NCBI GenBank assembly: GCA_018267285.1
Contig: JAFDYU010000011.1
Span: 17,558 to 81,557 of the forward strand
Direction: 5' to 3'
DNA: 64,000 nucleotides
Source of the DNA: Bacteroidota bacterium
GTDB lineage: Bacteria; Bacteroidota; Bacteroidia; Cytophagales; Cyclobacteriaceae
Shown here: piece after piece, positions 1 through 64,000 of the stretch
Layout: each line of letters begins with the position of its first letter
Position numbering within the stretch: the stretch's first letter is position 1
Notes under the pieces: generated by a model
Told to the model about the DNA's origin: nothing
The model's database searches: none
Seen by the model: the letters and a program-made list of their open reading frames with translations, nothing else
Position numbers and translations under genes: made by a program

Positions 1-64
1 AACGAAAAATTTTGGGATGGTTAGCGTTGCTGATTTTTGTGCTTTGCATCACGCCCAACCCCAT
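1..64 (-). CDS. Possible 5' end of a gene cut by the window edge
   Basis: An open frame on the minus strand begins with ATG at 64, three bases after the stop codon of the T9SS gene upstream, and runs unbroken off the window start. Only about 21 codons are visible, with a second ATG at 49. The tight spacing would fit a co-transcribed downstream gene, but too little is seen to name a product, and a 64-base open frame can occur by chance. Confidence 0.3.
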   Translation of the reverse strand, partial: MGLGVMQSTKISNANHPKIFR

Positions 65-67
65 CGC

Positions 68-1999
68 TTAAGGGATGATCATGATTTTTTCGGTGCGCCA
101 CTGCTTGTTGCAAAAGTAGCGGGCGAGATAAACACCTGCCGAATGGCCTCGAAGCGTAACTTGTGTTTTGTCAGAGAAGTCTTCGCGAACAAACGAAATG
201 TTTTTTCCGGTGATGTCAACTACCTGTAACTGATCAATCTGCTGCGGCAGAAAAAACATTCCGGTATTCGGATTGGGATAAGCGAATTTTTTTTCTGATT
301 CGATGGCTGTAATGGTTTTCACCACGCCATGACCAAACACAGGGCGAATCATAGCATTGCCGTGCAAATCGGTGTTGGGTTGCCATACGCCCGTAACGTT
401 GTAAAATAATTTATCTCCCGAATCGGAATTCTTATCAAAGCCTATCCCAATATTGGCGGTTGAATTTTGTTTGTACCCGATAAAGAATTTTTTATTCACC
501 AACACAGCCTGATCCAACGGATACCGGGTAAACGTGTTATTCGTGGTTCGGTTCACAGTAATATTTAAACTATCCAACCCTTTCATGTATTCATTGTAAA
601 CCATCAGCTGCAACACTTGATCCGATTCATCGCCCACGTGGGGAAAATAAATATCAACGGCAATCAATGTGTCCGGTTGTGCATACACCATATCAAATTG
701 ATAGGCCAAATAAGATCCGGGCTGTGTAAGCGTGATGGCGTATTCGGCAATGCCGTCATCGTAGGCATAATAATTGGTTAGCTTGAATTTAGTGCTAATG
801 GTATCGTTGTATCTAAATTCAAGGCCTTTGTATACGATCGTATCATAATCGCCCACATCAACCAAATGCGTTCCGGCAGAATCGGTTACCATTTTTTTGG
901 TTTTAGGATCGTTGTCTCCCGTTGTTAGTTTTGCAAAAAACTGTAGCCCGATGGAATCTGTTCTCGGATCAATATTCTTTAAACTCAACAAAGAATCGAA
1001 AGCAAAAACATACGTGCTGTCGTAAAACACATTGGCGTGCAGGGTATCGAATAAAATGGTGTTTGAAGATATTGCTTTATTCAACCTTACCGTGGTTGTC
1101 AAATCAACTGTTAGTCGTACCGGCTGTGGATTAAAGAGCGGTTTTTCGGTTTGATCTTGTCGTTGGCTGGTGGCGGTGATCGAACCATAAACCAAAGCAC
1201 TATCGCCTTTCGAAAGTAAGTGGCGTACCGGCAGGGAATGATATTGTTTGAACACAGACGCGAACGGTGCAGTGATGGCGCGGTCGGGAAGATCGGCATA
1301 GACGGGCGCGTACTGAGGCTTGCCGTTATTGATGTAAACATAGTCCAGGTTCCACGTATCAAAAGGCCCTGAGAGCCTCGCAAAGTTTTGGAACCGAAAC
1401 TGAAAACTGTTGTGGAAATATTTTGGGTCTTTGATCGATATTTTCACCGGAATAAACTTGCTTCGGTTGCTGGTGCTGTCAACCTGCACCGCCCATATTT
1501 TGTCCCACGTACTGGAGTCGCTTTTAAACCAAAGCGAAAATTCATCGCCTGAGTCGGGCGGCTCACCGTTTCCCTGATATTGGTAATAGAAGAAAATAAA
1601 AATCGAATCGGAAGGCGCAACCAAATCCATGCGTATGGGGCGCGAAAACAATTTATCTGCAACTCCTTTGGCTAAGGGAATATTGATGTTGTACGGCAGC
1701 CGTGTTGAATCCAACCCATCGAAGGTTGCCACTTTTAAGGTGGGTGGGTTAATGCCCATACCGGTGTTTACCCAAACCGAAGTGCCGTATTGCCACAGGC
1801 TGTCGTTGGCGAAATCAAAGGGAGAATTATTAAAAGAAAAATCATCCCAGAACGGAAGCTGCATGGAAGTAACCGCCTGAGTGCGAGCGGCAGCGTGATT
1901 TTTTTTACTCTTGCCTTGGAGAGGAAGCGGTATTTGTTTCACCTGAGCTTGTACAAAAAAACAAGCACAGAGAAATATACCGACAGAAAATAATCGCAT
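68..1999 (-). CDS. Secreted protein with T9SS C-terminal sorting domain
   Basis: A protein of about 643 residues begins with a clear signal peptide (MRLFSVGIFLCACFFVQAQ). It ends in a type A T9SS sorting domain, with YPNPNTG about 70 residues from the end and a GVYLARY strand just before the C terminus. The middle is beta-rich, with aromatic and Asp/Asn residues and no catalytic motif that I recognise, so it is probably a surface or secreted structural protein. I chose ATG at 1999, right after the stop of the PASTA gene. An in-frame ATG at 2017 would overlap that gene by 17 bases and lengthen the signal peptide by six residues. It is the third gene of a minus-strand run with ddl and the PASTA gene. 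Function unknown. Confidence 0.75.
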   Translation of the reverse strand: MRLFSVGIFLCACFFVQAQVKQIPLPLQGKSKKNHAAARTQAVTSMQLPFWDDFSFNNSPFDFANDSLWQYGTSVWVNTGMGINPPTLKVATFDGLDSTRLPYNINIPLAKGVADKLFSRPIRMDLVAPSDSIFIFFYYQYQGNGEPPDSGDEFSLWFKSDSSTWDKIWAVQVDSTSNRSKFIPVKISIKDPKYFHNSFQFRFQNFARLSGPFDTWNLDYVYINNGKPQYAPVYADLPDRAITAPFASVFKQYHSLPVRHLLSKGDSALVYGSITATSQRQDQTEKPLFNPQPVRLTVDLTTTVRLNKAISSNTILFDTLHANVFYDSTYVFAFDSLLSLKNIDPRTDSIGLQFFAKLTTGDNDPKTKKMVTDSAGTHLVDVGDYDTIVYKGLEFRYNDTISTKFKLTNYYAYDDGIAEYAITLTQPGSYLAYQFDMVYAQPDTLIAVDIYFPHVGDESDQVLQLMVYNEYMKGLDSLNITVNRTTNNTFTRYPLDQAVLVNKKFFIGYKQNSTANIGIGFDKNSDSGDKLFYNVTGVWQPNTDLHGNAMIRPVFGHGVVKTITAIESEKKFAYPNPNTGMFFLPQQIDQLQVVDITGKNISFVREDFSDKTQVTLRGHSAGVYLARYFCNKQWRTEKIMIIP

Positions 2000-2000
2000 A

Positions 2001-2807
2001 TCAGAGATTATCTTCATTCTCTTTTTCGGGGATTTTGTAATCTTTTGGTGCAAGCCACAAGTTAATTGGGTCGCCCACGCGCACCGAATCGCCTGCGAGT
2101 GGTTCTTGCTTGAAAACGAACGGAGCCACCCCGGTAGTATCGGCACCTTCCGCTATTTCCACACGCCCGAGGTGCAGGTTCCACCCCTCAAGCTTCTTGA
2201 GTGCAATTTCAAACGAATCGCCCACCAAATCGCCTACCGTAAAATCTGCCGGGCCGTTGCCATCGCCCACCACTAGGTCGATAACCGAACCTTTGGGCAA
2301 CCGCTTGCCGGCTTCTACAGGTGTACCCCTATAGCGAAATTCTCTTACCAGATTTTTAAATGGGCTTGCTTCATAATAGATTCTACCCAGTTTAAGCTCA
2401 TTACTTTTTAGCACAGCCCTTGCATTAACAAGCGAGCCATCGGTTAGGTCGGGCATAGGTACGGTTGGGGCAGCAACCCGGTTGAGCGAAACATACACCG
2501 TGCGGTTCTCTTTAACAATTGCCCCGGCCACCGGAAATTGACGCAACACACTTAAAGGCGGCAGTGTGTCGGAATAAGCTGAGTCATTAATAGAATAACG
2601 GAGTTTGTGGTCGGCAAGATATTTTTCAAGTTCTTCTACTTTTATTCCTCTCAGATCAGGCACTACCACCGTTTCTCCGTGGTTGGTGGTGTTGGGCAAG
2701 TAGATGTAAAAATAAACAATACAAAAAAACGCTAAAATTCCTCCGGTAATACCAAGCTGGCGGATCAAATCACCTACTGTATCGCCTTTAAAATAGTTGT
2801 TGAACAT
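2001..2807 (-). CDS. PASTA-domain membrane protein
   Basis: This 268-residue protein has a short cytoplasmic N terminus, one membrane helix (about residues 18-38, GGILAFFCIVYFYIYL) and then three tandem PASTA modules. The first begins at VVPDLRGIKVEEL and the second at VPMPDLTDGSLVNA; the third begins near FTVGDLVGDSFEIALKKL. PASTA domains in other bacteria bind peptidoglycan fragments, usually on Ser/Thr kinases or PBPs. Here no kinase or transpeptidase domain is attached. It follows ddl by one base and abuts the T9SS gene. The ddl neighbour supports a role at the cell wall, but the exact job is not known. Confidence 0.85.
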   Translation of the reverse strand: MFNNYFKGDTVGDLIRQLGITGGILAFFCIVYFYIYLPNTTNHGETVVVPDLRGIKVEELEKYLADHKLRYSINDSAYSDTLPPLSVLRQFPVAGAIVKENRTVYVSLNRVAAPTVPMPDLTDGSLVNARAVLKSNELKLGRIYYEASPFKNLVREFRYRGTPVEAGKRLPKGSVIDLVVGDGNGPADFTVGDLVGDSFEIALKKLEGWNLHLGRVEIAEGADTTGVAPFVFKQEPLAGDSVRVGDPINLWLAPKDYKIPEKENEDNL

Positions 2808-2808
2808 A

Positions 2809-3885
2809 TTAATATTTTAAGGATGAATGATACCCGCGAGTTGCCCGTTGCGTTTGCATATATCGTTCCGTTGCCAACTCAACCAGCTTCGAAATTAATT
2901 CGGTAAAAGAAATTCCTCGTTCGCGCCACATCATCGGGAACATGCTTGAGTTGGTGAACCCAGGTATGGTGTTGATCTCATTCACAAAAACAGTTCCATC
3001 GTCTGTCAAGAATAAATCTACCCTCGCAAAATCTTCACCACATAATGCCTGAAATGCTTTTAGGGATAACGCTTGTATTTTCGCTGAGGTCTGTTCATCC
3101 ATTGTTGCAGGTACATTAATTTTCACGGCCTTACCGTCAACGTATTTCGCATCGAAGGTATAAAATTCATATTCTTTACTTATGATGATTTCTCCCGGGC
3201 AAGATGCCACGGCACGCCTGTTTCCAAGAACTGCGCATTCAATCTCACGTCCTTTAATATATCTTTCGAACAAGATGCAATCATCGTAACGAAAGCCTTC
3301 GGCTACCGCTTTCTTAAAATCATTTTTTGAATTTACTTTCGATACACCTACCGATGAACCCAAACTTGCCGACTTCACCATAAACGGAAGCCCCAGTTTT
3401 TCTTCAATCGATTCGAAATCAATTTTTGCACGATCGGCATAAAAGGCAAATAAAAAATCGGCCACGGGCAATCCGGCTTCTTTCAAAATTCGTTTGGCCA
3501 TTAGTTTGTTCATCGCTACAGCCGAACCCAGTACACCGGTACCCACCATGGGCAAGTCAATCGCTTTCAACAATCCCTGAATGCTTCCGTCTTCTCCGTC
3601 TGTTCCGTGAAGCACGGGAAAAACAATGTCGGGCGCAATTTTTTTTGATTTGGTTCTAAACACCGGCTTTTGGGCGTTAAGGTCGAGTGAAATTTTTTCG
3701 CCTTTTTTTATGTTGGACGAAACATCTTGTGTATGTCTCCATTCGCCCTGTTCGGTTATACCAATTAAAATAGGTTGGAATTTTTTCTTGTCGATAAATT
3801 CAAAAATATTCCGGGCGGAGTTGATGGATACCCCATGTTCAACCGACCGTCCGCCATAAAGGATAACAATTTTCTTCTTGCTCAT
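2809..3885 (-). CDS. ddl: D-alanine--D-alanine ligase
   Basis: This cytoplasmic enzyme joins two D-alanines using ATP, making the dipeptide end of the peptidoglycan stem. The N-terminal GGRSVEHGVS motif is the family's substrate-binding loop. An ATP-grasp fold follows, with a GSSVGVSKV glycine-rich loop and the C-terminal EINTIPGFTNSSMFP segment holding metal and substrate ligands. Length (358 residues from the ATG) is normal. I prefer ATG at 3885 over an in-frame TTG at 3900 because MSKKKIVILYGG is a typical Ddl start. It is the first gene of a minus-strand run with the PASTA protein. Confidence 0.95.
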   Translation of the reverse strand: MSKKKIVILYGGRSVEHGVSINSARNIFEFIDKKKFQPILIGITEQGEWRHTQDVSSNIKKGEKISLDLNAQKPVFRTKSKKIAPDIVFPVLHGTDGEDGSIQGLLKAIDLPMVGTGVLGSAVAMNKLMAKRILKEAGLPVADFLFAFYADRAKIDFESIEEKLGLPFMVKSASLGSSVGVSKVNSKNDFKKAVAEGFRYDDCILFERYIKGREIECAVLGNRRAVASCPGEIIISKEYEFYTFDAKYVDGKAVKINVPATMDEQTSAKIQALSLKAFQALCGEDFARVDLFLTDDGTVFVNEINTIPGFTNSSMFPMMWRERGISFTELISKLVELATERYMQTQRATRGYHSSLKY

Positions 3886-3956
3886 GTACTGCGATTTCAA
3901 CCTTCAAAGATGTTGAGGTTTTATTGCTTTTCCATACGGCTTGCCATTTTTTTCGG

Positions 3957-6956
3957 TTAAAAACCCAGCAACACTTTTGTTGACGAAACAGACGAGGCCG
4001 TCTGCACCCGGATGATGTACACGCCTTGCGGCTGATTTTTAAAACGCAAAGTGTAGGTCTGGTTCAATGTGTCGGGCAACAGATCATCGCTAAATAAATT
4101 CCCCATCATATCGTACGACTGAACCCGCACCAGTTGTCGTTCACTCAAATTAAAAGTTACCCGCACATCTTGATCGGGCCCGGGGTAAACCGAATACCCG
4201 CTGTTTACCATGAGAGGCGAAGGGTCATCGTCCACATAAAACTCGATGTTATCGAGATATAAATTGTTTCCGTCATCGTTGGTGGCCACAAACGCAAACC
4301 TAAGATTTGTACTGCCCACCAACGTATCGAGATTGATAAACTGCCGAATCCAATCTGTTGAAGATGATGGAACCCAGGAGGCAGATGATGTATTATTACC
4401 CGATAACGAAGAACCCGAAGAACTATAAATTAATTGAGGAAACGTAAGCCCACAATCTGTTGATACAAATACCTGAAACGACTCGGAGCCGGAGGAATTC
4501 GAGCGGTAGCTCGTTTGAAAAAACATACTTGCTTTACTCGCTTTTGAAAAATCGAGTACCGGAGAAACCAACCAGCTCTGGCTGCCCAGCTTTGTGTTTT
4601 CAAAAGCATCGTAAATCATGGACAGGCTTTGGTTGGTATAAACCGGATGCCATATTGACCCCTGATCAGGGCTGACGGACGTCCATCCGTCTATGTTTAC
4701 ATCAAAAGTTTGCCTTAGCGGAATGATGTTTGCAGATGCATTAACCGTTACCGTAGTATGCAATGAATCATCTGGCGAATTCGGAACAACGATTCCGTTG
4801 GGCAGACGTACGGCAACCGAAACATCATTTGCTCCTATCAAAAAATTCAATTTTTGAAGTTGTACTTGTTGCGAGCTTCCCGGCTCTATTAACAGATTGC
4901 TTAGCTCATTCGTAGTCGCTACCCCATTCACATAAATTTTTGTTGTGAATGAATTGATCGTTGTATTTCCTACATTTTTCACCTCAATCACCGAGTTACT
5001 TGCAGTGGCACAACTAACGGGGGAAGGGCTAACCAATCTGTTTAATGCTAACGAAGTGACCGATGTGTTCTGCACATTTACATTATCGAGATACAAATCG
5101 TTGCCGTACGCGTTGATGCCTTCAAAGGCAATTTGAATTTTTTGTCCGATAAACTGATTGAGCAAAATCAAAGTAGTCTGCCACTGAGAATCGGTGGGCA
5201 CAAATCGGCTGCTTGTGGATTGTGCAGTGGCCAAAGCACTACCTGATTTATCGAAAAGCAAAATAGGTGAAGTGCTAAAATCGCAGGTGGTTGTTACCCA
5301 AACACGCAGCCTGTCGTTGCTCCCTCCTGAATACATGGCGTACGCATAATCAAAACTCAGCGAAGCAACCGATGCAGTAGTCAGGTCGATCAACGGTGTA
5401 ATCAGCAAGTCGGACGTAAGCACATCGTCATAATCATAAAAATTCAAGTACATCACGTGCTTATTTTGGGTAAGCGAAATGTTTTCCCAGGTTGTAAGGC
5501 CGTCAGGGTTTTCGATTTTCCAGTTGGTGGGAAGCGAATTGAACGTTTGGTTCATAGGCAAAGCAATCGGTACGGGAGAGGCGGTGGTCAATGCAAGCGA
5601 ATCATTTGCTCCATTTCCGTCTGTTGTGCCGTTGGTCTGGATAATTTTAAAGGCAAATACATTCGAAGCACCTGAACCAATGTTAACCGAAGAAAAACTG
5701 ATGGCTGTATCTGCATTCGGCAACACAGTTAAGGGTGAAAAAATTTTTGTTTCGGTTAATGTTCCGTTTAAAAAAAAATCTACTTCCACCGACTGAATGG
5801 TGTTCGTTCCATAATTCTGAATCAATACCGATGGCTGAACGCTTCCTCCGCATACCGTTGGGCCCGGGTTGAGCACAGTTTTTGCCCACGCATCGTTAGC
5901 CACCGGCATCGGCACTTGAGCTCCGTGCGAATTTAGCAGGCTATATCTTCGGGGACTGTTGTTAATGATTACATCCATGCGTGCCACCTGTCCCAGCGAA
6001 AAAATATCCATGCAGGCATCATCGGTGTAGTTCATGTAATTATCGTACATCGAATGAACGCCACAATCGGTTTGAGCTGCCGATGGGCAAGTGCCATTAA
6101 AATCTTTATCTTGAACGGGCGTGTCGTAGACGTAATCTTTACTGTAGGTAGTATCGCACGTAAACGTATCGCCCCACACATGCCGCAAGCCAAAAAAGTG
6201 GCCAACTTCGTGTGTTGTAGTTCTGCCGAGCGCATATTCTGAAAGGAGATTAAAATTACTTCCACCTGGAGCATTTCTTGTTCCGTAAGTTTGGTAGTCG
6301 ATAACTACACCATCGGTAAGGCGGTCGTCCGAAGCCAATTCAAGACCTTTTAAGGTAGAAGATACCGGTAGCTGTGTGTACCCAAGCAATCCGCCCGTTA
6401 AGTTGGTAATCCAAATATTTAAATAATCTTCGGCAGGCCAGTAACTCAGAGCCTTGAGAGTGTAGTTATCATTAAGTGTCCAAGAAGACTTCGTGCCCTT
6501 AACACGAACGATGCCATTGGTGGCCAAACCGTTTGGGTCTTGCTTTGCCATAACAAACGTGATGGGAAATGTTCCGGCTATCGATTTAAATTCATTGGGT
6601 GTGTGTGTGGTGTCGGCATTCATCCTTTGAAAATCAGCATTAAGCACATTGATCTGCGAAAGTATTTGGGCTTCGGAAATGTTGATGCCACTGCCTACGG
6701 TTTCTCCATTATGAATAACATGAACCACCACGGGCACAACATAACCCGTGCTTGCGATCCGGTCGCCTGTAAAGTTTTTAGTCTTCTTAGAAAGTTTTCC
6801 TTTTATCCACGATTCAAATTGATCTCTGGTTTCGCGGGTTGGATTTTGTTCGTGAAGCATTTTTTCGAGTGCCACCGTTCCGCAGCGCTCTTGTGCAAGC
6901 AAACTGACCGAACAAAAACTAGCGGCAACTACAAAAAAATAACGGAGCATATTCAA
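3957..6956 (-). CDS. Secreted M43-family metalloprotease with T9SS sorting domain
   Basis: A 999-residue exported zinc protease. A signal peptide (about residues 1-21, ending LLAQ) precedes a pappalysin-like (M43) catalytic domain. Its zinc motif HEVGHFFGLRH supplies H249, E250, H253 and H259, with a likely Met-turn in NYMNYTDDACM further on. After the protease come a CARDB-like beta domain and a choice-of-anchor-J-like domain (ending YLDNVNV), then a second CARDB/anchor-J pair (ending YLDNIEF). The C terminus is a T9SS domain (GYSVYPGPDQDVRV to GVYIIRVQT). It would be secreted across the outer membrane and cut external proteins. It stands alone between ddl and nfu. Start could be M1 or M3. 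Confidence 0.88.
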   Translation of the reverse strand: MNMLRYFFVVAASFCSVSLLAQERCGTVALEKMLHEQNPTRETRDQFESWIKGKLSKKTKNFTGDRIASTGYVVPVVVHVIHNGETVGSGINISEAQILSQINVLNADFQRMNADTTHTPNEFKSIAGTFPITFVMAKQDPNGLATNGIVRVKGTKSSWTLNDNYTLKALSYWPAEDYLNIWITNLTGGLLGYTQLPVSSTLKGLELASDDRLTDGVVIDYQTYGTRNAPGGSNFNLLSEYALGRTTTHEVGHFFGLRHVWGDTFTCDTTYSKDYVYDTPVQDKDFNGTCPSAAQTDCGVHSMYDNYMNYTDDACMDIFSLGQVARMDVIINNSPRRYSLLNSHGAQVPMPVANDAWAKTVLNPGPTVCGGSVQPSVLIQNYGTNTIQSVEVDFFLNGTLTETKIFSPLTVLPNADTAISFSSVNIGSGASNVFAFKIIQTNGTTDGNGANDSLALTTASPVPIALPMNQTFNSLPTNWKIENPDGLTTWENISLTQNKHVMYLNFYDYDDVLTSDLLITPLIDLTTASVASLSFDYAYAMYSGGSNDRLRVWVTTTCDFSTSPILLFDKSGSALATAQSTSSRFVPTDSQWQTTLILLNQFIGQKIQIAFEGINAYGNDLYLDNVNVQNTSVTSLALNRLVSPSPVSCATASNSVIEVKNVGNTTINSFTTKIYVNGVATTNELSNLLIEPGSSQQVQLQKLNFLIGANDVSVAVRLPNGIVVPNSPDDSLHTTVTVNASANIIPLRQTFDVNIDGWTSVSPDQGSIWHPVYTNQSLSMIYDAFENTKLGSQSWLVSPVLDFSKASKASMFFQTSYRSNSSGSESFQVFVSTDCGLTFPQLIYSSSGSSLSGNNTSSASWVPSSSTDWIRQFINLDTLVGSTNLRFAFVATNDDGNNLYLDNIEFYVDDDPSPLMVNSGYSVYPGPDQDVRVTFNLSERQLVRVQSYDMMGNLFSDDLLPDTLNQTYTLRFKNQPQGVYIIRVQTASSVSSTKVLLGF

Positions 6957-7031
6957 GCAAGATAGTGGAGAATACTATGAATATGGTTTTTTGTAGAAAT
7001 GTAAGTTTGAAATGAGTTGAGAGAATGGTTT

Positions 7032-7295
7032 CTAAACCAAATTGGTTACCTCAATACCTTTGATCTCCGGAACCAGTCTTTTAATGGCCTCCTCTACCCC
7101 GGCTTTAAACGTCATGGCAGACATTGGGCATGTGCCGCAATTTCCGACAAACTCCAACCGGAGAACATTCTCCTCTGTAATTTCCAACACACGGATATTG
7201 CCTCCATCGGCTTCGAGATAGGGGCGAATACTATCGAGCGAAGACTCCACCCTATCCGTAAGGCTTTCAACTGTTGTTTGAGTGCTGTTTGTCAT
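7032..7295 (-). CDS. NifU C-terminal-domain (Nfu-type) Fe-S scaffold
   Basis: A small 87-residue protein consisting only of the Nfu domain. The GNCGTCPMSAMTF segment supplies the CxxC pair that, in this family, bridges a [4Fe-4S] cluster between two monomers. YLEADGGNIRVLEI is the other family hallmark. It would act in the cytoplasm as a cluster scaffold or carrier. Its ATG overlaps the stop of the upstream Mrp gene by four bases, so the two are translationally coupled, which fits joint work in Fe-S cluster delivery. Confidence 0.92.
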   Translation of the reverse strand: MTNSTQTTVESLTDRVESSLDSIRPYLEADGGNIRVLEITEENVLRLEFVGNCGTCPMSAMTFKAGVEEAIKRLVPEIKGIEVTNLV

Positions 7296-8392
7296 GTTAC
7301 GATTTCAACTTTACTGGTCGACACAAAGTTAGCATTTCTTATGGCAACTTGTCTGGCCAGATTTTCTGCCAGGTTCCGGAATGCAACGGCCGTGAGCCCT
7401 TCCTTCATTACAGCCGGCAAGCCGCTGTCTCCGCTTTCGCGGATGCTTTGCACCAACGGAATCTGACCTAAAAGTGGAACACCAAACTTGTCGGCTAAGT
7501 TCTTACCACCGTCTTTTCCAAAGATAAAATATTTGTTGTCGGGCAATTCTTCTGGTGTAAAGTAGGCCATGTTCTCCACCACTCCAAGCACGGGCACATT
7601 TATCTGTGGTTGTTTAAACATGGCCACTCCTTTCATGGCATCGGCAAGCGCCACTTTTTGCGGAGTGGTAACGATTACAGCACCCGTAACGGGCACCGTT
7701 TGCACCAATGTTAAATGGATGTCGCTGGTGCCGGGTGGTAAGTCGATCAACAGGTAATCGAGTTCGCCCCAATCGGCATCGCTGATAAATTGTTTTAGAG
7801 CCGAGCTTGCCATGGGGCCGCGCCAGATCACCGCACTTTCGGGCGGGGCGAGAAAACCTATGGAAATCAACTTCACTCCGTACTGCTCCAACGGCACAAT
7901 GATATTTTTTCCGTTCACAACTTTTACTTCGGGTTGTTCGCGCTCGCAGTTGAACATCACCGGTATGGAAGGACCGAAAATATCGGCATCGATCAACCCT
8001 ACTTTGGCGCCCGATTGTGCCAAGGCCACAGCGAGGTTGGTAGTAACCGTAGATTTGCCAACACCACCTTTGCCCGATGCAACAGCGATGATATTTTTTA
8101 CACCGGTAAGAAGCTGCGCGTTATCGCGAAGCGAAGTAACGGCCGATGTCATCCGGATATCTATATCTACTTCGCTTCCTGCAATTTTCCGTATTGCTTC
8201 TTCGCAATCTTTCCTGATTTTTTCTTTCAGCGGACAAGCCGGTGTGGTAAGCACCACGGTAAATGAAATTTTATTTTCGGTTAGCACGATATCCTTAATC
8301 ATGCCAAGGCTAACCAAGTCTCTTTTCAGATCCGGATCGTCAACGGTAGAAAGTGCTTTTAAAATATCGGGTTGGGTCAGCTTCATGCTCAT
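7292..8392 (-). CDS. mrp: Mrp/ApbC (NBP35-type) Fe-S carrier ATPase
   Basis: This 366-residue cytoplasmic P-loop ATPase has an N-terminal MIP18/DUF59 domain (about residues 5-85). The ParA/MinD-like ATPase follows, with the deviant Walker A ASGKGGVGKSTV and a switch region LLIDLPPGTSD. Family members bind and transfer [4Fe-4S] clusters. The usual CPxC cluster-binding pair near the C terminus is not evident here (the region reads GVVENMAYFTPEELPDNKYFIFG). This is common in some Mrp branches and leaves the cluster site uncertain. It overlaps nfu by four bases. Start is ATG 8392, or the next in-frame ATG two codons later. Confidence 0.92.
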   Translation of the reverse strand: MSMKLTQPDILKALSTVDDPDLKRDLVSLGMIKDIVLTENKISFTVVLTTPACPLKEKIRKDCEEAIRKIAGSEVDIDIRMTSAVTSLRDNAQLLTGVKNIIAVASGKGGVGKSTVTTNLAVALAQSGAKVGLIDADIFGPSIPVMFNCEREQPEVKVVNGKNIIVPLEQYGVKLISIGFLAPPESAVIWRGPMASSALKQFISDADWGELDYLLIDLPPGTSDIHLTLVQTVPVTGAVIVTTPQKVALADAMKGVAMFKQPQINVPVLGVVENMAYFTPEELPDNKYFIFGKDGGKNLADKFGVPLLGQIPLVQSIRESGDSGLPAVMKEGLTAVAFRNLAENLARQVAIRNANFVSTSKVEIVT

Positions 8393-8445
8393 AAAAGAAA
8401 ACTTGATTTAATACAAATCGCTCGAAACACTTTCTGTTTTTCACT

Positions 8446-8453
8446 CAAATTTA
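8446..8453 (-). promoter_or_regulatory. Candidate -7 element upstream of mrp-nfu
   Basis: Read on the minus strand this is TAAATTTG, a full match to the Bacteroidota -7 consensus TAnnTTTG, about 55 bases before the mrp start. No convincing -33 TTTG was found at the right distance. Confidence 0.35.
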
Positions 8454-8550
8454 GTTCAAAAAAAACGATGGTCTAAATAATATTTGTTGTGTGCACTCAA
8501 CACAATAAATCATTCCACCGTTTAGTTAAATTGACCTAAAATTGTTGGTT

Positions 8551-9093
8551 ATGATAGCAAAAAAAATTAACCTGATGTTCCTGTTGGTATTGATGTACGG
8601 AATTTCAACCGGGCAAACGGTGCCTCAAAAAACAGGATCAGGTGTTTCTCAAGAAGATGCACAGGCAGCGCTCGATTTCCACAACAAGGTGAGAAAGGAT
8701 GTTGGCTCTCCTCCGCTGGAGTGGTCGGAAGAGTTGGCTGCATATGCCCAGGCGTGGGCCGATAACCTGGCCAAAAACAATAATTGCGAAATGAAACATC
8801 GTCCCCACGATGGAAGCAAATGGAAGCAAATTCATGGCGAAAATATTTTTTGGGGCAGTGCTTCGAGCTACAACGCCAAAGATGCCTCCGAAAGCTGGTA
8901 CAGCGAAATCAAAGATTATAAGCACGGCCCATTAACAAGCGGTAATTGGTATGCCACCGGCCACTACACACAGTTGGTTTGGAAAAACACCAAAAAAGTG
9001 GGCATTGCACAGGCTGTGTGCAGTTCGGGGGCAATTATAATTGTAGCCAATTACGATCCGCCCGGAAATTATATGGGGCAAAAGCCGTATTAA
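8551..9093 (+). CDS. Secreted CAP (SCP/PR-1) domain protein
   Basis: A 180-residue protein with a signal peptide (MIAKKINLMFLLVLMYGIS) followed directly by one CAP domain. Both family signatures are present: GHYTQLVWKNT (CAP1) and IVANYDPPGNY (CAP2). The early HNKVRKDVGSPPLEW and the GENIFWGS segments complete the fold. Sequence spacing matches eukaryotic-type pathogenesis-related proteins. Bacterial members are secreted, and their substrates are mostly unknown. I chose ATG 8551 over upstream TTG codons. It stands alone, divergent from mrp. Confidence 0.88.
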   Translation: MIAKKINLMFLLVLMYGISTGQTVPQKTGSGVSQEDAQAALDFHNKVRKDVGSPPLEWSEELAAYAQAWADNLAKNNNCEMKHRPHDGSKWKQIHGENIFWGSASSYNAKDASESWYSEIKDYKHGPLTSGNWYATGHYTQLVWKNTKKVGIAQAVCSSGAIIIVANYDPPGNYMGQKPY

Positions 9094-9126
9094 TATTTTT
9101 CTGCATGTTAAGGGTTTTATAAAAAA

Positions 9127-9147
9127 GTTATAACTTTGTGTTATAAC
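9127..9147 (+). promoter_or_regulatory. Paired GTTATAAC palindromes around the maz promoter -7 box
   Basis: The 8-base palindrome GTTATAAC occurs twice, at 9127-9134 and 9140-9147, with centres 13 bases apart. Between and overlapping them lies TAACTTTG (9131-9138), a full match to the Bacteroidota -7 box. The antitoxin start codon is at 9157. This geometry is what an autorepressing MazE-type antitoxin would use, but binding is inferred. Confidence 0.55.
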
Positions 9148-9156
9148 AAAATAAAA

Positions 9157-9396
9157 ATGACCTCAGTTACGGCTAAAGTAAGAAGGATAGGAAATTCCAG
9201 AGGGGTTTTATTTCCGAAAACCATCCTTGATGCCAGCGGCATTAAAGATAATGTTAAGATCACCGTAAAAAATAAAGTGATTTTAATTTCGGCAGCGCCA
9301 GAAACCACAAAAAAAGACTGGTCTTACTTTAAAAAAGAAAAAAATAAGGCACTTATGATTTCCAACAAGTTTGACGAAACCGAGTGGACATGGTAA
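9157..9396 (+). CDS. MazE-like AbrB/SpoVT-fold antitoxin
   Basis: A 79-residue protein whose N-terminal half is an AbrB-type swapped-hairpin DNA-binding domain (VTAKVRRIGNSRGVLFPK ... ILDASGI). The C-terminal part (KKDWSYFKKEKNKALMISNKFDETEWTW) is acidic and aromatic, as expected for a tail that wraps the toxin. It should neutralise the MazF-like partner and repress their shared promoter. The start codon is ATG 9157; in-frame upstream codons would lie inside the palindromic promoter. The stop overlaps the toxin start by seven bases. Confidence 0.85.
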   Translation: MTSVTAKVRRIGNSRGVLFPKTILDASGIKDNVKITVKNKVILISAAPETTKKDWSYFKKEKNKALMISNKFDETEWTW

Positions 9397-9713
9397 AAGA
9401 TTACAACGTTCACTTTGTAAATCTCGACCCTACCGTTGGAATGGAGATAAAAAAAACGAGACCTTGTGTTGTTTTATCCCCATCGCAAATGAATTCAGCT
9501 CTGGGTACGGTTATCATTGCTCCGTTAACAACAACTTTGCGAAAATACCCATCGCGGGTTGAACTCCGGTTTGCCAATAAATTTTGTGAAGTATGCCTTG
9601 ACCAACTAAGGGCCGTAGACGAGACCAGACTAAGCAAAGACAGTTCAGGTCGGCTGAAGGAAAGTGACATCGAAAAAATAAAAGATACTATTGCCGAAGT
9701 ATTTGAATTATAA
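9390..9713 (+). CDS. MazF/PemK-family toxin (predicted endoribonuclease)
   Basis: A 107-residue MazF-like protein. It shows the family's VHFVNLDPTVGMEIKKTRPC start, the PSQMNSALGTVIIAPLTT strand region, and an LDQLRAVDETRL segment matching the QirtiDk.Rl region of MazF. Relatives cut mRNA at short specific sequences. The ATG at 9390 overlaps the antitoxin stop (ATGGTAA), giving the usual translational coupling. It is followed 14 bases later by dnaG. Confidence 0.9.
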   Translation: MVKDYNVHFVNLDPTVGMEIKKTRPCVVLSPSQMNSALGTVIIAPLTTTLRKYPSRVELRFANKFCEVCLDQLRAVDETRLSKDSSGRLKESDIEKIKDTIAEVFEL

Positions 9714-9727
9714 GTGGAAAAGCAGAA

Positions 9728-11656
9728 ATGATCTCGCGCGAAACTATAGACGAAGTAAAAAACCGCATGGACATTGTGGATGTTATCAGCGATTTCGTTT
9801 CGTTGAAGAAATCGGGGCAAAACTACAAAGCGCTCAGCCCTTTCAATAACGAGAAAACACCTTCTTTTTTTGTAGTTCCTTCTAAAGGGATATTTAAAGA
9901 TTTCAGCAGTGGTAAGGGTGGCGATTCCTTCACCTTTGTAATGGAGCATGAAAAACTAAGTTATGCCGAAACCATCCGTTATCTCGCCAAAAAATACGGG
10001 GTAGAAATAAAAGAAGACCGAACTTCATCCGAGTCGAAAGAAGAGCAGAGCGAACGCGAGGGACTTTACATTCTGATGAATTTCGCCAAAGAGTATTATA
10101 AAAATATTCTCACCAATTCGGAAGAAGGCCGCAGCATTGGGCTCAGTTATTTTCGTGAGCGTGGCTTCAACGACCGCACCATCGAACAATTTGAGCTCGG
10201 TTATGCGCTTGAAGGCTGGGAGCTTTTCAGCAAAGAGGCCGTTGGGAAAGGCTATAATAAAGAGTTGCTCGAAAAAACCGGGCTTGTTGTAAAAAAAGAA
10301 GACGGCAGCAGCTACGATCGTTTTCGCGGAAGGGTGATATTTCCGGTGCACAACCTGGCCGGGAAAGTAATTGCGTTTGGTGCGCGCATGTTGGGCAAAG
10401 AAAAAAATCAGCCCAAATACATCAACTCGCCCGAAACCGACATCTATCACAAGAGCGATGCACTGTACGGTCTGTACCAAGGCAAAAATGCAATTCGCCA
10501 GCAGGATGTTTGTTATTTGGTGGAAGGTTACACCGATGTAATCTCCATGCACCAATCGGGTGTTGAAAATGTGGTGGCTTCCAGCGGCACTGCGCTCACC
10601 GAAAACCAGATCAAGCTCATCCGCAGGTTTACCGAAAACATAACCGTACTTTTCGATGGCGACAATGCAGGTATTAAAGCTGCACTGCGCGGCATAGACA
10701 TGATCTTGCGCGGTGGACTGAACGTGCGGGTATTGCTTTTTCCCGACAACGAAGACCCCGACAGTTTCTCGCGCAAACTGGGCACCACAGAATTTCAAAA
10801 GTACCTCAAAGACCACACTCAGGATTTTGTTTCGTTTAAGGCAAACTTATATGCAACCGAGGCTGCCGGAGATCCGATACGAAAAGCTGAGTCCATTAAA
10901 GAAATTGTATCGAGCATTGCGGTGATCCCCGACCCGATCAAACGTTCGGTGTACATTCAGGAGACAAGTCACTTATTAAAAATCAGCGAACAGGTTTTGC
11001 TTTCGGAATTAAATAAAATCCTGATTGCAGACCGGAGGAAAAGCGAAAAAGAAAAAGTTCGTTCGCAAGATGTGGACGTGCCCGCAACCACTGTTGACGA
11101 TATTGGCACTACGTCAACGATCGACCCCAAAAGTCTGGTGTATTACCAAGAAAGGGAAACCATCCGTCTCTTATTAAACTATGCCGACCAAACTATTGAA
11201 GAACATACACTTACCGATTTCTTGCTGCACGAGTTGGACGATGTGGAATTTACCAACGAAGTGTTTCGCGAAATTTATATAAAATTCAAAAACGCAATTC
11301 AAGAAAACAAAACCATTGATAGTCATTATTTTCTGAAAGACGGGAACGATGCGGTACGGGCAATGGTTTCTGATCTGATGACAGCCCGCTACGACACCAG
11401 TCCGCATTGGGGCGATAAGTTTCACATCTATATTCCTAAAGAAAAAGATGTGCTCAACGAAATGGCTCTTACCAATGTGCTGCGGCTAAAATTCAGAATT
11501 GTGCAGAAGATGATGGATGATAATTTGCAGCAAGTGAAAAAAGCCGAAGCCGTAGGTGATTGGGATGAACTGGACAAAGCCCTGGAAATACAAACCGGAT
11601 TGAAAAAAGCAGAAAGCGAACTGGCCGAAAGCCTGGGGATAGTGGTGGCAAAATAA
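9728..11656 (+). CDS. dnaG: DNA primase DnaG, zinc ligands missing
   Basis: This 642-residue replicative primase makes RNA primers at the fork. The N-terminal domain keeps the zinc-finger fold sequence but has lost all the usual ligands. The normal CPFH is SPFN here, and the normal CFGC region is DFSSG (residues about 40-64). The TOPRIM catalytic core is intact, with VEGYTDVISMH near residue 264 and FDGDNAGIKAALRG near 309. A C-terminal helicase-binding region of about 190 residues follows. Loss of the zinc site is, from memory, common to many Bacteroidota primases, so the gene is probably functional. It sits between the toxin gene and ribBA on the same strand. Confidence 0.95.
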   Translation: MISRETIDEVKNRMDIVDVISDFVSLKKSGQNYKALSPFNNEKTPSFFVVPSKGIFKDFSSGKGGDSFTFVMEHEKLSYAETIRYLAKKYGVEIKEDRTSSESKEEQSEREGLYILMNFAKEYYKNILTNSEEGRSIGLSYFRERGFNDRTIEQFELGYALEGWELFSKEAVGKGYNKELLEKTGLVVKKEDGSSYDRFRGRVIFPVHNLAGKVIAFGARMLGKEKNQPKYINSPETDIYHKSDALYGLYQGKNAIRQQDVCYLVEGYTDVISMHQSGVENVVASSGTALTENQIKLIRRFTENITVLFDGDNAGIKAALRGIDMILRGGLNVRVLLFPDNEDPDSFSRKLGTTEFQKYLKDHTQDFVSFKANLYATEAAGDPIRKAESIKEIVSSIAVIPDPIKRSVYIQETSHLLKISEQVLLSELNKILIADRRKSEKEKVRSQDVDVPATTVDDIGTTSTIDPKSLVYYQERETIRLLLNYADQTIEEHTLTDFLLHELDDVEFTNEVFREIYIKFKNAIQENKTIDSHYFLKDGNDAVRAMVSDLMTARYDTSPHWGDKFHIYIPKEKDVLNEMALTNVLRLKFRIVQKMMDDNLQQVKKAEAVGDWDELDKALEIQTGLKKAESELAESLGIVVAK

Positions 11657-11690
11657 GACATTAGCATCAAGACATTAGTATCAAGATAAA
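11655..11690 (+). repeat. 14-base tandem repeat between dnaG and ribBA
   Basis: Two copies of AAGACATTAG(C/T)ATC (11655-11668, 11669-11682) and the start of a third (AAGATA) bridge the dnaG stop codon and the ribBA start at 11691. They differ by one base. Confidence 0.7.
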
Positions 11691-12911
11691 ATGAGTTCTG
11701 AAAAAATAAAAATAGACACTATAGAAGAAGCCATCGAAGACATCCGCAATGGCAAGCTAATCATTGTAGTGGATGATGAAGATCGCGAAAACGAGGGCGA
11801 TTTTATTTGTGCTGCCGAGTGCGTTACACCCGAGATCATCAACTTCATGTCGAAAGAAGGGAGAGGGTTGATCTGCGCACCGTTGATTGAAGATCGCTGC
11901 GAAGAATTGAAGCTCGAACTCATGGTTGGAAAAAATACAGCCGCTTTTGAAACTCCGTTCACTGTATCGGTTGATTTGATCGGGCACGGTTGCACTACCG
12001 GTATTTCAGCGCACGATCGCTTCAAAACCATTAAAGCGTTGGCCGATCCCGAAACCAACCCCGATGAACTTGGAAAGCCCGGCCATATTTTTCCGTTGAA
12101 AGCAAAAAAAGAAGGTGTGCTGCGCAGAAGCGGCCATACCGAAGCAGCCATAGATCTGGCCAAGCTTGCCGGTTTTAGGCCGGCCGGTGTGCTGGTGGAA
12201 ATCATGAACGAAGACGGCTCCATGGCGCGCCTCCCCGACTTACGTAAAGTGGCCGACAAATTCAAACTGAAACTAATCACCATCAAAGACCTGATTGCCT
12301 ACCGGATGAAAACCGAAAGCCAGATCAGGCGCGATGTGGAGGTAAACATGCCAACCGCCTACGGTGATTTTAAATTGGTAGCCTACGAAGAAAAAGCCAC
12401 GCAAGAAATCCACATGGCACTGATCAAAGGCACTTGGAAAAAAGACGAGCCAGTGCTGGTACGTGTTCACTCTTCGTGCGTAACCGGAGATATTTTTGGG
12501 TCGTGCCGATGCGATTGCGGATCGCAGCTTCACAACGCCATGACGATGGTAGAAAACGAGGGAAAGGGTGTAGTGCTTTACATGAAGCAAGAAGGCCGCG
12601 GCATTGGGTTGCTCAATAAACTAAAAGCCTACAAACTTCAGGAAGAAGGGCTCGACACCGTTGAAGCAAATCTTCAACTTGGCTTCGACATGGACAACCG
12701 CGATTACGGAATCGGTGCTCAGATACTGCACGACCTCGGCATTTCTAAAATCAAATTGATTACCAACAACCCCAAGAAACGCGTTGGATTAATGGGTTAT
12801 GGATTGGAAATAATTGATAACATTCCGATTGAAATTGCACCGAACCCCCACAACGAAAAATATTTGCTAACCAAGCGCGACAAACTGGGGCATCTGATCC
12901 TGAAAAAATGA
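11691..12911 (+). CDS. ribBA: Bifunctional DHBP synthase / GTP cyclohydrolase II
   Basis: A 406-residue fusion of the first steps of both branches of riboflavin synthesis. Residues about 1-205 are 3,4-dihydroxy-2-butanone 4-phosphate synthase, which uses ribulose 5-phosphate ([28 protein letters not shown]). Residues about 210-405 are GTP cyclohydrolase II. Its zinc cysteines C263, C274 and C276 have the exact family spacing ([14 protein letters not shown]), and the catalytic [14 protein letters not shown] loop is present. Both active sites look complete. It follows dnaG by 34 bases that hold a small tandem repeat, and overlaps the next gene by four bases. Confidence 0.96.
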
Positions 12912-13516
12912 TGAAATCTTTTTTAGTATTTCTATCGTTTGCACTCCCCTCAGTAATATTGGCACAGACATTTCCATTTGATATTTTCCACGATGGAAAA
13001 GTGGTGTTGGAATCTGGTGATACATTGAGTGGGTCAATAAAATATAGCCCGCAAGATCTGTTGCAAGTACGGCACGATAACCTATTGGAAAGTTTTACGG
13101 CACGCAAAGCTTTGTACTTCGAAATATTTGATCAGGTCTACAAACGATACCGGCAATTTTATTCGTTGCCCTACTCGGCAACCGGTGGCTACAAAAGCCC
13201 GGTATTTTTCGAAATACTTGCGGAAGGAAAAATCACCTTGCTTTCGAGGGAAAAAATCGAATATCGGCAAAGTAATTCCCCGTTCTTTTATTATGGCGGA
13301 TACACAACACGCCCGGTGTTGGTAAACATATATTACCTGCTTCGCGAAAACGGAAACATCGAAGACTTCCGGGGCAAACGCAACGATTGGTATGAGTTGT
13401 TTGGAGTTCGGCAAAACGAAATGCACGATTATATTAAAGAAAACAAACTTGATCTTGACCGAAAATATCAACTCAAACAAATCATTGACTATTACAATTC
13501 TTTATTCCCAAAATAA
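12908..13516 (+). CDS. Secreted protein of unknown function
   Basis: A 202-residue protein with a signal peptide ([20 protein letters not shown]), then a beta-rich, aromatic domain starting with [19 protein letters not shown]. No transmembrane helix is seen after the signal and no catalytic motif is recognisable. Tyr and Phe are abundant, as in many periplasmic Bacteroidota proteins of unknown role. Its ATG overlaps the ribBA stop (ATGA), and surE follows after two bases, so it is in the ribBA-surE transcription unit. Confidence 0.75.
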
Positions 13517-13518
13517 TT

Positions 13519-14295
13519 ATGAAACCTTTGATTCTGGTTACTAACGATGACGGCATCACCTCGCGGGGTATTTTTAATTTAGTAACCGTGATGAAAACAT
13601 TGGGCGAAGTAATCGTGGTGGCACCCGACAGTCCGCAATCGGGTATGGGCCATGCGATCACCGTGGGCGACACACTGCGCCTGACCGAGTCGTCTATTTT
13701 TGAAGACGTAAAAGCTTTTGAATGCAGCGGCACACCCGCAGACTGTGTAAAGATGGCGCGCCATTTTGTATTGAAAGGAAACCGCCAACCAGATGTTGTG
13801 GTTAGTGGAATTAATCATGGAAGCAACACGTCAATCAGTGTGCTTTATTCCGGCACCATGTCTGCCGCCATCGAAGCTGCTATTGAAGGGACTCCTGCCA
13901 TCGGGTTTTCGCTTTGCGATTACGGCCAGCAGGCCGACTTCTCTCACACGGCAGAGTATGTAAAAAAAATCACCAGCCAAGTTTTAGAAAAAGGTTTGCC
14001 AGGAGGAACCGCCCTGAATGTAAACTTCCCTAAAAAGCAAAGCCAACCCATACGCGGCATTCGGGTTTGCCGCCAAGCCAATGCCAAGTGGGTAGAAGAT
14101 TTCGATCAGCGTTTTGACCCCAACGGCAGAAGTTATTTTTGGATGACCGGAAAATTTGTAAACTTCGACAAGGGTGAAGACAATGACGAGTGGGCCATAG
14201 CCAACAACTATGTTTCGATCGTTCCCTGCCAGTTTGATCTAACAGCCTATCAATCTATTCGTGAGTTGAATGAAACGTGGAATATTTTGAAGTAG
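13519..14295 (+). CDS. surE: 5'/3'-nucleotidase SurE
   Basis: A 258-residue metal-dependent phosphatase that removes phosphate from nucleoside monophosphates. The metal-binding NDDG (residues 9-12) lies right after strand one. VSGINHGSNTS and LYSGTMSAAIEA are the other conserved SurE blocks. Length is typical. It is the last gene of the plus-strand run with dnaG and ribBA and converges on the GH3 gene; no clear terminator hairpin was seen between them. Confidence 0.95.
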   Translation: MKPLILVTNDDGITSRGIFNLVTVMKTLGEVIVVAPDSPQSGMGHAITVGDTLRLTESSIFEDVKAFECSGTPADCVKMARHFVLKGNRQPDVVVSGINHGSNTSISVLYSGTMSAAIEAAIEGTPAIGFSLCDYGQQADFSHTAEYVKKITSQVLEKGLPGGTALNVNFPKKQSQPIRGIRVCRQANAKWVEDFDQRFDPNGRSYFWMTGKFVNFDKGEDNDEWAIANNYVSIVPCQFDLTAYQSIRELNETWNILK

Positions 14296-14442
14296 CAAAA
14301 CGTTAATGTCTTTAAAAAAGTACAAATATTGCAGTTGATTGCTATATCTGTACTGCGATGCTACGAGAATCAGAAACCAGGATCAGCCTGACACAAAACT
14401 ATAATTTGCGTTAACATCCATATCTAAATCCCGTCAAGGGCT

Positions 14443-16737
14443 TTACTTCAACACAAACTCAGCCTTATTTACATCCTGCGAATTAGGCCCAACAAAAACT
14501 TCAAACGTTCCGGGCTCGGCAACAAAATTCAATTCTGTGTTGTAAAATGACAGATCGGTAACCGAAAGCTTAAAATCTACCACCCTCGTTTCGCCCGCCT
14601 TTATTCTGATTTTTCTAAAAGCCTTGAGCTCTTTCACCGGGCACGTGATGGAAGCAACTACATCGCGGATATACAACTGCACAACTTCATCACCATCGCG
14701 CTGACTTTCGTTGGTAACTTCAACAGAAACATTCAGCGAATCAGTAAATGAAATTTCTTTTTTATCTAGTTGCAGGTTGTTATAGGTAAACTTCGAATAG
14801 CTCAATCCAAACCCAAACGGGTAAACGGGATCGTTGGAAACATCGAGGTAATTAGAACGGAATTTGGTAAACCACTTTCCTTCGGGCAACGGACGCCCTG
14901 TGTTTTTGTGCGCGTAATAAATAGGCACTTGCCCTACATTTTGAGGGAATGTGGTGGTTAGTTTTCCCGATGGGTTCACATCGCCAAACAACACATCGGC
15001 AATGGCATCGCCTGCTTCGCTGCCTCCAAACCACACATTTAAAATAGCAGGCACGTTTTCGTTTTCCCATCTCAAAGCCAACGGCCGACCGGTAAACAAC
15101 ACCATCACCACAGGTTTGCCTGTTTTCAAGAGCGCTTTCAATAAATCTTTTTGAGTTTGTGGAATTTCAATATTCGATCGGCTTGAAGATTCGCCACTCA
15201 TTTCTGCCGACTCGCCCACGGCCGCAATAATTACGTCTGCACCACGCGCGATTTTCAAAGCCTCCTCCCGAATTGCTTCGGCAGATCTTTTATCGCGGTG
15301 AAGGGTTTTTCCAAACATGGTTGCACGTTCTTCAAAGGCTTCGTCTTCGTCTAAGTTCGATCCTTTGGCGTACACAATCTGGGCTTTATCGGCCACTGCA
15401 TGTTGCAAACCTTTCAACAACGAAATAGATTCTGAAAACCGGGCACCCACGCTCCACGTGCCGGTCATGTTTAGAGTAGCATCGGCAAGCGGACCAATCA
15501 CAGCGATCGTGCCTTTTTTCTTTATGGGCAATAAATCATTTGTATTTTTTAGTAAAACAAAACTTTGTGCCGCAATGGCTCTTGCTTCGCTCCGGTTGGC
15601 ATCGGAGAAAATTTCTTTTGCACGCGTCCCGTCACAATATCGGTACGGGTCATCAAATAATCCCAATAGAAATTTTGCCTTTAAAATTCGCCTGCACGCC
15701 TGGTCAATTTGTTCAACGGATATTTTTTTCTCGTCTACCGATTTTTTAAGTGTGGTAAGCATCCCCTCGCCCACCATATCCATATCTACGCCAGCATCAA
15801 GTGCTTTGGCCGTTACGGTTTGCAGATCGCCTATGCCGTGGTCAACCATTTCGTTGATGCCCGTGTAATCGGTAAGCACCAGCCCATTAAAGCCCCATTG
15901 TTTGCGCAGCACATCCGAGATCAACCATTTGTTGGCCGTTGCGGGAATACCGTTGATGTCGTTGAACGATACCATCACGCTGCCTGCGCCTGCATCAACG
16001 GCTGCTTTGTACGGTGGAAAATACTCGTTGTACATTTTCACTCGGCTCATGTCAACGGTATTGTAATCGCGCCCGCCCTCGGCTGCACCATAAAGCGCAA
16101 AATGTTTTACACCGGCCATGATGGTGTTGTTGGCCGAGAGGTCGTTGCCCTGATAACCCCGCACCATTGCAGCGGCAATCTGGGAGCCGAGATACGGGTC
16201 TTCACCGCTTCCTTCGGAAACCCTGCCCCAGCGGGCATCGCGGCAAATATCTACCATGGGCGAGTACGTCCAGTTGATGCCATCGGCACTGGCTTCCTCT
16301 GCTCCGATCCGGGCGGTTCGTTCAATCAATTTCATATCCCAACTGCAACTTAAGCCCAGCGGAATCGGGAAGATGGTTTCGTAACCGTGAATAACATCCA
16401 TGCCAAAAAGCAATGGTATTTTCAGTCTGCTTTTTTCAATGGCAATTTTTTGCATCTCTTTAATTCTCTTCAACGGTTTGATGTTGAAGACGGCTCCTAC
16501 CTGCCCGGCTTCAATTTTTTTTCCGATGTTGGAATTCTCAGCCTGCCCGGTAACAAAGTCTCCGGCAGAAGGCAAATTGAGTTGTCCGATTTTCTCTTCT
16601 ATGGTCATGAGGCTCAGCAGCGAGTCTACACGCGAATCGATATCAGATTTTTTTGCTCCTCGGTCTGAGCAAGAGGTGAGAATAAAAAAAGAAATCCATG
16701 TTATGCCAAGGATTATTTTTTTACCACAGCGGAGCAC
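14443..16737 (-). CDS. GH3 beta-glucosidase, lipoprotein
   Basis: A glycoside hydrolase family 3 enzyme with the (beta/alpha)8 domain, the alpha/beta sandwich and a C-terminal fibronectin-III-like domain. The nucleophile Asp lies in GLVLTDYTG (D290 from the GTG start used here), and KHFALYGAAEGGRD is the conserved substrate-binding block. GH3 enzymes release glucose from the non-reducing end of beta-glucans, and next to GH144 genes a beta-1,2-oligoglucan is a reasonable substrate. The lipobox FFILTSC marks an exported lipoprotein. The 5' end is odd: an upstream ATG at 16815 reads through a palindromic repeat and would give an overlong signal. A GTG at 16737 gives a normal-length signal but also lies in the repeat. 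The true start is uncertain. Confidence 0.9.
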   Translation of the reverse strand: MLRCGKKIILGITWISFFILTSCSDRGAKKSDIDSRVDSLLSLMTIEEKIGQLNLPSAGDFVTGQAENSNIGKKIEAGQVGAVFNIKPLKRIKEMQKIAIEKSRLKIPLLFGMDVIHGYETIFPIPLGLSCSWDMKLIERTARIGAEEASADGINWTYSPMVDICRDARWGRVSEGSGEDPYLGSQIAAAMVRGYQGNDLSANNTIMAGVKHFALYGAAEGGRDYNTVDMSRVKMYNEYFPPYKAAVDAGAGSVMVSFNDINGIPATANKWLISDVLRKQWGFNGLVLTDYTGINEMVDHGIGDLQTVTAKALDAGVDMDMVGEGMLTTLKKSVDEKKISVEQIDQACRRILKAKFLLGLFDDPYRYCDGTRAKEIFSDANRSEARAIAAQSFVLLKNTNDLLPIKKKGTIAVIGPLADATLNMTGTWSVGARFSESISLLKGLQHAVADKAQIVYAKGSNLDEDEAFEERATMFGKTLHRDKRSAEAIREEALKIARGADVIIAAVGESAEMSGESSSRSNIEIPQTQKDLLKALLKTGKPVVMVLFTGRPLALRWENENVPAILNVWFGGSEAGDAIADVLFGDVNPSGKLTTTFPQNVGQVPIYYAHKNTGRPLPEGKWFTKFRSNYLDVSNDPVYPFGFGLSYSKFTYNNLQLDKKEISFTDSLNVSVEVTNESQRDGDEVVQLYIRDVVASITCPVKELKAFRKIRIKAGETRVVDFKLSVTDLSFYNTELNFVAEPGTFEVFVGPNSQDVNKAEFVLK

Positions 16738-16803
16738 AGTGCTTACAGAGAGTAAACAAACCCTAAATCTCTCCAATCCTGTGCGCACGCTGTGGTAAAA
16801 AAA
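16716..16803. repeat. Small inverted-repeat element at the GH3 gene start
   Basis: The left arm is seven T's, ACCACAGCG, two bases, then GCACAG (16716-16739). The right arm is CTGTGC, three bases, CGCTGTGGT, then A's (16779-16803). The arms are complementary apart from the two- and three-base interruptions, and enclose about 40 bases. It resembles the CCACAG-type intergenic repeats common in Bacteroidota genomes. The right-to-left reading of the GH3 gene begins inside it. Confidence 0.75.
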
Positions 16804-16878
16804 ATTAAAAGTCATTGTTGTTGTTAATTTTAATGTTACTGATTTTTTAAAACCCCAGTTTTAATCTGTGTAATCCGG

Positions 16879-16915
16879 TTTCGACAAGCTCTCCGAAGGA
16901 GTCCTTTGGACAACC
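16879..16915 (+). repeat. Dispersed 37-base repeat, copy A
   Basis: The segment starting TTTCGACAAGCTCTCCGAAG matches a second copy at 63898-63934 at about 33 of 37 positions. It lies between the GH144 and GH3 genes, next to the inverted-repeat element. It does not encode protein in any convincing frame. Confidence 0.75.
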
Positions 16916-16952
16916 TGACAATCCTATTTGTGATTTTCGTACCATCCTTTCA

Positions 16953-18941
16953 TCAGTTAAATCCTAATTTTGTTTTTGCGGCCTGTACTTCAGGCGCAGA
17001 CATAAATAAATTCCAAAGCAACTGAGTTCTGTAGTTTTCGATCATCACCACAATCGGCCCCTGATCTATGGCCAAATAAGAAGTGGCCGTCCACCCTTGT
17101 GTGATATTAATCGCATCGTAAAATCCGTACTGCCCCCACATGCGGTCACCAAGTGTATAGTAAAAATATTTGATTGCATTCATCGACTCGGTGGGTGTGT
17201 ACGGCATCGAAGAAATGGCAGCCGTTGGTGATATCGTTCCATTGTCGTTGGTGGGCGATTGGGCATCGTAACCCGAAGGATTATCGCTTGCCGTAAGCCC
17301 CCAACAACTGTTGCTGTAGCCAACATATTTTTTTGGATTTGCAGCGCAGTAATCGTGATTGATGAGCGATTGGTTTACATTCTGCGTCCAAAAATTTACG
17401 TTGAGGTACGGATCGGTTACGTGTGGATCAAAACCAAGAAAAGAATACTGCGTAAAAAACAATGGCCCGCCATAGTCATCGCCCAGCGGCAACACGTGGC
17501 CATAAAAAGTTTTTCCGTTTTTGATATTTCCGTTATCGGCCCAGCCTTGTTGATAAACCTCGAGGGGAATGGAATGAGTTGATGAGCCTGCGGCAAGAAT
17601 ATAAGTGATGAGTGTTTCATTGTAACCGCGGATGGGCATGTTCATAACCCAATCTTTGTCGGGCGACCAATGCCAATACAACACATTTTGACTGTTTTGC
17701 CGAAACCAATCCCACTCTACGGCATTGTATAAATTAGTAATCCGATTGATCAGATTATTTCCGGTTGTATCTGTTGAAGTTAAATATTGCCGAACCGACA
17801 GCAGCCCTTGAATCAAGTACGAAGTTTCTACAAGATCGGCTCCATCATCGTTGGTGCTAAAGGGTATCACCTTGCCGGTGGTGCCGTTGATCCAGTGCGG
17901 CCATGCGCCATGAAAGCGGCCGGCTGTTTCGAGAAAAGAAATTATTTTTTGAAAACGAGCGAGGCCATCGGCACGTGAAAGGTATCCGCGCTGAATGCCC
18001 ACAATCAATGCCATCAGGCCAAAGCCGCTGCCTCCCGTAGTAACCAAATCTCCTGAAGTATCGCGCTCGCGTGCCATGCCGCTGTTGGGTTGTGCGAAGT
18101 CGTAGAAATAATTGAATGTCTTTTGTTGAACTAAGTCCAGCAGTGCCGAATCGGTCAGTGCTGGAAATTTCGATATGGTATCGGCTCTGGTATAAAAGAC
18201 TTTTGCATAACCGTTAAACACTTCTTCATCGGCCCCTTGTAATTCGGGAAGCGCACCAATCGAAAATTTAACAAGGCCTTTAAGTTTTGTCGAAACCGAT
18301 AACGTGACAATTTTATTATCGTCACTAATATTTAATTGCAATGCAACTGTATTTGATCCAACTAAAAAAAATTGTGAAGCCAACGAGGCCTGTGTATTTA
18401 AGGCGTTTGAAAATGTGAATTCAAACGTAGGGTTTAAGGAGATGTTTGTGATTTGATTTTGATGTGTTACATCTACTTGATCAATTTTAAAAGAGGTCAA
18501 CAGCAAAGTAGCCGGAACTGTGGTGAAGGAAATTACTACTCCTGGAAAATTTTCATTGCTTTTGCCCTTTAATGTACTACCGATAGAAAGTTGATATTCT
18601 TTATTGTTTTGAAGTGAAGCAGTTGGACTCAGTGAGACAGTTTTGAAATTATTAAAAAAACTAATTTTAAAGGATACGCTACTTTTATCTTGTGATAGGC
18701 CAATTGCCGAAGCAGTGACTGAAGTATCCAGTGGTGCAGAAAAATCTAGCACAATCGACTGATCGGTTGGCACTTTTAAAGTAGCTTCTGTAAGATTTAA
18801 TATCTGTGTCCCTACACTCACTTGAAATAATTGTAATCTATTTGATGATGGTTGAGGGTCGTTTTTTTTAGCGCATGTACTTAACAATAAAAAACAAATA
18901 ATACCTATCGATATCGGGCTTGCTTTTCTGTAAAAATTCAT
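16953..18941 (-). CDS. GH144-type (PF10091) glucanase with two Ig-like domains, lipoprotein
   Basis: A 662-residue surface lipoprotein. The lipobox LLLSTC places the lipidated Cys at 23. Two Big_5-like Ig domains (about 35-145 and 150-250) are followed by an all-alpha 'glycoamylase' domain (about 260-660). Family blocks seen are TGGSGFGLMALIVGIQRGY, GWADNGNIKNGKTF, SCWGLTASD, NDNGTISPTA and LAIDQGPIVVMIEN. Characterised GH144 members are endo-beta-1,2-glucanases, so cleavage of beta-1,2-glucan is the leading hypothesis; the fold alone does not prove linkage. It is the second-to-last gene of PUL 1. A hairpin sits just before its start. A second, shorter paralogue lies at 30543-31901. Confidence 0.82.
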   Translation of the reverse strand: MNFYRKASPISIGIICFLLLSTCAKKNDPQPSSNRLQLFQVSVGTQILNLTEATLKVPTDQSIVLDFSAPLDTSVTASAIGLSQDKSSVSFKISFFNNFKTVSLSPTASLQNNKEYQLSIGSTLKGKSNENFPGVVISFTTVPATLLLTSFKIDQVDVTHQNQITNISLNPTFEFTFSNALNTQASLASQFFLVGSNTVALQLNISDDNKIVTLSVSTKLKGLVKFSIGALPELQGADEEVFNGYAKVFYTRADTISKFPALTDSALLDLVQQKTFNYFYDFAQPNSGMARERDTSGDLVTTGGSGFGLMALIVGIQRGYLSRADGLARFQKIISFLETAGRFHGAWPHWINGTTGKVIPFSTNDDGADLVETSYLIQGLLSVRQYLTSTDTTGNNLINRITNLYNAVEWDWFRQNSQNVLYWHWSPDKDWVMNMPIRGYNETLITYILAAGSSTHSIPLEVYQQGWADNGNIKNGKTFYGHVLPLGDDYGGPLFFTQYSFLGFDPHVTDPYLNVNFWTQNVNQSLINHDYCAANPKKYVGYSNSCWGLTASDNPSGYDAQSPTNDNGTISPTAAISSMPYTPTESMNAIKYFYYTLGDRMWGQYGFYDAINITQGWTATSYLAIDQGPIVVMIENYRTQLLWNLFMSAPEVQAAKTKLGFN

Positions 18942-18950
18942 AAAAGAGAA

Positions 18951-18980
18951 GAAAGGCTTCCCTCTAGAGGGAAACCTTTC
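18951..18980 (-). other. Hairpin immediately upstream of the GH144 start
   Basis: GAAAGG, one base, TTCCCTCT pairs with AGAGGGAA, one base, CCTTTC: a near-perfect 15-base-pair palindrome with one mismatch. On the transcribed strand it ends ten bases before the GH144 ATG and lacks a clean U-run. A processing or stability element is therefore more likely than a full terminator. Confidence 0.55.
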
Positions 18981-19012
18981 TTTAAAAAATTAATTTTTGA
19001 AATGACTATGGG

Positions 19013-20293
19013 TTATTGGTTTTCAGAATTATACATCAAAGTCACTTCATCTTGTGATAATGCTTTGTGGAAGATGCGAACATCATCCAGCAAGCCTTTG
19101 AAGTGATTGGATGTTACATCTGAATAAGTAGCCCAGGGGAAGGTAACACCATCGCCCGTAGCTCGGTCGCAATAAAAACCAAAGGCAAGTTTAGATGAAG
19201 CACTAACAGCCGTTGTGTTTAGCGTGAGCCCGGTAACAGTTGTTTTATCATCTCCAGCTGGCCAGTTATTGAAGTTTTGAGTCTTCATCAGGGTGCCGTT
19301 CATATAAATTGAACCAACTTTTGTTGAACTATTGTAGGTACAAATGATATTAACCCATTTGTTATTTATCACGGCAGGAAGCCCACCGGATGCAGAAAGG
19401 TCTTTGGAGTACGTCCAACCTTGCCAGCCAAGATTTCCTGTACAATCCATCCACAAGTCTTCGCCTCCAGAATTTGCCGATGCGCTTGATCCAAACTTGT
19501 ATTGTGCCGCCATTTTACCATCTTTTAGCATGTTGCTAAATTCCCATTCAAACCCATCAAAACCGCCAAGCCCCATTACAAAATGACCTATTGTATCGCT
19601 GGCAGATGTTATATTGTAAGAAAGCTTTGCCCAAAAACTTAAGGTAAAATCATTTGTATTTATTAATGACGAACCATTGGGGACTTCAACAATTGTTGTA
19701 GTTCCATTGAACGAAGCTGCTTGGCCTGCGGATGTGTTACGGCCGGCCGCATACGTTAAATCAACCACATCGGATGCGCCCGGGTTGTAGTTTGTTCCAG
19801 AGCCAGCGTCATCAATAGTACTGCTTTCAAAACCCCAGTGTGCAATTTGTCCATCGGGAACAAAAAAACCGGCTGTGGTAAACGTGCGCGAAACTGCTGT
19901 TAAAAATTTTCCACCGGAAGATTTAAGCGTTGCTGCCAAATTTAAATCAAATAAGGCACCTGAGTTTAGGTCTGCATTTGGTGTGATTGTAACAGTTGAG
20001 CCGGAAACTTGAATGGTACTTGCAACGGCAGCCTGATCGTAATCGCGAACCAATGTTATAGCACTCGTTGCAGATGTCTCATCGACAGACGTGCTAAACG
20101 TAGCAATAATTGAAGCAACTACGGGCACACCGGTTGCGCTGGTTGCCCCGTTAAGATCGATTGTGCCTACTTTTAAACTTACTAACGTAAGAGCCGGAGG
20201 CGTATCACTTTTACTGCAACTTTGCACTAAAACAATAGCGGCAACCGCACAGATCGTCACCACTACGCTCATCATCCATTTTATTTTTTTCAT
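19013..20293 (-). CDS. LamG-domain surface lipoprotein (probable glycan-binding protein)
   Basis: A 426-residue lipoprotein (lipobox VLVQSC) with an N-terminal Big_5-like Ig domain like those of the neighbouring GH144 protein. A laminin-G/concanavalin-like jellyroll follows, starting about residue 150 (IAHWGFESSTIDDAGSG). The jellyroll runs through FTLSFWAKL to FKGLLDDVRIFHKALSQDEV, the usual LamG ending. No catalytic residues are evident. Its place directly after susD is where PULs normally encode SusE/F-like surface glycan-binding proteins, and that is the most likely role. It is 52 bases downstream of susD. Confidence 0.82.
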   Translation of the reverse strand: MKKIKWMMSVVVTICAVAAIVLVQSCSKSDTPPALTLVSLKVGTIDLNGATSATGVPVVASIIATFSTSVDETSATSAITLVRDYDQAAVASTIQVSGSTVTITPNADLNSGALFDLNLAATLKSSGGKFLTAVSRTFTTAGFFVPDGQIAHWGFESSTIDDAGSGTNYNPGASDVVDLTYAAGRNTSAGQAASFNGTTTIVEVPNGSSLINTNDFTLSFWAKLSYNITSASDTIGHFVMGLGGFDGFEWEFSNMLKDGKMAAQYKFGSSASANSGGEDLWMDCTGNLGWQGWTYSKDLSASGGLPAVINNKWVNIICTYNSSTKVGSIYMNGTLMKTQNFNNWPAGDDKTTVTGLTLNTTAVSASSKLAFGFYCDRATGDGVTFPWATYSDVTSNHFKGLLDDVRIFHKALSQDEVTLMYNSENQ

Positions 20294-20345
20294 AATTGTT
20301 TTGGTTTTTAGATTGTATAATTTATTTTAAGTGTGCTCATTTTTT

Positions 20346-21830
20346 TCACCATCCGGGGTTTTGTATCAAACTACCCTTACTAATGTCGATCTGAGTTTGA
20401 GGTATGGGAAGCAGTTCGTGCTTGCCCGGTACAAAGCCAAGAGGACCTAAAATCGTTGCGGCATTTCCGGTTCGCACCAAATCCCAAAAACGATGCCCCT
20501 CCAAGGCAAGTTCGTGTCTTCTCTCATTAAGTATCGCTGCACGAAGTGTATTCATATCGGTAGAGGTTACATCGGGTAAAATTGAATTGCTCCCTCCTCT
20601 CGCTCGTGCTCTGACTTGGTTGAGGTAAGTAAGTGCTTGTGATGCCTGCCCGGATTCATTTAAGGATTCTGCCGCAATTAGCAACACGTCTGCATATCGA
20701 ATCAATCTTTTATGATATCCCCATTCGGTAGTTGTTGAAATACCCGGTACCCATATTTTTTGACTGTAGCATTCTATCTCAATCAAGTTATTATTGCCGT
20801 CATAAATTTGATCCGGGGTTGTGTTATCTCCCAACGTAGTAACACCATCTAAAACTTCCCCCAAAAAAATTATGGTTGCATCCATTCTGGGATCGTTGGG
20901 CTCAAAGGAGTCTCTCAGGTCAATAGTCGGCCTGTTGAAACCCCATCCCCGATTAGGTGATCCTCGAATACCTTGTGTATTGGCATACTGACTGCCACCG
21001 GCATTTGTATCCTCCACCGGCAACGCGCCAATTTCAAAAATAGACTCCGGGCCATAATACCCATTTTGTCCATTCGCATCATTAAAGTCCGGCTCGAGAG
21101 AATATTGACCTGAATTAATCACTTCTAAAGCGTAACTGCTTGCGTTAGCGTAATCGTGTTTAAATAAATACACCTTGGCGAGCAGAGCCTTGGCTGCTCC
21201 TTTCGTAGCACGACCGTAATCAGTCTGTGAATACGAACTTTTTTCAGGTAGGCCTTGAATTGCAGTTGTTAAATCCGAGATAATTAATGAATAAATATCA
21301 TCAGCAGTAGATTGTTTCAGATCTAAAGGTGCTGGCTCCGCTGTAACCATAGGTACATTGCCCCAGGCACGAACTAAATCAAAATAAAATAAAGCTCTTA
21401 AAAAAGAAGCCTCTGCCAGGTATTGTGCCTTGAGATTGGCATCCATCGAAATTTTAGGAACGTAGTTAATCACAACATTGGTTGCGCGGACAGATTGATA
21501 CAGTGAACTCCACCAACGATCAAGCCCATCTTGCGTAGTATTCATGGTAAAATTATCGTATGGGCCAACAGTGGGTAACTGATCAGCCGGATTGCTTCCT
21601 TTCCTTGCATCATCGGACATAATGTCAAGCAAGGGGTACCCACCTGAGTTGTAGTACCAATTACGCATGGTGGCATAGGCAGCGTTGGTTACCAGTAGGG
21701 CATCGTTGGCAGTGGTTGGGAACGATGCCTGTGTTAAACTACCCTGGGGGTTTTTATCTAAAAAACTCTGGCACCCACTCAGTATGATTATGGTTATTAG
21801 AAGTACTGATTTTTTAATATCAACTTTCAT
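20346..21830 (-). CDS. susD: SusD/RagB family surface glycan-binding lipoprotein (PUL 1)
   Basis: A 494-residue SusD-like lipoprotein. It has a lipobox (IILSGCQSFLDKNPQG), the N-terminal TPR-like helical framework, FLRALFYFDLVRAWGNVP, and the C-terminal RHELALEGHRFWDLVRTG block typical of RagB/SusD. It would cap the SusC barrel and hand oligosaccharides to it. It starts ten bases after the susC stop, as in nearly all SusCD pairs. Confidence 0.95.
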   Translation of the reverse strand: MKVDIKKSVLLITIIILSGCQSFLDKNPQGSLTQASFPTTANDALLVTNAAYATMRNWYYNSGGYPLLDIMSDDARKGSNPADQLPTVGPYDNFTMNTTQDGLDRWWSSLYQSVRATNVVINYVPKISMDANLKAQYLAEASFLRALFYFDLVRAWGNVPMVTAEPAPLDLKQSTADDIYSLIISDLTTAIQGLPEKSSYSQTDYGRATKGAAKALLAKVYLFKHDYANASSYALEVINSGQYSLEPDFNDANGQNGYYGPESIFEIGALPVEDTNAGGSQYANTQGIRGSPNRGWGFNRPTIDLRDSFEPNDPRMDATIIFLGEVLDGVTTLGDNTTPDQIYDGNNNLIEIECYSQKIWVPGISTTTEWGYHKRLIRYADVLLIAAESLNESGQASQALTYLNQVRARARGGSNSILPDVTSTDMNTLRAAILNERRHELALEGHRFWDLVRTGNAATILGPLGFVPGKHELLPIPQTQIDISKGSLIQNPGW

Positions 21831-21840
21831 ATATAGTTTT

Positions 21841-24800
21841 TTAAAAAGTGATATTTAGGCCTGTTGAATATATTTTCTGCAACGGATAAGTTCCTCCGTC
21901 AATATTATTGGATAACACATCGCTGCTTCCAAAGTCGGGAGAGTATCCAGTAAATTTCGAAATCGTAAAAAGGTTAGTACCCCGCACATAAAGCTTTACT
22001 TGTTTCAAATGGATTCGATCGGTAACTGTTTTAGGTAGCGAGTAAGCTAAGGTTATACTCCTTAGCCTCATGTATGACGCGCTTTGAATAAATCGGTCGG
22101 AAACAGAAAAGTTATACCCTCCGAATGACGGTCGGGGTTCTGTGTTTGATGTGCCCTCTCCATGCCAATAATTGATAACGTGTTTTTCGAAATTATAGGG
22201 ATCAGGCCGCACTACTTCTTTGGCATTGAATATCACATTACCTCGCTGCCCTTGAAAATCAACTTGTAAATCAAAATTTTTATATCCTAACGAAAAATTA
22301 AATCCGTAGACGAGTGTTGGAATGGGTGACCCCATAGCTACACGGTCGTTTGCATCAATTTTTCCATCTTTGTTTGCATCTACAAAACGTAAATCACCTA
22401 CACCTGCGTTGGAGTCGTGCGGGTACGAAGCGAGTTCGGCAGCATTTTGAAAAATACCATTGGTCTTATACCCATAAAATTCACCAATGGGCATTCCCTT
22501 TCTACTTAACGTTACAGGTCGTCCGTCATTAATATATCCTCCTACTAAAGTAGAATCAATCCCCTTATTGCCTCCCACGGTAAGCACTTCATTATGAAGT
22601 GTATTTCCAAGAAATGCAACACGATACCTGAGGCCTTGAAAAGTATCTTGCCACGCTACATTAAACTCTAAACCACGATTAAGAATGGAGCCCGCATTGT
22701 AAGTAATTGTTGCCCCACTTCCATTACCGAAATAGCCTGCAGGTCTCAGTCCTACCAAAATATCATTTGTTTGTCGTCTGAAATAATCGAATTCGCCTGT
22801 CAATTTGTTATTGAAGAATCCTATTTCCAACCCGATATCGGTTTGATAAGTCGTTTCCCATTTTAAATTGGGGTTACCACTCACGCCAAATGTTGCGCCC
22901 GTATTAATCGAATTCGATGGTCCGAATACGGGGCTCGTTGATGCATTGGAGGCAACAACCGAATACTGTTGGAGGTAATCAATTTTTTCATTTCCAATAA
23001 CTCCCCAACTTCCTCTGAGTTTGAGATTGCTCAGCGATTTGATGTTTTGCATAAATTGTTCATTGATCACATTCCATCCGATTGCAGCTGAAGGGAAATT
23101 TGAAAACCTGTTGGAGGGTGCAAACTTAGAAGACCCATCTCTTCGAAACGAAATCGTAGCCAAGTAACGATCCTTAAAAGTATAATTAGCCCTAAACAAA
23201 TAAGAAAGCATGGAATAATATCCGCCCGCGTTAACCCCGTTATCCAGATTGCCTAGATTATTAATTGGCGGACTGGTTGTTTGATTATAGAAGTAGCTTG
23301 GGTTGTTCAAATATCTGAGGTCGGGCGAGTTTCGGATCAAGTTGCTCCCTTGAATGTTAATGTATTCATTGGATGTCTGTTGCATCGTGTATCCTCCCAA
23401 TATATTCAAACGATGATCTCCCAACGACTTATTGTATGTGATGGTATTTTCCCATAGCCATGTGGATGCATCTGACGAACCTTTGGATAAATCGCTGAAT
23501 AGATTTTGCTGTTGCGAGGCCGTGCCGTCAGCATAATACACTTTATAGGCCGGGGTAAAATCTGTTGATTTTGTGTACGAGAGGTCAACGCCAAAACTTG
23601 AGTGAAAAATAAAGTCTTTCAGAAACGATACATCTGTAAACACATTGCCCACTAATCGAATGCCTTTATTAAAACTATTGGAGTAGGCTAACGAAGCCAA
23701 CGGGTTTCCAACATTTCGAACGGCTGCAAAGGTGCTGCTGTCCGGATAGTAAGGGAAAGCCGTAGGCTGCGCTCGGTAAGCCTGCGAAACTACATCGGGC
23801 GCATTTTGCTGAGAGAAGGGTGTGAGAGTTACATTGTTTCCTACTTTTATATTCTTTGAAAGATTGTAGGTATTATTAAACTTCAAGGTTAACCGCTGGT
23901 AATTCGATTTAGGAATAATGCCTTCTTGTTTGTAATAACTAACCCCAAAATAGTATTGAGACTTGGTTGAAGAACCTGAAATTGAAATTTGATGAGTCTG
24001 CATCGGAGCTGTCTGAAAAATCAGGCTCTGCCAGTTGGTGTTCGAAACTAAATCAATGTTATTGAATGTGCCCGGTAAAATTTTATTATACACCGTTGCA
24101 AACTCTCGGCCATTCAACATATCAATTTGTTTGTTTACTTGCTGAATGCTCAATTCAGAACTCAATGTAATGGAAGGTTTTTCCTGTCCTGGTTTACCTT
24201 GCTTGGTCGTTACAATAATAACCCCATTCGCACCCCTCGACCCATAAATAGCTGTGGCGGATGCATCTTTTAAAACTTCAATAGACTGGATGTCACCCGG
24301 GTTCAAAAAAGAAATATCATCAAGAATCAATCCGTCAACAACAAAAATCGGTGAAGCATTGTTAAACGTACCTACTCCCCTAACACGTACTATTGGAGTT
24401 GCACCGGGTGCCCCTGATGAATTAAAAACTTGAAGTCCTGCAACTTTACCTTGTAGTGATTGTACTGCACTGAAAGAAGGAATTTTTGTTATGTCTGATT
24501 CTTTAACGCTTGATATTGCACCCGTTAAATCGCTCTTCTTCTGTACACCATAACCAACCACCACCACTTCTTGCAGGCTGGCTGCTTCGGTTTCAAGTGC
24601 TATGGTAAAAGTAGTTTGACCACCAATGGTTATCGTCTGTGTTTTATACCCGACAAACGAAACGAGCAATGCCTGATCGGAAGCCTGAATGGAGAGTTGA
24701 AAGTTCCCTTCGGCATCGGTGGTTGTGCCGCGCGTAGTACCCTGCACCACCACGTTTGCACCGGGCACGGGCAGGTTGTCTTCCTTAGAAGTTACCTTAC

Positions 24801-24882
24801 CTGTTATGGTTCTTTCCTGCGCCATCACACAACCAACACCAAACAATCCTATTAAAAAGAGCAATCGTAGCTGTTTCCTCAT
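21841..24882 (-). CDS. susC: SusC/RagA TonB-dependent outer-membrane transporter (PUL 1)
   Basis: A protein of about 1013 residues that imports oligosaccharides across the outer membrane using TonB energy. A signal peptide (MRKQLRLLFLIGLFGVGCVMAQ) leads to a carboxypeptidase-D-like beta-sandwich domain (TITGKVTSKEDNLPVPGANV). Then come the SusC signature LQEVVVVGYGVQKKSDLTGA, a plug domain with GVIIVTTKQGK, and a long beta-barrel ending in Phe. ATG 24882 is chosen over an in-frame TTG at 24912. It is the first gene of the core PUL block and lies 247 bases downstream of the fused receptor gene. Confidence 0.95.
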   Translation of the reverse strand: MRKQLRLLFLIGLFGVGCVMAQERTITGKVTSKEDNLPVPGANVVVQGTTRGTTTDAEGNFQLSIQASDQALLVSFVGYKTQTITIGGQTTFTIALETEAASLQEVVVVGYGVQKKSDLTGAISSVKESDITKIPSFSAVQSLQGKVAGLQVFNSSGAPGATPIVRVRGVGTFNNASPIFVVDGLILDDISFLNPGDIQSIEVLKDASATAIYGSRGANGVIIVTTKQGKPGQEKPSITLSSELSIQQVNKQIDMLNGREFATVYNKILPGTFNNIDLVSNTNWQSLIFQTAPMQTHQISISGSSTKSQYYFGVSYYKQEGIIPKSNYQRLTLKFNNTYNLSKNIKVGNNVTLTPFSQQNAPDVVSQAYRAQPTAFPYYPDSSTFAAVRNVGNPLASLAYSNSFNKGIRLVGNVFTDVSFLKDFIFHSSFGVDLSYTKSTDFTPAYKVYYADGTASQQQNLFSDLSKGSSDASTWLWENTITYNKSLGDHRLNILGGYTMQQTSNEYINIQGSNLIRNSPDLRYLNNPSYFYNQTTSPPINNLGNLDNGVNAGGYYSMLSYLFRANYTFKDRYLATISFRRDGSSKFAPSNRFSNFPSAAIGWNVINEQFMQNIKSLSNLKLRGSWGVIGNEKIDYLQQYSVVASNASTSPVFGPSNSINTGATFGVSGNPNLKWETTYQTDIGLEIGFFNNKLTGEFDYFRRQTNDILVGLRPAGYFGNGSGATITYNAGSILNRGLEFNVAWQDTFQGLRYRVAFLGNTLHNEVLTVGGNKGIDSTLVGGYINDGRPVTLSRKGMPIGEFYGYKTNGIFQNAAELASYPHDSNAGVGDLRFVDANKDGKIDANDRVAMGSPIPTLVYGFNFSLGYKNFDLQVDFQGQRGNVIFNAKEVVRPDPYNFEKHVINYWHGEGTSNTEPRPSFGGYNFSVSDRFIQSASYMRLRSITLAYSLPKTVTDRIHLKQVKLYVRGTNLFTISKFTGYSPDFGSSDVLSNNIDGGTYPLQKIYSTGLNITF

Positions 24883-25129
24883 AAGCAAATTGGTTTTCAA
24901 TGAGTTAACCAAACAATCGTTGGCAGAAATTGTTTTCGGCCATGATTTATTATGAGAAAGTTATTACCAAGCAAATTCTTTGTAAAATATTTTAAGTTAA
25001 ATCATCCCAAAATAAATGTTTACCGATAGTTACATCTGCTGCCTGATTCACGCAAAAAAAACAATGCTTTCAAACGATTTCAAGGCACTTTTCCAGCTCT
25101 TTACGCATTGATTTTGCGCTTCAAAAACA

Positions 25130-27034
25130 TTAATTTTTAGGATTGCTCCTCACGGTCTTCTTTTTTGCAGTTGTCTTAGGCTTTTCGCGGTCGAGTACTA
25201 TTTCCTCCCACGGGTTTCCGCCCGCATGTGTTTGTTCGATGGAGATCATCCGTTCTTCCACTTTATGCTTGAATGCCCAAACGGTACTCAACCTCAATTG
25301 CAATTTTTCGGCTAATGCCTCGAGGGTGAACGTGTTTTTACCCGACTGCACCAAATACGTAAGATAAAATGCTTTGCCGATCGGGAACTTCACACCGTGA
25401 AATAACGTGTTGGAAGTTATCGACTCGTTGTAGCCGCAGCGCGTACACCTGCGCGAAAATTTCAACGGACCTGGCGAATGCTTTACGTTTCGGCATTTCA
25501 CACATTCAAAACCTTTTTGCTCTTTCAGTTTTTCTAAAAAACGGTAGCACGAAAGGTCATCGGGATAGAGCGTTTTAAACTCATCGTAATCCATCTGTTT
25601 CTCGTGCATTCGCTCTTCCAGCACCTCCTTCACTTTGTTCTTCAGTTTCCAGTTATCCAGATCGAGTATGGAATTGATTTGATTGATCTCTACCGACTGG
25701 CGATTGAGTTTGGCATTGCTTTCGATCAGCTCTTCATTCTTATGGTGCAACTCCTGAGTACGTTCCGCAACTTTCTTTTCCAACTCAAGGTTTACTTTGT
25801 CTTTTAGGCGCATGTTCACTTCATGCTGGTGAATGATTCGTTTCATAGCCCGATCGCGGTTGTCTTTCAATATCCTGATCCGGTCGCCCAACGCCACGGT
25901 TAAAAACAGCATTTCGAAAACAAAACTAAAATGGAGGCTGTAGTGGGTTAGTGTGGTAAACGGAAGAATATTTACATAAACCAGCGTGCGCAAAAAGAAA
26001 CCAAAAAACAGAAGCCCATACGCAATTACAAAAAAACGTGCCGGCCTGTAACCGCTGCGCCATACTTTAATGGCCGTAAAAAAAATTAACGAAAGCGGAA
26101 TAATTTCCAGCGTACGGAAGGTGAGCATCTGCCTCGATACCAGCAAGCTAAATACAAACCAGATGGTGCGCGCCACAATCATGATTTTCAAAGCTCGATC
26201 TAATTGAGGGGCATTGGCCTTGGTACTGAGAAACCTTCGCGTAAAAATCAGCGACCAAACGATGACCAGATAAAGCGAAACGCCCACGGCCCAATCATTA
26301 AGCACAGGATAGGAAGGCCACAAATATTGAAAACCGATACCATCATAACTCATGGCGTATAACGCCACGCTGATGAGATAGCAGATGTAATAGATAAATT
26401 TAATTTCGCGTATGGCGAGAAAGACCAAAAGATTATACACCACAATAATCAAGATCATGCCATAAAACATACCGTAGAGGTAATATTCATTCAGCGCGTA
26501 GTACACGAAGTAGTTGGTAGAACGAAGCGCCAGGCGGATGTCGGCAAATTCGTGCGACCGGATTTTAAAATAATACGTCTCCAACCCTTCGCCATGAAAC
26601 TCAAGCGGCAATTCAAAATTTTTGTGAATAAATAGTCGTGAGCTAAAATCCTGATGGTCGCCTAAAATTATTTCTTTGTAGGAACCATCACCTTGCGGGT
26701 AATAAGCGGTGAGGCTATCGATAGTCTGATCATAAAATTCGAGAAGCCAATATTTTTTAGTGACTGTATTTTTTTGGATTGTCAGTCGCACCCAATACGA
26801 GGCATTCTTTCTAAAATCAGAATTAATGTACGCAGCATGTTGGCGGAAATTGTTTTTATAGTTTGCTGAAGATATTTCTTTAAAAGAGACTTGATTGGCA
26901 GTATCTACCGCATAGTATAAGTCGTGCGCCATGAAGTCGTGATGATCTACTGCATCATCTACTTCAATAACGGATTGTGATTTCAGGTTTTGAAAAGCCA
27001 ACCACAGCACCATTCCCAAAAAACACCTGATCAT
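25130..27034 (-). CDS. 7TMR-DISM receptor fused to IS1595-type zinc-ribbon/HTH DNA-binding domain
   Basis: A 634-residue membrane protein with an unusual architecture. A signal peptide (about 1-20) is followed by a 7TMR-DISM extracellular beta domain (25-165), seven membrane helices (185-385) and a coiled coil (395-475). The C-terminal part matches the N-terminal DNA-binding part of IS1595/ISXO2-family transposases. It has DLSCYRFLEKLKEQKGFE, a zinc ribbon C511xxC514 ... C530xxC533, the SNTLFHGVKFPIGKAF block, and a helix-turn-helix (ALAEKLQLRLSTVWAFKHKV). No DDE catalytic domain follows; instead there is a 35-residue Lys-rich tail. The layout suggests a one-component membrane regulator that senses a periplasmic ligand and binds DNA. 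Its place just upstream of susC suggests it controls PUL 1. DNA binding and target are inferred. Confidence 0.82.
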   Translation of the reverse strand: MIRCFLGMVLWLAFQNLKSQSVIEVDDAVDHHDFMAHDLYYAVDTANQVSFKEISSANYKNNFRQHAAYINSDFRKNASYWVRLTIQKNTVTKKYWLLEFYDQTIDSLTAYYPQGDGSYKEIILGDHQDFSSRLFIHKNFELPLEFHGEGLETYYFKIRSHEFADIRLALRSTNYFVYYALNEYYLYGMFYGMILIIVVYNLLVFLAIREIKFIYYICYLISVALYAMSYDGIGFQYLWPSYPVLNDWAVGVSLYLVIVWSLIFTRRFLSTKANAPQLDRALKIMIVARTIWFVFSLLVSRQMLTFRTLEIIPLSLIFFTAIKVWRSGYRPARFFVIAYGLLFFGFFLRTLVYVNILPFTTLTHYSLHFSFVFEMLFLTVALGDRIRILKDNRDRAMKRIIHQHEVNMRLKDKVNLELEKKVAERTQELHHKNEELIESNAKLNRQSVEINQINSILDLDNWKLKNKVKEVLEERMHEKQMDYDEFKTLYPDDLSCYRFLEKLKEQKGFECVKCRNVKHSPGPLKFSRRCTRCGYNESITSNTLFHGVKFPIGKAFYLTYLVQSGKNTFTLEALAEKLQLRLSTVWAFKHKVEERMISIEQTHAGGNPWEEIVLDREKPKTTAKKKTVRSNPKN

Positions 27035-27093
27035 ACCTCAAGATAAGAATAAATAAATCCATGTCACATCTTATTTTACTTAACAAAGTTTGA

Positions 27094-29757
27094 TTAATTT
27101 TTTATCAATTTGATTTTATAACTTTTATTGTTCTGGGAAATTGTCAAAATATAAATACCAACAGAAAGACGGGAGGCATTCCCACTAATTATGCCTTCTT
27201 GATTTTCAAATGAAACAAATATCGAACGACCAAAAGAGTCGATTAGTTCAACATAGTCCACTGGCTGAGATAAATTTGAAATCGAAAAGACTCCTTGGGT
27301 AGGATTGGGGTAGACCATAATATCTTTAGGTAAATCAACATCTGTTATTACCAATGATATCACATTAGAATTTTCAGAAACCCCTGAAGCGTTATAGGCT
27401 CGAACTCGATATTGAAATGGGGCACTTTGTATCCCTATTACACTTTTTACAGTATCACTCAACAAAACCCCATTGTATCCTGACAGGAATGTAACAAAAT
27501 TGTCATTCGAAATATCAAGCTGGTATCCAACTGCGCCTTTTGAACCATTCCAATTAACCTGAAAACTGCTGTCAGTAACTTTAGATGCAGGCAAGGCAAC
27601 AGGAAATGATGGTATAAACACCGAGACTACCTCCAAGGAATTAGAATTTGAACATGCTACATATGCAAAGCCATTTGAAAAAAAAACAGATACTGGTTTA
27701 CTCAATATGGCTCCATCTGTGCCGTTAGTAAGAATAGCAGCATGTTTTGGATTTGATGGGTCTCTTATATCAAATATTTCTAATGCATCTACTCCATTTC
27801 CAAGGGAGGACTTATTAGTAGTAACATAAGCGTAATACCCAGAGACAAAAACAGATCTGGCATTAGACAATACAGCTCCACCAGTTCCTTGAGTAACACT
27901 CCCCACGTGAACAGGAGCGCTTGGCGTACTTACATTTATAATTTCTAAGGTATTGGACTGGCTGCTCACCACATACGCGAATTCCCCAGAAACAAAGACA
28001 GATATAGGATTGCTTAATTTTGCTCCCATTGAGCCATCACTAATTTTACCAATGTGTATTGGAGAATTGGGCACAGAGACATCTACTATTTCGAGAGCAT
28101 TTGAGCTACTCACTAAATATGCATAGTTTCCAGAAACATAAACCGAATTTGGTGAAACCAAGGCTGTCCCATTTACACCATCACCTAAACTTCCTGCGTG
28201 TTTTGGAGATACAGGATTACTCACATCAACAATTTCAAGGGAACTTGAATTGGTGCTGGCGATATAGGCATAGCTACCTTGAACAAAGACAGAGCTTGGA
28301 TATTTAATCAAAGCACCTCCAGTGCCATCAACCAGGCTACCCTTATGTTGTGGATTTCCGGGATCAGACACATCGATGATCTCAAGGGAATTACTGTTTT
28401 GACTGACAACATAAGCATAACCTCCGGAAACAAAGACCGATGACGGTGAATCCAAAAGCGCACCATTTGCCTCATTCAATATTTTTCCTTTATGAACTGG
28501 AGCATTGGGTTGAGTAATATCTATTATTTCAAGAGCAATGGAGCTGGTAACGTATGCATAGTTACCATCCACAAATACACAGTTGGCCTTCTCTAAGCTA
28601 GGTTGATCAGATTTAGTTACGCCATGTAAATTACCTAAATGAGTAGGGTCTGTCGGATCGAAAATATTAATAATTTCTAGTGCGTTAGAAAGCGAACTTG
28701 CTACGTAAGCGTTGCCCTCTGAGACAAAAACAGAACAAGCATAATTCAATAAAGCACCATTTACATTATCTACTATGCTGCCAATATGGATAGGAGACAA
28801 TGGATTGGAAATATCAATTATTTCAAGTGAACTTGAAAATGCGCTAGCCACATAAGCATAACTATCATTCACATAAACAGACATTGGAACATTTAGAATC
28901 GAACCTCCATCGCCATTCGAAACACTAGCTGCATGAGTGGGGACATTTGGATTACTAATATCAATTATCTCCAAGGCATTCTCGTTGTTTGATTTGTATG
29001 AGGAATTGGCAACGTAAGCATAGTTTCCGCTTATAAAAACATCATTTGGAGACGATAATTTTGCTCCACCTTGACCATCTACCAACGTACCCGCAATCGT
29101 TGGGAATAACGGGTTACTGACGTCAATTATTACTAACGCATTTGATGCTGCCGCATAAACATAATTCCCTGAAACAACAATGCTTATAGCATCACTCAAG
29201 TAGCCGTTAGTATCATAAATATTTCCTACATGTGTTGGCTTGGTCGGATCAGATACATCTAATATCTCCAAGGCGCCAATTTCGCTTGCTACATACGCCA
29301 GCGTTCCGTTTACACAAACCGAAGATGCATTGTCAAATACTGCACCACCCATGCCATTCGAAATAGACCCTACGACTACCGGGTTAGTTATATCGCTGAA
29401 ATCAATAATTGAAAAGCCTAAAAGAGTTGCTACATAAATATATGACCCAGCTACAAAAAATGATTTAGGCCCATTAAGAATAAGGTCATTTAGAAGTATT
29501 GAACTTTTCAAAGCAGGGGCAGATGGTGTAGATATGTCAACAATAGATATGACTCCGTTACCACTAACGAAAGCTAAATTACCTGAAACAAAAACAGCTG
29601 TTGGTCGATACAGCAGCGGGGGGCCAATCACACTTCCCTGGTGTGCAGGGTTTAAGATTTGACCTGTTGAAATAAATGAAACAAAGAAAAGGAAGGTTAA
29701 AAATAAAAAACTGAAGTAAACCTTATGCTTGAAGAAATTAATAATTTTTATAAACAT
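27094..29757 (-). CDS. LVIVD-repeat T9SS-secreted protein
   Basis: An 887-residue secreted protein. After a signal sequence it carries about 14 copies of a roughly 45-50-residue LVIVD-type repeat. Each copy runs through SVFVSGNYAYVAS, then LEIIDVSNP, then a glycine-rich GGA segment, and together they probably form one or two beta-propellers. A fibronectin-III-like domain follows (SFQVNWNGSKGAVGYQLDIS), then a T9SS sorting domain (VYPNPTQGVFSISNL). The very regular repeats imply recent internal duplication. The protein should be displayed or released outside the cell. It lies 59 bases upstream of the receptor gene on the same strand. Substrate unknown; carbohydrate or protein binding is possible. 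Confidence 0.85.
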   Translation of the reverse strand: MFIKIINFFKHKVYFSFLFLTFLFFVSFISTGQILNPAHQGSVIGPPLLYRPTAVFVSGNLAFVSGNGVISIVDISTPSAPALKSSILLNDLILNGPKSFFVAGSYIYVATLLGFSIIDFSDITNPVVVGSISNGMGGAVFDNASSVCVNGTLAYVASEIGALEILDVSDPTKPTHVGNIYDTNGYLSDAISIVVSGNYVYAAASNALVIIDVSNPLFPTIAGTLVDGQGGAKLSSPNDVFISGNYAYVANSSYKSNNENALEIIDISNPNVPTHAASVSNGDGGSILNVPMSVYVNDSYAYVASAFSSSLEIIDISNPLSPIHIGSIVDNVNGALLNYACSVFVSEGNAYVASSLSNALEIINIFDPTDPTHLGNLHGVTKSDQPSLEKANCVFVDGNYAYVTSSIALEIIDITQPNAPVHKGKILNEANGALLDSPSSVFVSGGYAYVVSQNSNSLEIIDVSDPGNPQHKGSLVDGTGGALIKYPSSVFVQGSYAYIASTNSSSLEIVDVSNPVSPKHAGSLGDGVNGTALVSPNSVYVSGNYAYLVSSSNALEIVDVSVPNSPIHIGKISDGSMGAKLSNPISVFVSGEFAYVVSSQSNTLEIINVSTPSAPVHVGSVTQGTGGAVLSNARSVFVSGYYAYVTTNKSSLGNGVDALEIFDIRDPSNPKHAAILTNGTDGAILSKPVSVFFSNGFAYVACSNSNSLEVVSVFIPSFPVALPASKVTDSSFQVNWNGSKGAVGYQLDISNDNFVTFLSGYNGVLLSDTVKSVIGIQSAPFQYRVRAYNASGVSENSNVISLVITDVDLPKDIMVYPNPTQGVFSISNLSQPVDYVELIDSFGRSIFVSFENQEGIISGNASRLSVGIYILTISQNNKSYKIKLIKN

Positions 29758-29789
29758 AATAATGTATGTGATATAAGTTCAACCAATAA

Positions 29790-29865
29790 GTGCAACACAA
29801 TTGGTTAAAAAAGGAATATTCCTCTCCCTTTCAATTTGACCAAGTTAATTTAAACTTGTGTTGCA
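29790..29865. repeat. 10-base inverted repeat before the transposase remnant
   Basis: TGCAACACAA (29791-29800) is matched in reverse complement by TTGTGTTGCA (29856-29865), which ends right at the remnant's start codon. This could be a transposon terminal or promoter structure. Confidence 0.45.
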
Positions 29866-30094
29866 ATGACAAAATACAAACAACTCAGCCAATAGCAAAG
29901 GTATGTAATTTTGGCAGCCTTGTAAAAGCAAGAAAGGGAAGACAGAATAGCAGCACTATTGGTGTTGATCGGTCTACCATCTATTGGGAATTAAAACACA
30001 ACACCCAAAACGAGGCAGAGGTACGATGGTATACAGGTCAGAATGGCTCAGAAGAAACCAAACTACGACACCCGGTAAAGCTTGGCGTCCTATA
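29866..30094 (+). pseudogene. Decayed 5' end of an IS30-like transposase
   Basis: Reading from ATG 29866 gives MTKYKQLSQ, a stop (TAG), QRYVILAAL, then another stop (TAA). This is the usual opening of an IS30-family transposase with stop codons in place of sense codons. In a second frame IGVDRSTIYWELKHN continues the helix-turn-helix. In a third frame KRGRGTMVYRSEWLRR continues the next conserved block. So at least two nonsense changes and two frameshifts have accumulated, and everything after about 75 codons is gone. The family call comes from the pattern (Y)KQL...QRY...IGVDRSTIxxELK. Confidence 0.65.
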
Positions 30095-30487
30095 ATGAAT
30101 ATCAATTCAATATCTATCGCAGTCAGAAAAAATATACCAGGAGGTCAATGGCTTTATCTCAAAATGTATTGCGGGCTCAAGACCGCGGATACAATATTGG
30201 TCAATTCCATACAAGAAATGACTACCGAATTTCCCAATGATGGTTCAATCGAAAAATTCTTTTTTATCAGGTACACTGATCCCTGTCACCACCTTAGAAT
30301 TCGTTTCTACAACTCAACAGGATTAGATGGATTGTTAAGCAGGATTAATAAAGCAATAAAGCCCTATATTGAGAATAAGATTATATCAAAAGTTAGTGTG
30401 GATACCTACGAACTAGAACTTGAAAGATATGGAGTTCTGAACATAGAAAATTCAGAGTCAATTTTTTTCTCTGATTCACAGTCGTGA
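30095..30487 (+). pseudogene. Truncated SpaB_C (lantibiotic dehydratase C-terminal / thiopeptide-type) domain
   Basis: A 130-residue open frame starting at ATG 30095. GGQWLYLKMYCGLKTADTIL, EKFFFIRYTDPCHHLRIRF and VDTYELELERYG are the landmark blocks of the SpaB_C / 'thiopeptide-type bacteriocin biosynthesis' domain. That domain acts in tRNA-glutamate-dependent dehydration (elimination step) of RiPP precursors. A complete domain is roughly twice this length, and the frame stops soon after the ERYG block. No LanB N-terminal part, cyclase or precursor is in the window. Sitting directly against a decayed transposase, it looks like a leftover of a lost or transferred RiPP cluster. Expression as a small stand-alone protein cannot be excluded. 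Confidence 0.7.
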
Positions 30488-30542
30488 AATAAGAATTTTA
30501 TCTTTCTGGAAGGTAATGAAGGAGAAGTAATATGTTTCTAAT

Positions 30543-31901
30543 TTAGTTGTCTAACCACCCGCCTTTGAACCCCGCTTTCTTCAATCCGGAAACGATGTAT
30601 TTATTTTTTTTCAGCAGGTTCCAAATAAATCCGTTCTGATAATTTTCAAGCTGAATAAGAATTGGCCCTTGGTCGATGCCGAGATAATCCTGATCGTACC
30701 AACCCCTGCTTCCATCTTTATTCGCTATCGATAAGTTAAACGCATCTTTAAATCCATATTGTCCATAAATTTTGCTTCCGTATTTTTTTTTCATTGTAAG
30801 AAGTGCATCCATACAAAATTCAGGTGCAAAAGGGATGGATCCGCCTACAGCCGTGGGTGCTATCGTGCCGTCATCGTTTACATTCCATTGGGCTGCCCCG
30901 CGTGCCGAGTAGCCCATAAAAGAAATATTGGGGTTGGCACTGTTTTCGTTGCCTGGGCCATCGCAAGCGGTGAGCCCCCACACGTTGGAATCGTACCCCA
31001 CCCAACCGGCCGGGTTGGTAATGCAATATTGCCTGTTGGCAAGGGTGGCCCGTCTTGAGTTTTCAAAATAATCGATTCCTTTCTGCTTCATGTAGTCATC
31101 TTGAATACCTCTGAAGTCGATAAACAGGTGAGAATACTGATGCCCGAACATCGGCCCGAAATTGATGTGTTCCTGGCCAAAATAGTTTCCCCACTGATAG
31201 GTATCCGTCCAGGCATGCCAACTTTCTGGCGCAATGGGGTGAGTGGTGGAACCGAGTGCCATGATGTATAAAATCATGCCTTCGTTGTAGCCTTTCCAAC
31301 GTGCTTTGATAAATCCATTTTCCGGATGCCAGCCCATCGTCATGGTCTTTTCGTTGTTCATTGCCCAGGCCCAATCTACCGCGAGAAAAAGTGAATCGGC
31401 AAGACTTCTGATTTCTTTCTCTGTATCGTTGTCTCGATCAAAAAAAGATTGGCACGACAGAATTCCGGCCATGAGCAAACCCGTATCAACGGTTGATAAT
31501 TCTACTTTGCGAAAGCGCAAGCCTGTTTTCATATCAATAAAATGATAGAAGAAACCGTTGTAGCCCGATGTGCCCGTAGCCGCATCGCCCTTAGGCGAAT
31601 GTTGAAAAAACCTCAAAGTCTTCCGCACTCGTTCGGCCGCCTGATCGCGCGAAATATAGCCGCGGTTCACCCCTACCAGATAGGCCGAAAGCCCAAACCC
31701 GGTTGCCGCAATGCTCGAAAAACTTTTCGATGGCCAGCGGTCGGGCTGGTTGCCGGTGGTTGAGTCGGCCAGATTCCAAAAAAAACTGAATGTGTCCCTT
31801 GAAAGGGAGTCGAGAAAGAGTTTCTCACTTGATCGATTTTCGTTTTTACAAGAAGAAAAAAATATAAGTACTGCTAAGGCAAATAAAGTTCGCGTCATCA
31901 T
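30543..31901 (-). CDS. GH144-type (PF10091) glucanase, short form, lipoprotein
   Basis: A 452-residue enzyme of the same family as 16953-18941 but without Ig domains. The lipobox (LIFFSSCKNE) is followed directly by the all-alpha catalytic domain. Shared blocks are AATGFGLSAYLVGVNRGY, WKGYNEGMILYIMALGSTTH, NVWGLTACDGPG, NDDGTIAPTA and LGIDQGPILIQLENY. It likely hydrolyses the same glucan, perhaps with a different product size or location. It is the most upstream PUL 1 gene and is cut off from the rest by the transposase/SpaB_C scar. It follows the DUF218 gene by 16 bases. Confidence 0.85.
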   Translation of the reverse strand: MMTRTLFALAVLIFFSSCKNENRSSEKLFLDSLSRDTFSFFWNLADSTTGNQPDRWPSKSFSSIAATGFGLSAYLVGVNRGYISRDQAAERVRKTLRFFQHSPKGDAATGTSGYNGFFYHFIDMKTGLRFRKVELSTVDTGLLMAGILSCQSFFDRDNDTEKEIRSLADSLFLAVDWAWAMNNEKTMTMGWHPENGFIKARWKGYNEGMILYIMALGSTTHPIAPESWHAWTDTYQWGNYFGQEHINFGPMFGHQYSHLFIDFRGIQDDYMKQKGIDYFENSRRATLANRQYCITNPAGWVGYDSNVWGLTACDGPGNENSANPNISFMGYSARGAAQWNVNDDGTIAPTAVGGSIPFAPEFCMDALLTMKKKYGSKIYGQYGFKDAFNLSIANKDGSRGWYDQDYLGIDQGPILIQLENYQNGFIWNLLKKNKYIVSGLKKAGFKGGWLDN

Positions 31902-31917
31902 GGTTAATTTTATTTTT

Positions 31918-32682
31918 TCAACTATATCCCATTAATTTATATACCGCCATTCCCACCCATTCCTTCACCAGCGTGTGCCATCTCATGAGTGATTCCACAC
32001 TCGGCACAATCAGCACATCCAATGTAAATTGCCTGTGGTGCGAAAGGAAGTCAACGCTAAAGCAGTCGGTCTTCCATCCTATTTTTTCAAAGCAAGCCAA
32101 AGACCTTCGCATGTGAAATGCAGAGGTTATTAAAATGCATTCTTCAGGAGTTGTATTTCCTAAAAGTCTTTTTACCGCCACAGCCGACTCGTGCGTGTTC
32201 CTCGATTTGCCTTCGATTACAATATCTTGCACAGGCACACCCATAAGCTGCAACACGCTCGCTATCTCTAAGGCTTCGTTTTGTTCGGGGGCCGTTACCC
32301 GGCCGCTACCACCCGACACCAGAATCTTCTTTATTATCCCGAGTTTGTATAGCTGCAACGTGTGTGTCACCCGGTCGGCACCGCAGTTAAAATAGACGCG
32401 GTCGGGTGGGCCGGTGTCGTACCGGGTTACTCCGGCTAAAATAATTCCGTAGGTGTATGTTTTCTTAATGTCTTGAATTTTCGTTACGGGGATTTCCCAT
32501 AGCCGCATCACTTCGTTGTTGATGAAATCGTTTGTAAAAAAAAGAAGCATGGCCAGTGCAGTAAATCGACATTTTTTCTTCAACGATTCTTTTTTCAAAA
32601 AAAAAGAAACAATCAATAAGCCGCAAATTACTACCAGCGGCATCACCGCATACAACAGAATTTTAGAAAGGATAAAAAACAT
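31918..32682 (-). CDS. DUF218 (YdcF/SanA-like) membrane protein
   Basis: A 254-residue protein with two N-terminal membrane helices and a DUF218 domain. Family landmarks are GIILAGVTRYD, ILVSGGSGRV, EGKSRNTHESAVAV and ILITSAFHMRRSLACF. Relatives (ElyC, SanA, YdcF) are linked to envelope carrier-lipid metabolism and vancomycin resistance, but the reaction is unsettled. It starts two bases after the ABC transporter stop, suggesting co-transcription. Confidence 0.85.
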   Translation of the reverse strand: MFFILSKILLYAVMPLVVICGLLIVSFFLKKESLKKKCRFTALAMLLFFTNDFINNEVMRLWEIPVTKIQDIKKTYTYGIILAGVTRYDTGPPDRVYFNCGADRVTHTLQLYKLGIIKKILVSGGSGRVTAPEQNEALEIASVLQLMGVPVQDIVIEGKSRNTHESAVAVKRLLGNTTPEECILITSAFHMRRSLACFEKIGWKTDCFSVDFLSHHRQFTLDVLIVPSVESLMRWHTLVKEWVGMAVYKLMGYS

Positions 32683-32684
32683 GA

Positions 32685-35600
32685 TTACATGCGTTTTTCA
32701 ATTTTGCTGTACACACTGCTGATGCCGTCAATCACTTTTAATAAAATTTCGAAGTACAGCAAAATAGCGAGCACGAGTGTCATCGACCAAATCACGATGA
32801 GGTTAAAATAAATTGTATCAATAGGTGTAAAGAAATGTTTTGAAGGCATGTAGAACTGCGCATCGAAATCAAAAATATGATCCGGATCCGGATCTTTGTA
32901 GATCGGGTAAATTTTTTGTATCAGTTTTCCGTTTTTTTCAATGATGCGGTTCAATTCGGATGTATTTTTTACCAATTCGCCAATAGTTTCATTCTGATAC
33001 GAGTTTCTTTCTTTTTCGAACTCGGCTTCCTTTTTTGCCGAGCTGGTTCTTCGGTTGATCTCATCGTCTTTATGCTTGTCGGCTTTTGCATAGCGATTGT
33101 TGTAAAATTTCTTGAGTGCTTCAAAAAAAGTGACCGTCCCCGCGTGCGTTATGGAATCGTATTTTCCGGGCACAAGCCGATCGAGGTATTGGAAATTCCC
33201 TTTCCCGATCACAAAAAGTTCATCTTGAATTTCATTGTGAAGTAAATTCAGATTCTTATTCACCAATTCCTGGATACCCGCTTCTTTATTTTTGTAGTTG
33301 AGATTTACGAAATCGAGACGGCTTTCTAATTCGGGTATATAATACACTTTTTTGTAGTCGGCATCGGCCATAATTTTATCGTAGAGGTAAAACTGTTGTT
33401 CAAACTCATTGTCTTTGTATTGTGTAACCATCGCAGCTTCAAATGCCCAGCGTGAAGCCATCAAATCGCCCACCAAAGGAACCGTTGCCGTATTGCCGAT
33501 AATGGGATTAAGTTTATCGAACTTCACAACGACACCACTTAATATTAGTTGCGGAATTAAAAGTATCGGTATTAAAATGTAGATAGTAACAGCCGAGTTA
33601 AACGCAGAGGAAATATTCAGCCCCAACAAATTGGCAAAACATGATGTGGTGAATAAAATTGCCCAGTGCGGCAAAAACATTCCTTTGATTTGCAAAATCG
33701 AATTGCCCACCAAAACAAACAGTACGGTTTGAATGGCCGAAATGGCAAACAAAATGCTGATTTTAGAAACGATGTAGCTGCTGCGATTGAGGTGTAAAAA
33801 TTTTTCGCGTTTTAATATTTTCCGATCTCGTATAATTTCTTCAGCACTTACCGTAAGCCCCATAAAGAGCGCAACGATTACGCTCATAAAAAAATACGCA
33901 GGCATATTCAGGTTTTTGCTAAAAACGTAACCGGTGTTCAGGGCATCGTCTGTATTGTGATAACGCACAATAAACGCAAGGATAAACGCGAGCACCGGAG
34001 CCTCCAGCAGATTGATTACCAGGTATTGCGTGTTGCTAAGTTTCGATAAAATATCGCGCATGGAAAACAAATGGGTTTGCTTAAACCACTTTGGAATGCG
34101 CAGCGTGGAGTGAGGCTGTTCGTTTTGCCGGGTTACTGAAGGCGTTTTTATTCGCTCTAAAAAAAACGTATTCCACTGCTCGGGTGAAAACTTTCGTTCG
34201 TTGGTAAAATTTCCAAATTCGTTTATCACCTTGGTCTCGATGATATTAAATATCTGTTCGGGGTTTACATTGCCGCACGTGTGGCACTCGCCTTCATCGC
34301 TGTTCACCATGTTGATGTTCTTTTTAAAGTACATCACCGCATCCACCGGGTTGCCGTAATAAATTTGATAACCACCTGTATCGAGAATTACCAAATGGTC
34401 GAACATTTTAAAAATATCGGACGAAGGTTGGTGGATAACGGCAAATACCAATTTTCCTTTCAACGATAGTTCTTTCAACAGGTCGATGATGTTTTCCGAA
34501 TCGCGAGACGATAGCCCCGAAGTAGGCTCATCGCAAAACAACACGGCCGGTTCGCGGAGCAACTCCAGGCCAATGTTCAATCTTTTTCGCTGGCCGCCAC
34601 TGATGGTTTTTTGAAGCGGTGACCCAACTTTTAAATCCTTTGCTTCGTTCAGCCCCAAATCATCCAATGTTTTGAGCACGAGCATGTCAATCTCTTCTTC
34701 ATTTAAATGGCTAAAGCAAAGTTTGGTGGCAAAGTATAAGTTTTGGTAAACCGTAAGGTCTTCAATGAGCAGGTCGTCTTGCGGCACAAAGCCGATCACG
34801 CCTTCAATTTTATGCGGCTCCCGATGAATGTCTATTCCGTTGATGAGCACTTGGCCTTTCGAGGGCTTCTCGTTTCCGTTGAGTACGTGAAGCAACGTGC
34901 TTTTACCTGCCCCGCTGGCGCCCATCAGTGCAACCAAATTACCCGACTCCTCCACCACCGTAACATCGCGGAGGCCCAGTTTTCCGTTTTTAAATTGGAA
35001 TGAAATTTCTTTCGCTTCAAAACTTGTTTTAGGCCCCTTACCGGTTTTCTTAAAAGATGCGAGAATGGTGCCATAGTAAACGGCATCGGCAGCGCCCCAT
35101 CGAATGGCACTGCCCGTAGCCAACACATTTACTTTATTTGGGCGGAGCGGAACTCCGTTCAACAACACATCCGACTTGCCGTTGTATTTTAAAAAATAGA
35201 GCTCAACGCTGGGCACGTGTAAAATGGTAATAAACCCATCGAGTTCATCGCGGTAAATAAATTTTCCTTCTTGTTTCGTTCGGCTGCTAACAATCAAAAA
35301 ATTTTCATTCGCTGCTTGATCTTGGTCTTGAAGCGTAACAAATGCCTTAATCGATTCGAGGTCTGCTTCGGCAACATTAAATTTGCTGCAGATCAGTTTG
35401 GTCAACCGATCTTCTCGGGGCGAAATAGTTCCATCGGCAAGAACGATACTCATCAGTTCGAGCAACACCACCAGTTTTTGTTTTTGAGTAACTTCGATAT
35501 TGATGGCCGAGCATATTTCTGAAATCAATTCGTTTTCTTTTTCTGCGCTGAGCTTCTCGGAGATATCCTGAGCATACTCGTCAAACAATTTCAAGTGCCG

Positions 35601-35732
35601 TTCCATGGCTGGCCGGCTCAAATGGTCTTCCAGAAAAGAATGGATGTATTCGCGCTCCTGGTGGGTAACGGTATCTTCTTTAGCAACTAACGCAAAAAGT
35701 CTGATGATGGCTTTGAGTACGGGTTCACTCAT
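32685..35732 (-). CDS. TerB-like / FHA-like / ABCG-type ABC transporter fusion
   Basis: A 1015-residue protein joining several modules. Residues about 1-130 are a TerB-like helical domain. Residues about 140-230 form a small beta domain resembling FHA (VLLNGVPLRPNKVNVLATGS). Residues about 235-470 are an ABC ATPase with GASGAGKSTLL, ISGGQRKRLNIG and LFCDEPTSGLSSRDS. The C-terminal half (about 570-1010) is an ABCG/White-type membrane domain with six or so helices and a large extracytoplasmic loop. It should be a half-transporter that dimerises; the substrate is unknown. A conserved CHTCG motif after the ATPase might bind metal. Confidence 0.85.
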   Translation of the reverse strand: MSEPVLKAIIRLFALVAKEDTVTHQEREYIHSFLEDHLSRPAMERHLKLFDEYAQDISEKLSAEKENELISEICSAINIEVTQKQKLVVLLELMSIVLADGTISPREDRLTKLICSKFNVAEADLESIKAFVTLQDQDQAANENFLIVSSRTKQEGKFIYRDELDGFITILHVPSVELYFLKYNGKSDVLLNGVPLRPNKVNVLATGSAIRWGAADAVYYGTILASFKKTGKGPKTSFEAKEISFQFKNGKLGLRDVTVVEESGNLVALMGASGAGKSTLLHVLNGNEKPSKGQVLINGIDIHREPHKIEGVIGFVPQDDLLIEDLTVYQNLYFATKLCFSHLNEEEIDMLVLKTLDDLGLNEAKDLKVGSPLQKTISGGQRKRLNIGLELLREPAVLFCDEPTSGLSSRDSENIIDLLKELSLKGKLVFAVIHQPSSDIFKMFDHLVILDTGGYQIYYGNPVDAVMYFKKNINMVNSDEGECHTCGNVNPEQIFNIIETKVINEFGNFTNERKFSPEQWNTFFLERIKTPSVTRQNEQPHSTLRIPKWFKQTHLFSMRDILSKLSNTQYLVINLLEAPVLAFILAFIVRYHNTDDALNTGYVFSKNLNMPAYFFMSVIVALFMGLTVSAEEIIRDRKILKREKFLHLNRSSYIVSKISILFAISAIQTVLFVLVGNSILQIKGMFLPHWAILFTTSCFANLLGLNISSAFNSAVTIYILIPILLIPQLILSGVVVKFDKLNPIIGNTATVPLVGDLMASRWAFEAAMVTQYKDNEFEQQFYLYDKIMADADYKKVYYIPELESRLDFVNLNYKNKEAGIQELVNKNLNLLHNEIQDELFVIGKGNFQYLDRLVPGKYDSITHAGTVTFFEALKKFYNNRYAKADKHKDDEINRRTSSAKKEAEFEKERNSYQNETIGELVKNTSELNRIIEKNGKLIQKIYPIYKDPDPDHIFDFDAQFYMPSKHFFTPIDTIYFNLIVIWSMTLVLAILLYFEILLKVIDGISSVYSKIEKRM

Positions 35733-35811
35733 ACGGGGTATATTTTTTTAAAGATAAGAAAGATGGAGGATTCAACCATTAGTAAACTTTATGGCTGCTC
35801 CATGTGCAAAT

Positions 35812-35839
35812 AAAAAAGACCGGAAGCCCGGCCTTTTTT
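35812..35839 (-). terminator. Rho-independent terminator after the 36 kb lipoprotein gene
   Basis: AAAAAAGACCGG and CCGGCCTTTTTT form a 12-base-pair stem (one G-U on the minus strand) around a four-base loop, ending in a U-run. It lies between the lipoprotein gene's stop and the ABC gene start. Confidence 0.85.
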
Positions 35840-35860
35840 GCATTCTACGAACGTTTATGT

Positions 35861-36748
35861 TTATTCTACAATTGATTTCCTGAGTTTCTCAATCGTAGCC
35901 GTGATGTCATTCAAGTTTTTATCGCTTAAGATCTGGTCGGCCTGATTGTTCTTAATTTTTTCTTCTATGTTAAGAGCGCGGTAACTTGCGTCAAGTGTAT
36001 TAAGTTCGGAAAGAATTGTAACCACCGGCTCGGTCTGCTCTACACTACCCAGCATTTTAATCAATTCGCCTACCGATTCCCGTTGTTGCAACACTACCCG
36101 TATCAGCGGGGTAAGCACCAAAATCCGGTCGTCATCTTTTAAAATATCTTTAGGATATGTTTTAATCACTCCGGTAGAAATATAAAGCCCTTCCACAAAA
36201 CTTCCGGTAATCATCAAAGCGGCTGGCTTAATGCGGTTGTCGCTTTTCAAATATTTTTCGGTTTGATGGATAGCGTTATCCACCAGTTCCGTAAGAGAAT
36301 CTTTCTTAGAAATATTAGCTTCAAAACGCTTGAGTACTTCCTGATCGAACGATCCTAAAATACCGAGGCCGTTAGCCAATTTTTTGGAAGCTGTTACATA
36401 CGCTATGGCCTCCTGTGTTTTATCGTACGAAACCAAGTACCCAATATCGGAAGCATAAATACCTAGATTGAGAGCCGCCTTATCGTTTCTTGTTAAATAT
36501 TGATCGGCTTTGTTGCGGTCGCTGAGCAAATTTTGATTGAATTCGGCACCGGTTTGTTGCAACAAATAAGGAATCTCAGAGGGTGAAGGGATATTGTACG
36601 CAACATCCTTGATCTCATCGGTTAATGATTCTTCGGCTTGTTTAAATTCTTCAGCGTTTTCATTATTTTCTTTTTTCGAACCGCATGACCAAAGACCAAT
36701 GGCCAATATAAATGCGAAGGATGTTTTTTGGATGGAGGTAAATTTCAT
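35861..36748 (-). CDS. Lipoprotein of unknown function
   Basis: A 295-residue lipoprotein with the lipobox FILAIGLWSCGSKK. The mature part is largely helical, with charged heptad-like stretches (ENAEEFKQAEESLTDEIKD; LTELVDNAIHQTEKYLKSD) and no recognisable enzyme motif. ATG 36748 is chosen because upstream in-frame codons encode an unlikely basic leader. It has its own terminator and no close operon partner. Confidence 0.75.
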   Translation of the reverse strand: MKFTSIQKTSFAFILAIGLWSCGSKKENNENAEEFKQAEESLTDEIKDVAYNIPSPSEIPYLLQQTGAEFNQNLLSDRNKADQYLTRNDKAALNLGIYASDIGYLVSYDKTQEAIAYVTASKKLANGLGILGSFDQEVLKRFEANISKKDSLTELVDNAIHQTEKYLKSDNRIKPAALMITGSFVEGLYISTGVIKTYPKDILKDDDRILVLTPLIRVVLQQRESVGELIKMLGSVEQTEPVVTILSELNTLDASYRALNIEEKIKNNQADQILSDKNLNDITATIEKLRKSIVE

Positions 36749-36881
36749 AAGTGATGGTTTTTGAACCTTCAAGTTTACTAATTTTTTTTTAACCTTGAGG
36801 CTCTCGGGCATTTTTTGTGATGAACAGAAGATAAACCGTTTGAGTATCCCCTATTCGGGATGATGGATTTTCCCTCAAACT

Positions 36882-38795
36882 TTAGAGTTTCATACGTACA
36901 AATGCTTCCATAGCGGCATATTCGGCAAGGCCTAATTTATTGTACAGCTGTGCCGTAGCCCGGTTGCGGTCTTCTGCACGTTGCCAAAACTCGCGCGCAT
37001 CATTGCCCTGGTACACAACACCATCTTTTTGCGATTGATGTTTAAAAACACCCATTCTTTTGCGCATTACCTGGTCGGGGCTCATGGGCACTGCCATTTC
37101 TATCAAATCAATATCCCATTCGGCCCATGCTCCTTTGTAAAGCCAAGTCCAACAGTCTTTCATAAACGGTTCACTCTTCAACCGCTGAAGCGCCTCTACC
37201 ACGGCATCGAGGCAAACTTTGTGTGTACCATGAGGATCGGCCAAATCCCCGGCTGCGTAGATTTGGTGTGGCTTTACTTCTCGTATTACATCCACAACGA
37301 GTTTAAAGTCTTCTTCGCCAAGAGGTCTTTTCTGTACGGCACCGGTTTCGTAGAAAGGCATGTTCAGGAAATGAATGTTCTCCTGGGGCACTCCCACAAA
37401 TCGGCAGGTATTTTTTGCTTCGCTTACACGGATCAATCCTTTAATGGCCCGTACCGCATCGGTGTCTTTTTCTCCTTTCTTTTTCTTTTCCAAAGAACCA
37501 TTGGCTTCGTAATACAATTTATCGGTCGATTCGTTCTTGAGATTAAACTTTGAATTAAAATCGATAACAAACTCAACAAAACGCAAGGCTTCATCATCGG
37601 CCACAGCAATATTGCCAGAAGTCTGGTAGGCCACGTGCACCTCATGCCCTTGGTCTACCAACCGTTGGAAAGTACCGCCCATCGAGATGATGTCGTCATC
37701 GGGGTGCGGACTGAAAATAAGAACTCTTTTTTTTGAAGGCACTGCCCGTTCGGGCCGATAGGTGTCATCGGCATTGGGCTTACCTCCCGGCCAACCGGTA
37801 ATGGTGTGTTGTACCCAATTGAATACTTCGATATTAATATCGTAGGCTTGTCCATAACGTGCGAGCAGCTCGCTCAATCCGTTTTCATTATAGTCTTCGT
37901 TGGTGAGCATAAGAATGGATTTGCCCAATTCAAGAGCCAGGTGGGTAACCGCTTTCTTTATCATTGGCTTGCTCCATTCAACCGAATCGAATAACCACGG
38001 TGTTTTTCTGCGGCTCAACCCGGCTGCGCAAGATTCGTCCATTACAATTTGCGCGTTGGGGTGACCTTGCAGGTAAGAAGAAGGCACATATTCTGTAACA
38101 GGGCCTTCAACCGCTTGGCGGATGATTGGTGATTTGTGTTCGCCCCAGGCAATAAGCACTATGCGCTTAGCCTGCATTATTTTTTTAACACCCAGCGTGA
38201 TGGCTTTGCGCGGTACATTGGCCAGCCCGCCAAAGTCGAGCCCCGCATCAGAGCGGGTGGTAAAATCGAGGGTGATTACCCGGGTTAACGAATCTATGTG
38301 GGAGCCCGGTTCATTAAAACCGATGTGGCCATTTCGGCCAATACCGAGCAGTTGAAAATCAAGACCACCGTTTTCATCAATTTTCTTTTCGTACTCCTCG
38401 CAATAATTTTTTATGCTCTCCATCCCAAGCGTTCCATCGGGCACATGAAATTGGTTCTGAGGTATATCTACATGGTCGAACAAATTTTCTTTCATAAACC
38501 GATGATAGCTCTGTGGGGCGGAGGGCTGCAACGGATAGTATTCATCAAGGTTAAACGAAATTACATTTTTAAAACTAAGTCCTTCTTCTTTATGAAGACG
38601 GATCAGTTCGGCATAAACCTTTTTGGGCGAGGAACCGGTGGCCAGACCAAGTACTGCGGTCTTTTTCGCTTTCTGTTTCGCACGAATCAAGTCTGCTATT
38701 TCTTTAGCTACCGATTTTGAAGCGCGGTCTGCCGATTCATAAATTGAAATAGGGATTTTCTCAAAATTGATATGGATTTGATTTCCGTTTGCCAT
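36882..38795 (-). CDS. nagB: NagB-like domain fused to PIG-L/LmbE deacetylase-like domain
   Basis: A 637-residue two-domain protein. Residues about 15-290 match glucosamine-6-phosphate deaminase (GLATGSSPKKVYAEL, NLDEYYPL, GHIGFNEPGS). Residues about 355-620 match the PIG-L/LmbE N-deacetylase fold, with the metal motif PHPDDD at 363-368. In E. coli NagB the ring-opening triad is Asp141-His143-Glu148. Here those positions are Asn155, His157 and Glu162, so the Asp is replaced, while D84 (the D72 equivalent) is kept. The fusion is widespread in Bacteroidota and is usually annotated as deaminase. True activity, and whether the second domain acts on an N-acetyl sugar, are uncertain. It is 29 bases downstream of the LacI gene on the same strand. 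Confidence 0.85.
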   Translation of the reverse strand: MANGNQIHINFEKIPISIYESADRASKSVAKEIADLIRAKQKAKKTAVLGLATGSSPKKVYAELIRLHKEEGLSFKNVISFNLDEYYPLQPSAPQSYHRFMKENLFDHVDIPQNQFHVPDGTLGMESIKNYCEEYEKKIDENGGLDFQLLGIGRNGHIGFNEPGSHIDSLTRVITLDFTTRSDAGLDFGGLANVPRKAITLGVKKIMQAKRIVLIAWGEHKSPIIRQAVEGPVTEYVPSSYLQGHPNAQIVMDESCAAGLSRRKTPWLFDSVEWSKPMIKKAVTHLALELGKSILMLTNEDYNENGLSELLARYGQAYDINIEVFNWVQHTITGWPGGKPNADDTYRPERAVPSKKRVLIFSPHPDDDIISMGGTFQRLVDQGHEVHVAYQTSGNIAVADDEALRFVEFVIDFNSKFNLKNESTDKLYYEANGSLEKKKKGEKDTDAVRAIKGLIRVSEAKNTCRFVGVPQENIHFLNMPFYETGAVQKRPLGEEDFKLVVDVIREVKPHQIYAAGDLADPHGTHKVCLDAVVEALQRLKSEPFMKDCWTWLYKGAWAEWDIDLIEMAVPMSPDQVMRKRMGVFKHQSQKDGVVYQGNDAREFWQRAEDRNRATAQLYNKLGLAEYAAMEAFVRMKL

Positions 38796-38823
38796 TTTTT
38801 TCTCTAATTTATTAATGATTTCA

Positions 38824-39912
38824 CTATTCTGGTATTGAAATAGAATGAGGACGCTCTATTAAATAAGAGCCCATATTTTGACGAGTAATCACTTCCAGGG
38901 GAAAAAGATTTATGGAAGGAGGATCTTTTTTGAAAATTAAATGATTTGCAAGACTGCTGATGCCCTCAAAGGCCTGTTGTTGTGGCTTTTGGTGTATCAG
39001 AAAATCAATGGCTCCTGATTTTAAGTATTCGATATTTTTTTCCAGCAGATCGTAACCCACCAAACGGATGCCATCTTTACCATGGCTTTTCAAAAAAGTA
39101 GCCGCGGTAGCCGTGCCCTTGGAGGAGCTCACGAATACGCCCTTCAAATCAGTTTTATTCAGTAGAGCCGCCAATCGCTTTTTAAACGAAAAATCGGATG
39201 AACTGGTGCGGTTAAGCGACTCGATGGAAGAGTCACCCTTGTAGTTTTCCTTGATAAAGTCTTTAAACCCTCTTTCCTTCTCCAGCAAGTGAACCGAGTC
39301 GTTCAAATCTTCATCCACATGCAGCACCCCAAAAGTTGCCTTCCCTTGTTGCCCAAGACAAATCAGCTCGGCAGCTACCCGACCGCTTTGGTACAAGTCC
39401 TGCCCAATGAAAGAGAGGCCGTTCGACTCCGTTATATTAGTGTTAAATAAAACATAGGGTATCCCCTTTTTATAAAAGAGTTTAAAGTAAGGCAGTGTTT
39501 CGTTGTAAAAAATAGGGGCTATCAAAATACCATCGGGCTTTTGTTTCAGTACGCGCTCGGCCGTCTCTTTAAAAGATTCTTTTTTCAATAAATCGAAAAC
39601 ACAGGAAACTACCCTCAGGCCATAGTGAGACCATTCTGTTTCAGCCTGGATAATACCCTGATAAGCTATGCTCCAATAGGGATCTTGCTGAGGATTGGGT
39701 AATAACGCAGCTATTTTATACGATTTGTTTGAGCCGAGCGTACGGGCAATAAGGTTGGGTTTGTATTCATTTTTAGTAAGGATGGCGTTGATTTTTTTTA
39801 ATGCCTTATCGCTAACCTTACCCCGTTTGTGCAACACGCGATCAACCGTGCCTACCGAAACGCCCGCAGCCTTGGCAATATCTTTAATCCGTAATATTTT
39901 TTTTTTGGCCAT
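38824..39912 (-). CDS. LacI-family transcriptional regulator
   Basis: A 362-residue repressor. The N-terminal helix-turn-helix (IKDIAKAAGVSVGTVDRVLHKRG) and hinge are typical. The periplasmic-binding-protein-like sensor domain follows, with DGILIAPIFYNE and VGYDLLEKN-type sugar-pocket segments. ATG 39912 is used because upstream in-frame codons run into the operator DNA. It diverges from the second susC gene, and two tandem palindromes in between are its likely operators. Effector unknown; the downstream NagB-like gene hints at an amino sugar. Confidence 0.92.
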   Translation of the reverse strand: MAKKKILRIKDIAKAAGVSVGTVDRVLHKRGKVSDKALKKINAILTKNEYKPNLIARTLGSNKSYKIAALLPNPQQDPYWSIAYQGIIQAETEWSHYGLRVVSCVFDLLKKESFKETAERVLKQKPDGILIAPIFYNETLPYFKLFYKKGIPYVLFNTNITESNGLSFIGQDLYQSGRVAAELICLGQQGKATFGVLHVDEDLNDSVHLLEKERGFKDFIKENYKGDSSIESLNRTSSSDFSFKKRLAALLNKTDLKGVFVSSSKGTATAATFLKSHGKDGIRLVGYDLLEKNIEYLKSGAIDFLIHQKPQQQAFEGISSLANHLIFKKDPPSINLFPLEVITRQNMGSYLIERPHSISIPE

Positions 39913-39935
39913 CCTTCCGTTTTTCAAGCAATATG

Positions 39936-39943
39936 CAAATATA
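39936..39943 (-). promoter_or_regulatory. -7 element of the LacI gene promoter
   Basis: TATATTTG on the minus strand matches TAnnTTTG, 24 bases before the LacI ATG. The expected -33 region falls inside the first palindromic operator, which fits autorepression. Confidence 0.5.
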
Positions 39944-39956
39944 ATTGTATTATTTA

Positions 39957-39970
39957 TGTGTACGCACACA
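39957..39970. promoter_or_regulatory. LacI-type operator 1
   Basis: TGTGTACGCACACA is a 14-base palindrome with one imperfect pair and a central CG-containing core, as LacI-family operators usually have. Confidence 0.6.
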
Positions 39971-39977
39971 TTTTTAG

Positions 39978-39991
39978 TGTGTGCGCACACA
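39978..39991. promoter_or_regulatory. LacI-type operator 2
   Basis: TGTGTGCGCACACA is a perfect 14-base palindrome centred exactly 21 bases (two helical turns) from operator 1, in the divergent region between the LacI gene and susC. Confidence 0.65.
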
Positions 39992-40006
39992 TTTTTTAGT
40001 TTTTTC

Positions 40007-40037
40007 TTTGGTTTATTCAATTTTACAACTACGTTTA
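40007..40037 (+). promoter_or_regulatory. Candidate promoter of the second susC
   Basis: TTTG (40007-40010), 19 bases, then TACGTTTA (40030-40037) matches the Bacteroidota promoter layout with one mismatch in the last base of the -7 box. Transcription would start about 35 bases before the susC ATG. Confidence 0.5.
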
Positions 40038-40078
40038 CAGAGTAGTAAAAAAACTATTTCTAACCCTAATAAAAATTT

Positions 40079-43000
40079 ATGCAAAAAAAAGTTTACCAAA
40101 CCTGGTTGCTCAGCGCACTGTTTACGTGCTGCTGCGCAACCATGGCGTGGGCACAGGCACGTGTCGTGTCGGGTGCAGTGAAAGACACCAAGGGTAATCA
40201 GTTACCCGGGGTCACCGTTCAGGTGAAGGGATCATCTTCGGGCACCGTTTCCGATGGCGAAGGAAAATATTCCATCTCCGTTGAGAGCAATGCTGTTTTG
40301 GTGTTCTCTTTTATTGGTTTTGCCACCCAGGAAGTGCAGGTGGGCAACCAGTCTATAATAGACGTTTCCTTAAATGAAGATGCCACCCAGCTTCAGGAGG
40401 TGGTGGTTACTGCTCTCGGTGTTGAAAAGGATGCTAAATCCTTAGCTTATGCCGTTACTAAGGTAGATGGTGCATCGCTTACACAAGCTAGGGAAACCAA
40501 CGTAATCAATTCACTCGAAGGCCGAGTTGCCGGGGTAAACATCAGCGGCTCAAATGGAGGGCCTGGTTCATCCAGCAGTATTGTGATTCGCGGTATGAAT
40601 AATTTGTCGGGGTCAACACCACTATTCGTTATTAATGGTGTGCCTATGGACAATACCACTAGGGGCAGCGCGGGCATGTGGGGCGGAACTGACCAAGGTG
40701 ATGGTATTTCAAATCTAAATCCTGATGATATTAAAGAGATCACGGTACTTAAAGGAGCTACTGCTTCTGCCTTGTATGGCGCAAGGGCATCGGGTGGTGT
40801 GGTCATCATCACTACCAAAACAGGTAAAGATCGTAAAGGCTTCGGAATAGAGTACAACTCTAACCTGACTATGAACCAAGCCATAAACTACCACGACTTC
40901 CAAACTGAATATGGACAAGGTGTTAACGGATTAAAACCCGTTGACGGGCCTTCTGCTTATAGCGGTGGCCAATCCAGTTGGGGTGGTAAACTCGATGGTT
41001 CTATGGTGCCTCAATACGATGGTGTATCTCGTCCTTACACGTTACAAAAAGACAATTTCAAAAACTTTTATCGTACCGGGAGTACCTTTACTAATACGGT
41101 TTCAATTGGTAACAGTAACGAAAATGGGAGCTATCGTTTTTCAGCATCAGATCTCGAAAACAAAGCTGTTATTCCTAATTCAGGCTTAAGCAGGAATACC
41201 TTCAATTTAAACCTTGATTACAAGCTTGCGCCTAAATTGACTTTCGATCTTGTATCTAACTATGTAATCGATAGCTATAAAAACAGACCTAATTTAAGTG
41301 ACTCCCCAGGCAACGCCAATTGGGGTATCTCGTTTTTACCAACCAGCTTAAATGCTTCGGTACTTAGCCCCGGTGTCCTCACTAATGGTAATGAAAATAA
41401 TTACTCGAGCAACGTTTATGCCACCAACCCGTATTTTGCGGCTAATAATTTTATTAACAACACAACACGCAACCGGATTATCAATGTTGCTTTGTTGAGA
41501 TACGCTTTCAACGACTGGCTGACTCTGCAAGGACGTGTGGGTAACGATACCTATTTCGATACCTATCTATCGGTTACTCCTTCGGGCACTGCTTACCAAA
41601 CCGGTGGCAGCATGCAACAGACAAACTCAAAAGGCAGCGAAACTAATGCCGATTTCTTATTGACGGCAAACAAGAAACTCAGCAGTGATATCACCCTAAA
41701 TGCTTCTGTTGGCGGAAACCTTCGCAGACATATCAATCAGAGTTCTTCCGTTAGCGGCCAAACTTTTAACGTCCCCGGTTTATATGTGGTCAACAATTTG
41801 TTGAGCAAGATTCCTACGTATTCCTATAATCAATTAGAGGTTCAGTCTTTTTATTATACAGCTGAATTTAACTACAAAAGTTTCTTCTACCTCAACACAA
41901 CCGGCCGCCAAGACAAGTTTAGCACCACAGATGGTAAATCCATTTTTTATCCTTCAGTAGGTACCAGTTTTGTTTTCTCGGATTTGGTGAGTGTTCCAAA
42001 ATTAAGTTTCGGAAAATTCCGTGCATCGTGGGCTAATACTACAGGTAACCCCAATGATCCTTATATAACTAACTTATATTACGGCATTAACCTTGCAAAC
42101 AATGGTCATCCGATTGGTGTAATCAATAATACATCCATACCGAACACAACCATAAAACCGTACATCATGAGTGAGGTTGAGCTTGGGCTTGATTTGAGAT
42201 TTTTTGAAAACCGATTAGGATTGGATGTTGCTTACTACAACCGCCAGACCACCAAGGGAATTGTTAACATTAGCACTTCCGTTGCAGCCGGTTATACCAA
42301 CGCCAGTGTAAACACCGCTTCACTTCAAAACTCGGGTATTGAATTGATGCTGCGCGGAACTCCGGTGAAGACTTCAAACCTCACTTGGAATGTGACGCTT
42401 AACTTCACCAACAACATGAATAAAGTTACCGACATAGCCAATGGAGCAACCGACATCACCATAGGTACTTCCCGTTCTCAAAACGCATTTATCAACCATC
42501 AAGTAGGCAAGGCAGCCTCTCAGGTTATGGCTTTTGATTATATGCGCGATGCCAACGGAAATCCGGTTTTCGATGCCAACGGGTTACCGCTCCAAGGTAA
42601 ATTGAAAGCGTATGGCTCGGGCTACCACAGCACGATTGGTGGTTTACTCAACGAGTTCAACTACAAAGGATTCAACATCGGCTTTTTGATTGACTACAAG
42701 TTTGGCGGCAAAATTTTCTCCGCTACCGACTACTATGCCTACCAGTATGGCTTGCATAAAAACACATTGGTTGGTCGTGATACAGAAAGCATTGTTGGCA
42801 AAGGTGTAGATACAAACGGTCAACCCAATACAGTTGCACAAACACCTTGGAATTACTACAGTGTTCTTGCCAACAATGTATCATCTCAGTTTGTGTACGA
42901 TGCCAGTTTCATTAAACTAAGACAGTTGACCATCGGTTACAAACTTCCCAACGAATGGTTTGCTAAATCACCTATCAAAAGCGCAACCTTCTCGCTGGTG

Positions 43001-43144
43001 GGTAGAAACCTGCTGATCCTTATGAAGCATACGCCAAATATTGATCCGGAATCAAATTACAACAATACGGCCGCACAAGGTCTTGAATTGGCGGGTGTAC
43101 CTCCTACACGCACCATGGGTTTTAATTTGAACCTCAAGTTCTAA
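40079..43144 (+). CDS. susC: SusC/RagA TonB-dependent transporter (PUL 2)
   Basis: A 1021-residue outer-membrane importer with a signal peptide (ending CCCATMAWAQ). A carboxypeptidase-D-like domain (VSGAVKDTKGNQLPGVTVQV) is followed by the SusC signature LQEVVVTALGVEKDAKSLAY, a plug domain (ASGGVVIITTKTGKDRKG) and a barrel ending in NLNLKF. The substrate cannot be read from sequence. It is followed 19 bases later by a SusD_2-type gene and is preceded by LacI operators. No glycoside hydrolase is adjacent, unlike PUL 1. Confidence 0.95.
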   Translation: MQKKVYQTWLLSALFTCCCATMAWAQARVVSGAVKDTKGNQLPGVTVQVKGSSSGTVSDGEGKYSISVESNAVLVFSFIGFATQEVQVGNQSIIDVSLNEDATQLQEVVVTALGVEKDAKSLAYAVTKVDGASLTQARETNVINSLEGRVAGVNISGSNGGPGSSSSIVIRGMNNLSGSTPLFVINGVPMDNTTRGSAGMWGGTDQGDGISNLNPDDIKEITVLKGATASALYGARASGGVVIITTKTGKDRKGFGIEYNSNLTMNQAINYHDFQTEYGQGVNGLKPVDGPSAYSGGQSSWGGKLDGSMVPQYDGVSRPYTLQKDNFKNFYRTGSTFTNTVSIGNSNENGSYRFSASDLENKAVIPNSGLSRNTFNLNLDYKLAPKLTFDLVSNYVIDSYKNRPNLSDSPGNANWGISFLPTSLNASVLSPGVLTNGNENNYSSNVYATNPYFAANNFINNTTRNRIINVALLRYAFNDWLTLQGRVGNDTYFDTYLSVTPSGTAYQTGGSMQQTNSKGSETNADFLLTANKKLSSDITLNASVGGNLRRHINQSSSVSGQTFNVPGLYVVNNLLSKIPTYSYNQLEVQSFYYTAEFNYKSFFYLNTTGRQDKFSTTDGKSIFYPSVGTSFVFSDLVSVPKLSFGKFRASWANTTGNPNDPYITNLYYGINLANNGHPIGVINNTSIPNTTIKPYIMSEVELGLDLRFFENRLGLDVAYYNRQTTKGIVNISTSVAAGYTNASVNTASLQNSGIELMLRGTPVKTSNLTWNVTLNFTNNMNKVTDIANGATDITIGTSRSQNAFINHQVGKAASQVMAFDYMRDANGNPVFDANGLPLQGKLKAYGSGYHSTIGGLLNEFNYKGFNIGFLIDYKFGGKIFSATDYYAYQYGLHKNTLVGRDTESIVGKGVDTNGQPNTVAQTPWNYYSVLANNVSSQFVYDASFIKLRQLTIGYKLPNEWFAKSPIKSATFSLVGRNLLILMKHTPNIDPESNYNNTAAQGLELAGVPPTRTMGFNLNLKF

Positions 43145-43163
43145 TCAAACTAAACAGAAGACA

Positions 43164-44771
43164 ATGAAAACGAAATCATTTTTACGAAATACTCTTGCAG
43201 CGGTACTGCTCCTTTCGGCTACGCAGTGTACCTCTGATTTGGCAAAATTGAACATTGATCCAACCTCAGCGAGCGCGGATAATTTCAACCCAAACTTTTT
43301 GATGACAACTTCGCAAGTGGAGTACACCGGAAGTGCCGATTACAGTTATGAAACCTGGCGCGCTCAGTTAATCCATTGCAGCGTAATGATGCAACACTTC
43401 TCTCATGTGGCTACCTACTGGGTGGGCGATAAGTACTTGCTCAACCAAACTTATGCGGAAGCCTATTTTACAGATTCCTACGCTGGCGGTGGAGCCAACT
43501 TAGGCCAAGTAAATAACATCGTTGCTTTGACTGAGCTAATCAAAGACAAACCTGAGTACAGCAATTTGTATCAAATGGCTCGCATTTGGAAAGTAGTGAT
43601 TTTCCACCGCATCACCGACCTCTATGGTGATGTACCTTATTCTGAAGCCGGCCAAGGTTACTACAAAGGAATACTCAAACCTAAGTACGACAGCCAATCC
43701 GATATCTATGCCGATATGTTAAAGGAGTTGGATGAGGCTGCAGCGGCCTTAGATCCGTCCAAAGACGTACCCACGGGCGACTTGCTATACAGTGGAGATG
43801 CCGGCAAGTGGAAAAAACTTGCCTATTCCATGATGCTTCGCCTCGGCACCAGATTGAGCAAAGTAGATCCGAATGCTTCAAAAACATGGGTTGAAAAAGC
43901 CGCGGCTGGTGGAACTTTTGCGAGCATCGCTGATAACGCATACATCGTTGCCGACCCTAGCAATGGCCAACCTACCATTAACCGGATCAGCCAGGTATTA
44001 AACCTGCCCTACGAAATAAACGTTATACGTTGGAGCAAAACGTTTATTGATTTTTTGAAAAATAATAACGACCCACGCTTGCCAGCGCTTGCAGAACTTG
44101 CACCCGCAGGAGCTGATCATAATACTCCCGGTGTTGCTGGTGACAACACCTATGCTATACAACAAGGAATGCCCAACGGGCATGACCTGCTTGGGGCTGC
44201 CCAAGACGTAAGCAAGGAGCCTGATTATCCGGGTGTTGTAAATGGTGACCCTCTTGGAGGATATTCTCGCCCACGTAACACTGTTTTAGCAAAAAACGGT
44301 GGCCCTACATTTGTCATTACGTATGCCGAAACGGAACTTCTGCTTGCCGAAGCTGCACAGCTGGGTTACAATGTTACGGGTAGTGCTGCAACACATTACA
44401 ACAACGGTGTAACCGCAGCTATGTCGCAATTGGCACAATTCGATGCGGCTGCAACTGTTGCCCCTGCCGATATTGCAACATACCTTACGGCTAACCCCTA
44501 CGTACCCGCTAACGGTTTGGTGATGATCAACACCCAATATTGGGCTGCAACTGTATTGAACGATTACGAAACCTTCGCCAACTGGAGGAGAACCGGTATC
44601 CCCGCATTGGTTCCTGTTAACTACCCCAACAACGTAACAGGCGGTACTATTCCCCGTAGATTAATCTACCCCCAAAACGAAGCTGCTGTAAACACCGATA
44701 ATTACAACTCGGCAGTGGCAAAAATCAACGGTGGAAACACGTTGGTGGGAAGAGTTTGGTGGGATAATTAA
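43164..44771 (+). CDS. susD: SusD-like (SusD/RagB, SusD_2 type) lipoprotein (PUL 2)
   Basis: A 535-residue lipoprotein with the lipobox LLLSATQC and the opening DLAKLNIDPTSAS typical of the SusD_2 group. Other landmarks are the helical IWKVVIFHRITDLYGDVPYSEAGQG block and the C-terminal ETFANWRRTGIPALVPVNYP segment. It partners the SusC barrel at the surface. Its stop is followed by a strong terminator, so susCD form a two-gene unit. Confidence 0.93.
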   Translation: MKTKSFLRNTLAAVLLLSATQCTSDLAKLNIDPTSASADNFNPNFLMTTSQVEYTGSADYSYETWRAQLIHCSVMMQHFSHVATYWVGDKYLLNQTYAEAYFTDSYAGGGANLGQVNNIVALTELIKDKPEYSNLYQMARIWKVVIFHRITDLYGDVPYSEAGQGYYKGILKPKYDSQSDIYADMLKELDEAAAALDPSKDVPTGDLLYSGDAGKWKKLAYSMMLRLGTRLSKVDPNASKTWVEKAAAGGTFASIADNAYIVADPSNGQPTINRISQVLNLPYEINVIRWSKTFIDFLKNNNDPRLPALAELAPAGADHNTPGVAGDNTYAIQQGMPNGHDLLGAAQDVSKEPDYPGVVNGDPLGGYSRPRNTVLAKNGGPTFVITYAETELLLAEAAQLGYNVTGSAATHYNNGVTAAMSQLAQFDAAATVAPADIATYLTANPYVPANGLVMINTQYWAATVLNDYETFANWRRTGIPALVPVNYPNNVTGGTIPRRLIYPQNEAAVNTDNYNSAVAKINGGNTLVGRVWWDN

Positions 44772-44797
44772 TTTTTTGTTTTAGGTTTTTGGAAGTT

Positions 44798-44831
44798 GAA
44801 AGAGGCTGTGCAAACAGTCTCTTTCTTTTTT
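44798..44831 (+). terminator. Rho-independent terminator of the PUL 2 susCD unit
   Basis: GAAAGAGGCTGT and ACAGTCTCTTTC form a 12-base-pair stem (one G-U) around a GCAA tetraloop, followed by six T's. Confidence 0.92.
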
Positions 44832-44859
44832 GTTCAGTCTTCAATCGAAAATATTTTTC

Positions 44860-46470
44860 TTAAACCAAAAGACGGGCTCTGTTTATTTCTTTCTCCATCT
44901 CCTTGCTCTGATCGTTGGTTTGCTGCGAAGTCCAGTTAAAGTGTGTAGCCATTTTTTCAATGCATCGATTCATAATTCGCTCCAGTCGGGGTCTATCAAA
45001 ATACAACCTGCCGGTTCTTCGTACAAAAAAGTCGGTCGCCCTCAAAACCATTTCGTGCCGAAGGCAAAATTCCAATTCACTTTCGGCCAAGTTTATTTCG
45101 ACATCTTCATTTGCATGTATACCAGAAAGTATTTCATCGGTTTGCATTCCATAATTCGCAATCAAATAATCAGCATAATCTTGTAATTGAAGCGACTTCA
45201 ATTTTTCTACAACAGACTCTTTGTATTTTTTAAGTTCATCCGTGTTTTTAAAAAATGGATCGGTTAGGTGTATGGATCCCGTTAGGCAGGATTGCAGCCT
45301 CCTTTCATCAAAATAATTTTTTACAACCAAGTCAACCGTACGCTCGGCCATTTTTCGATACCCGGTAAGTTTACCTCCCGCAATGGAAATCAATCCGGAA
45401 GGCGATTCAAAAATTTCATCTTTACGCGATAGCTCCGATGCCGTTTTGCCTTCTTCATTAATCAACGGCCGCAAGCCGGCCCAACTCGATTCGATGTCTT
45501 TCACTTCAAGATTAACACAAAAGGCAGAGTTTACGGCTCCTATCAAATACGTTGCGTCCGAAGGTTGTGCACTTACTTCCTCAATATTCTCTGAATAATC
45601 GGTGTCTGTAGTCCCCACATAAGTAACCCGCTGACGTGGAATTGCAAAAATCATGCGGCCATCGCCCACATCAAAATAAACAGCTTGTTTCACCGGAAAT
45701 TTTTCATGAGGCAACACAATATGAACCCCTTTTGTTAGGTGAAGGTGCTTGCCTTTTTTTGAATTATCTTTTTCGCGCAATACATCAACCCAAGGGCCTG
45801 CGGCATTAACTACCGACTTAGCCGCGATTGAAAAAATTTGATCTGCAATTTTATCGTATGCCTTTACTCCTGAAACTAACCCGTCCTCGTAAATAAATTC
45901 TTTGGCTTCGCAATAATTTGCAACCAACGCCCCGCGTGCGCTTGCCGTCTTCACTACTTCAATGGTGAGCCGAGCGTCATCGGTGCGGTATTCGGCATAG
46001 ATCGCACCGCCCTTAATATCTTCTTTTTTCAGAAGAGGTTCGTGATTTAGTGTTTGCTTTCGCGAAAGCATTTTACGCTTGTCTTCGGGTTTCACACCCG
46101 CCAGCCAGTCGTACAACTTCAAACCGAGCGAAGTAAGCGTACTTCCAAGCCCTCTCGATTCGTACAACGGCAGGAGCATTTTCTCCGGAATAACGAGGTG
46201 CCGAGCTAAGTTGTGGATAACAGCCCGTTCGCTCCCTACTTCCTTAACCAAAGCAAACTCGAGTTGCTTGAGGTAGCGCAGCCCGCCATGAATCAATTTG
46301 GTGGAACGACTGCTGGTGCCGTAGGCAAAATCATTCTGCTCGATCAATGCAGTTTTTAGTCCACGTGCGGTGGCATCGAGCGCTATGCCCGCACCTGTAA
46401 TGCCTCCACCTACAACCAACAGATCGAATGGTTCTGATTTAAGTTTTGATATCGATTCGCTTCTGTTCAA
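44860..46470 (-). CDS. glpD: Glycerol-3-phosphate dehydrogenase (FAD-dependent)
   Basis: A 536-residue flavoprotein oxidising sn-glycerol 3-phosphate to dihydroxyacetone phosphate at the membrane and passing electrons to quinone. The FAD-binding GGGITGAGIALDATARG is at residues about 21-37, and GTSSRSTKLIHGGLRYL is a GlpD hallmark. TTDTDYSENIEEVSAQP and ISIAGGKLTGYRKMAE complete the family pattern. Length is normal. It is last in a minus-strand glpF-glpK-glpD cluster, 56 bases after glpK. Confidence 0.95.
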   Translation of the reverse strand: MNRSESISKLKSEPFDLLVVGGGITGAGIALDATARGLKTALIEQNDFAYGTSSRSTKLIHGGLRYLKQLEFALVKEVGSERAVIHNLARHLVIPEKMLLPLYESRGLGSTLTSLGLKLYDWLAGVKPEDKRKMLSRKQTLNHEPLLKKEDIKGGAIYAEYRTDDARLTIEVVKTASARGALVANYCEAKEFIYEDGLVSGVKAYDKIADQIFSIAAKSVVNAAGPWVDVLREKDNSKKGKHLHLTKGVHIVLPHEKFPVKQAVYFDVGDGRMIFAIPRQRVTYVGTTDTDYSENIEEVSAQPSDATYLIGAVNSAFCVNLEVKDIESSWAGLRPLINEEGKTASELSRKDEIFESPSGLISIAGGKLTGYRKMAERTVDLVVKNYFDERRLQSCLTGSIHLTDPFFKNTDELKKYKESVVEKLKSLQLQDYADYLIANYGMQTDEILSGIHANEDVEINLAESELEFCLRHEMVLRATDFFVRRTGRLYFDRPRLERIMNRCIEKMATHFNWTSQQTNDQSKEMEKEINRARLLV

Positions 46471-46526
46471 AAGAATATAGAATTAGTATTTAGAATTTGA
46501 ACATTGGCCAAATTGATAATTGACCA

Positions 46527-48023
<1,497 letters not shown>

Positions 48024-48032
48024 TTACTTCAA

Positions 48033-48740
48033 TTATAGAAAGACGGAGTTGTATAAGAGTGCGCCTATTGTGCCCCCAATCATTGGCCCAAGTACCGGAA
48101 CCCATGCGTAACTCCAATCTGAATTTCCTTTTCCGTAGATCGGCAAAAGAAAGTGGGCAATGCGCGGGCCAAGATCGCGAGCCGGGTTTATGGCAAAACC
48201 TGTAGTTCCTCCTAAGCTCAGGCCTATCGAAACAATCAACAATCCGATAATGAGCGGGTTTAGCCCTTGCGTGAATTCGTTAGCGCCAATAAATAAGATG
48301 GCGAGAACTAAAACTGCCGTAGCTATTACTTCGCTTACCAAATTCATAAACAAGTTTCGGATCGCAGGCCCGGTACTAAATACAGCGAGTTTGGTGGGCG
48401 CATCGGGGGTCTGATGCCAGTGCGGCAAATAATGAAGCCATACCAGCACCGCACCTGTAAAGGCCCCTAAAAATTGTGCAGCCATATAACTGATAACCTG
48501 ATCGGGTGGAAAATTTCCGATTACGGTCAGCGCCAGTGTGATGGCCGGGTTAAGGTGCGCCCCACTCACATTACCCACCGCGTAAATTGCCAACGTAACA
48601 GCCAGCCCCCAGCCTACTACAATGGTGAACCATCCCGAATTTTCTGCTTTCGATTTCTTTAAAAGAACACCTGCAACAACACCATTGCCCAACAAAACAA
48701 GGAGAAGTGTTCCAAAAAATTCAGCGATATAGGGAGACAT
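48033..48740 (-). CDS. glpF: Glycerol uptake facilitator (aquaglyceroporin)
   Basis: A 235-residue MIP-family channel with six membrane helices and the two NPA half-helix motifs, SGAHLNPAITL and FAINPARDLGPR. The Asp after the second NPA motif (NPARD) marks glycerol-conducting GlpF rather than water-only aquaporins. It is first in the glpF-glpK-glpD cluster, so uptake, phosphorylation and oxidation of glycerol are encoded in order. Confidence 0.95.
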   Translation of the reverse strand: MSPYIAEFFGTLLLVLLGNGVVAGVLLKKSKAENSGWFTIVVGWGLAVTLAIYAVGNVSGAHLNPAITLALTVIGNFPPDQVISYMAAQFLGAFTGAVLVWLHYLPHWHQTPDAPTKLAVFSTGPAIRNLFMNLVSEVIATAVLVLAILFIGANEFTQGLNPLIIGLLIVSIGLSLGGTTGFAINPARDLGPRIAHFLLPIYGKGNSDWSYAWVPVLGPMIGGTIGALLYNSVFL

Positions 48741-48851
48741 GGATTCGGATAGTTTAATTTAAAAACCTTATTGAAACGGATTCAAACGGTTGTTTTGTAA
48801 AACTATAACAAATTTGGTTTATGGTTGAATTACTCGCAGAAAACTGTACCT

Positions 48852-48881
48852 TTTGCATAATCCGTTATTTGCTTAACTTTG
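48852..48881 (+). promoter_or_regulatory. Promoter of the lpxC-fabZ operon
   Basis: TTTG (48852-48855), 18 bases, then TAACTTTG (48874-48881) matches the Bacteroidota consensus fully. The start codon is 17 bases downstream of the -7 box, so the leader is very short. Confidence 0.65.
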
Positions 48882-48897
48882 CGCTCTTTTCAAAACA

Positions 48898-50295
48898 ATG
48901 CTTAATCACAAGCAGCAAACGATACAAAAGTCGGTAACTATCTCGGGCGTGGGGCTTCACACCGGGGTACAAACCACCATGACTTTCTTGCCGGCCAAGC
49001 CTAACCATGGCATTAAGTTTCAACGGGTTGATTTGCCGGGCTCACCCATTATAGATGCCGACTGCGACCGCGTGGTGGATGTTTCGCGCGGAACAACCAT
49101 TGAGCAAAGCGGTGCACGGGTCAGCACGATCGAGCATACCCTCGCTGCTCTTGTGGGCCTGGAGATCGACAATGTACTGATTCAGTTAGATGGCCCCGAG
49201 GCGCCCATCATGGATGGGAGCTCCATAGAGTTTGTCAATGCCCTGAAAGAAACCGGCACAGAAGAGCAAAATGCGTTACGCGATTTCTTTGAAGTTCAGG
49301 ATTCAATCTTTTACCGTGAGGCCTCTCGCAACGTAGAAATTGCAGCCCTGCCGTTAGACGATTACCGCGTTACCGTGATGGTGGACTACAACTCACCCGT
49401 ACTGGGCAGCCAGCATGCTTCCATCACCAGCATACAACAATTTGAAAAAGAAATTGCATCGTGCCGCACGTTCTGCTTTTTGCATGAGCTTGAAATGCTC
49501 TATAAAAATAATCTCATCCGTGGGGGCGATTTAAACAATGCCATTGTTATTGTAGATCGTGTGGTTGAACCTCACGAGTTAGACAATATTGCCCAAATGC
49601 TCAACAAGCCTAAAGTTGAAGTAAAAAAAGAGGGCATCTTAAACAACATCGAGCTGCGCTACAACAATGAACCCGCGCGCCACAAACTTCTTGACATCAT
49701 CGGTGATCTTGCCCTTGCAGGCAGACCACTGAAAGCGCAGATTCTTGCCGCACGGCCGGGCCATGCTGCCAACGTTGCGTTTGCTAAAAAACTGAAAAAA
49801 TCTATGGCCGAGGCCGACAAGAAGGGAGTACCCAAGTACAACCCGACTTTGCCCCCGGTGATGGACATTAATAAAATAACGGCCACACTCCCCCACCGTT
49901 ATCCTTTTTTGCTCATCGACAAAATTATCTACCTCGACAAAGAGCGTGTGATTGGCGTGAAGAACGTAACGGTGAACGAAAATTATTTTCAAGGCCACTT
50001 CCCGCTCAACCCGGTATACCCCGGAGTTCTTCAGGTAGAATCCATGGCACAGATTGGAGGTATTTTGGTATTAAACACCGTTCCCGACCCTGAAAATTAC
50101 TGGACTTATTTTCTGGGCATTGATGAATTCCGTTTCCGTAAGATGGTGCTGCCGGGCGATACGTTGGTGATCCAGTGCGACCTCCTCGCCCCAATCCGCA
50201 GAGGCATTGCAAAAATGACCGGCCGCGGATACGTTGGAAACACTTTAGTCTGCGAAGGCACCATGACCGCCAGTATTGTGAGAAAAGATTTATGA
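48898..50295 (+). CDS. lpxC-fabZ: LpxC-FabZ bifunctional enzyme
   Basis: A 465-residue fusion, normal for Bacteroidota. Residues about 1-305 are UDP-3-O-acyl-N-acetylglucosamine deacetylase, the committed step of lipid A synthesis. It has zinc ligands in STIEHTLAAL (H80) and RHKLLDIIGDL, and the catalytic His in RPGHAANVAF. Residues about 320-465 are 3-hydroxyacyl-ACP dehydratase (LPHRYPFLLIDKI, GHFPLNPVYPGVLQVESMAQ). Fusing the two links lipid A and fatty acid synthesis, which compete for hydroxyacyl-ACP. It overlaps lpxA by four bases. Confidence 0.97.
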   Translation: MLNHKQQTIQKSVTISGVGLHTGVQTTMTFLPAKPNHGIKFQRVDLPGSPIIDADCDRVVDVSRGTTIEQSGARVSTIEHTLAALVGLEIDNVLIQLDGPEAPIMDGSSIEFVNALKETGTEEQNALRDFFEVQDSIFYREASRNVEIAALPLDDYRVTVMVDYNSPVLGSQHASITSIQQFEKEIASCRTFCFLHELEMLYKNNLIRGGDLNNAIVIVDRVVEPHELDNIAQMLNKPKVEVKKEGILNNIELRYNNEPARHKLLDIIGDLALAGRPLKAQILAARPGHAANVAFAKKLKKSMAEADKKGVPKYNPTLPPVMDINKITATLPHRYPFLLIDKIIYLDKERVIGVKNVTVNENYFQGHFPLNPVYPGVLQVESMAQIGGILVLNTVPDPENYWTYFLGIDEFRFRKMVLPGDTLVIQCDLLAPIRRGIAKMTGRGYVGNTLVCEGTMTASIVRKDL

Positions 50296-51089
50296 GCCAA
50301 TTTCCCCTAGCTAATGTACACCCCGATGCGAAAATCGGAAACAATGTAACCATTGAACCTTTTGCTACCGTTCGGGCTGACGTAGTGATCGGTGATGGCA
50401 GTTGGATCGGAGCCAATGCCGTTCTTTGGGAAGGAACACGCCTTGGTAAAAATGTTAGAATCTACCCCGGTGCTTCCATCTCGTCTGTTCCTCAAGATTT
50501 AAAATTTGCAGGTGAAAAAACAGAAACCTTTATTGGCGACAACACCTCCATCCGCGAGTTTGTTACCATCAGCCGGGGAACAACCGATAAATTAAAAACG
50601 GTTATTGGCAAGAACTGTCTCTTGATGGCGTACGTACACGTTGCCCACGACTGCACCATTGGCAACAACTGTGTGCTCGTCAATTCCGTTCAAGTTGCCG
50701 GCCACGTAACCATTGACGATTGGGCTATCATTGGCGGAGCCAGTGCGGTGCATCAGTTTGTAAAAGTGGGCACTCACGTAATGGTTTCAGGAGGCTCCCT
50801 GGTGCGCAAGGATGTTCCCCCGTTTACCAAGGCTGCCCGCGAACCCCTCACCTATTGCGGCATAAACACCATTGGCCTGCGCAGACGCGGATTCGACACC
50901 GAAAAAATTACCGAGATTCAGGAAATCTACCGCTACATTTTTTTAAAAGGATTGAACAACTCCAAAGCGTTGGATCGGGTGGAAAAAGAATTGCCCTCCA
51001 GCTCCGAGCGCGATCACATTGTTAATTTCATCAAAGCCTCTGAGCGGGGCATTATGAAAGGATTCTCATCGGGAAGTTCCATTGAATGA
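50292..51089 (+). CDS. lpxA: UDP-N-acetylglucosamine acyltransferase
   Basis: A 265-residue left-handed beta-helix enzyme that adds the first hydroxyacyl chain to UDP-GlcNAc. Hexapeptide repeats run from about residue 8 (VHPDAKIGNNVTIEPFATV) to 190. The catalytic His lies in LMAYVHVAHDCTIG, and the C-terminal helical part contains NTIGLRRRGFDTEKI. The ATG at 50292 overlaps the lpxC-fabZ stop (ATGA). The reaction product is the LpxC substrate, so operon and pathway agree. Confidence 0.96.
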   Translation: MSQFPLANVHPDAKIGNNVTIEPFATVRADVVIGDGSWIGANAVLWEGTRLGKNVRIYPGASISSVPQDLKFAGEKTETFIGDNTSIREFVTISRGTTDKLKTVIGKNCLLMAYVHVAHDCTIGNNCVLVNSVQVAGHVTIDDWAIIGGASAVHQFVKVGTHVMVSGGSLVRKDVPPFTKAAREPLTYCGINTIGLRRRGFDTEKITEIQEIYRYIFLKGLNNSKALDRVEKELPSSSERDHIVNFIKASERGIMKGFSSGSSIE

Positions 51090-51685
51090 AAGTTACCGCC
51101 CACAACCTAGGCAAACGCTTCAACCGCGAGTGGGTCTTCAGAAATTTTAATTACGAATTTGCCCCCGGCAAAACGTTTGCCATCACCGGATCTAACGGAT
51201 CGGGGAAATCTACACTCCTGCAAATTCTTTGGGGGCAGATGTTGCCGAGCGAGGGGCAAATCAATTATTCCGATCGCGATGCAGCAACCCTATATCATTC
51301 CGTGGGCATTGCAACTCCTTACATGGATTTGATTGACGAATTTACATTCGATGAAATGATTCGTTTTCATTTTAAATTTAAAAAGCCAAGAATACCCGTT
51401 GAATCTATAATTGAAAAAACAGAACTCATTTCATCCAGACATAAAGTTATCTCCACGTTTTCTTCGGGCATGAGGCAACGGCTTAAACTTACGCTGGCAC
51501 TTTATGCCGAAGTGGATTTGCTTTTTTTAGATGAACCTTGCACCAACCTCGACCGCCCCTCGATAGCGTGGTATCATCGAAACCTGGAAGCATTGCCCCC
51601 ATCGGTTACCGTTTTTATTGCCTCCAACCAGGAGCATGAATACCCGGCAAAATCTGAAATCCTTAACATTTTAAACTATAAGTAA
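51086..51685 (+). CDS. ABC transporter ATP-binding protein
   Basis: A short, 199-residue stand-alone ABC ATPase. It has Walker A (GSNGSGKSTLLQ), a signature (FSSGMRQRLKL) and Walker B (LLFLDEPCTNLD). The usual Q-loop glutamine region is weak (SVGIATPYMDLIDEFT, no clear Gln). The ATG overlaps the lpxA stop by four bases. No membrane subunit is adjacent, so the partner and substrate are unknown. Linkage to lipid A genes makes an envelope role plausible but unproven. Confidence 0.88.
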   Translation: MKVTAHNLGKRFNREWVFRNFNYEFAPGKTFAITGSNGSGKSTLLQILWGQMLPSEGQINYSDRDAATLYHSVGIATPYMDLIDEFTFDEMIRFHFKFKKPRIPVESIIEKTELISSRHKVISTFSSGMRQRLKLTLALYAEVDLLFLDEPCTNLDRPSIAWYHRNLEALPPSVTVFIASNQEHEYPAKSEILNILNYK

Positions 51686-51792
51686 GGTTACTTCATTGAT
51701 TTTCCACCGATTAAAATCGCAAAAACAAGTATGAAGCAGTTTTTTTTAGAATATCCATTTTTGTATGTTTAACCGATAAAATTGATCAAAAC

Positions 51793-52269
51793 ATGAAGGC
51801 ATTTCGCATTGCACTTGGCATGGCAACCCTTACCGCACTGTTCTTTTATTCGGGCTGCGGTAGTTCTAAACCGGCCGAAACCATTCAAGATAAAAATTTA
51901 GGCCTCATGTCTAAAATTTGGAAGGTATCAACCGTAAGCGATAACGGGGTTGATTCTACCGCTCACTGGACTAACTTTACCCTTCAAATTAAGGGAGACA
52001 AGACATCAACATCGTATTCATACATCTGCGATAAAAGACCCAAGGTCAGCGTTTGGCCAAGTCAAGGCACGTGGTCGTTTAATACGGCCTCACCTGGCAC
52101 GGCCATCATCCGAGATCCCGGTACCAACGATGAGCTAGCGGTTGGCTACACCATTGATGCCGCAGGTAAAAACCTTCAGCTTAGCTTTACCTTTAACAAC
52201 CCCAATGGCGGATACACGCGTGTTGAAAATGTGAGCGGGCAGTGGGTATTTAATTTGATACCTCAGTAA
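51793..52269 (+). CDS. Small lipoprotein, lipocalin-like
   Basis: A 158-residue lipoprotein with the lipobox ALFFYSGCGSS. The mature domain shows alternating beta strands with motifs seen in Bacteroidota lipocalin-like domains (IWKVSTVSDNG ... FTLQIKGDKTS ... GTWSFNTASPG ... LSFTFNNPNGG). No enzymatic motif is present. It lies between the lpx operon and the SRP RNA gene and is probably transcribed alone. Function unknown. Confidence 0.75.
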   Translation: MKAFRIALGMATLTALFFYSGCGSSKPAETIQDKNLGLMSKIWKVSTVSDNGVDSTAHWTNFTLQIKGDKTSTSYSYICDKRPKVSVWPSQGTWSFNTASPGTAIIRDPGTNDELAVGYTIDAAGKNLQLSFTFNNPNGGYTRVENVSGQWVFNLIPQ

Positions 52270-52288
52270 TTTAGGAGACAATAATTAT

Positions 52289-52296
52289 TAATTTTG
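52289..52296 (+). promoter_or_regulatory. -7 element of the SRP RNA gene
   Basis: TAATTTTG matches TAnnTTTG and ends four bases before the first paired base of the RNA. The -33 region is not obvious. Confidence 0.55.
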
Positions 52297-52300
52297 CAGC

Positions 52301-52392
52301 GGCAAACTGGCACGACCAGCTCCTGCTAAACTCCCCCAGGGCCGGAAGGCAGCAAGGGTAGGCGGTTGTAGCGGTGCGATGTTCGGTTTGCC
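52301..52392 (+). ncRNA. ffs: Signal recognition particle RNA (small bacterial type, 4.5S-like)
   Basis: The universally conserved SRP Alu-less hairpin is visible: CCAGGGCCGGAAGGCAGCAA contains the symmetric loop and GGAA tetraloop that bind the Ffh M domain. The ends GGCAAACTG (52301-52309) and CGGTTTGCC (52384-52392) pair over nine bases and set the boundaries, about 92 bases. A run of eight T's follows immediately and would act as terminator. With Ffh it targets nascent membrane proteins. Confidence 0.93.
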
Positions 52393-52438
52393 ATTTTTTT
52401 TATCTGATACCCTGATTTACGAAGTGTTAGATAACCCT

Positions 52439-53371
52439 TTACTTATCAAACTTTTTCCCCAACCCCTTTACTGCCGAAACATTAAAAAAGCCAACCACTT
52501 TGCTTCCACCGGGGTTTGTATTGAATACATTGGTCGAGACGTTATTGATTGGCTTTGCAAACAGTTGCCCAAAACCTCCAGGCCGATCTGTTTCTTCAAC
52601 AATCTGCTGTAAATGTTGAAACGCAGCCAGACTAATAGAATGGATCTCTACATAAACCGAGTCGCCCGAAACATAAGGCGGAAGGTTTTGATTTGAGTTG
52701 TTGGGGTCTTTATCTACCGGGTTTATCCATTCGCGGATGGGCGGAACAAATGTAACATCGTCTACATCGGCACCGGACGAAGTGCTGGCATCGTAGGCTA
52801 CGTTTATTTCTGAGGGCTTATTGAGAAATACTCCGTTTTTGTAGGCTTTAATCCAATAGGTATCGCCAGTTCCTTTCGGGTCGTTTGCCCAAAAATCTGC
52901 GATGTACGTATTTTCCGGATACACAAATGTTGGGATAATGCTGAATGTTATGCTGTCTATTGAGGTAGTGCGTTTCATCTCCGCAGACGATGTAAATATT
53001 TCTCCGTTTACGGTTACCGTCAAGCTATACTTACGGCCAACGGCACCGAAAGATTTCCCCGAAGCGGGTGTCCATTGATACGTACCCGAGTTTGTACCGT
53101 CTTCCACAAAAGTGAAAACAGAATCAAAATCATCCATCACCGTTACCGATGCTCCGCTCACTCCGGTTGGTGTTGAAGCATCAAAGTAAGGTTGGGTTAC
53201 GGTTAATTGTATAGATTGCTTTTCGGGTTTATTGTTGAGCCACGCATTCACCACCAGTATAGGCTGTGCATTTTCTAAATTTGGGTAGATTGTTTTTTCG
53301 CATGAAAAAAATAAAAAGCCAAGTACTGTTAAAGAAATAAAAGAAGTCTGAATATTTTTTTTCATCGTCAT
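52439..53371 (-). CDS. DUF4249 lipoprotein
   Basis: A 310-residue lipoprotein (GFLFFSCEKTIYPNL) of the DUF4249 group. It has an N-terminal beta domain (QPILVVNAWLNNKPEKQSI), an Ig-like strand pattern, and a C-terminal GDSVYVEIHSISLAAFQHLQQ helix typical of these proteins. Members are nearly always found just after a TonB-dependent receptor, as here: its ATG overlaps the receptor's stop by one base. This fits a surface partner for the receptor, analogous to SusD but unrelated in sequence. Ligand unknown. Confidence 0.88.
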   Translation of the reverse strand: MTMKKNIQTSFISLTVLGFLFFSCEKTIYPNLENAQPILVVNAWLNNKPEKQSIQLTVTQPYFDASTPTGVSGASVTVMDDFDSVFTFVEDGTNSGTYQWTPASGKSFGAVGRKYSLTVTVNGEIFTSSAEMKRTTSIDSITFSIIPTFVYPENTYIADFWANDPKGTGDTYWIKAYKNGVFLNKPSEINVAYDASTSSGADVDDVTFVPPIREWINPVDKDPNNSNQNLPPYVSGDSVYVEIHSISLAAFQHLQQIVEETDRPGGFGQLFAKPINNVSTNVFNTNPGGSKVVGFFNVSAVKGLGKKFDK

Positions 53372-55758
53372 TAAAAATTGAAGTTGTACGAAACCGAAGG
53401 AACCAAAGACCCAATAATTGAAACCTGCTTGGCCTGAGTCTGTGCCTGCTGTCCGGGTGGCACACGCTGATCTCCTTGCGAAAAATAAATAGAGAAAGGA
53501 TTTTGCCTGGCGTACACATTGTAAATTGAAAAAATCCAGTAGTCGTGGTTCTTCCTAACTATTTTTGAAGTACTGGGTTTCCCTTCAAGCCTCACCGAAA
53601 TATCCAGACGGTGGTAAGACGGCAAACGTACATTGCCTCTCGAATCGTTGGCGTTGTAGGGCACTACGTAGCCGCCATCGGTATATCTCGAAGTGGGGAA
53701 CGTGGCCGGTGTACCCGACATGAACACAAAATTAGCAGAGCAAGACCACCTTTTGTTGATCTCATAAAAAGCTGCCACCTTCAGGTTATGCCGTTGGTCG
53801 TAACGCGTGGGATACCAATTGTTATTGTTAATGCCATTTACTTGCAGCTCGGTCTTTGCCAATGTATAACTAATCCATCCGTTCAGCCTACCGGTTTTTT
53901 TATGTAAGTAAAATTCTAATCCGTAGGCACGGCCTTTGCCGCTGAGCAAATCTCCTTCAAGAAATTTATTCACCAACAGGTCGGCCCCATTGATGTAATC
54001 AATTTGATTTTGTGTAGCTCGCCAATACGATTCTACCGAGGCTTCCCATTCGTGTTCTTTGCCTAAAGTACGAAAATAGCCGAGTGTATACTGGTCACCA
54101 ATCTCGGGCAAAATATTTTGCGAAGTGGGCGTCCAAATATCTAATGGGTTAGAGGCGGTAGTGTTGGAAATTAAATGCAGGTATTGCACCATACGGTTGT
54201 AACTTGCCTTGATGGAACTGACTTCGGAGAGTTGAACTTTGGCCGAAAACCTGGGCTGCCAACTGCCGAACGGTGTTGAGGCCTGTCCGCTTTTATGAGC
54301 TGTAAATGATTTTACGGTTCTGCGAATGCCAGGCACGGTATCGTTGTAGTGGTAAACGGTGTCTGGCCCAAACGACCTGAACTGAGAAAAACGAATTCCA
54401 TAATCCAAAGAAACTACCGAGCTCAGCCGCTGGATATTGTTTACGTAGAGCGATGTTTCCAAATTATATTTTTTAGCCAGACTCACATCACGCTGAATAC
54501 CGTTGGTTGTTCCTATTGTGTTAGCCGGGATGAAATAATAATAGATACCTTCGCCACCAAATGAAAGTTCGTTGTTGCTGTTGATGAAATACGTGAGGTT
54601 GGGCTTTAGAATATAATTATGGATGGCAGAATTCCATTTAAATTTATTTGCATCATCGTTTCCAAATTCAAGTTTGTACGAATACTCACTGTAAACTCCG
54701 GTTATGTTGGAAAATAGTTTTTGATTAAACAGGTGATTCCACCGCATGGTAGCAGTCTGGTTTCCCCAGCTGAAGCCCTGGTCTTTACTGAACAGAAAAT
54801 TGTCTCTGCCAAAATATCCGGAAAGATAAATGCGATCGCGGGTACTGAAATTGTAATTTGCTTTGGCTGTGAGGTCGTAAAAATTTAATGCACCTCCGTC
54901 TTTTAAAGCTTTAACAAACGGCCGTGCAAGAATGTCGATGTACGATCGCCTTGCCGCCACAATAAACGAGCCTTTGTTTTTTAAAATTGGGCCTTCGAAT
55001 GCAAGCCTGCTAAATATGGTGCCAATGCCACCCGTGGTTTCAAATTTTTTGTTGTTGCCCTCCTTCATACGCACATCAAGGATGGACGAAAGCCTTCCTC
55101 CGTATTGTGCAGGTATTGCTCCTTTGTGGAGTTTTACATCGAGCACCGCATCGGGGTTGAACACCGAAAAAAAGCCAAGCATGTGCGATGAATTATAGAC
55201 CGGAGCTTCGTCTAATAAAATCAGGTTTTGCCCAACATTACCTCCGCGCGAATTGTAGCCCGAGGCACCCTCGCCCACCGTGCTGATACCGGGCAGCGAT
55301 TGGATTGCCCGGATGATATCTACTTCACCCAAAAAAGCGGGTATTTTCTTTATCGTTTTGATATCGAGTTCGGCCACGCTCATCTCTGTGTTTTGCACTT
55401 TGGTGAGTGGGTCTTTTTCGCTGCTGACGATCACCTCCTTCAATTCCCTGGTGCTTTCTTTCAATTCAATATCGATGCGCTGATCGCCTGCAAGCGAAAC
55501 TGTCCGTTCAATTTTTTCATAGCCTATAAAACTGTACAAGATGGTGTATGAACCCGATGGGATGGTGATGGAATAAAAACCGTACACATTGGCTGTTGCG
55601 CCCGCGTTCAGCTCTTTGATGAGCACCGTGGCCCCAATCAACACTTCGCCATCTTTGGCGTCTTTAATATAGCCGCTTAGCGTATGTTTGCTTTGAGCCG
55701 ATGCAGCAAAAGAAAGAAAAACGGATGCTATGCAAGCAACAAGTAGAGGTCGGGTCAT
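53371..55758 (-). CDS. TonB-dependent receptor with carboxypeptidase-like N-terminal domain
   Basis: A 795-residue outer-membrane receptor with a signal peptide (VFLSFAASAQ). A CarboxypepD_reg-like domain (LSGYIKDAKDGEVLIGATV) is followed by a plug (NTEMSVAELDIKTIKKIPAF, GGRLSSILDVRMKEG) and a beta-barrel ending in SVSYNFNF. It lacks the SusC signature and is shorter, so it belongs to the non-SusC receptors that pair with DUF4249 lipoproteins. Substrate unknown. Confidence 0.9.
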   Translation of the reverse strand: MTRPLLVACIASVFLSFAASAQSKHTLSGYIKDAKDGEVLIGATVLIKELNAGATANVYGFYSITIPSGSYTILYSFIGYEKIERTVSLAGDQRIDIELKESTRELKEVIVSSEKDPLTKVQNTEMSVAELDIKTIKKIPAFLGEVDIIRAIQSLPGISTVGEGASGYNSRGGNVGQNLILLDEAPVYNSSHMLGFFSVFNPDAVLDVKLHKGAIPAQYGGRLSSILDVRMKEGNNKKFETTGGIGTIFSRLAFEGPILKNKGSFIVAARRSYIDILARPFVKALKDGGALNFYDLTAKANYNFSTRDRIYLSGYFGRDNFLFSKDQGFSWGNQTATMRWNHLFNQKLFSNITGVYSEYSYKLEFGNDDANKFKWNSAIHNYILKPNLTYFINSNNELSFGGEGIYYYFIPANTIGTTNGIQRDVSLAKKYNLETSLYVNNIQRLSSVVSLDYGIRFSQFRSFGPDTVYHYNDTVPGIRRTVKSFTAHKSGQASTPFGSWQPRFSAKVQLSEVSSIKASYNRMVQYLHLISNTTASNPLDIWTPTSQNILPEIGDQYTLGYFRTLGKEHEWEASVESYWRATQNQIDYINGADLLVNKFLEGDLLSGKGRAYGLEFYLHKKTGRLNGWISYTLAKTELQVNGINNNNWYPTRYDQRHNLKVAAFYEINKRWSCSANFVFMSGTPATFPTSRYTDGGYVVPYNANDSRGNVRLPSYHRLDISVRLEGKPSTSKIVRKNHDYWIFSIYNVYARQNPFSIYFSQGDQRVPPGQQAQTQAKQVSIIGSLVPSVSYNFNF

Positions 55759-55933
55759 AGTTTAGTAAGAAAACAAAAAATCAAAACGAAGAAAGGATAC
55801 AAATGTTACATTAATCGATCATTCTTATCAGATGTGCTCAATCAACAAACACAACCGATGATTTACCTCACAACAGAAAGTCGTAAGCCATACAAAACAA
55901 TACTAACGATGCCCTCACATCAGCCAAAATCTT

Positions 55934-55941
55934 TAGCTTTG
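55934..55941 (+). promoter_or_regulatory. -7 element of the transaldolase gene
   Basis: TAGCTTTG matches TAnnTTTG, 17 bases before the start codon; no clear -33 element. Confidence 0.45.
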
Positions 55942-55957
55942 CACTAAAACCACTACT

Positions 55958-56614
55958 ATGAAATTTTTTATCGACACCGCTAATCTGAGCGAAATAAAGG
56001 AAGCCTACAACCTGGGTGTGCTGGATGGCGTCACCACCAACCCCTCGCTGATGGCCAAAGAAGGGATTGCCGGAAAAGAAAAGGTGCGCGCCCACTACAA
56101 AGCCATCTGCGATATTGTTGACAACAACGTGAGTGCCGAGGTGATTGCCACCGACTTTGACGGCATTATTGCCGAAGGAAGAGAGCTGGCCAAAATTGAT
56201 GACAAGATTGTGGTGAAAGTACCTATGATTAAAGAGGGCGTTAAGGCTATCAAAAAATTTTCGAGCGAAGGCATCCGCACCAACTGCACGCTGGTATTTT
56301 CTTCGGGCCAGGCCTTGCTTGCCGCCAAAGCAGGCGCAAGCTATGTTTCTCCATTTATCGGGAGGCTGGACGACATTTCGCAAGATGGCCTCGAACTGAT
56401 TTCTCAAATTCGTTTGATTTATGATAACTACGGCTACAAAACCGAAGTGCTGGCCGCCAGCATACGCCACACCATGCACCTGCTGAAGTGTGCAGAAATC
56501 GGGGCCGATGTGGCCACGTGCCCGTTGAAGGTAATTACCGATTTACTCCACCACCCGCTCACCGACTTAGGACTTGCCAAATTCCTGGCCGATCATAAAA
56601 AAGCAAATGGTTAA
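55958..56614 (+). CDS. tal: Transaldolase / fructose-6-phosphate aldolase-type enzyme
   Basis: A 218-residue short transaldolase of the TalC/FSA group. [34 protein letters not shown], the Schiff-base Lys in VVKVPM (residue about 87), and [10 protein letters not shown] are all present. Such enzymes act in the non-oxidative pentose phosphate pathway or cleave fructose 6-phosphate; sequence alone does not separate the two. It lies directly upstream of the FtsE-like gene, with no obvious functional link. Confidence 0.95.
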
Positions 56615-56629
56615 CCACACTGCCAAAAA

Positions 56630-57343
56630 ATGATTTTTTCTACCGACCCCGTTCTGCGCGTTCAATCGGCCACTGTCTTTCAAGGAAACCGTTCCGTACT
56701 GGAGAACATCAGTTTTGAAATGGAGAAGGGCGAGTTTGTATTCATTATCGGCAGAACCGGCTCGGGCAAATCGTCTCTCTTAAAAACATTGTATGCCGAC
56801 TTACCGCTACGGCTGGGCGATATCGATGTTACCGGTTTTAACATTCGCGGCATCAAAACCAAAGAAGTGCCTATGCTACGCAGAAAGGTGGGCATCATCT
56901 TTCAGGATTTCCAGTTGCTGCAAGACCGCACCGTGGCCGAGAACCTCACGTTTGTGATGCGCGCCACCGGGTGGAAAGACAGCAGCAAAATGAAAAACCG
57001 ACTGGCTGAAGTTTTAATGCAGGTGGGACTCGGCTCCGTGGAAAAGAAAATGCCGCACCATCTTTCGGGTGGGGAGCAGCAGCGTGTGGCCATTGCACGA
57101 GCCCTCCTCAACGAGCCGCTGATGTTGATTGCCGATGAGCCCACCGGAAACCTGGACCCCGATGTTTCGCTTGGAATACTTAAAGTGTTTCAGCAAATCA
57201 ATAAAAGCGGAACTGCCGTTTTGATGGCAACCCACAGCTATGGGCTGATCCGAAAATTTCCTGCCCGGATTCTGAAGTGCGAAGAAGGCAGGCTGCTCGA
57301 TTCTAAAAAAGAAAATTTCGTGCTCGAAACCGAGACTTACTAA
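56630..57343 (+). CDS. ftsE: FtsE-like ABC ATPase
   Basis: A 237-residue ATPase resembling FtsE, which with FtsX controls peptidoglycan hydrolases at division. It shows Walker A ([12 protein letters not shown]), the Q-loop [15 protein letters not shown], the signature [17 protein letters not shown] and Walker B ([15 protein letters not shown]). The FtsE-type Q-loop sequence QDFQLL is the best support. No ftsX is adjacent. Its stop overlaps the convergent anti-sigma gene by four bases. Confidence 0.85.
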
Positions 57344-57861
57344 CTATTTATTACCGGCTTGCCGTTCGGCTTATCGAATTTGTTCAACTGTTGGTTCATC
57401 AGATCAACCCTAATCAGTAAATTTAAAATGAGTGCATCGCGCACATCTTCGGTGGGATGTTTTTTAAACTGGTCTTTCAACACCAGGTACATGGCCTGGA
57501 GTTTTTTTAGATTTTGGGTGATCTCATCTTCATTTCCTTCAACGCGAGATTGATATTGGCTGATCAGATCCATTTTCTCCGTGATCTGCATACTGTAATA
57601 CGACTCAAGATCTGAAAAACCTTTCAGTTCGGCTGTTTCTTTTTTATCCTGAACGGAATCAGTTTTTACCGTTAAGAGATACAATGACAAGCCCAGAAGT
57701 ATCAGTGCGGCCGCACGCCAAAACGGAACGGAGTTTAGAAAAAACTGCTTTGATTTTTTAGGTAGCGATGCCTCAATTTTAGTCCACGCACTTTCGGGCG
57801 TATTCTTGTTGTCAAAGCCTTCGCGGTTTTCATCAACAAATTTTTTTAGCAAATCTTTCAT
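57340..57861 (-). CDS. Probable membrane-bound anti-sigma factor
   Basis: A 173-residue protein with a charged N-terminal cytoplasmic part (LLKKFVDENREGFDNKNTPES), one membrane helix (about 49-66, RAAALILLGLSLYLLTV) and a helical extracytoplasmic part. This topology, with a four-base overlap with the ECF sigma gene just upstream, is the usual layout of an anti-sigma factor. The classical zinc motif of ZAS anti-sigmas is absent, so this is inferred from context and topology. Confidence 0.7.
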   Translation of the reverse strand: MKDLLKKFVDENREGFDNKNTPESAWTKIEASLPKKSKQFFLNSVPFWRAAALILLGLSLYLLTVKTDSVQDKKETAELKGFSDLESYYSMQITEKMDLISQYQSRVEGNEDEITQNLKKLQAMYLVLKDQFKKHPTEDVRDALILNLLIRVDLMNQQLNKFDKPNGKPVINS

Positions 57862-58409
57862 AATGAACCTCCTTTCAATATTTCTATTAATTTTTTTTTC
57901 GATCGGTTGTATTGCGATTTCGAAGTAGATTCACTGATGCCCAATATCTCCCCGATCTCTCCGTGATCGTATCCTTCCAACAAATACAACGAAAGCACCA
58001 TCCGGTAGCCATCGGGCAACCGTTCGATCGCCCGCCTTACTTCTTCCACCTTAAACGGATAAACATCGGGTTCTTCCGGGTCTGCATCTTCCTTCACATC
58101 AAAATTTTCCTGCTCAGGCCAGCGTTCAAAACGCCTTCGGTTCACAATATTGATTGCTTTGTTTACCACGATCCGTTTTATCCAAGCACCAAAAGCGGCC
58201 TCCCCCCGATACGACTCTAAGTTATGAAAGGCGCTTATGAATGAATCCTGCAACACATCTTTGGCTTCGTCCGCATTGTTTACAATTCGGTAGCCCACAT
58301 TGTACATGGCACGGCTGTACAGTTTATACAACTGATGGAATGCCCGACTGTCACCGTTGTGGCAACGTTCGATCAACTCGTTAATAGTATTTTGGGCCGC
58401 GTACTCCAA
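57858..58409 (-). CDS. ECF-type RNA polymerase sigma factor
   Basis: A 183-residue sigma-70 factor with region 2 (AMYNVGYRIVNNADEAKDVLQDSFISAF ... FGAWIKRIVVNKAINIV) and region 4 (RLPDGYRMVLSLYLLEGYDHGEIGEILGISESTSKSQYNRSKKKL). No additional domains are seen. No ATG suits the 5' end: the frame begins with TTG 58409 (TTG GAG TAC), so the exact start is uncertain. It is coupled to the probable anti-sigma. Target genes are not visible here. Confidence 0.9.
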   Translation of the reverse strand: MEYAAQNTINELIERCHNGDSRAFHQLYKLYSRAMYNVGYRIVNNADEAKDVLQDSFISAFHNLESYRGEAAFGAWIKRIVVNKAINIVNRRRFERWPEQENFDVKEDADPEEPDVYPFKVEEVRRAIERLPDGYRMVLSLYLLEGYDHGEIGEILGISESTSKSQYNRSKKKLIEILKGGSL

Positions 58410-58455
58410 ATTCCGTATTGCAGACCAAAGACAGTTGGTTCCGGCTAAGGTTGCA

Positions 58456-59229
58456 TCATTTTAGTTTGGCCAGGTTTTCTTTGGCCGGGGTGAAATCGGG
58501 CGCTAACGCTAGTGCCTGATCAAAAAGCTTTTGTGCCGCGGGTTTGTCCCCCTGCTCTTGGGCAATCATTCCTTTAAGGTTTAACAAAGCAACCTTCATG
58601 GGGTACTCTTTCTCCTGATTGTTTTCACCGGTATAATTTACCTTTAGCGAATCCACACGGGCATCGCTCATTAAAATATCGGCTGACGTAGCACTTTCTT
58701 TATAGCGCTTGAGTTTTAACTGGATGAATGCCATTTTATAGAGCGTAACCGGATTGTTCTGTAGCAAAAACAAGCTCTCGTAGCTTTGAAGTGCACGATC
58801 GAGAACCCCTATGTTTTCGTACGAAAACCCGGCAACTTCAAGTGCGTCTGTATTTTTTGGGTTGCGTCTAAGTAATTCCTGAGAAACCAATGCAGCTGAC
58901 GGATATTTTTGATTTTGGTAATAATAAACAGCAAGTTGATAAATCAGAGAATCGTTGCCGGGGTCTTCCACAATCAGGTCGTAGAGCGCATCTTTGGCCA
59001 GCTCGTAATCGTTCCACTGAAGAGCCGTTGTGTATTTAATAAAATAATGACGCACCAGCGGATTCATCTGCCGCACGGAGTCTTGAGTTTTTGTAGTTTT
59101 AGCCGACTGTGTGGGTTGTGTTTGTTGCGCCTCTTGTTTGGCCGGCTCCGATTTTTCGTTTTTCTTTTTTTTCTGTGCCCACGTAAAAGTGGAAATCAAC
59201 ATAAGGGCTACGAGTACGTTTATTTTCAT
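58456..59229 (-). CDS. TPR-repeat secreted/periplasmic protein
   Basis: A 257-residue protein with a signal peptide (MKINVLVALMLISTFTWAQ). A low-complexity Lys/Glu/Gln/Thr linker follows, then about five tetratricopeptide repeats (e.g. LAVYYYQNQKYPSAALVSQ, FSYENIGVLDRALQSYES, DKPAAQKLFDQALALAPDF). TPRs mediate protein contacts; the partner is unknown. It follows the CCA enzyme gene by three bases. Confidence 0.85.
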   Translation of the reverse strand: MKINVLVALMLISTFTWAQKKKKNEKSEPAKQEAQQTQPTQSAKTTKTQDSVRQMNPLVRHYFIKYTTALQWNDYELAKDALYDLIVEDPGNDSLIYQLAVYYYQNQKYPSAALVSQELLRRNPKNTDALEVAGFSYENIGVLDRALQSYESLFLLQNNPVTLYKMAFIQLKLKRYKESATSADILMSDARVDSLKVNYTGENNQEKEYPMKVALLNLKGMIAQEQGDKPAAQKLFDQALALAPDFTPAKENLAKLK

Positions 59230-59232
59230 GGG

Positions 59233-60654
59233 TTACTGATTTACGTTTTGTTTAGTCAATCCTTTTTTTGCGGCTATCCTCAACAAGAGTTCCATCGCTT
59301 CTTCGCGCGAGTTTTTAATTTCTCCTTCCAGGATAGCTTCTTTAATTTCTTCTTTGATGTCGCCAATTATTCGGCTGCCGGGCAAATTAAACATTCGCAT
59401 GATTTCATCGCCTGTTATGGGGGGCTGAAAGTTCCTGATCTTATCGCGCTCTTCTAATTCGATCATTTTGCGGTGCACCTTCTCAAAGTTATTCAAATAC
59501 TTTGCCACCTTTTCAGAATTCTTTGACGTGATGTCAGCACGGCACAACGCCATGAGTGCCTCTACATCGTCTCCGGCTTCAAACAAAAGCCTGCGCACGG
59601 CAGAGTCGGTCACTTCTTTAACCAAAGCAATCGGTCTCAAATGGAGGCGCACCAATTTCTGAACAAAATCCATTTTCTCGTTCATGGGCAATTTCAGTCT
59701 TCTGAAAATGCCCGGGGTCATGCGCGCACCTTTGTCTTCGTGGCCGTGAAACGTCCATCCTACTTTTTGTTCGAAACGTTTGGTGGCAGGCTTGGCGATG
59801 TCGTGTAAAATGGCGGCCCAGCGAAGCCACAGGTCTTGCGAGTTTTTGGCTACGTTATCGAGCACCTGCAAAGTGTGGTAAAAATTGTCTTTGTGCGCCT
59901 TGTTGTCGACATACTCCACCCCTTGAAGTGCAACCATTTCCGGAAAAAATTCTTTGAGCAGCCCGCTGTGAAAAAGCAGTTTAAAGCCATACGAAGGCAC
60001 AGGCGATAAAATGATTTTGTTCAACTCATCGGTAATCCGTTCCATGGAAACAATCTTCAGCCGTGACGTATTTTTTACGATGGCCTCGAATGTATTCGCT
60101 TCAATATCAAAATTGAGTTGCGATGCAAAACGGATGGCGCGCATCATGCGCAAGGGGTCATCGGAAAAAGTCAGTTCGGGATTAAGTGGCGTTTGAATAT
60201 TTTTTTTAGACAAGTGTGCCACACCACCAAACGGATCGATCAGGTCGCCATAGTTGTTTTTATTGAGACTTATGGCCATGGCATTGATGGTGAAGTCTCT
60301 GCGCTTTTGGTCGTCTTCAAGGGTTCCGTCTTCCACAATAGGTTTGCGCGAATCATCTCGGTACGATTCTTTGCGTGCGCCCACAAATTCAAGGTCGAAA
60401 TTGCGATACTTAACCAGGGCTGTTCCAAAATTTTTAAAAACGGTGAGCGGTGCACTACCCAGTTCTTTGGCCACGGCTTCGGCCAGTTCTATGCCACTTC
60501 CCACACATACAAAATCAATGTCTTTGCAGGGGCGATTCAGCAGCAAGTCGCGCACAAAGCCACCTACGGCATAGGTTTGCCTGCCGAGGCGTTCTGCAAC
60601 TTCGGCTACCGTTTTAAAAACAGAAACCTGATCTAATTCTTCGCGAAAATTCAT
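59233..60654 (-). CDS. cca: CCA tRNA nucleotidyltransferase with HD domain
   Basis: A 473-residue class II nucleotidyltransferase that adds or repairs the 3' CCA of tRNAs. The catalytic head has GGFVRDLLL and DID (residues about 31-47), and RRDFTINAMAIS is also present. The C-terminal part has an HD phosphohydrolase domain (ILHDIAKPATKR, HGHEDKGARM), as in many bacterial members. tRNA-Asp in this window lacks an encoded CCA, so such an enzyme is needed. It is co-oriented with the TPR gene. Confidence 0.92.
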   Translation of the reverse strand: MNFREELDQVSVFKTVAEVAERLGRQTYAVGGFVRDLLLNRPCKDIDFVCVGSGIELAEAVAKELGSAPLTVFKNFGTALVKYRNFDLEFVGARKESYRDDSRKPIVEDGTLEDDQKRRDFTINAMAISLNKNNYGDLIDPFGGVAHLSKKNIQTPLNPELTFSDDPLRMMRAIRFASQLNFDIEANTFEAIVKNTSRLKIVSMERITDELNKIILSPVPSYGFKLLFHSGLLKEFFPEMVALQGVEYVDNKAHKDNFYHTLQVLDNVAKNSQDLWLRWAAILHDIAKPATKRFEQKVGWTFHGHEDKGARMTPGIFRRLKLPMNEKMDFVQKLVRLHLRPIALVKEVTDSAVRRLLFEAGDDVEALMALCRADITSKNSEKVAKYLNNFEKVHRKMIELEERDKIRNFQPPITGDEIMRMFNLPGSRIIGDIKEEIKEAILEGEIKNSREEAMELLLRIAAKKGLTKQNVNQ

Positions 60655-60748
60655 GGAATCATCACTTGTCTTCTCTCAAACCAACAAAGGTAACGAATTG
60701 GTAAAAGTGAACAGAAAATAAATGCTGAAATACTCCGAACTTCAAAGG

Positions 60749-61282
60749 TTAGTCGTGAGCGAGAATTTTTGCAATCCAGGCCAGCATCAGGGCAGAGACA
60801 ATGAACACCATGTGTATCACGATTTCGTACGTTAGCGCCTGAAATTCTTTGGTAGAGGTGGCCGAGTGAATGTCGATAAACGTTTTGAGCAGATGCACAC
60901 CCGAAATGGATGCAAGCGAAGTTGCCAGTTTTACTTTCAGGCGGTCGGCATCGAGGTTGTCGATCCAATGCGGGCGGTCTTCCTGTTCGTCAAAATCGAT
61001 TCGGCTGGTGAAAATGGAATACCCACCGATGATTACAATCACCAGCAAGTTCATTACCATGGAAATGTCGATAAGCCCTAATATCGAAAGCATAACGGTA
61101 ACCTCGCTCCAGGCCTGTAGGTTCATGGCTAACGTGATCAGTTCATCAATAAATTTATAGACATAGAAGCCTGAGGCCACAATTAGCCCAAGATAAATGG
61201 GAGCCTGAAACCAACGCGAGGCAAAGATGGACCATTCTACCGTTGCTTCGAGTGCATTACTTACGTCTTTCCTGATACCCAT
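60749..61282 (-). CDS. UPF0114 (YqhA-like) membrane protein
   Basis: A 177-residue protein with four membrane helices. Landmarks are FASRWFQAPIYLGLIVA, VMLSILGLIDISMVMNLLVIVIIGGY and the conserved FTSRIDFD after it. The start is ATG 61282; a longer reading would run through the tRNA gene. Function unknown. It lies just after tRNA-Asp and its terminator. Confidence 0.88.
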   Translation of the reverse strand: MGIRKDVSNALEATVEWSIFASRWFQAPIYLGLIVASGFYVYKFIDELITLAMNLQAWSEVTVMLSILGLIDISMVMNLLVIVIIGGYSIFTSRIDFDEQEDRPHWIDNLDADRLKVKLATSLASISGVHLLKTFIDIHSATSTKEFQALTYEIVIHMVFIVSALMLAWIAKILAHD

Positions 61283-61314
61283 AGATATAAAATTTTTAGG
61301 GGGGCAAATAAAAC

Positions 61315-61340
61315 AAAAAAACCCTGAAAAATTCAAGGTT
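61315..61340 (-). terminator. Rho-independent terminator after tRNA-Asp
   Basis: On the minus strand AACCTTGAA and TTCAGGGTT pair (one G-U) around a TTT loop, followed by a T-run, six bases after the tRNA 3' end. Confidence 0.88.
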
Positions 61341-61346
61341 TTTTTG

Positions 61347-61420
61347 CGGTCCGGACGGGACTCGAACCCGCGACCTCCTGCGTGACAGGCAGGCATTCTA
61401 ACCAGCTGAACTACCGGACC
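61347..61420 (-). tRNA. tRNA-Asp (GTC anticodon)
   Basis: A 74-base tRNA on the minus strand. The acceptor GGTCCGG (5' end) pairs with CCGGACC and is followed by discriminator G. The D arm is GTTCAGCTGGTTAGAAT and the anticodon stem-loop is CTGCCTGTCACGCAG, with anticodon GTC. The T arm GCGGGTTCGAGTCCCGT is standard. The 3' CCA is not encoded (GCAA follows). Confidence 0.97.
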
Positions 61421-61433
61421 AATAAACAGGGCG

Positions 61434-61464
61434 CAAAGATAACTTTGCAAACGTGTATTGCAAA
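61434..61464 (-). promoter_or_regulatory. Promoter of tRNA-Asp
   Basis: On the minus strand TTTG (61464-61461), 19 bases, then TATCTTTG (61441-61434): an exact match to TTTG-N19-TAnnTTTG, ending 13 bases before the tRNA. Confidence 0.8.
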
Positions 61465-61486
61465 AAATAAAATCAATTTTATTGGG

Positions 61487-62803
61487 TCAGGCTTTGGCCA
61501 ACGTGTTACCCGATTGCAAGGCTTTGGCCTTAACCCTAACGAGCAACAACAAGCCCACCACAAAATAAAAAGTTAACGCCAACGTGCTGTTGCGCATACT
61601 GCCGGTGAGGTGCTCGATCAAGCCGTAGCTGAACGTGCCAAAAACAATAGACAAATTAAAAGTCACGTCAAAAAAACTGAAGTACGAAGCATGTTGTATT
61701 GCCGTTTGCGGGATGAGCTTCGAATACGTGGCCCTAGACAACGCCTGGATGCCCCCCATCACCATACCCACGGCAAATGCCACGGCATAAAATTGATATT
61801 CGTTGGTGATAAAATACGAAGCCAGGCAAATGACAACCCAACAACAGATCATGATGATGAGCGCGTGTTTATTTCCGTGTTTGCCCGAAACCCGGGCAAA
61901 ACCGTTAGCCCCGATTGCGGCCACGAGTTGAATGAGCAATACCGTGCCGATCAATTTAAAATCGGGGAGCTTCAATTCTTTGGCACCGAACGTAGCGGCC
62001 AAATACATCACGGTTTGTACACCCATGTTGTAAAAAAAATACGCGATGATAAAAAGTTTGATGTCGTTGTTTTCTTTCAAACTGTTCCACACTTTTCTTA
62101 ATTCGTGGTAGCCTTTCAATAATTTTTGTTTTCCGGGGTTCTGATGAAAGGGGTTGTCGGGCAAACGCGCAAACGGAATCTGTGCGAAGCCAATCCACCA
62201 CAAGCCCACCAGCAAAAACGAAAAACGGGTGGCTGCTCCATCGTTGGGAAATCCAAATGCAGTTGGCGCAAGGATAAATACCAATGCAATCACCATCATG
62301 ATCACGCTGCCGTAGTATCCGTACGAATATCCTCTGGCGCTAACTTTGTCGTACCGGTCTTCGGTGGCGATCTCCGGCAAAAACGCATCGTAGAAAACCA
62401 AACTGCCCGAGTAGCCAATGCTGGCGAGCACCACACATAAAATTCCCCAGTGCAGGGTGGCCGATGAAAAAAAATAAAAACCCATGCACGCCAAGCTGCC
62501 TGTGTAGCAAAAAATTTTCATAAACAATTTTTTATTGCCGGTGTAATCGGCCATGCCCGAAAGCAACGGCAGCAAGGGCGCGATAATCAAAAACGAAAAC
62601 GAAAGCGCATACGAGTACAACACGGAGTTTACTATTTCAAAACCGAGAAAGTTTACGGTGTCTTTTCCATCGGCAGAGGTGGTGACGGCCTGATAGTACA
62701 CCGGAAAAATGGCCGAAGTGATTACCAGCGAGTAAACGGAATTGGCCCAATCGTACATGCACCAGGCGCGGATGGTGCGCGGATTATTCAGTTGTTCGTT
62801 CAT
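61487..62803 (-). CDS. UMF1-family MFS transporter
   Basis: A 438-residue major-facilitator protein with 11-12 membrane helices. The start NNPRTIRAWCMYDWANSVYSLVI is typical of UMF1/Vps-Atg22-like transporters, and YDKVSARGYSYGYYGSVIMM lies in the conserved A-like loop. ATG 62803 is preferred; an in-frame upstream start would overlap the previous gene. Substrate unknown (the family includes amino-acid exporters). It lies 13 bases downstream of the sterol desaturase-like gene. Confidence 0.88.
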   Translation of the reverse strand: MNEQLNNPRTIRAWCMYDWANSVYSLVITSAIFPVYYQAVTTSADGKDTVNFLGFEIVNSVLYSYALSFSFLIIAPLLPLLSGMADYTGNKKLFMKIFCYTGSLACMGFYFFSSATLHWGILCVVLASIGYSGSLVFYDAFLPEIATEDRYDKVSARGYSYGYYGSVIMMVIALVFILAPTAFGFPNDGAATRFSFLLVGLWWIGFAQIPFARLPDNPFHQNPGKQKLLKGYHELRKVWNSLKENNDIKLFIIAYFFYNMGVQTVMYLAATFGAKELKLPDFKLIGTVLLIQLVAAIGANGFARVSGKHGNKHALIIMICCWVVICLASYFITNEYQFYAVAFAVGMVMGGIQALSRATYSKLIPQTAIQHASYFSFFDVTFNLSIVFGTFSYGLIEHLTGSMRNSTLALTFYFVVGLLLLVRVKAKALQSGNTLAKA

Positions 62804-62816
62804 AATTAAAGTCAAC

Positions 62817-63803
62817 CTATTTTGTACCGGCAAGATATTCATTTCGGATGACGCTCGCCATTTTATGATTCCCCGTGTGGCTCCACCCCGGAGGCATAAC
62901 GAGATAAAGAAACTTATGCTTTAGGCCCGGGGCCGAGACAATATCTTTCCAGAGATAATAAAACTCTCCGAAATAAACATCCCAAAAGTTTTTAGGGTTA
63001 ATCGTACGGGTGATGCCGTACTGTATGGAGATCGTTTTTTCTTCCAGTTGATGTGTTTTAAAAATCCGATCCCACACGTTGAGCAAATTGCAGAAGTTGG
63101 TATCCATGTACAGCGGATTTCTGGCGTGATGCACCCTGTGGTGCGAGGGCGTTAGAATAAATTTTTCCAACAGGCCAAAGCGTGCATCCTTCATAAAGTT
63201 TTCGCCTACGTGTATAAAGCCTCCCCACGTGCCATCGATAAACATGATGGCAAACAACATGGGCGGGCTCACGCCCAAAAGTATGCAGATGGAAGTACGG
63301 ATGAAATCGGCATAGGGTGCCTCCAAAATAAAGTGCGCGTACGTAACCGAAAGGTTCATCTGCTCCGGTGCGTGGTGGGTGGAGTGCAGGCACCAAAGCA
63401 GCCGTACTTTGTGCGCCAGGTAGTGGTAGATAAAATGCGAGAACTCCCACACCACGTAGCCAACAATAAAACCGTACCAGGTTAAAGGAAGGGAGAATAA
63501 CTTATTCGGTTCCAGCACACCGATGCAGAATGCCACCACGCCCAAAGAAATATACCTCCCGGCAATGCGGTTGAAAACATAAATAAAAAAAGGAATCTTG
63601 TATTCGGCAGCTTTAAATTTTTGATGCGCAAACGCCAGCAGCATTTCCAGCACCACAATGAAGGGAATTAAAGGGGCAATGGCCGTTGTAATGCCTCCCC
63701 AGGTTTTAAGTGAACTGTAATTGCCGGAGCGGATTAAATCAGCAAGCCCTTGTACTGAAAAAAATGAGAGCAATTCATCTTTGACCACCTGAAATATTTC
63801 CAT
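62817..63803 (-). CDS. Sterol desaturase / fatty acid hydroxylase family membrane protein
   Basis: A 328-residue integral membrane di-iron protein. The His-box pattern of the family is complete: HFIYHYLAHKV (HxxxH), LHSTHHAPE (HxxHH) and HHRVHHARN (HxxHH), in the expected order across several membrane helices. Such enzymes hydroxylate or desaturate lipids using oxygen. The substrate (fatty acyl, sterol-like, carotenoid) is not readable. Confidence 0.9.
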   Translation of the reverse strand: MEIFQVVKDELLSFFSVQGLADLIRSGNYSSLKTWGGITTAIAPLIPFIVVLEMLLAFAHQKFKAAEYKIPFFIYVFNRIAGRYISLGVVAFCIGVLEPNKLFSLPLTWYGFIVGYVVWEFSHFIYHYLAHKVRLLWCLHSTHHAPEQMNLSVTYAHFILEAPYADFIRTSICILLGVSPPMLFAIMFIDGTWGGFIHVGENFMKDARFGLLEKFILTPSHHRVHHARNPLYMDTNFCNLLNVWDRIFKTHQLEEKTISIQYGITRTINPKNFWDVYFGEFYYLWKDIVSAPGLKHKFLYLVMPPGWSHTGNHKMASVIRNEYLAGTK

Positions 63804-63897
63804 GCAACCGGGTTAATGCCCGTGAATTTATTTTAATTCTCAATCAGATAAAAGGGATTTTAAAGATGCTTAACCAACTGACGTTACGCAAATCAGA

Positions 63898-63934
63898 TTT
63901 CGACAGGCTCTCCGAAGGAGTGATTTGGGCAACC
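63898..63934 (+). repeat. Dispersed 37-base repeat, copy B
   Basis: The segment starting TTTCGACAGGCTCTCCGAAG is the second copy of the element at 16879-16915 (about 33 of 37 identical), same orientation, between a gene start and a tRNA. Confidence 0.75.
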
Positions 63935-63977
63935 AACTATAACATCAGTTACGGAAGACTGAACCATCAAAAAACGA

Positions 63978-64000
63978 TGGCGGAGAGGGCGGGATTCGAA
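63978..64000 (-). tRNA. tRNA 3' end, probably tRNA-Ser, cut by the window edge
   Basis: Read on the minus strand, the last 23 bases are TTCGAAT (T loop), CCCGC (T stem), CCTCTCC (acceptor 3' strand), discriminator G, then CCA. The acceptor sequence and G73 are typical of serine tRNAs; the anticodon lies beyond the window. Confidence 0.75.

Follow-up and report, generated by a model that had tools for sequence, protein, structure and literature searches.

A 7TMR-DISM receptor ending in an IS1595 transposase-type zinc ribbon and helix-turn-helix as a probable one-component regulator of the adjacent PUL

A gene in the 64,000-nucleotide stretch of Bacteroidota DNA analysed here (the window) likely encodes a one-component, membrane-anchored regulator of the adjacent PUL, in which a 7TMR-DISM receptor ends in the zinc ribbon and helix-turn-helix (HTH) of an IS1595-type transposase; DNA binding, dimerisation, ligand, and activation are all inferred. 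A preliminary description had read the gene as a one-component membrane transcription factor, and that reading is supported by the architecture, the genomic linkage, an element in the adjacent gap, and the existence of a second sensor type, with DNA binding remaining an inference. We also consider it probable, with slightly less assurance, that the protein represents one more class of PUL regulator, widespread across the order, in which a module captured once from IS1595 spread by duplication, came to sit on at least two unrelated sensors, and was tuned to different glycan operons with a partly related operator (a T-run followed by AAGCG). The order was taken as Cytophagales from the named relatives.

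The frame at 25130-27034 is an intact ORF on the minus strand, which the preliminary description had left unspecified, and the plus-strand reading of the same positions contains many stops. Pfam matches to the 7TM domain (7TMR-DISM_7TM, 155.1 bits against a curated cut-off of 29) and to the periplasmic domain (DISMED2, 92.2 bits against 22) both lie far over their cut-offs, confirming the complete 7TMR-DISM receptor proposed earlier. No histidine kinase, receiver, or AraC domain was detected in the protein by the Pfam scan. The full AlphaFold2 model, built on 43 sequences (mean pLDDT 82.2, pTM 0.59), places in order a beta domain, the 7TM bundle, a last transmembrane helix reaching residue 472, the zinc ribbon, and the three helices of the HTH, with low confidence at residues 457-479. 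The coiled coil expected behind the receptor is likewise supported by this prediction, where helix 360-472 is continuous. A separate model of the C-terminal part displayed the same elements (mean pLDDT 79.8). At E<=0.001, Foldseek searches with the full model recovered three chains of human Wntless, the best at E 6.2e-6, and matched the periplasmic domain of RetS (3jyb) at E 1.6e-4. Compared with solved structures by Foldseek, the C-terminal model gave no significant match, and a search of solved structures by sequence found no close relative.

Table 1. Features of the receptor gene, the gap before susC, and the adjacent PUL, in window coordinates.
Feature	Position	Strand	Basis
Receptor/regulator gene, 634 aa (7TMR-DISMED2, 7TMR-DISM, coiled coil, zinc ribbon, HTH)	25130..27034	-	ORF, Pfam, AlphaFold2
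Periplasmic 7TMR-DISMED2 domain, residues 37-170	26525..26926	-	Pfam E 3.6e-26; Foldseek to RetS
7TM domain (7TMR-DISM_7TM), residues 183-385	25880..26488	-	Pfam E 3e-45; seven long helices in model
Predicted coiled coil, residues 386-472, continuous with last transmembrane helix	25619..25879	-	AlphaFold2 model, helix 360-472
IS1595-type zinc ribbon, residues 491-538, C511/C514/C530/C533	25421..25564	-	Family profile matches, alignments, hhalign
IS1595-type helix-turn-helix, residues 549-602	25229..25390	-	NF033547 E 1e-5; model helices 552-563, 571-578, 582-601
Candidate operator, 27-base core 25047-25073	25046..25090	-	De novo motif; single site in own genome; family scan
SusC-like TonB-dependent transporter, presumed first gene of regulated operon	21841..24912	-	Pfam
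SusD-like protein	20346..21830	-	Pfam E 2.8e-38
Big_5 + Laminin_G_3 protein, probable surface glycan-binding protein	19013..20293	-	Pfam
Glycoamylase PF10091 with Big_5	16953..18941	-	Pfam E 2.6e-74
GH3 glycoside hydrolase	14443..16815	-	Pfam E 2.2e-74
Second PF10091 enzyme, other side of receptor	30543..31901	-	Pfam E 1.4e-84

The gene had been placed directly upstream of susC, and this holds, with a gap of 217 bp to the called susC start. The called start at 24912 is probably too early, and the true distances to susC could exceed those given by some 30 bp; within 24882-24912 an in-frame ATG, 30 bases past the called TTG, opens the sequence MRKQLRLLF, which resembles the start of a signal peptide. 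PF10091, the family of two enzymes in the locus, is one which we take to be CAZy GH144, and the combination of GH144 with GH3 serves beta-1,2-glucan degradation. The GH144-linked loci are thus probably devoted to beta-1,2-glucan use. Between the receptor and the second GH144 enzyme lies a gene for an LVIVD-repeat protein with a secretion tail (27094-29757); the receptor has a GH144 gene as its direct neighbour in L052 (there on the opposite strand), L054, and L055. The remaining interval, 29758-30542, carries plus-strand ORFs that resemble, by eye, fragments of an IS30-type transposase and the C-terminal end of a lantibiotic dehydratase, and these are probably insertion debris.

Linkage to susC is shared by most of the relatives. 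The 183 module-bearing genes were reduced by C-terminal sequence to 166 non-redundant receptor or module genes, and in 110 of these the next gene downstream, on the same strand, is susC. Among the others, susC lies within three genes in 4, is divergent in 4, and is found otherwise within four genes in 6, while 12 have SusD, GH144, or GH3 within four genes and 30 have no such label. Split by set, the immediate arrangement occurs in 39/60 genes from family f1, 56/63 from the best named matches, and 14/42 from the order-wide search, plus the window; the 63-gene set comprises the 80 best named matches minus duplicates and is biased to close orthologues. As a control, 1,245 other genes from these loci were counted likewise, and 16 had susC immediately downstream; since the loci had been selected around receptors, this figure is too low an estimate of the base rate. 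Genes were called by a simple longest-ORF method ignoring neighbour ORFs under 150 aa, and the SusC, SusD, GH144, and GH3 labels derive from profiles built from the loci of this analysis, of which the GH144 profile also responds to Big_5 in the LamG protein. Counting only GH144-labelled genes of 440 aa or more, one stands within four genes of 81 of the 110 receptors with susC immediately downstream, and of 37/60 receptors in family f1 vs 1/42 order-wide. The conserved PUL context of the receptor gene argues against IS mobility.

More distant relatives have other glycan enzymes beside them. Pfam was run on 20 chosen neighbours, taken mainly from receptor loci without a close susC. They included enzymes of GH10 (two), GH43, GH67, GH115, GH9, and GH81, together with a legume-type lectin, PCMD, CBM96, and an alginate lyase; further matches were DUF2339, OmpA/PD40, ADP-ribosylglycohydrolase, a TPR-HATPase protein, fumarase, RecJ, patatin, and peptidase M3, and one of the 20 matched no Pfam family. 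Some of the 30 receptor genes without a PUL label adjoin glycan enzymes. Others of the 30 stand beside DUF2339, fumarase/RecJ, patatin, or peptidase M3, so not every member is PUL-linked.

These unlabelled genes, 30 of the 166 and some with no visible glycan link, leave room for a regulator whose main targets lie elsewhere or which acts globally, the linkage to susC being mostly co-inheritance of a PUL cassette; moreover, the GH144 linkage within the bacterial family may stem from one ancestral locus. We regard this as rather unlikely, since L099 and L104, relatives at ~30% identity, are located beside xylan-type enzymes, which ties the receptors to glycans in more than one PUL type. In addition, the 27-base pattern of the candidate operator described below, searched as the window copy with <=3 mismatches, has a single site in its own genome, and that site is in the receptor-susC gap.

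A de novo motif search of the gaps between receptor and susC gave a candidate operator. Starting from 110 gaps, we retained 82 (GH144-flagged, 150-500 bp) and then 73 by shared 8-mers. At a width of 16 the likelihood gain was 373.9 vs 106-120 for three shuffles, and at a width of 20 it was 475.3 vs 125-141, also for three shuffles. The long form of the motif on the coding strand, read from the sites and the consensus, is about CGTTTGAAATCAATGTTTTTTAAGCGCAAAA. The core scores >15 in 64/82 gaps, its end lying at a median of 133.5 bp before the called susC start; the scoring matrix was trained on 73 of the 82 gaps scanned, and 12/73 training gaps score under 5. Exact matches to the 20-base core numbered 12 in 192 family genomes, compared with 1 match for a reversed control pattern. 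Judged by position, 8 of the 12 lie beside a receptor and its susC (G093, G132, G084, G183, G137, G024, G127, and G074).

Locus L053 in genome G074 is arranged differently: the element (7313-7332) is positioned between susC (ending at 7272) and a 255-aa ORF (7567-8334), with the receptor beyond at 8945-10897, and it is at a distance of only some 40 bp from the susC start as called. We rejected the idea that the element is merely the receptor terminator, as in this one case the 255-aa ORF parts it from the receptor. A plain promoter was also rejected; TAnnTTTG is the promoter consensus, and it occurs downstream of the core in 2/64 gaps against a shuffled mean of 5.1.

Transfer of the operator to other receptor lineages is weak. 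In held-out lineages, 10/90 adjacent gaps reached a score of 12 vs 4/271 other gaps (p 2.5e-4; shuffled mean 1.9). This p value is not corrected for kinship, three of the ten loci share one sequence, and the adjacent gaps are the longer ones (36.2 kb in total vs 65.8 kb for the other gaps); the loci of set B were left out of this stricter test. A looser count at the same score, 17/74 loci vs 3/280 gaps, flatters the motif because it includes close orthologues cut by contig ends; the two tests also differ slightly in how they count other gaps. For the xylan group, a de novo search of the upstream gaps gave no motif gain above the shuffles; with the resulting matrix 7/13 gaps score >20, and 6 of the 7 read AAGCGCAA or AAGTGCAA. 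In the f71 group the downstream motif, TTTTTTAAGTGA together with its reverse, reached a gain of 79.6 vs 52-68, and seven L090-type loci have a different motif.

The same C-terminal module was found without the 7TM domain in L246, L247, and L248 (1068, 997, and 1011 aa; two genomes). Reg_prop, Y_Y_Y, and Zn_ribbon_IS1595 all exceed their Pfam cut-offs in L246 and L247, in which Pfam detected no histidine kinase, receiver, or AraC domain; the sensor type of L248 was judged without Pfam, from sequence only. Adjacency to PULs is something the window receptor shares with HTCS regulators; Reg_prop/Y_Y_Y, carried by these three proteins, is the HTCS sensor type. In contrast to HTCS, the window protein, L246, and L247 are devoid of the histidine kinase, receiver, and AraC domains. 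L246 is located directly before susC-susD, and no labelled PUL gene was found within four genes of L247 or L248. By eye, a W..(V/I)(I/V)L-like motif follows the HTH (residues 609-614 of the window protein) in 7TM and Reg_prop forms alike.

The assignment of the C-terminal part to an IS1595 zinc ribbon and HTH could not be sustained on the window protein alone but is firm for the family. In the window protein, Zn_ribbon_IS1595 (PF12760) covers residues 491-535 at E 0.26, under its cut-off; the C-terminus by itself matched no Pfam family at E<=0.01; and the NCBIfam IS1595 transposase model NF033547 aligned to 549-602 at E 1e-5, under its whole-protein cut-off. In a check against zinc ribbon and HTH profiles, as had been suggested, the single sequence thus stays under the cut-offs, yet the orthologues do match: PF12760 was found in 33/36 and NF033547 in 31/36 aligned C-termini at E<=0.01. 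A scan of 98 genomes of the bacterial family also recovered receptor-length frames over the curated PF12760 cut-off (best 44.7 bits). With hhalign, the alignment of receptor C-termini matched ten canonical IS1595 transposases over 126 columns, spanning zinc ribbon and HTH (probability 99.6%, E 1e-23). On these comparisons, homology of the module to IS1595 transposases is real at the family level. The four cysteines are exactly where they had been placed (511, 514, 530, and 533) and are invariant in 36/36 and 43/43 alignment rows. The reported absence of a DDE domain was also upheld, as neither Pfam nor hhalign revealed one in the window protein, whose chain stops once the HTH is complete; the DDE domain of the transposases starts just past the hhalign-aligned part. 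The window protein thus differs from IS1595-family transposases in lacking this domain and in being fused to a receptor.

A tree of 93 modules over 121 columns, obtained after removing 3 gappy rows (135 to 132) and 39 similar ones (132 to 93), supports the term domesticated transposase used in the preliminary description. All 71 receptor modules (68 rows with 7TM and 3 with Reg_prop) fall on one side of a branch, with 22 transposase-like or short rows on the other (support 98/88, the bootstrap being unsettled). Many inner forks are unresolved, and the chosen outgroup does not fall together on one side of a branch, which leaves the position of the root uncertain. The three Reg_prop rows are placed among the 7TM rows with weak support.

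Modules close to those of the receptors were also seen in genome G353, where seven IS1595-like genes (L286-L292) encode 304-332 aa, at least nine such places being listed. The G353 genes are without the first two DDE acidic residues in the hhalign alignment, and no convincing terminal inverted repeats were found around the seven. SusC/SusD occur some genes away in 2/6 of the neighbourhoods (L302-L307). These genes are possibly soluble regulators derived from dead transposases. In L044, L049, L124, and L126, short frames of 151-189 aa extend hardly beyond the zinc ribbon and HTH and could be solo regulators or transposase fragments.

DNA binding has not been demonstrated, and with the low single-protein profile scores one may ask whether the zinc ribbon and HTH still bind DNA or now mediate contacts with protein or RNA instead, the receptor signalling through a partner. 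We find this improbable, given that the zinc ligands do not vary in any alignment row, that the transposase profile still matches 31 of the 36 members, and that a conserved element lies in the adjacent gap.

With a DNA-binding output, a mechanism can be proposed. The periplasmic domain and 7TM bundle would sense a product of glycan breakdown; the two GH144-type enzymes and the GH3 of the locus make a beta-1,2-gluco-oligosaccharide the most likely one. The signal would pass through the last transmembrane helix, which is predicted to run on as a dimeric coiled coil, and would then alter the placement or activity of two zinc-ribbon/HTH modules. With the conserved element some 130 bp ahead of susC as their binding site, these modules could switch on susCD and the enzymes. 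Since the helix is continuous from membrane to module in the model, we infer that ligand may alter the dimeric coiled coil and hence the placement of the DNA-binding heads.

The PUL regulator classes named in the accessible portions of two sources are SusR-like regulators, HTCS, and ECF sigma/anti-sigma systems (PMC3878776, PMC6874557), and for hemicellulase genes the portion available of a third names HTCS, ECF/anti-sigma, and carbon catabolite repression (PMC10766802). As far as this material goes, SusR-like regulators resemble the window protein in being single-chain membrane proteins that pair a periplasmic sensor with a DNA-binding domain in the cytoplasm, and they activate neighbouring susCD-type operons (PMC3878776, PMC6874557). 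The window receptor differs in its 7TMR-DISM sensor and its IS1595 zinc ribbon-HTH output. Could it nevertheless be a member of the SusR-like regulators described in Bacteroides? The partial account at hand gives SusR as membrane-bound, sensing in the periplasm and carrying a cytoplasmic DNA-binding domain not significantly similar to that of any other known regulator (PMC3878776), which would allow for such membership. The C-terminal profile, run over 395 phylum genomes at E<=1e-8, matched receptor frames of 620-718 aa, frames resembling transposases, and short ones. There was no match near 540 aa, the length of SusR, although the presence of SusR among these genomes is unestablished. On this length comparison alone we consider membership very unlikely. 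By analogy with SusR, which activates its operons according to the same partial account (PMC3878776), the window protein would more likely be an activator than a repressor, the sign of regulation being inferred. Membrane one-component PUL regulators are already known in SusR, and what is new here is probably the transposase-derived output, its binding again an inference.

The usual outputs of 7TMR-DISM receptors are kinase or GGDEF domains. The window protein shares DISMED2 and 7TM domains with RetS, SagS, and RgsP and differs from them in having a transposase DNA-binding module as output instead of a kinase or GGDEF domain. One case with GGDEF is given in the part of PMC5342196 available. The ChiS-family DNA-binding domain also occurs with 7TMR-DISM in Proteobacteria, where, according to a figure legend, the DNA-binding domain ends the protein (PMC8092284); that domain is a helix-sheet-helix variant fold, and no PUL link was found in the portion of the source available. 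A census of transmembrane transcription regulators covers proteins with a one-component DNA-binding domain and a transmembrane part (PMC10269533, in part), to which the window protein conforms by homology and model only; zinc, transposase, and 7TM are absent from its main text, the supplements being outside that scope. Our literature search found no paper with Zn_ribbon_IS1595 or PF12760 and no description of a regulator joining 7TMR-DISM to an IS1595 module. The earlier statement that no regulator of this type had been described fits this outcome, yet SusR and the ChiS-family fusions to 7TMR-DISM are in print. If our reading is true, it adds a class of PUL regulators in Cytophagales beside SusR, HTCS, and ECF/anti-sigma, and provides a predictable regulator-promoter pair useful to assign glycans to orphan PULs. 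It would also be a bacterial example of a transposon DNA-binding domain as the output of a membrane receptor, with a candidate site, DNA binding being inferred.

Matches to the C-terminal profile were found in 107/291 genomes of the order at E<=1e-15, and most of the places listed are frames some 590-720 aa long; among the weak matches, a few may be transposases. Across the phylum, 50/395 genomes match at E<=1e-8, many via transposase-like frames. A scan of named genomes gave 345 relatives, of which the best 80 were retained; most of their titles read Cyclobacteriaceae, Cytophagales, Flammeovirgaceae, or simply Bacteroidetes, and Chryseolinea, Ohtaekwangia, Fulvivirga, and Roseivirga are represented. 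The architecture is the same in 42 aligned relatives, picked for full length, at 45-68% identity. The architecture search that had been proposed thus showed the fusion to be recurrent, not a one-off, and PUL-linked in most cases. An accidental fusion, an assembly chimera, or a decaying gene, for which nothing in the window gene speaks and only four listed distant relatives with one in-frame stop each could be cited, can be practically dismissed, and a recent accidental fusion was rejected, given the architecture conserved in these 42 relatives and the receptor-length frames across the order.

Elsewhere in the window, inspection by eye disclosed a second PUL (36882-44771) with SusC/SusD at 40079-44771, a divergent LacI-like regulator at 38824-40020, and a NagB-like gene; this PUL seems to use another regulator type.
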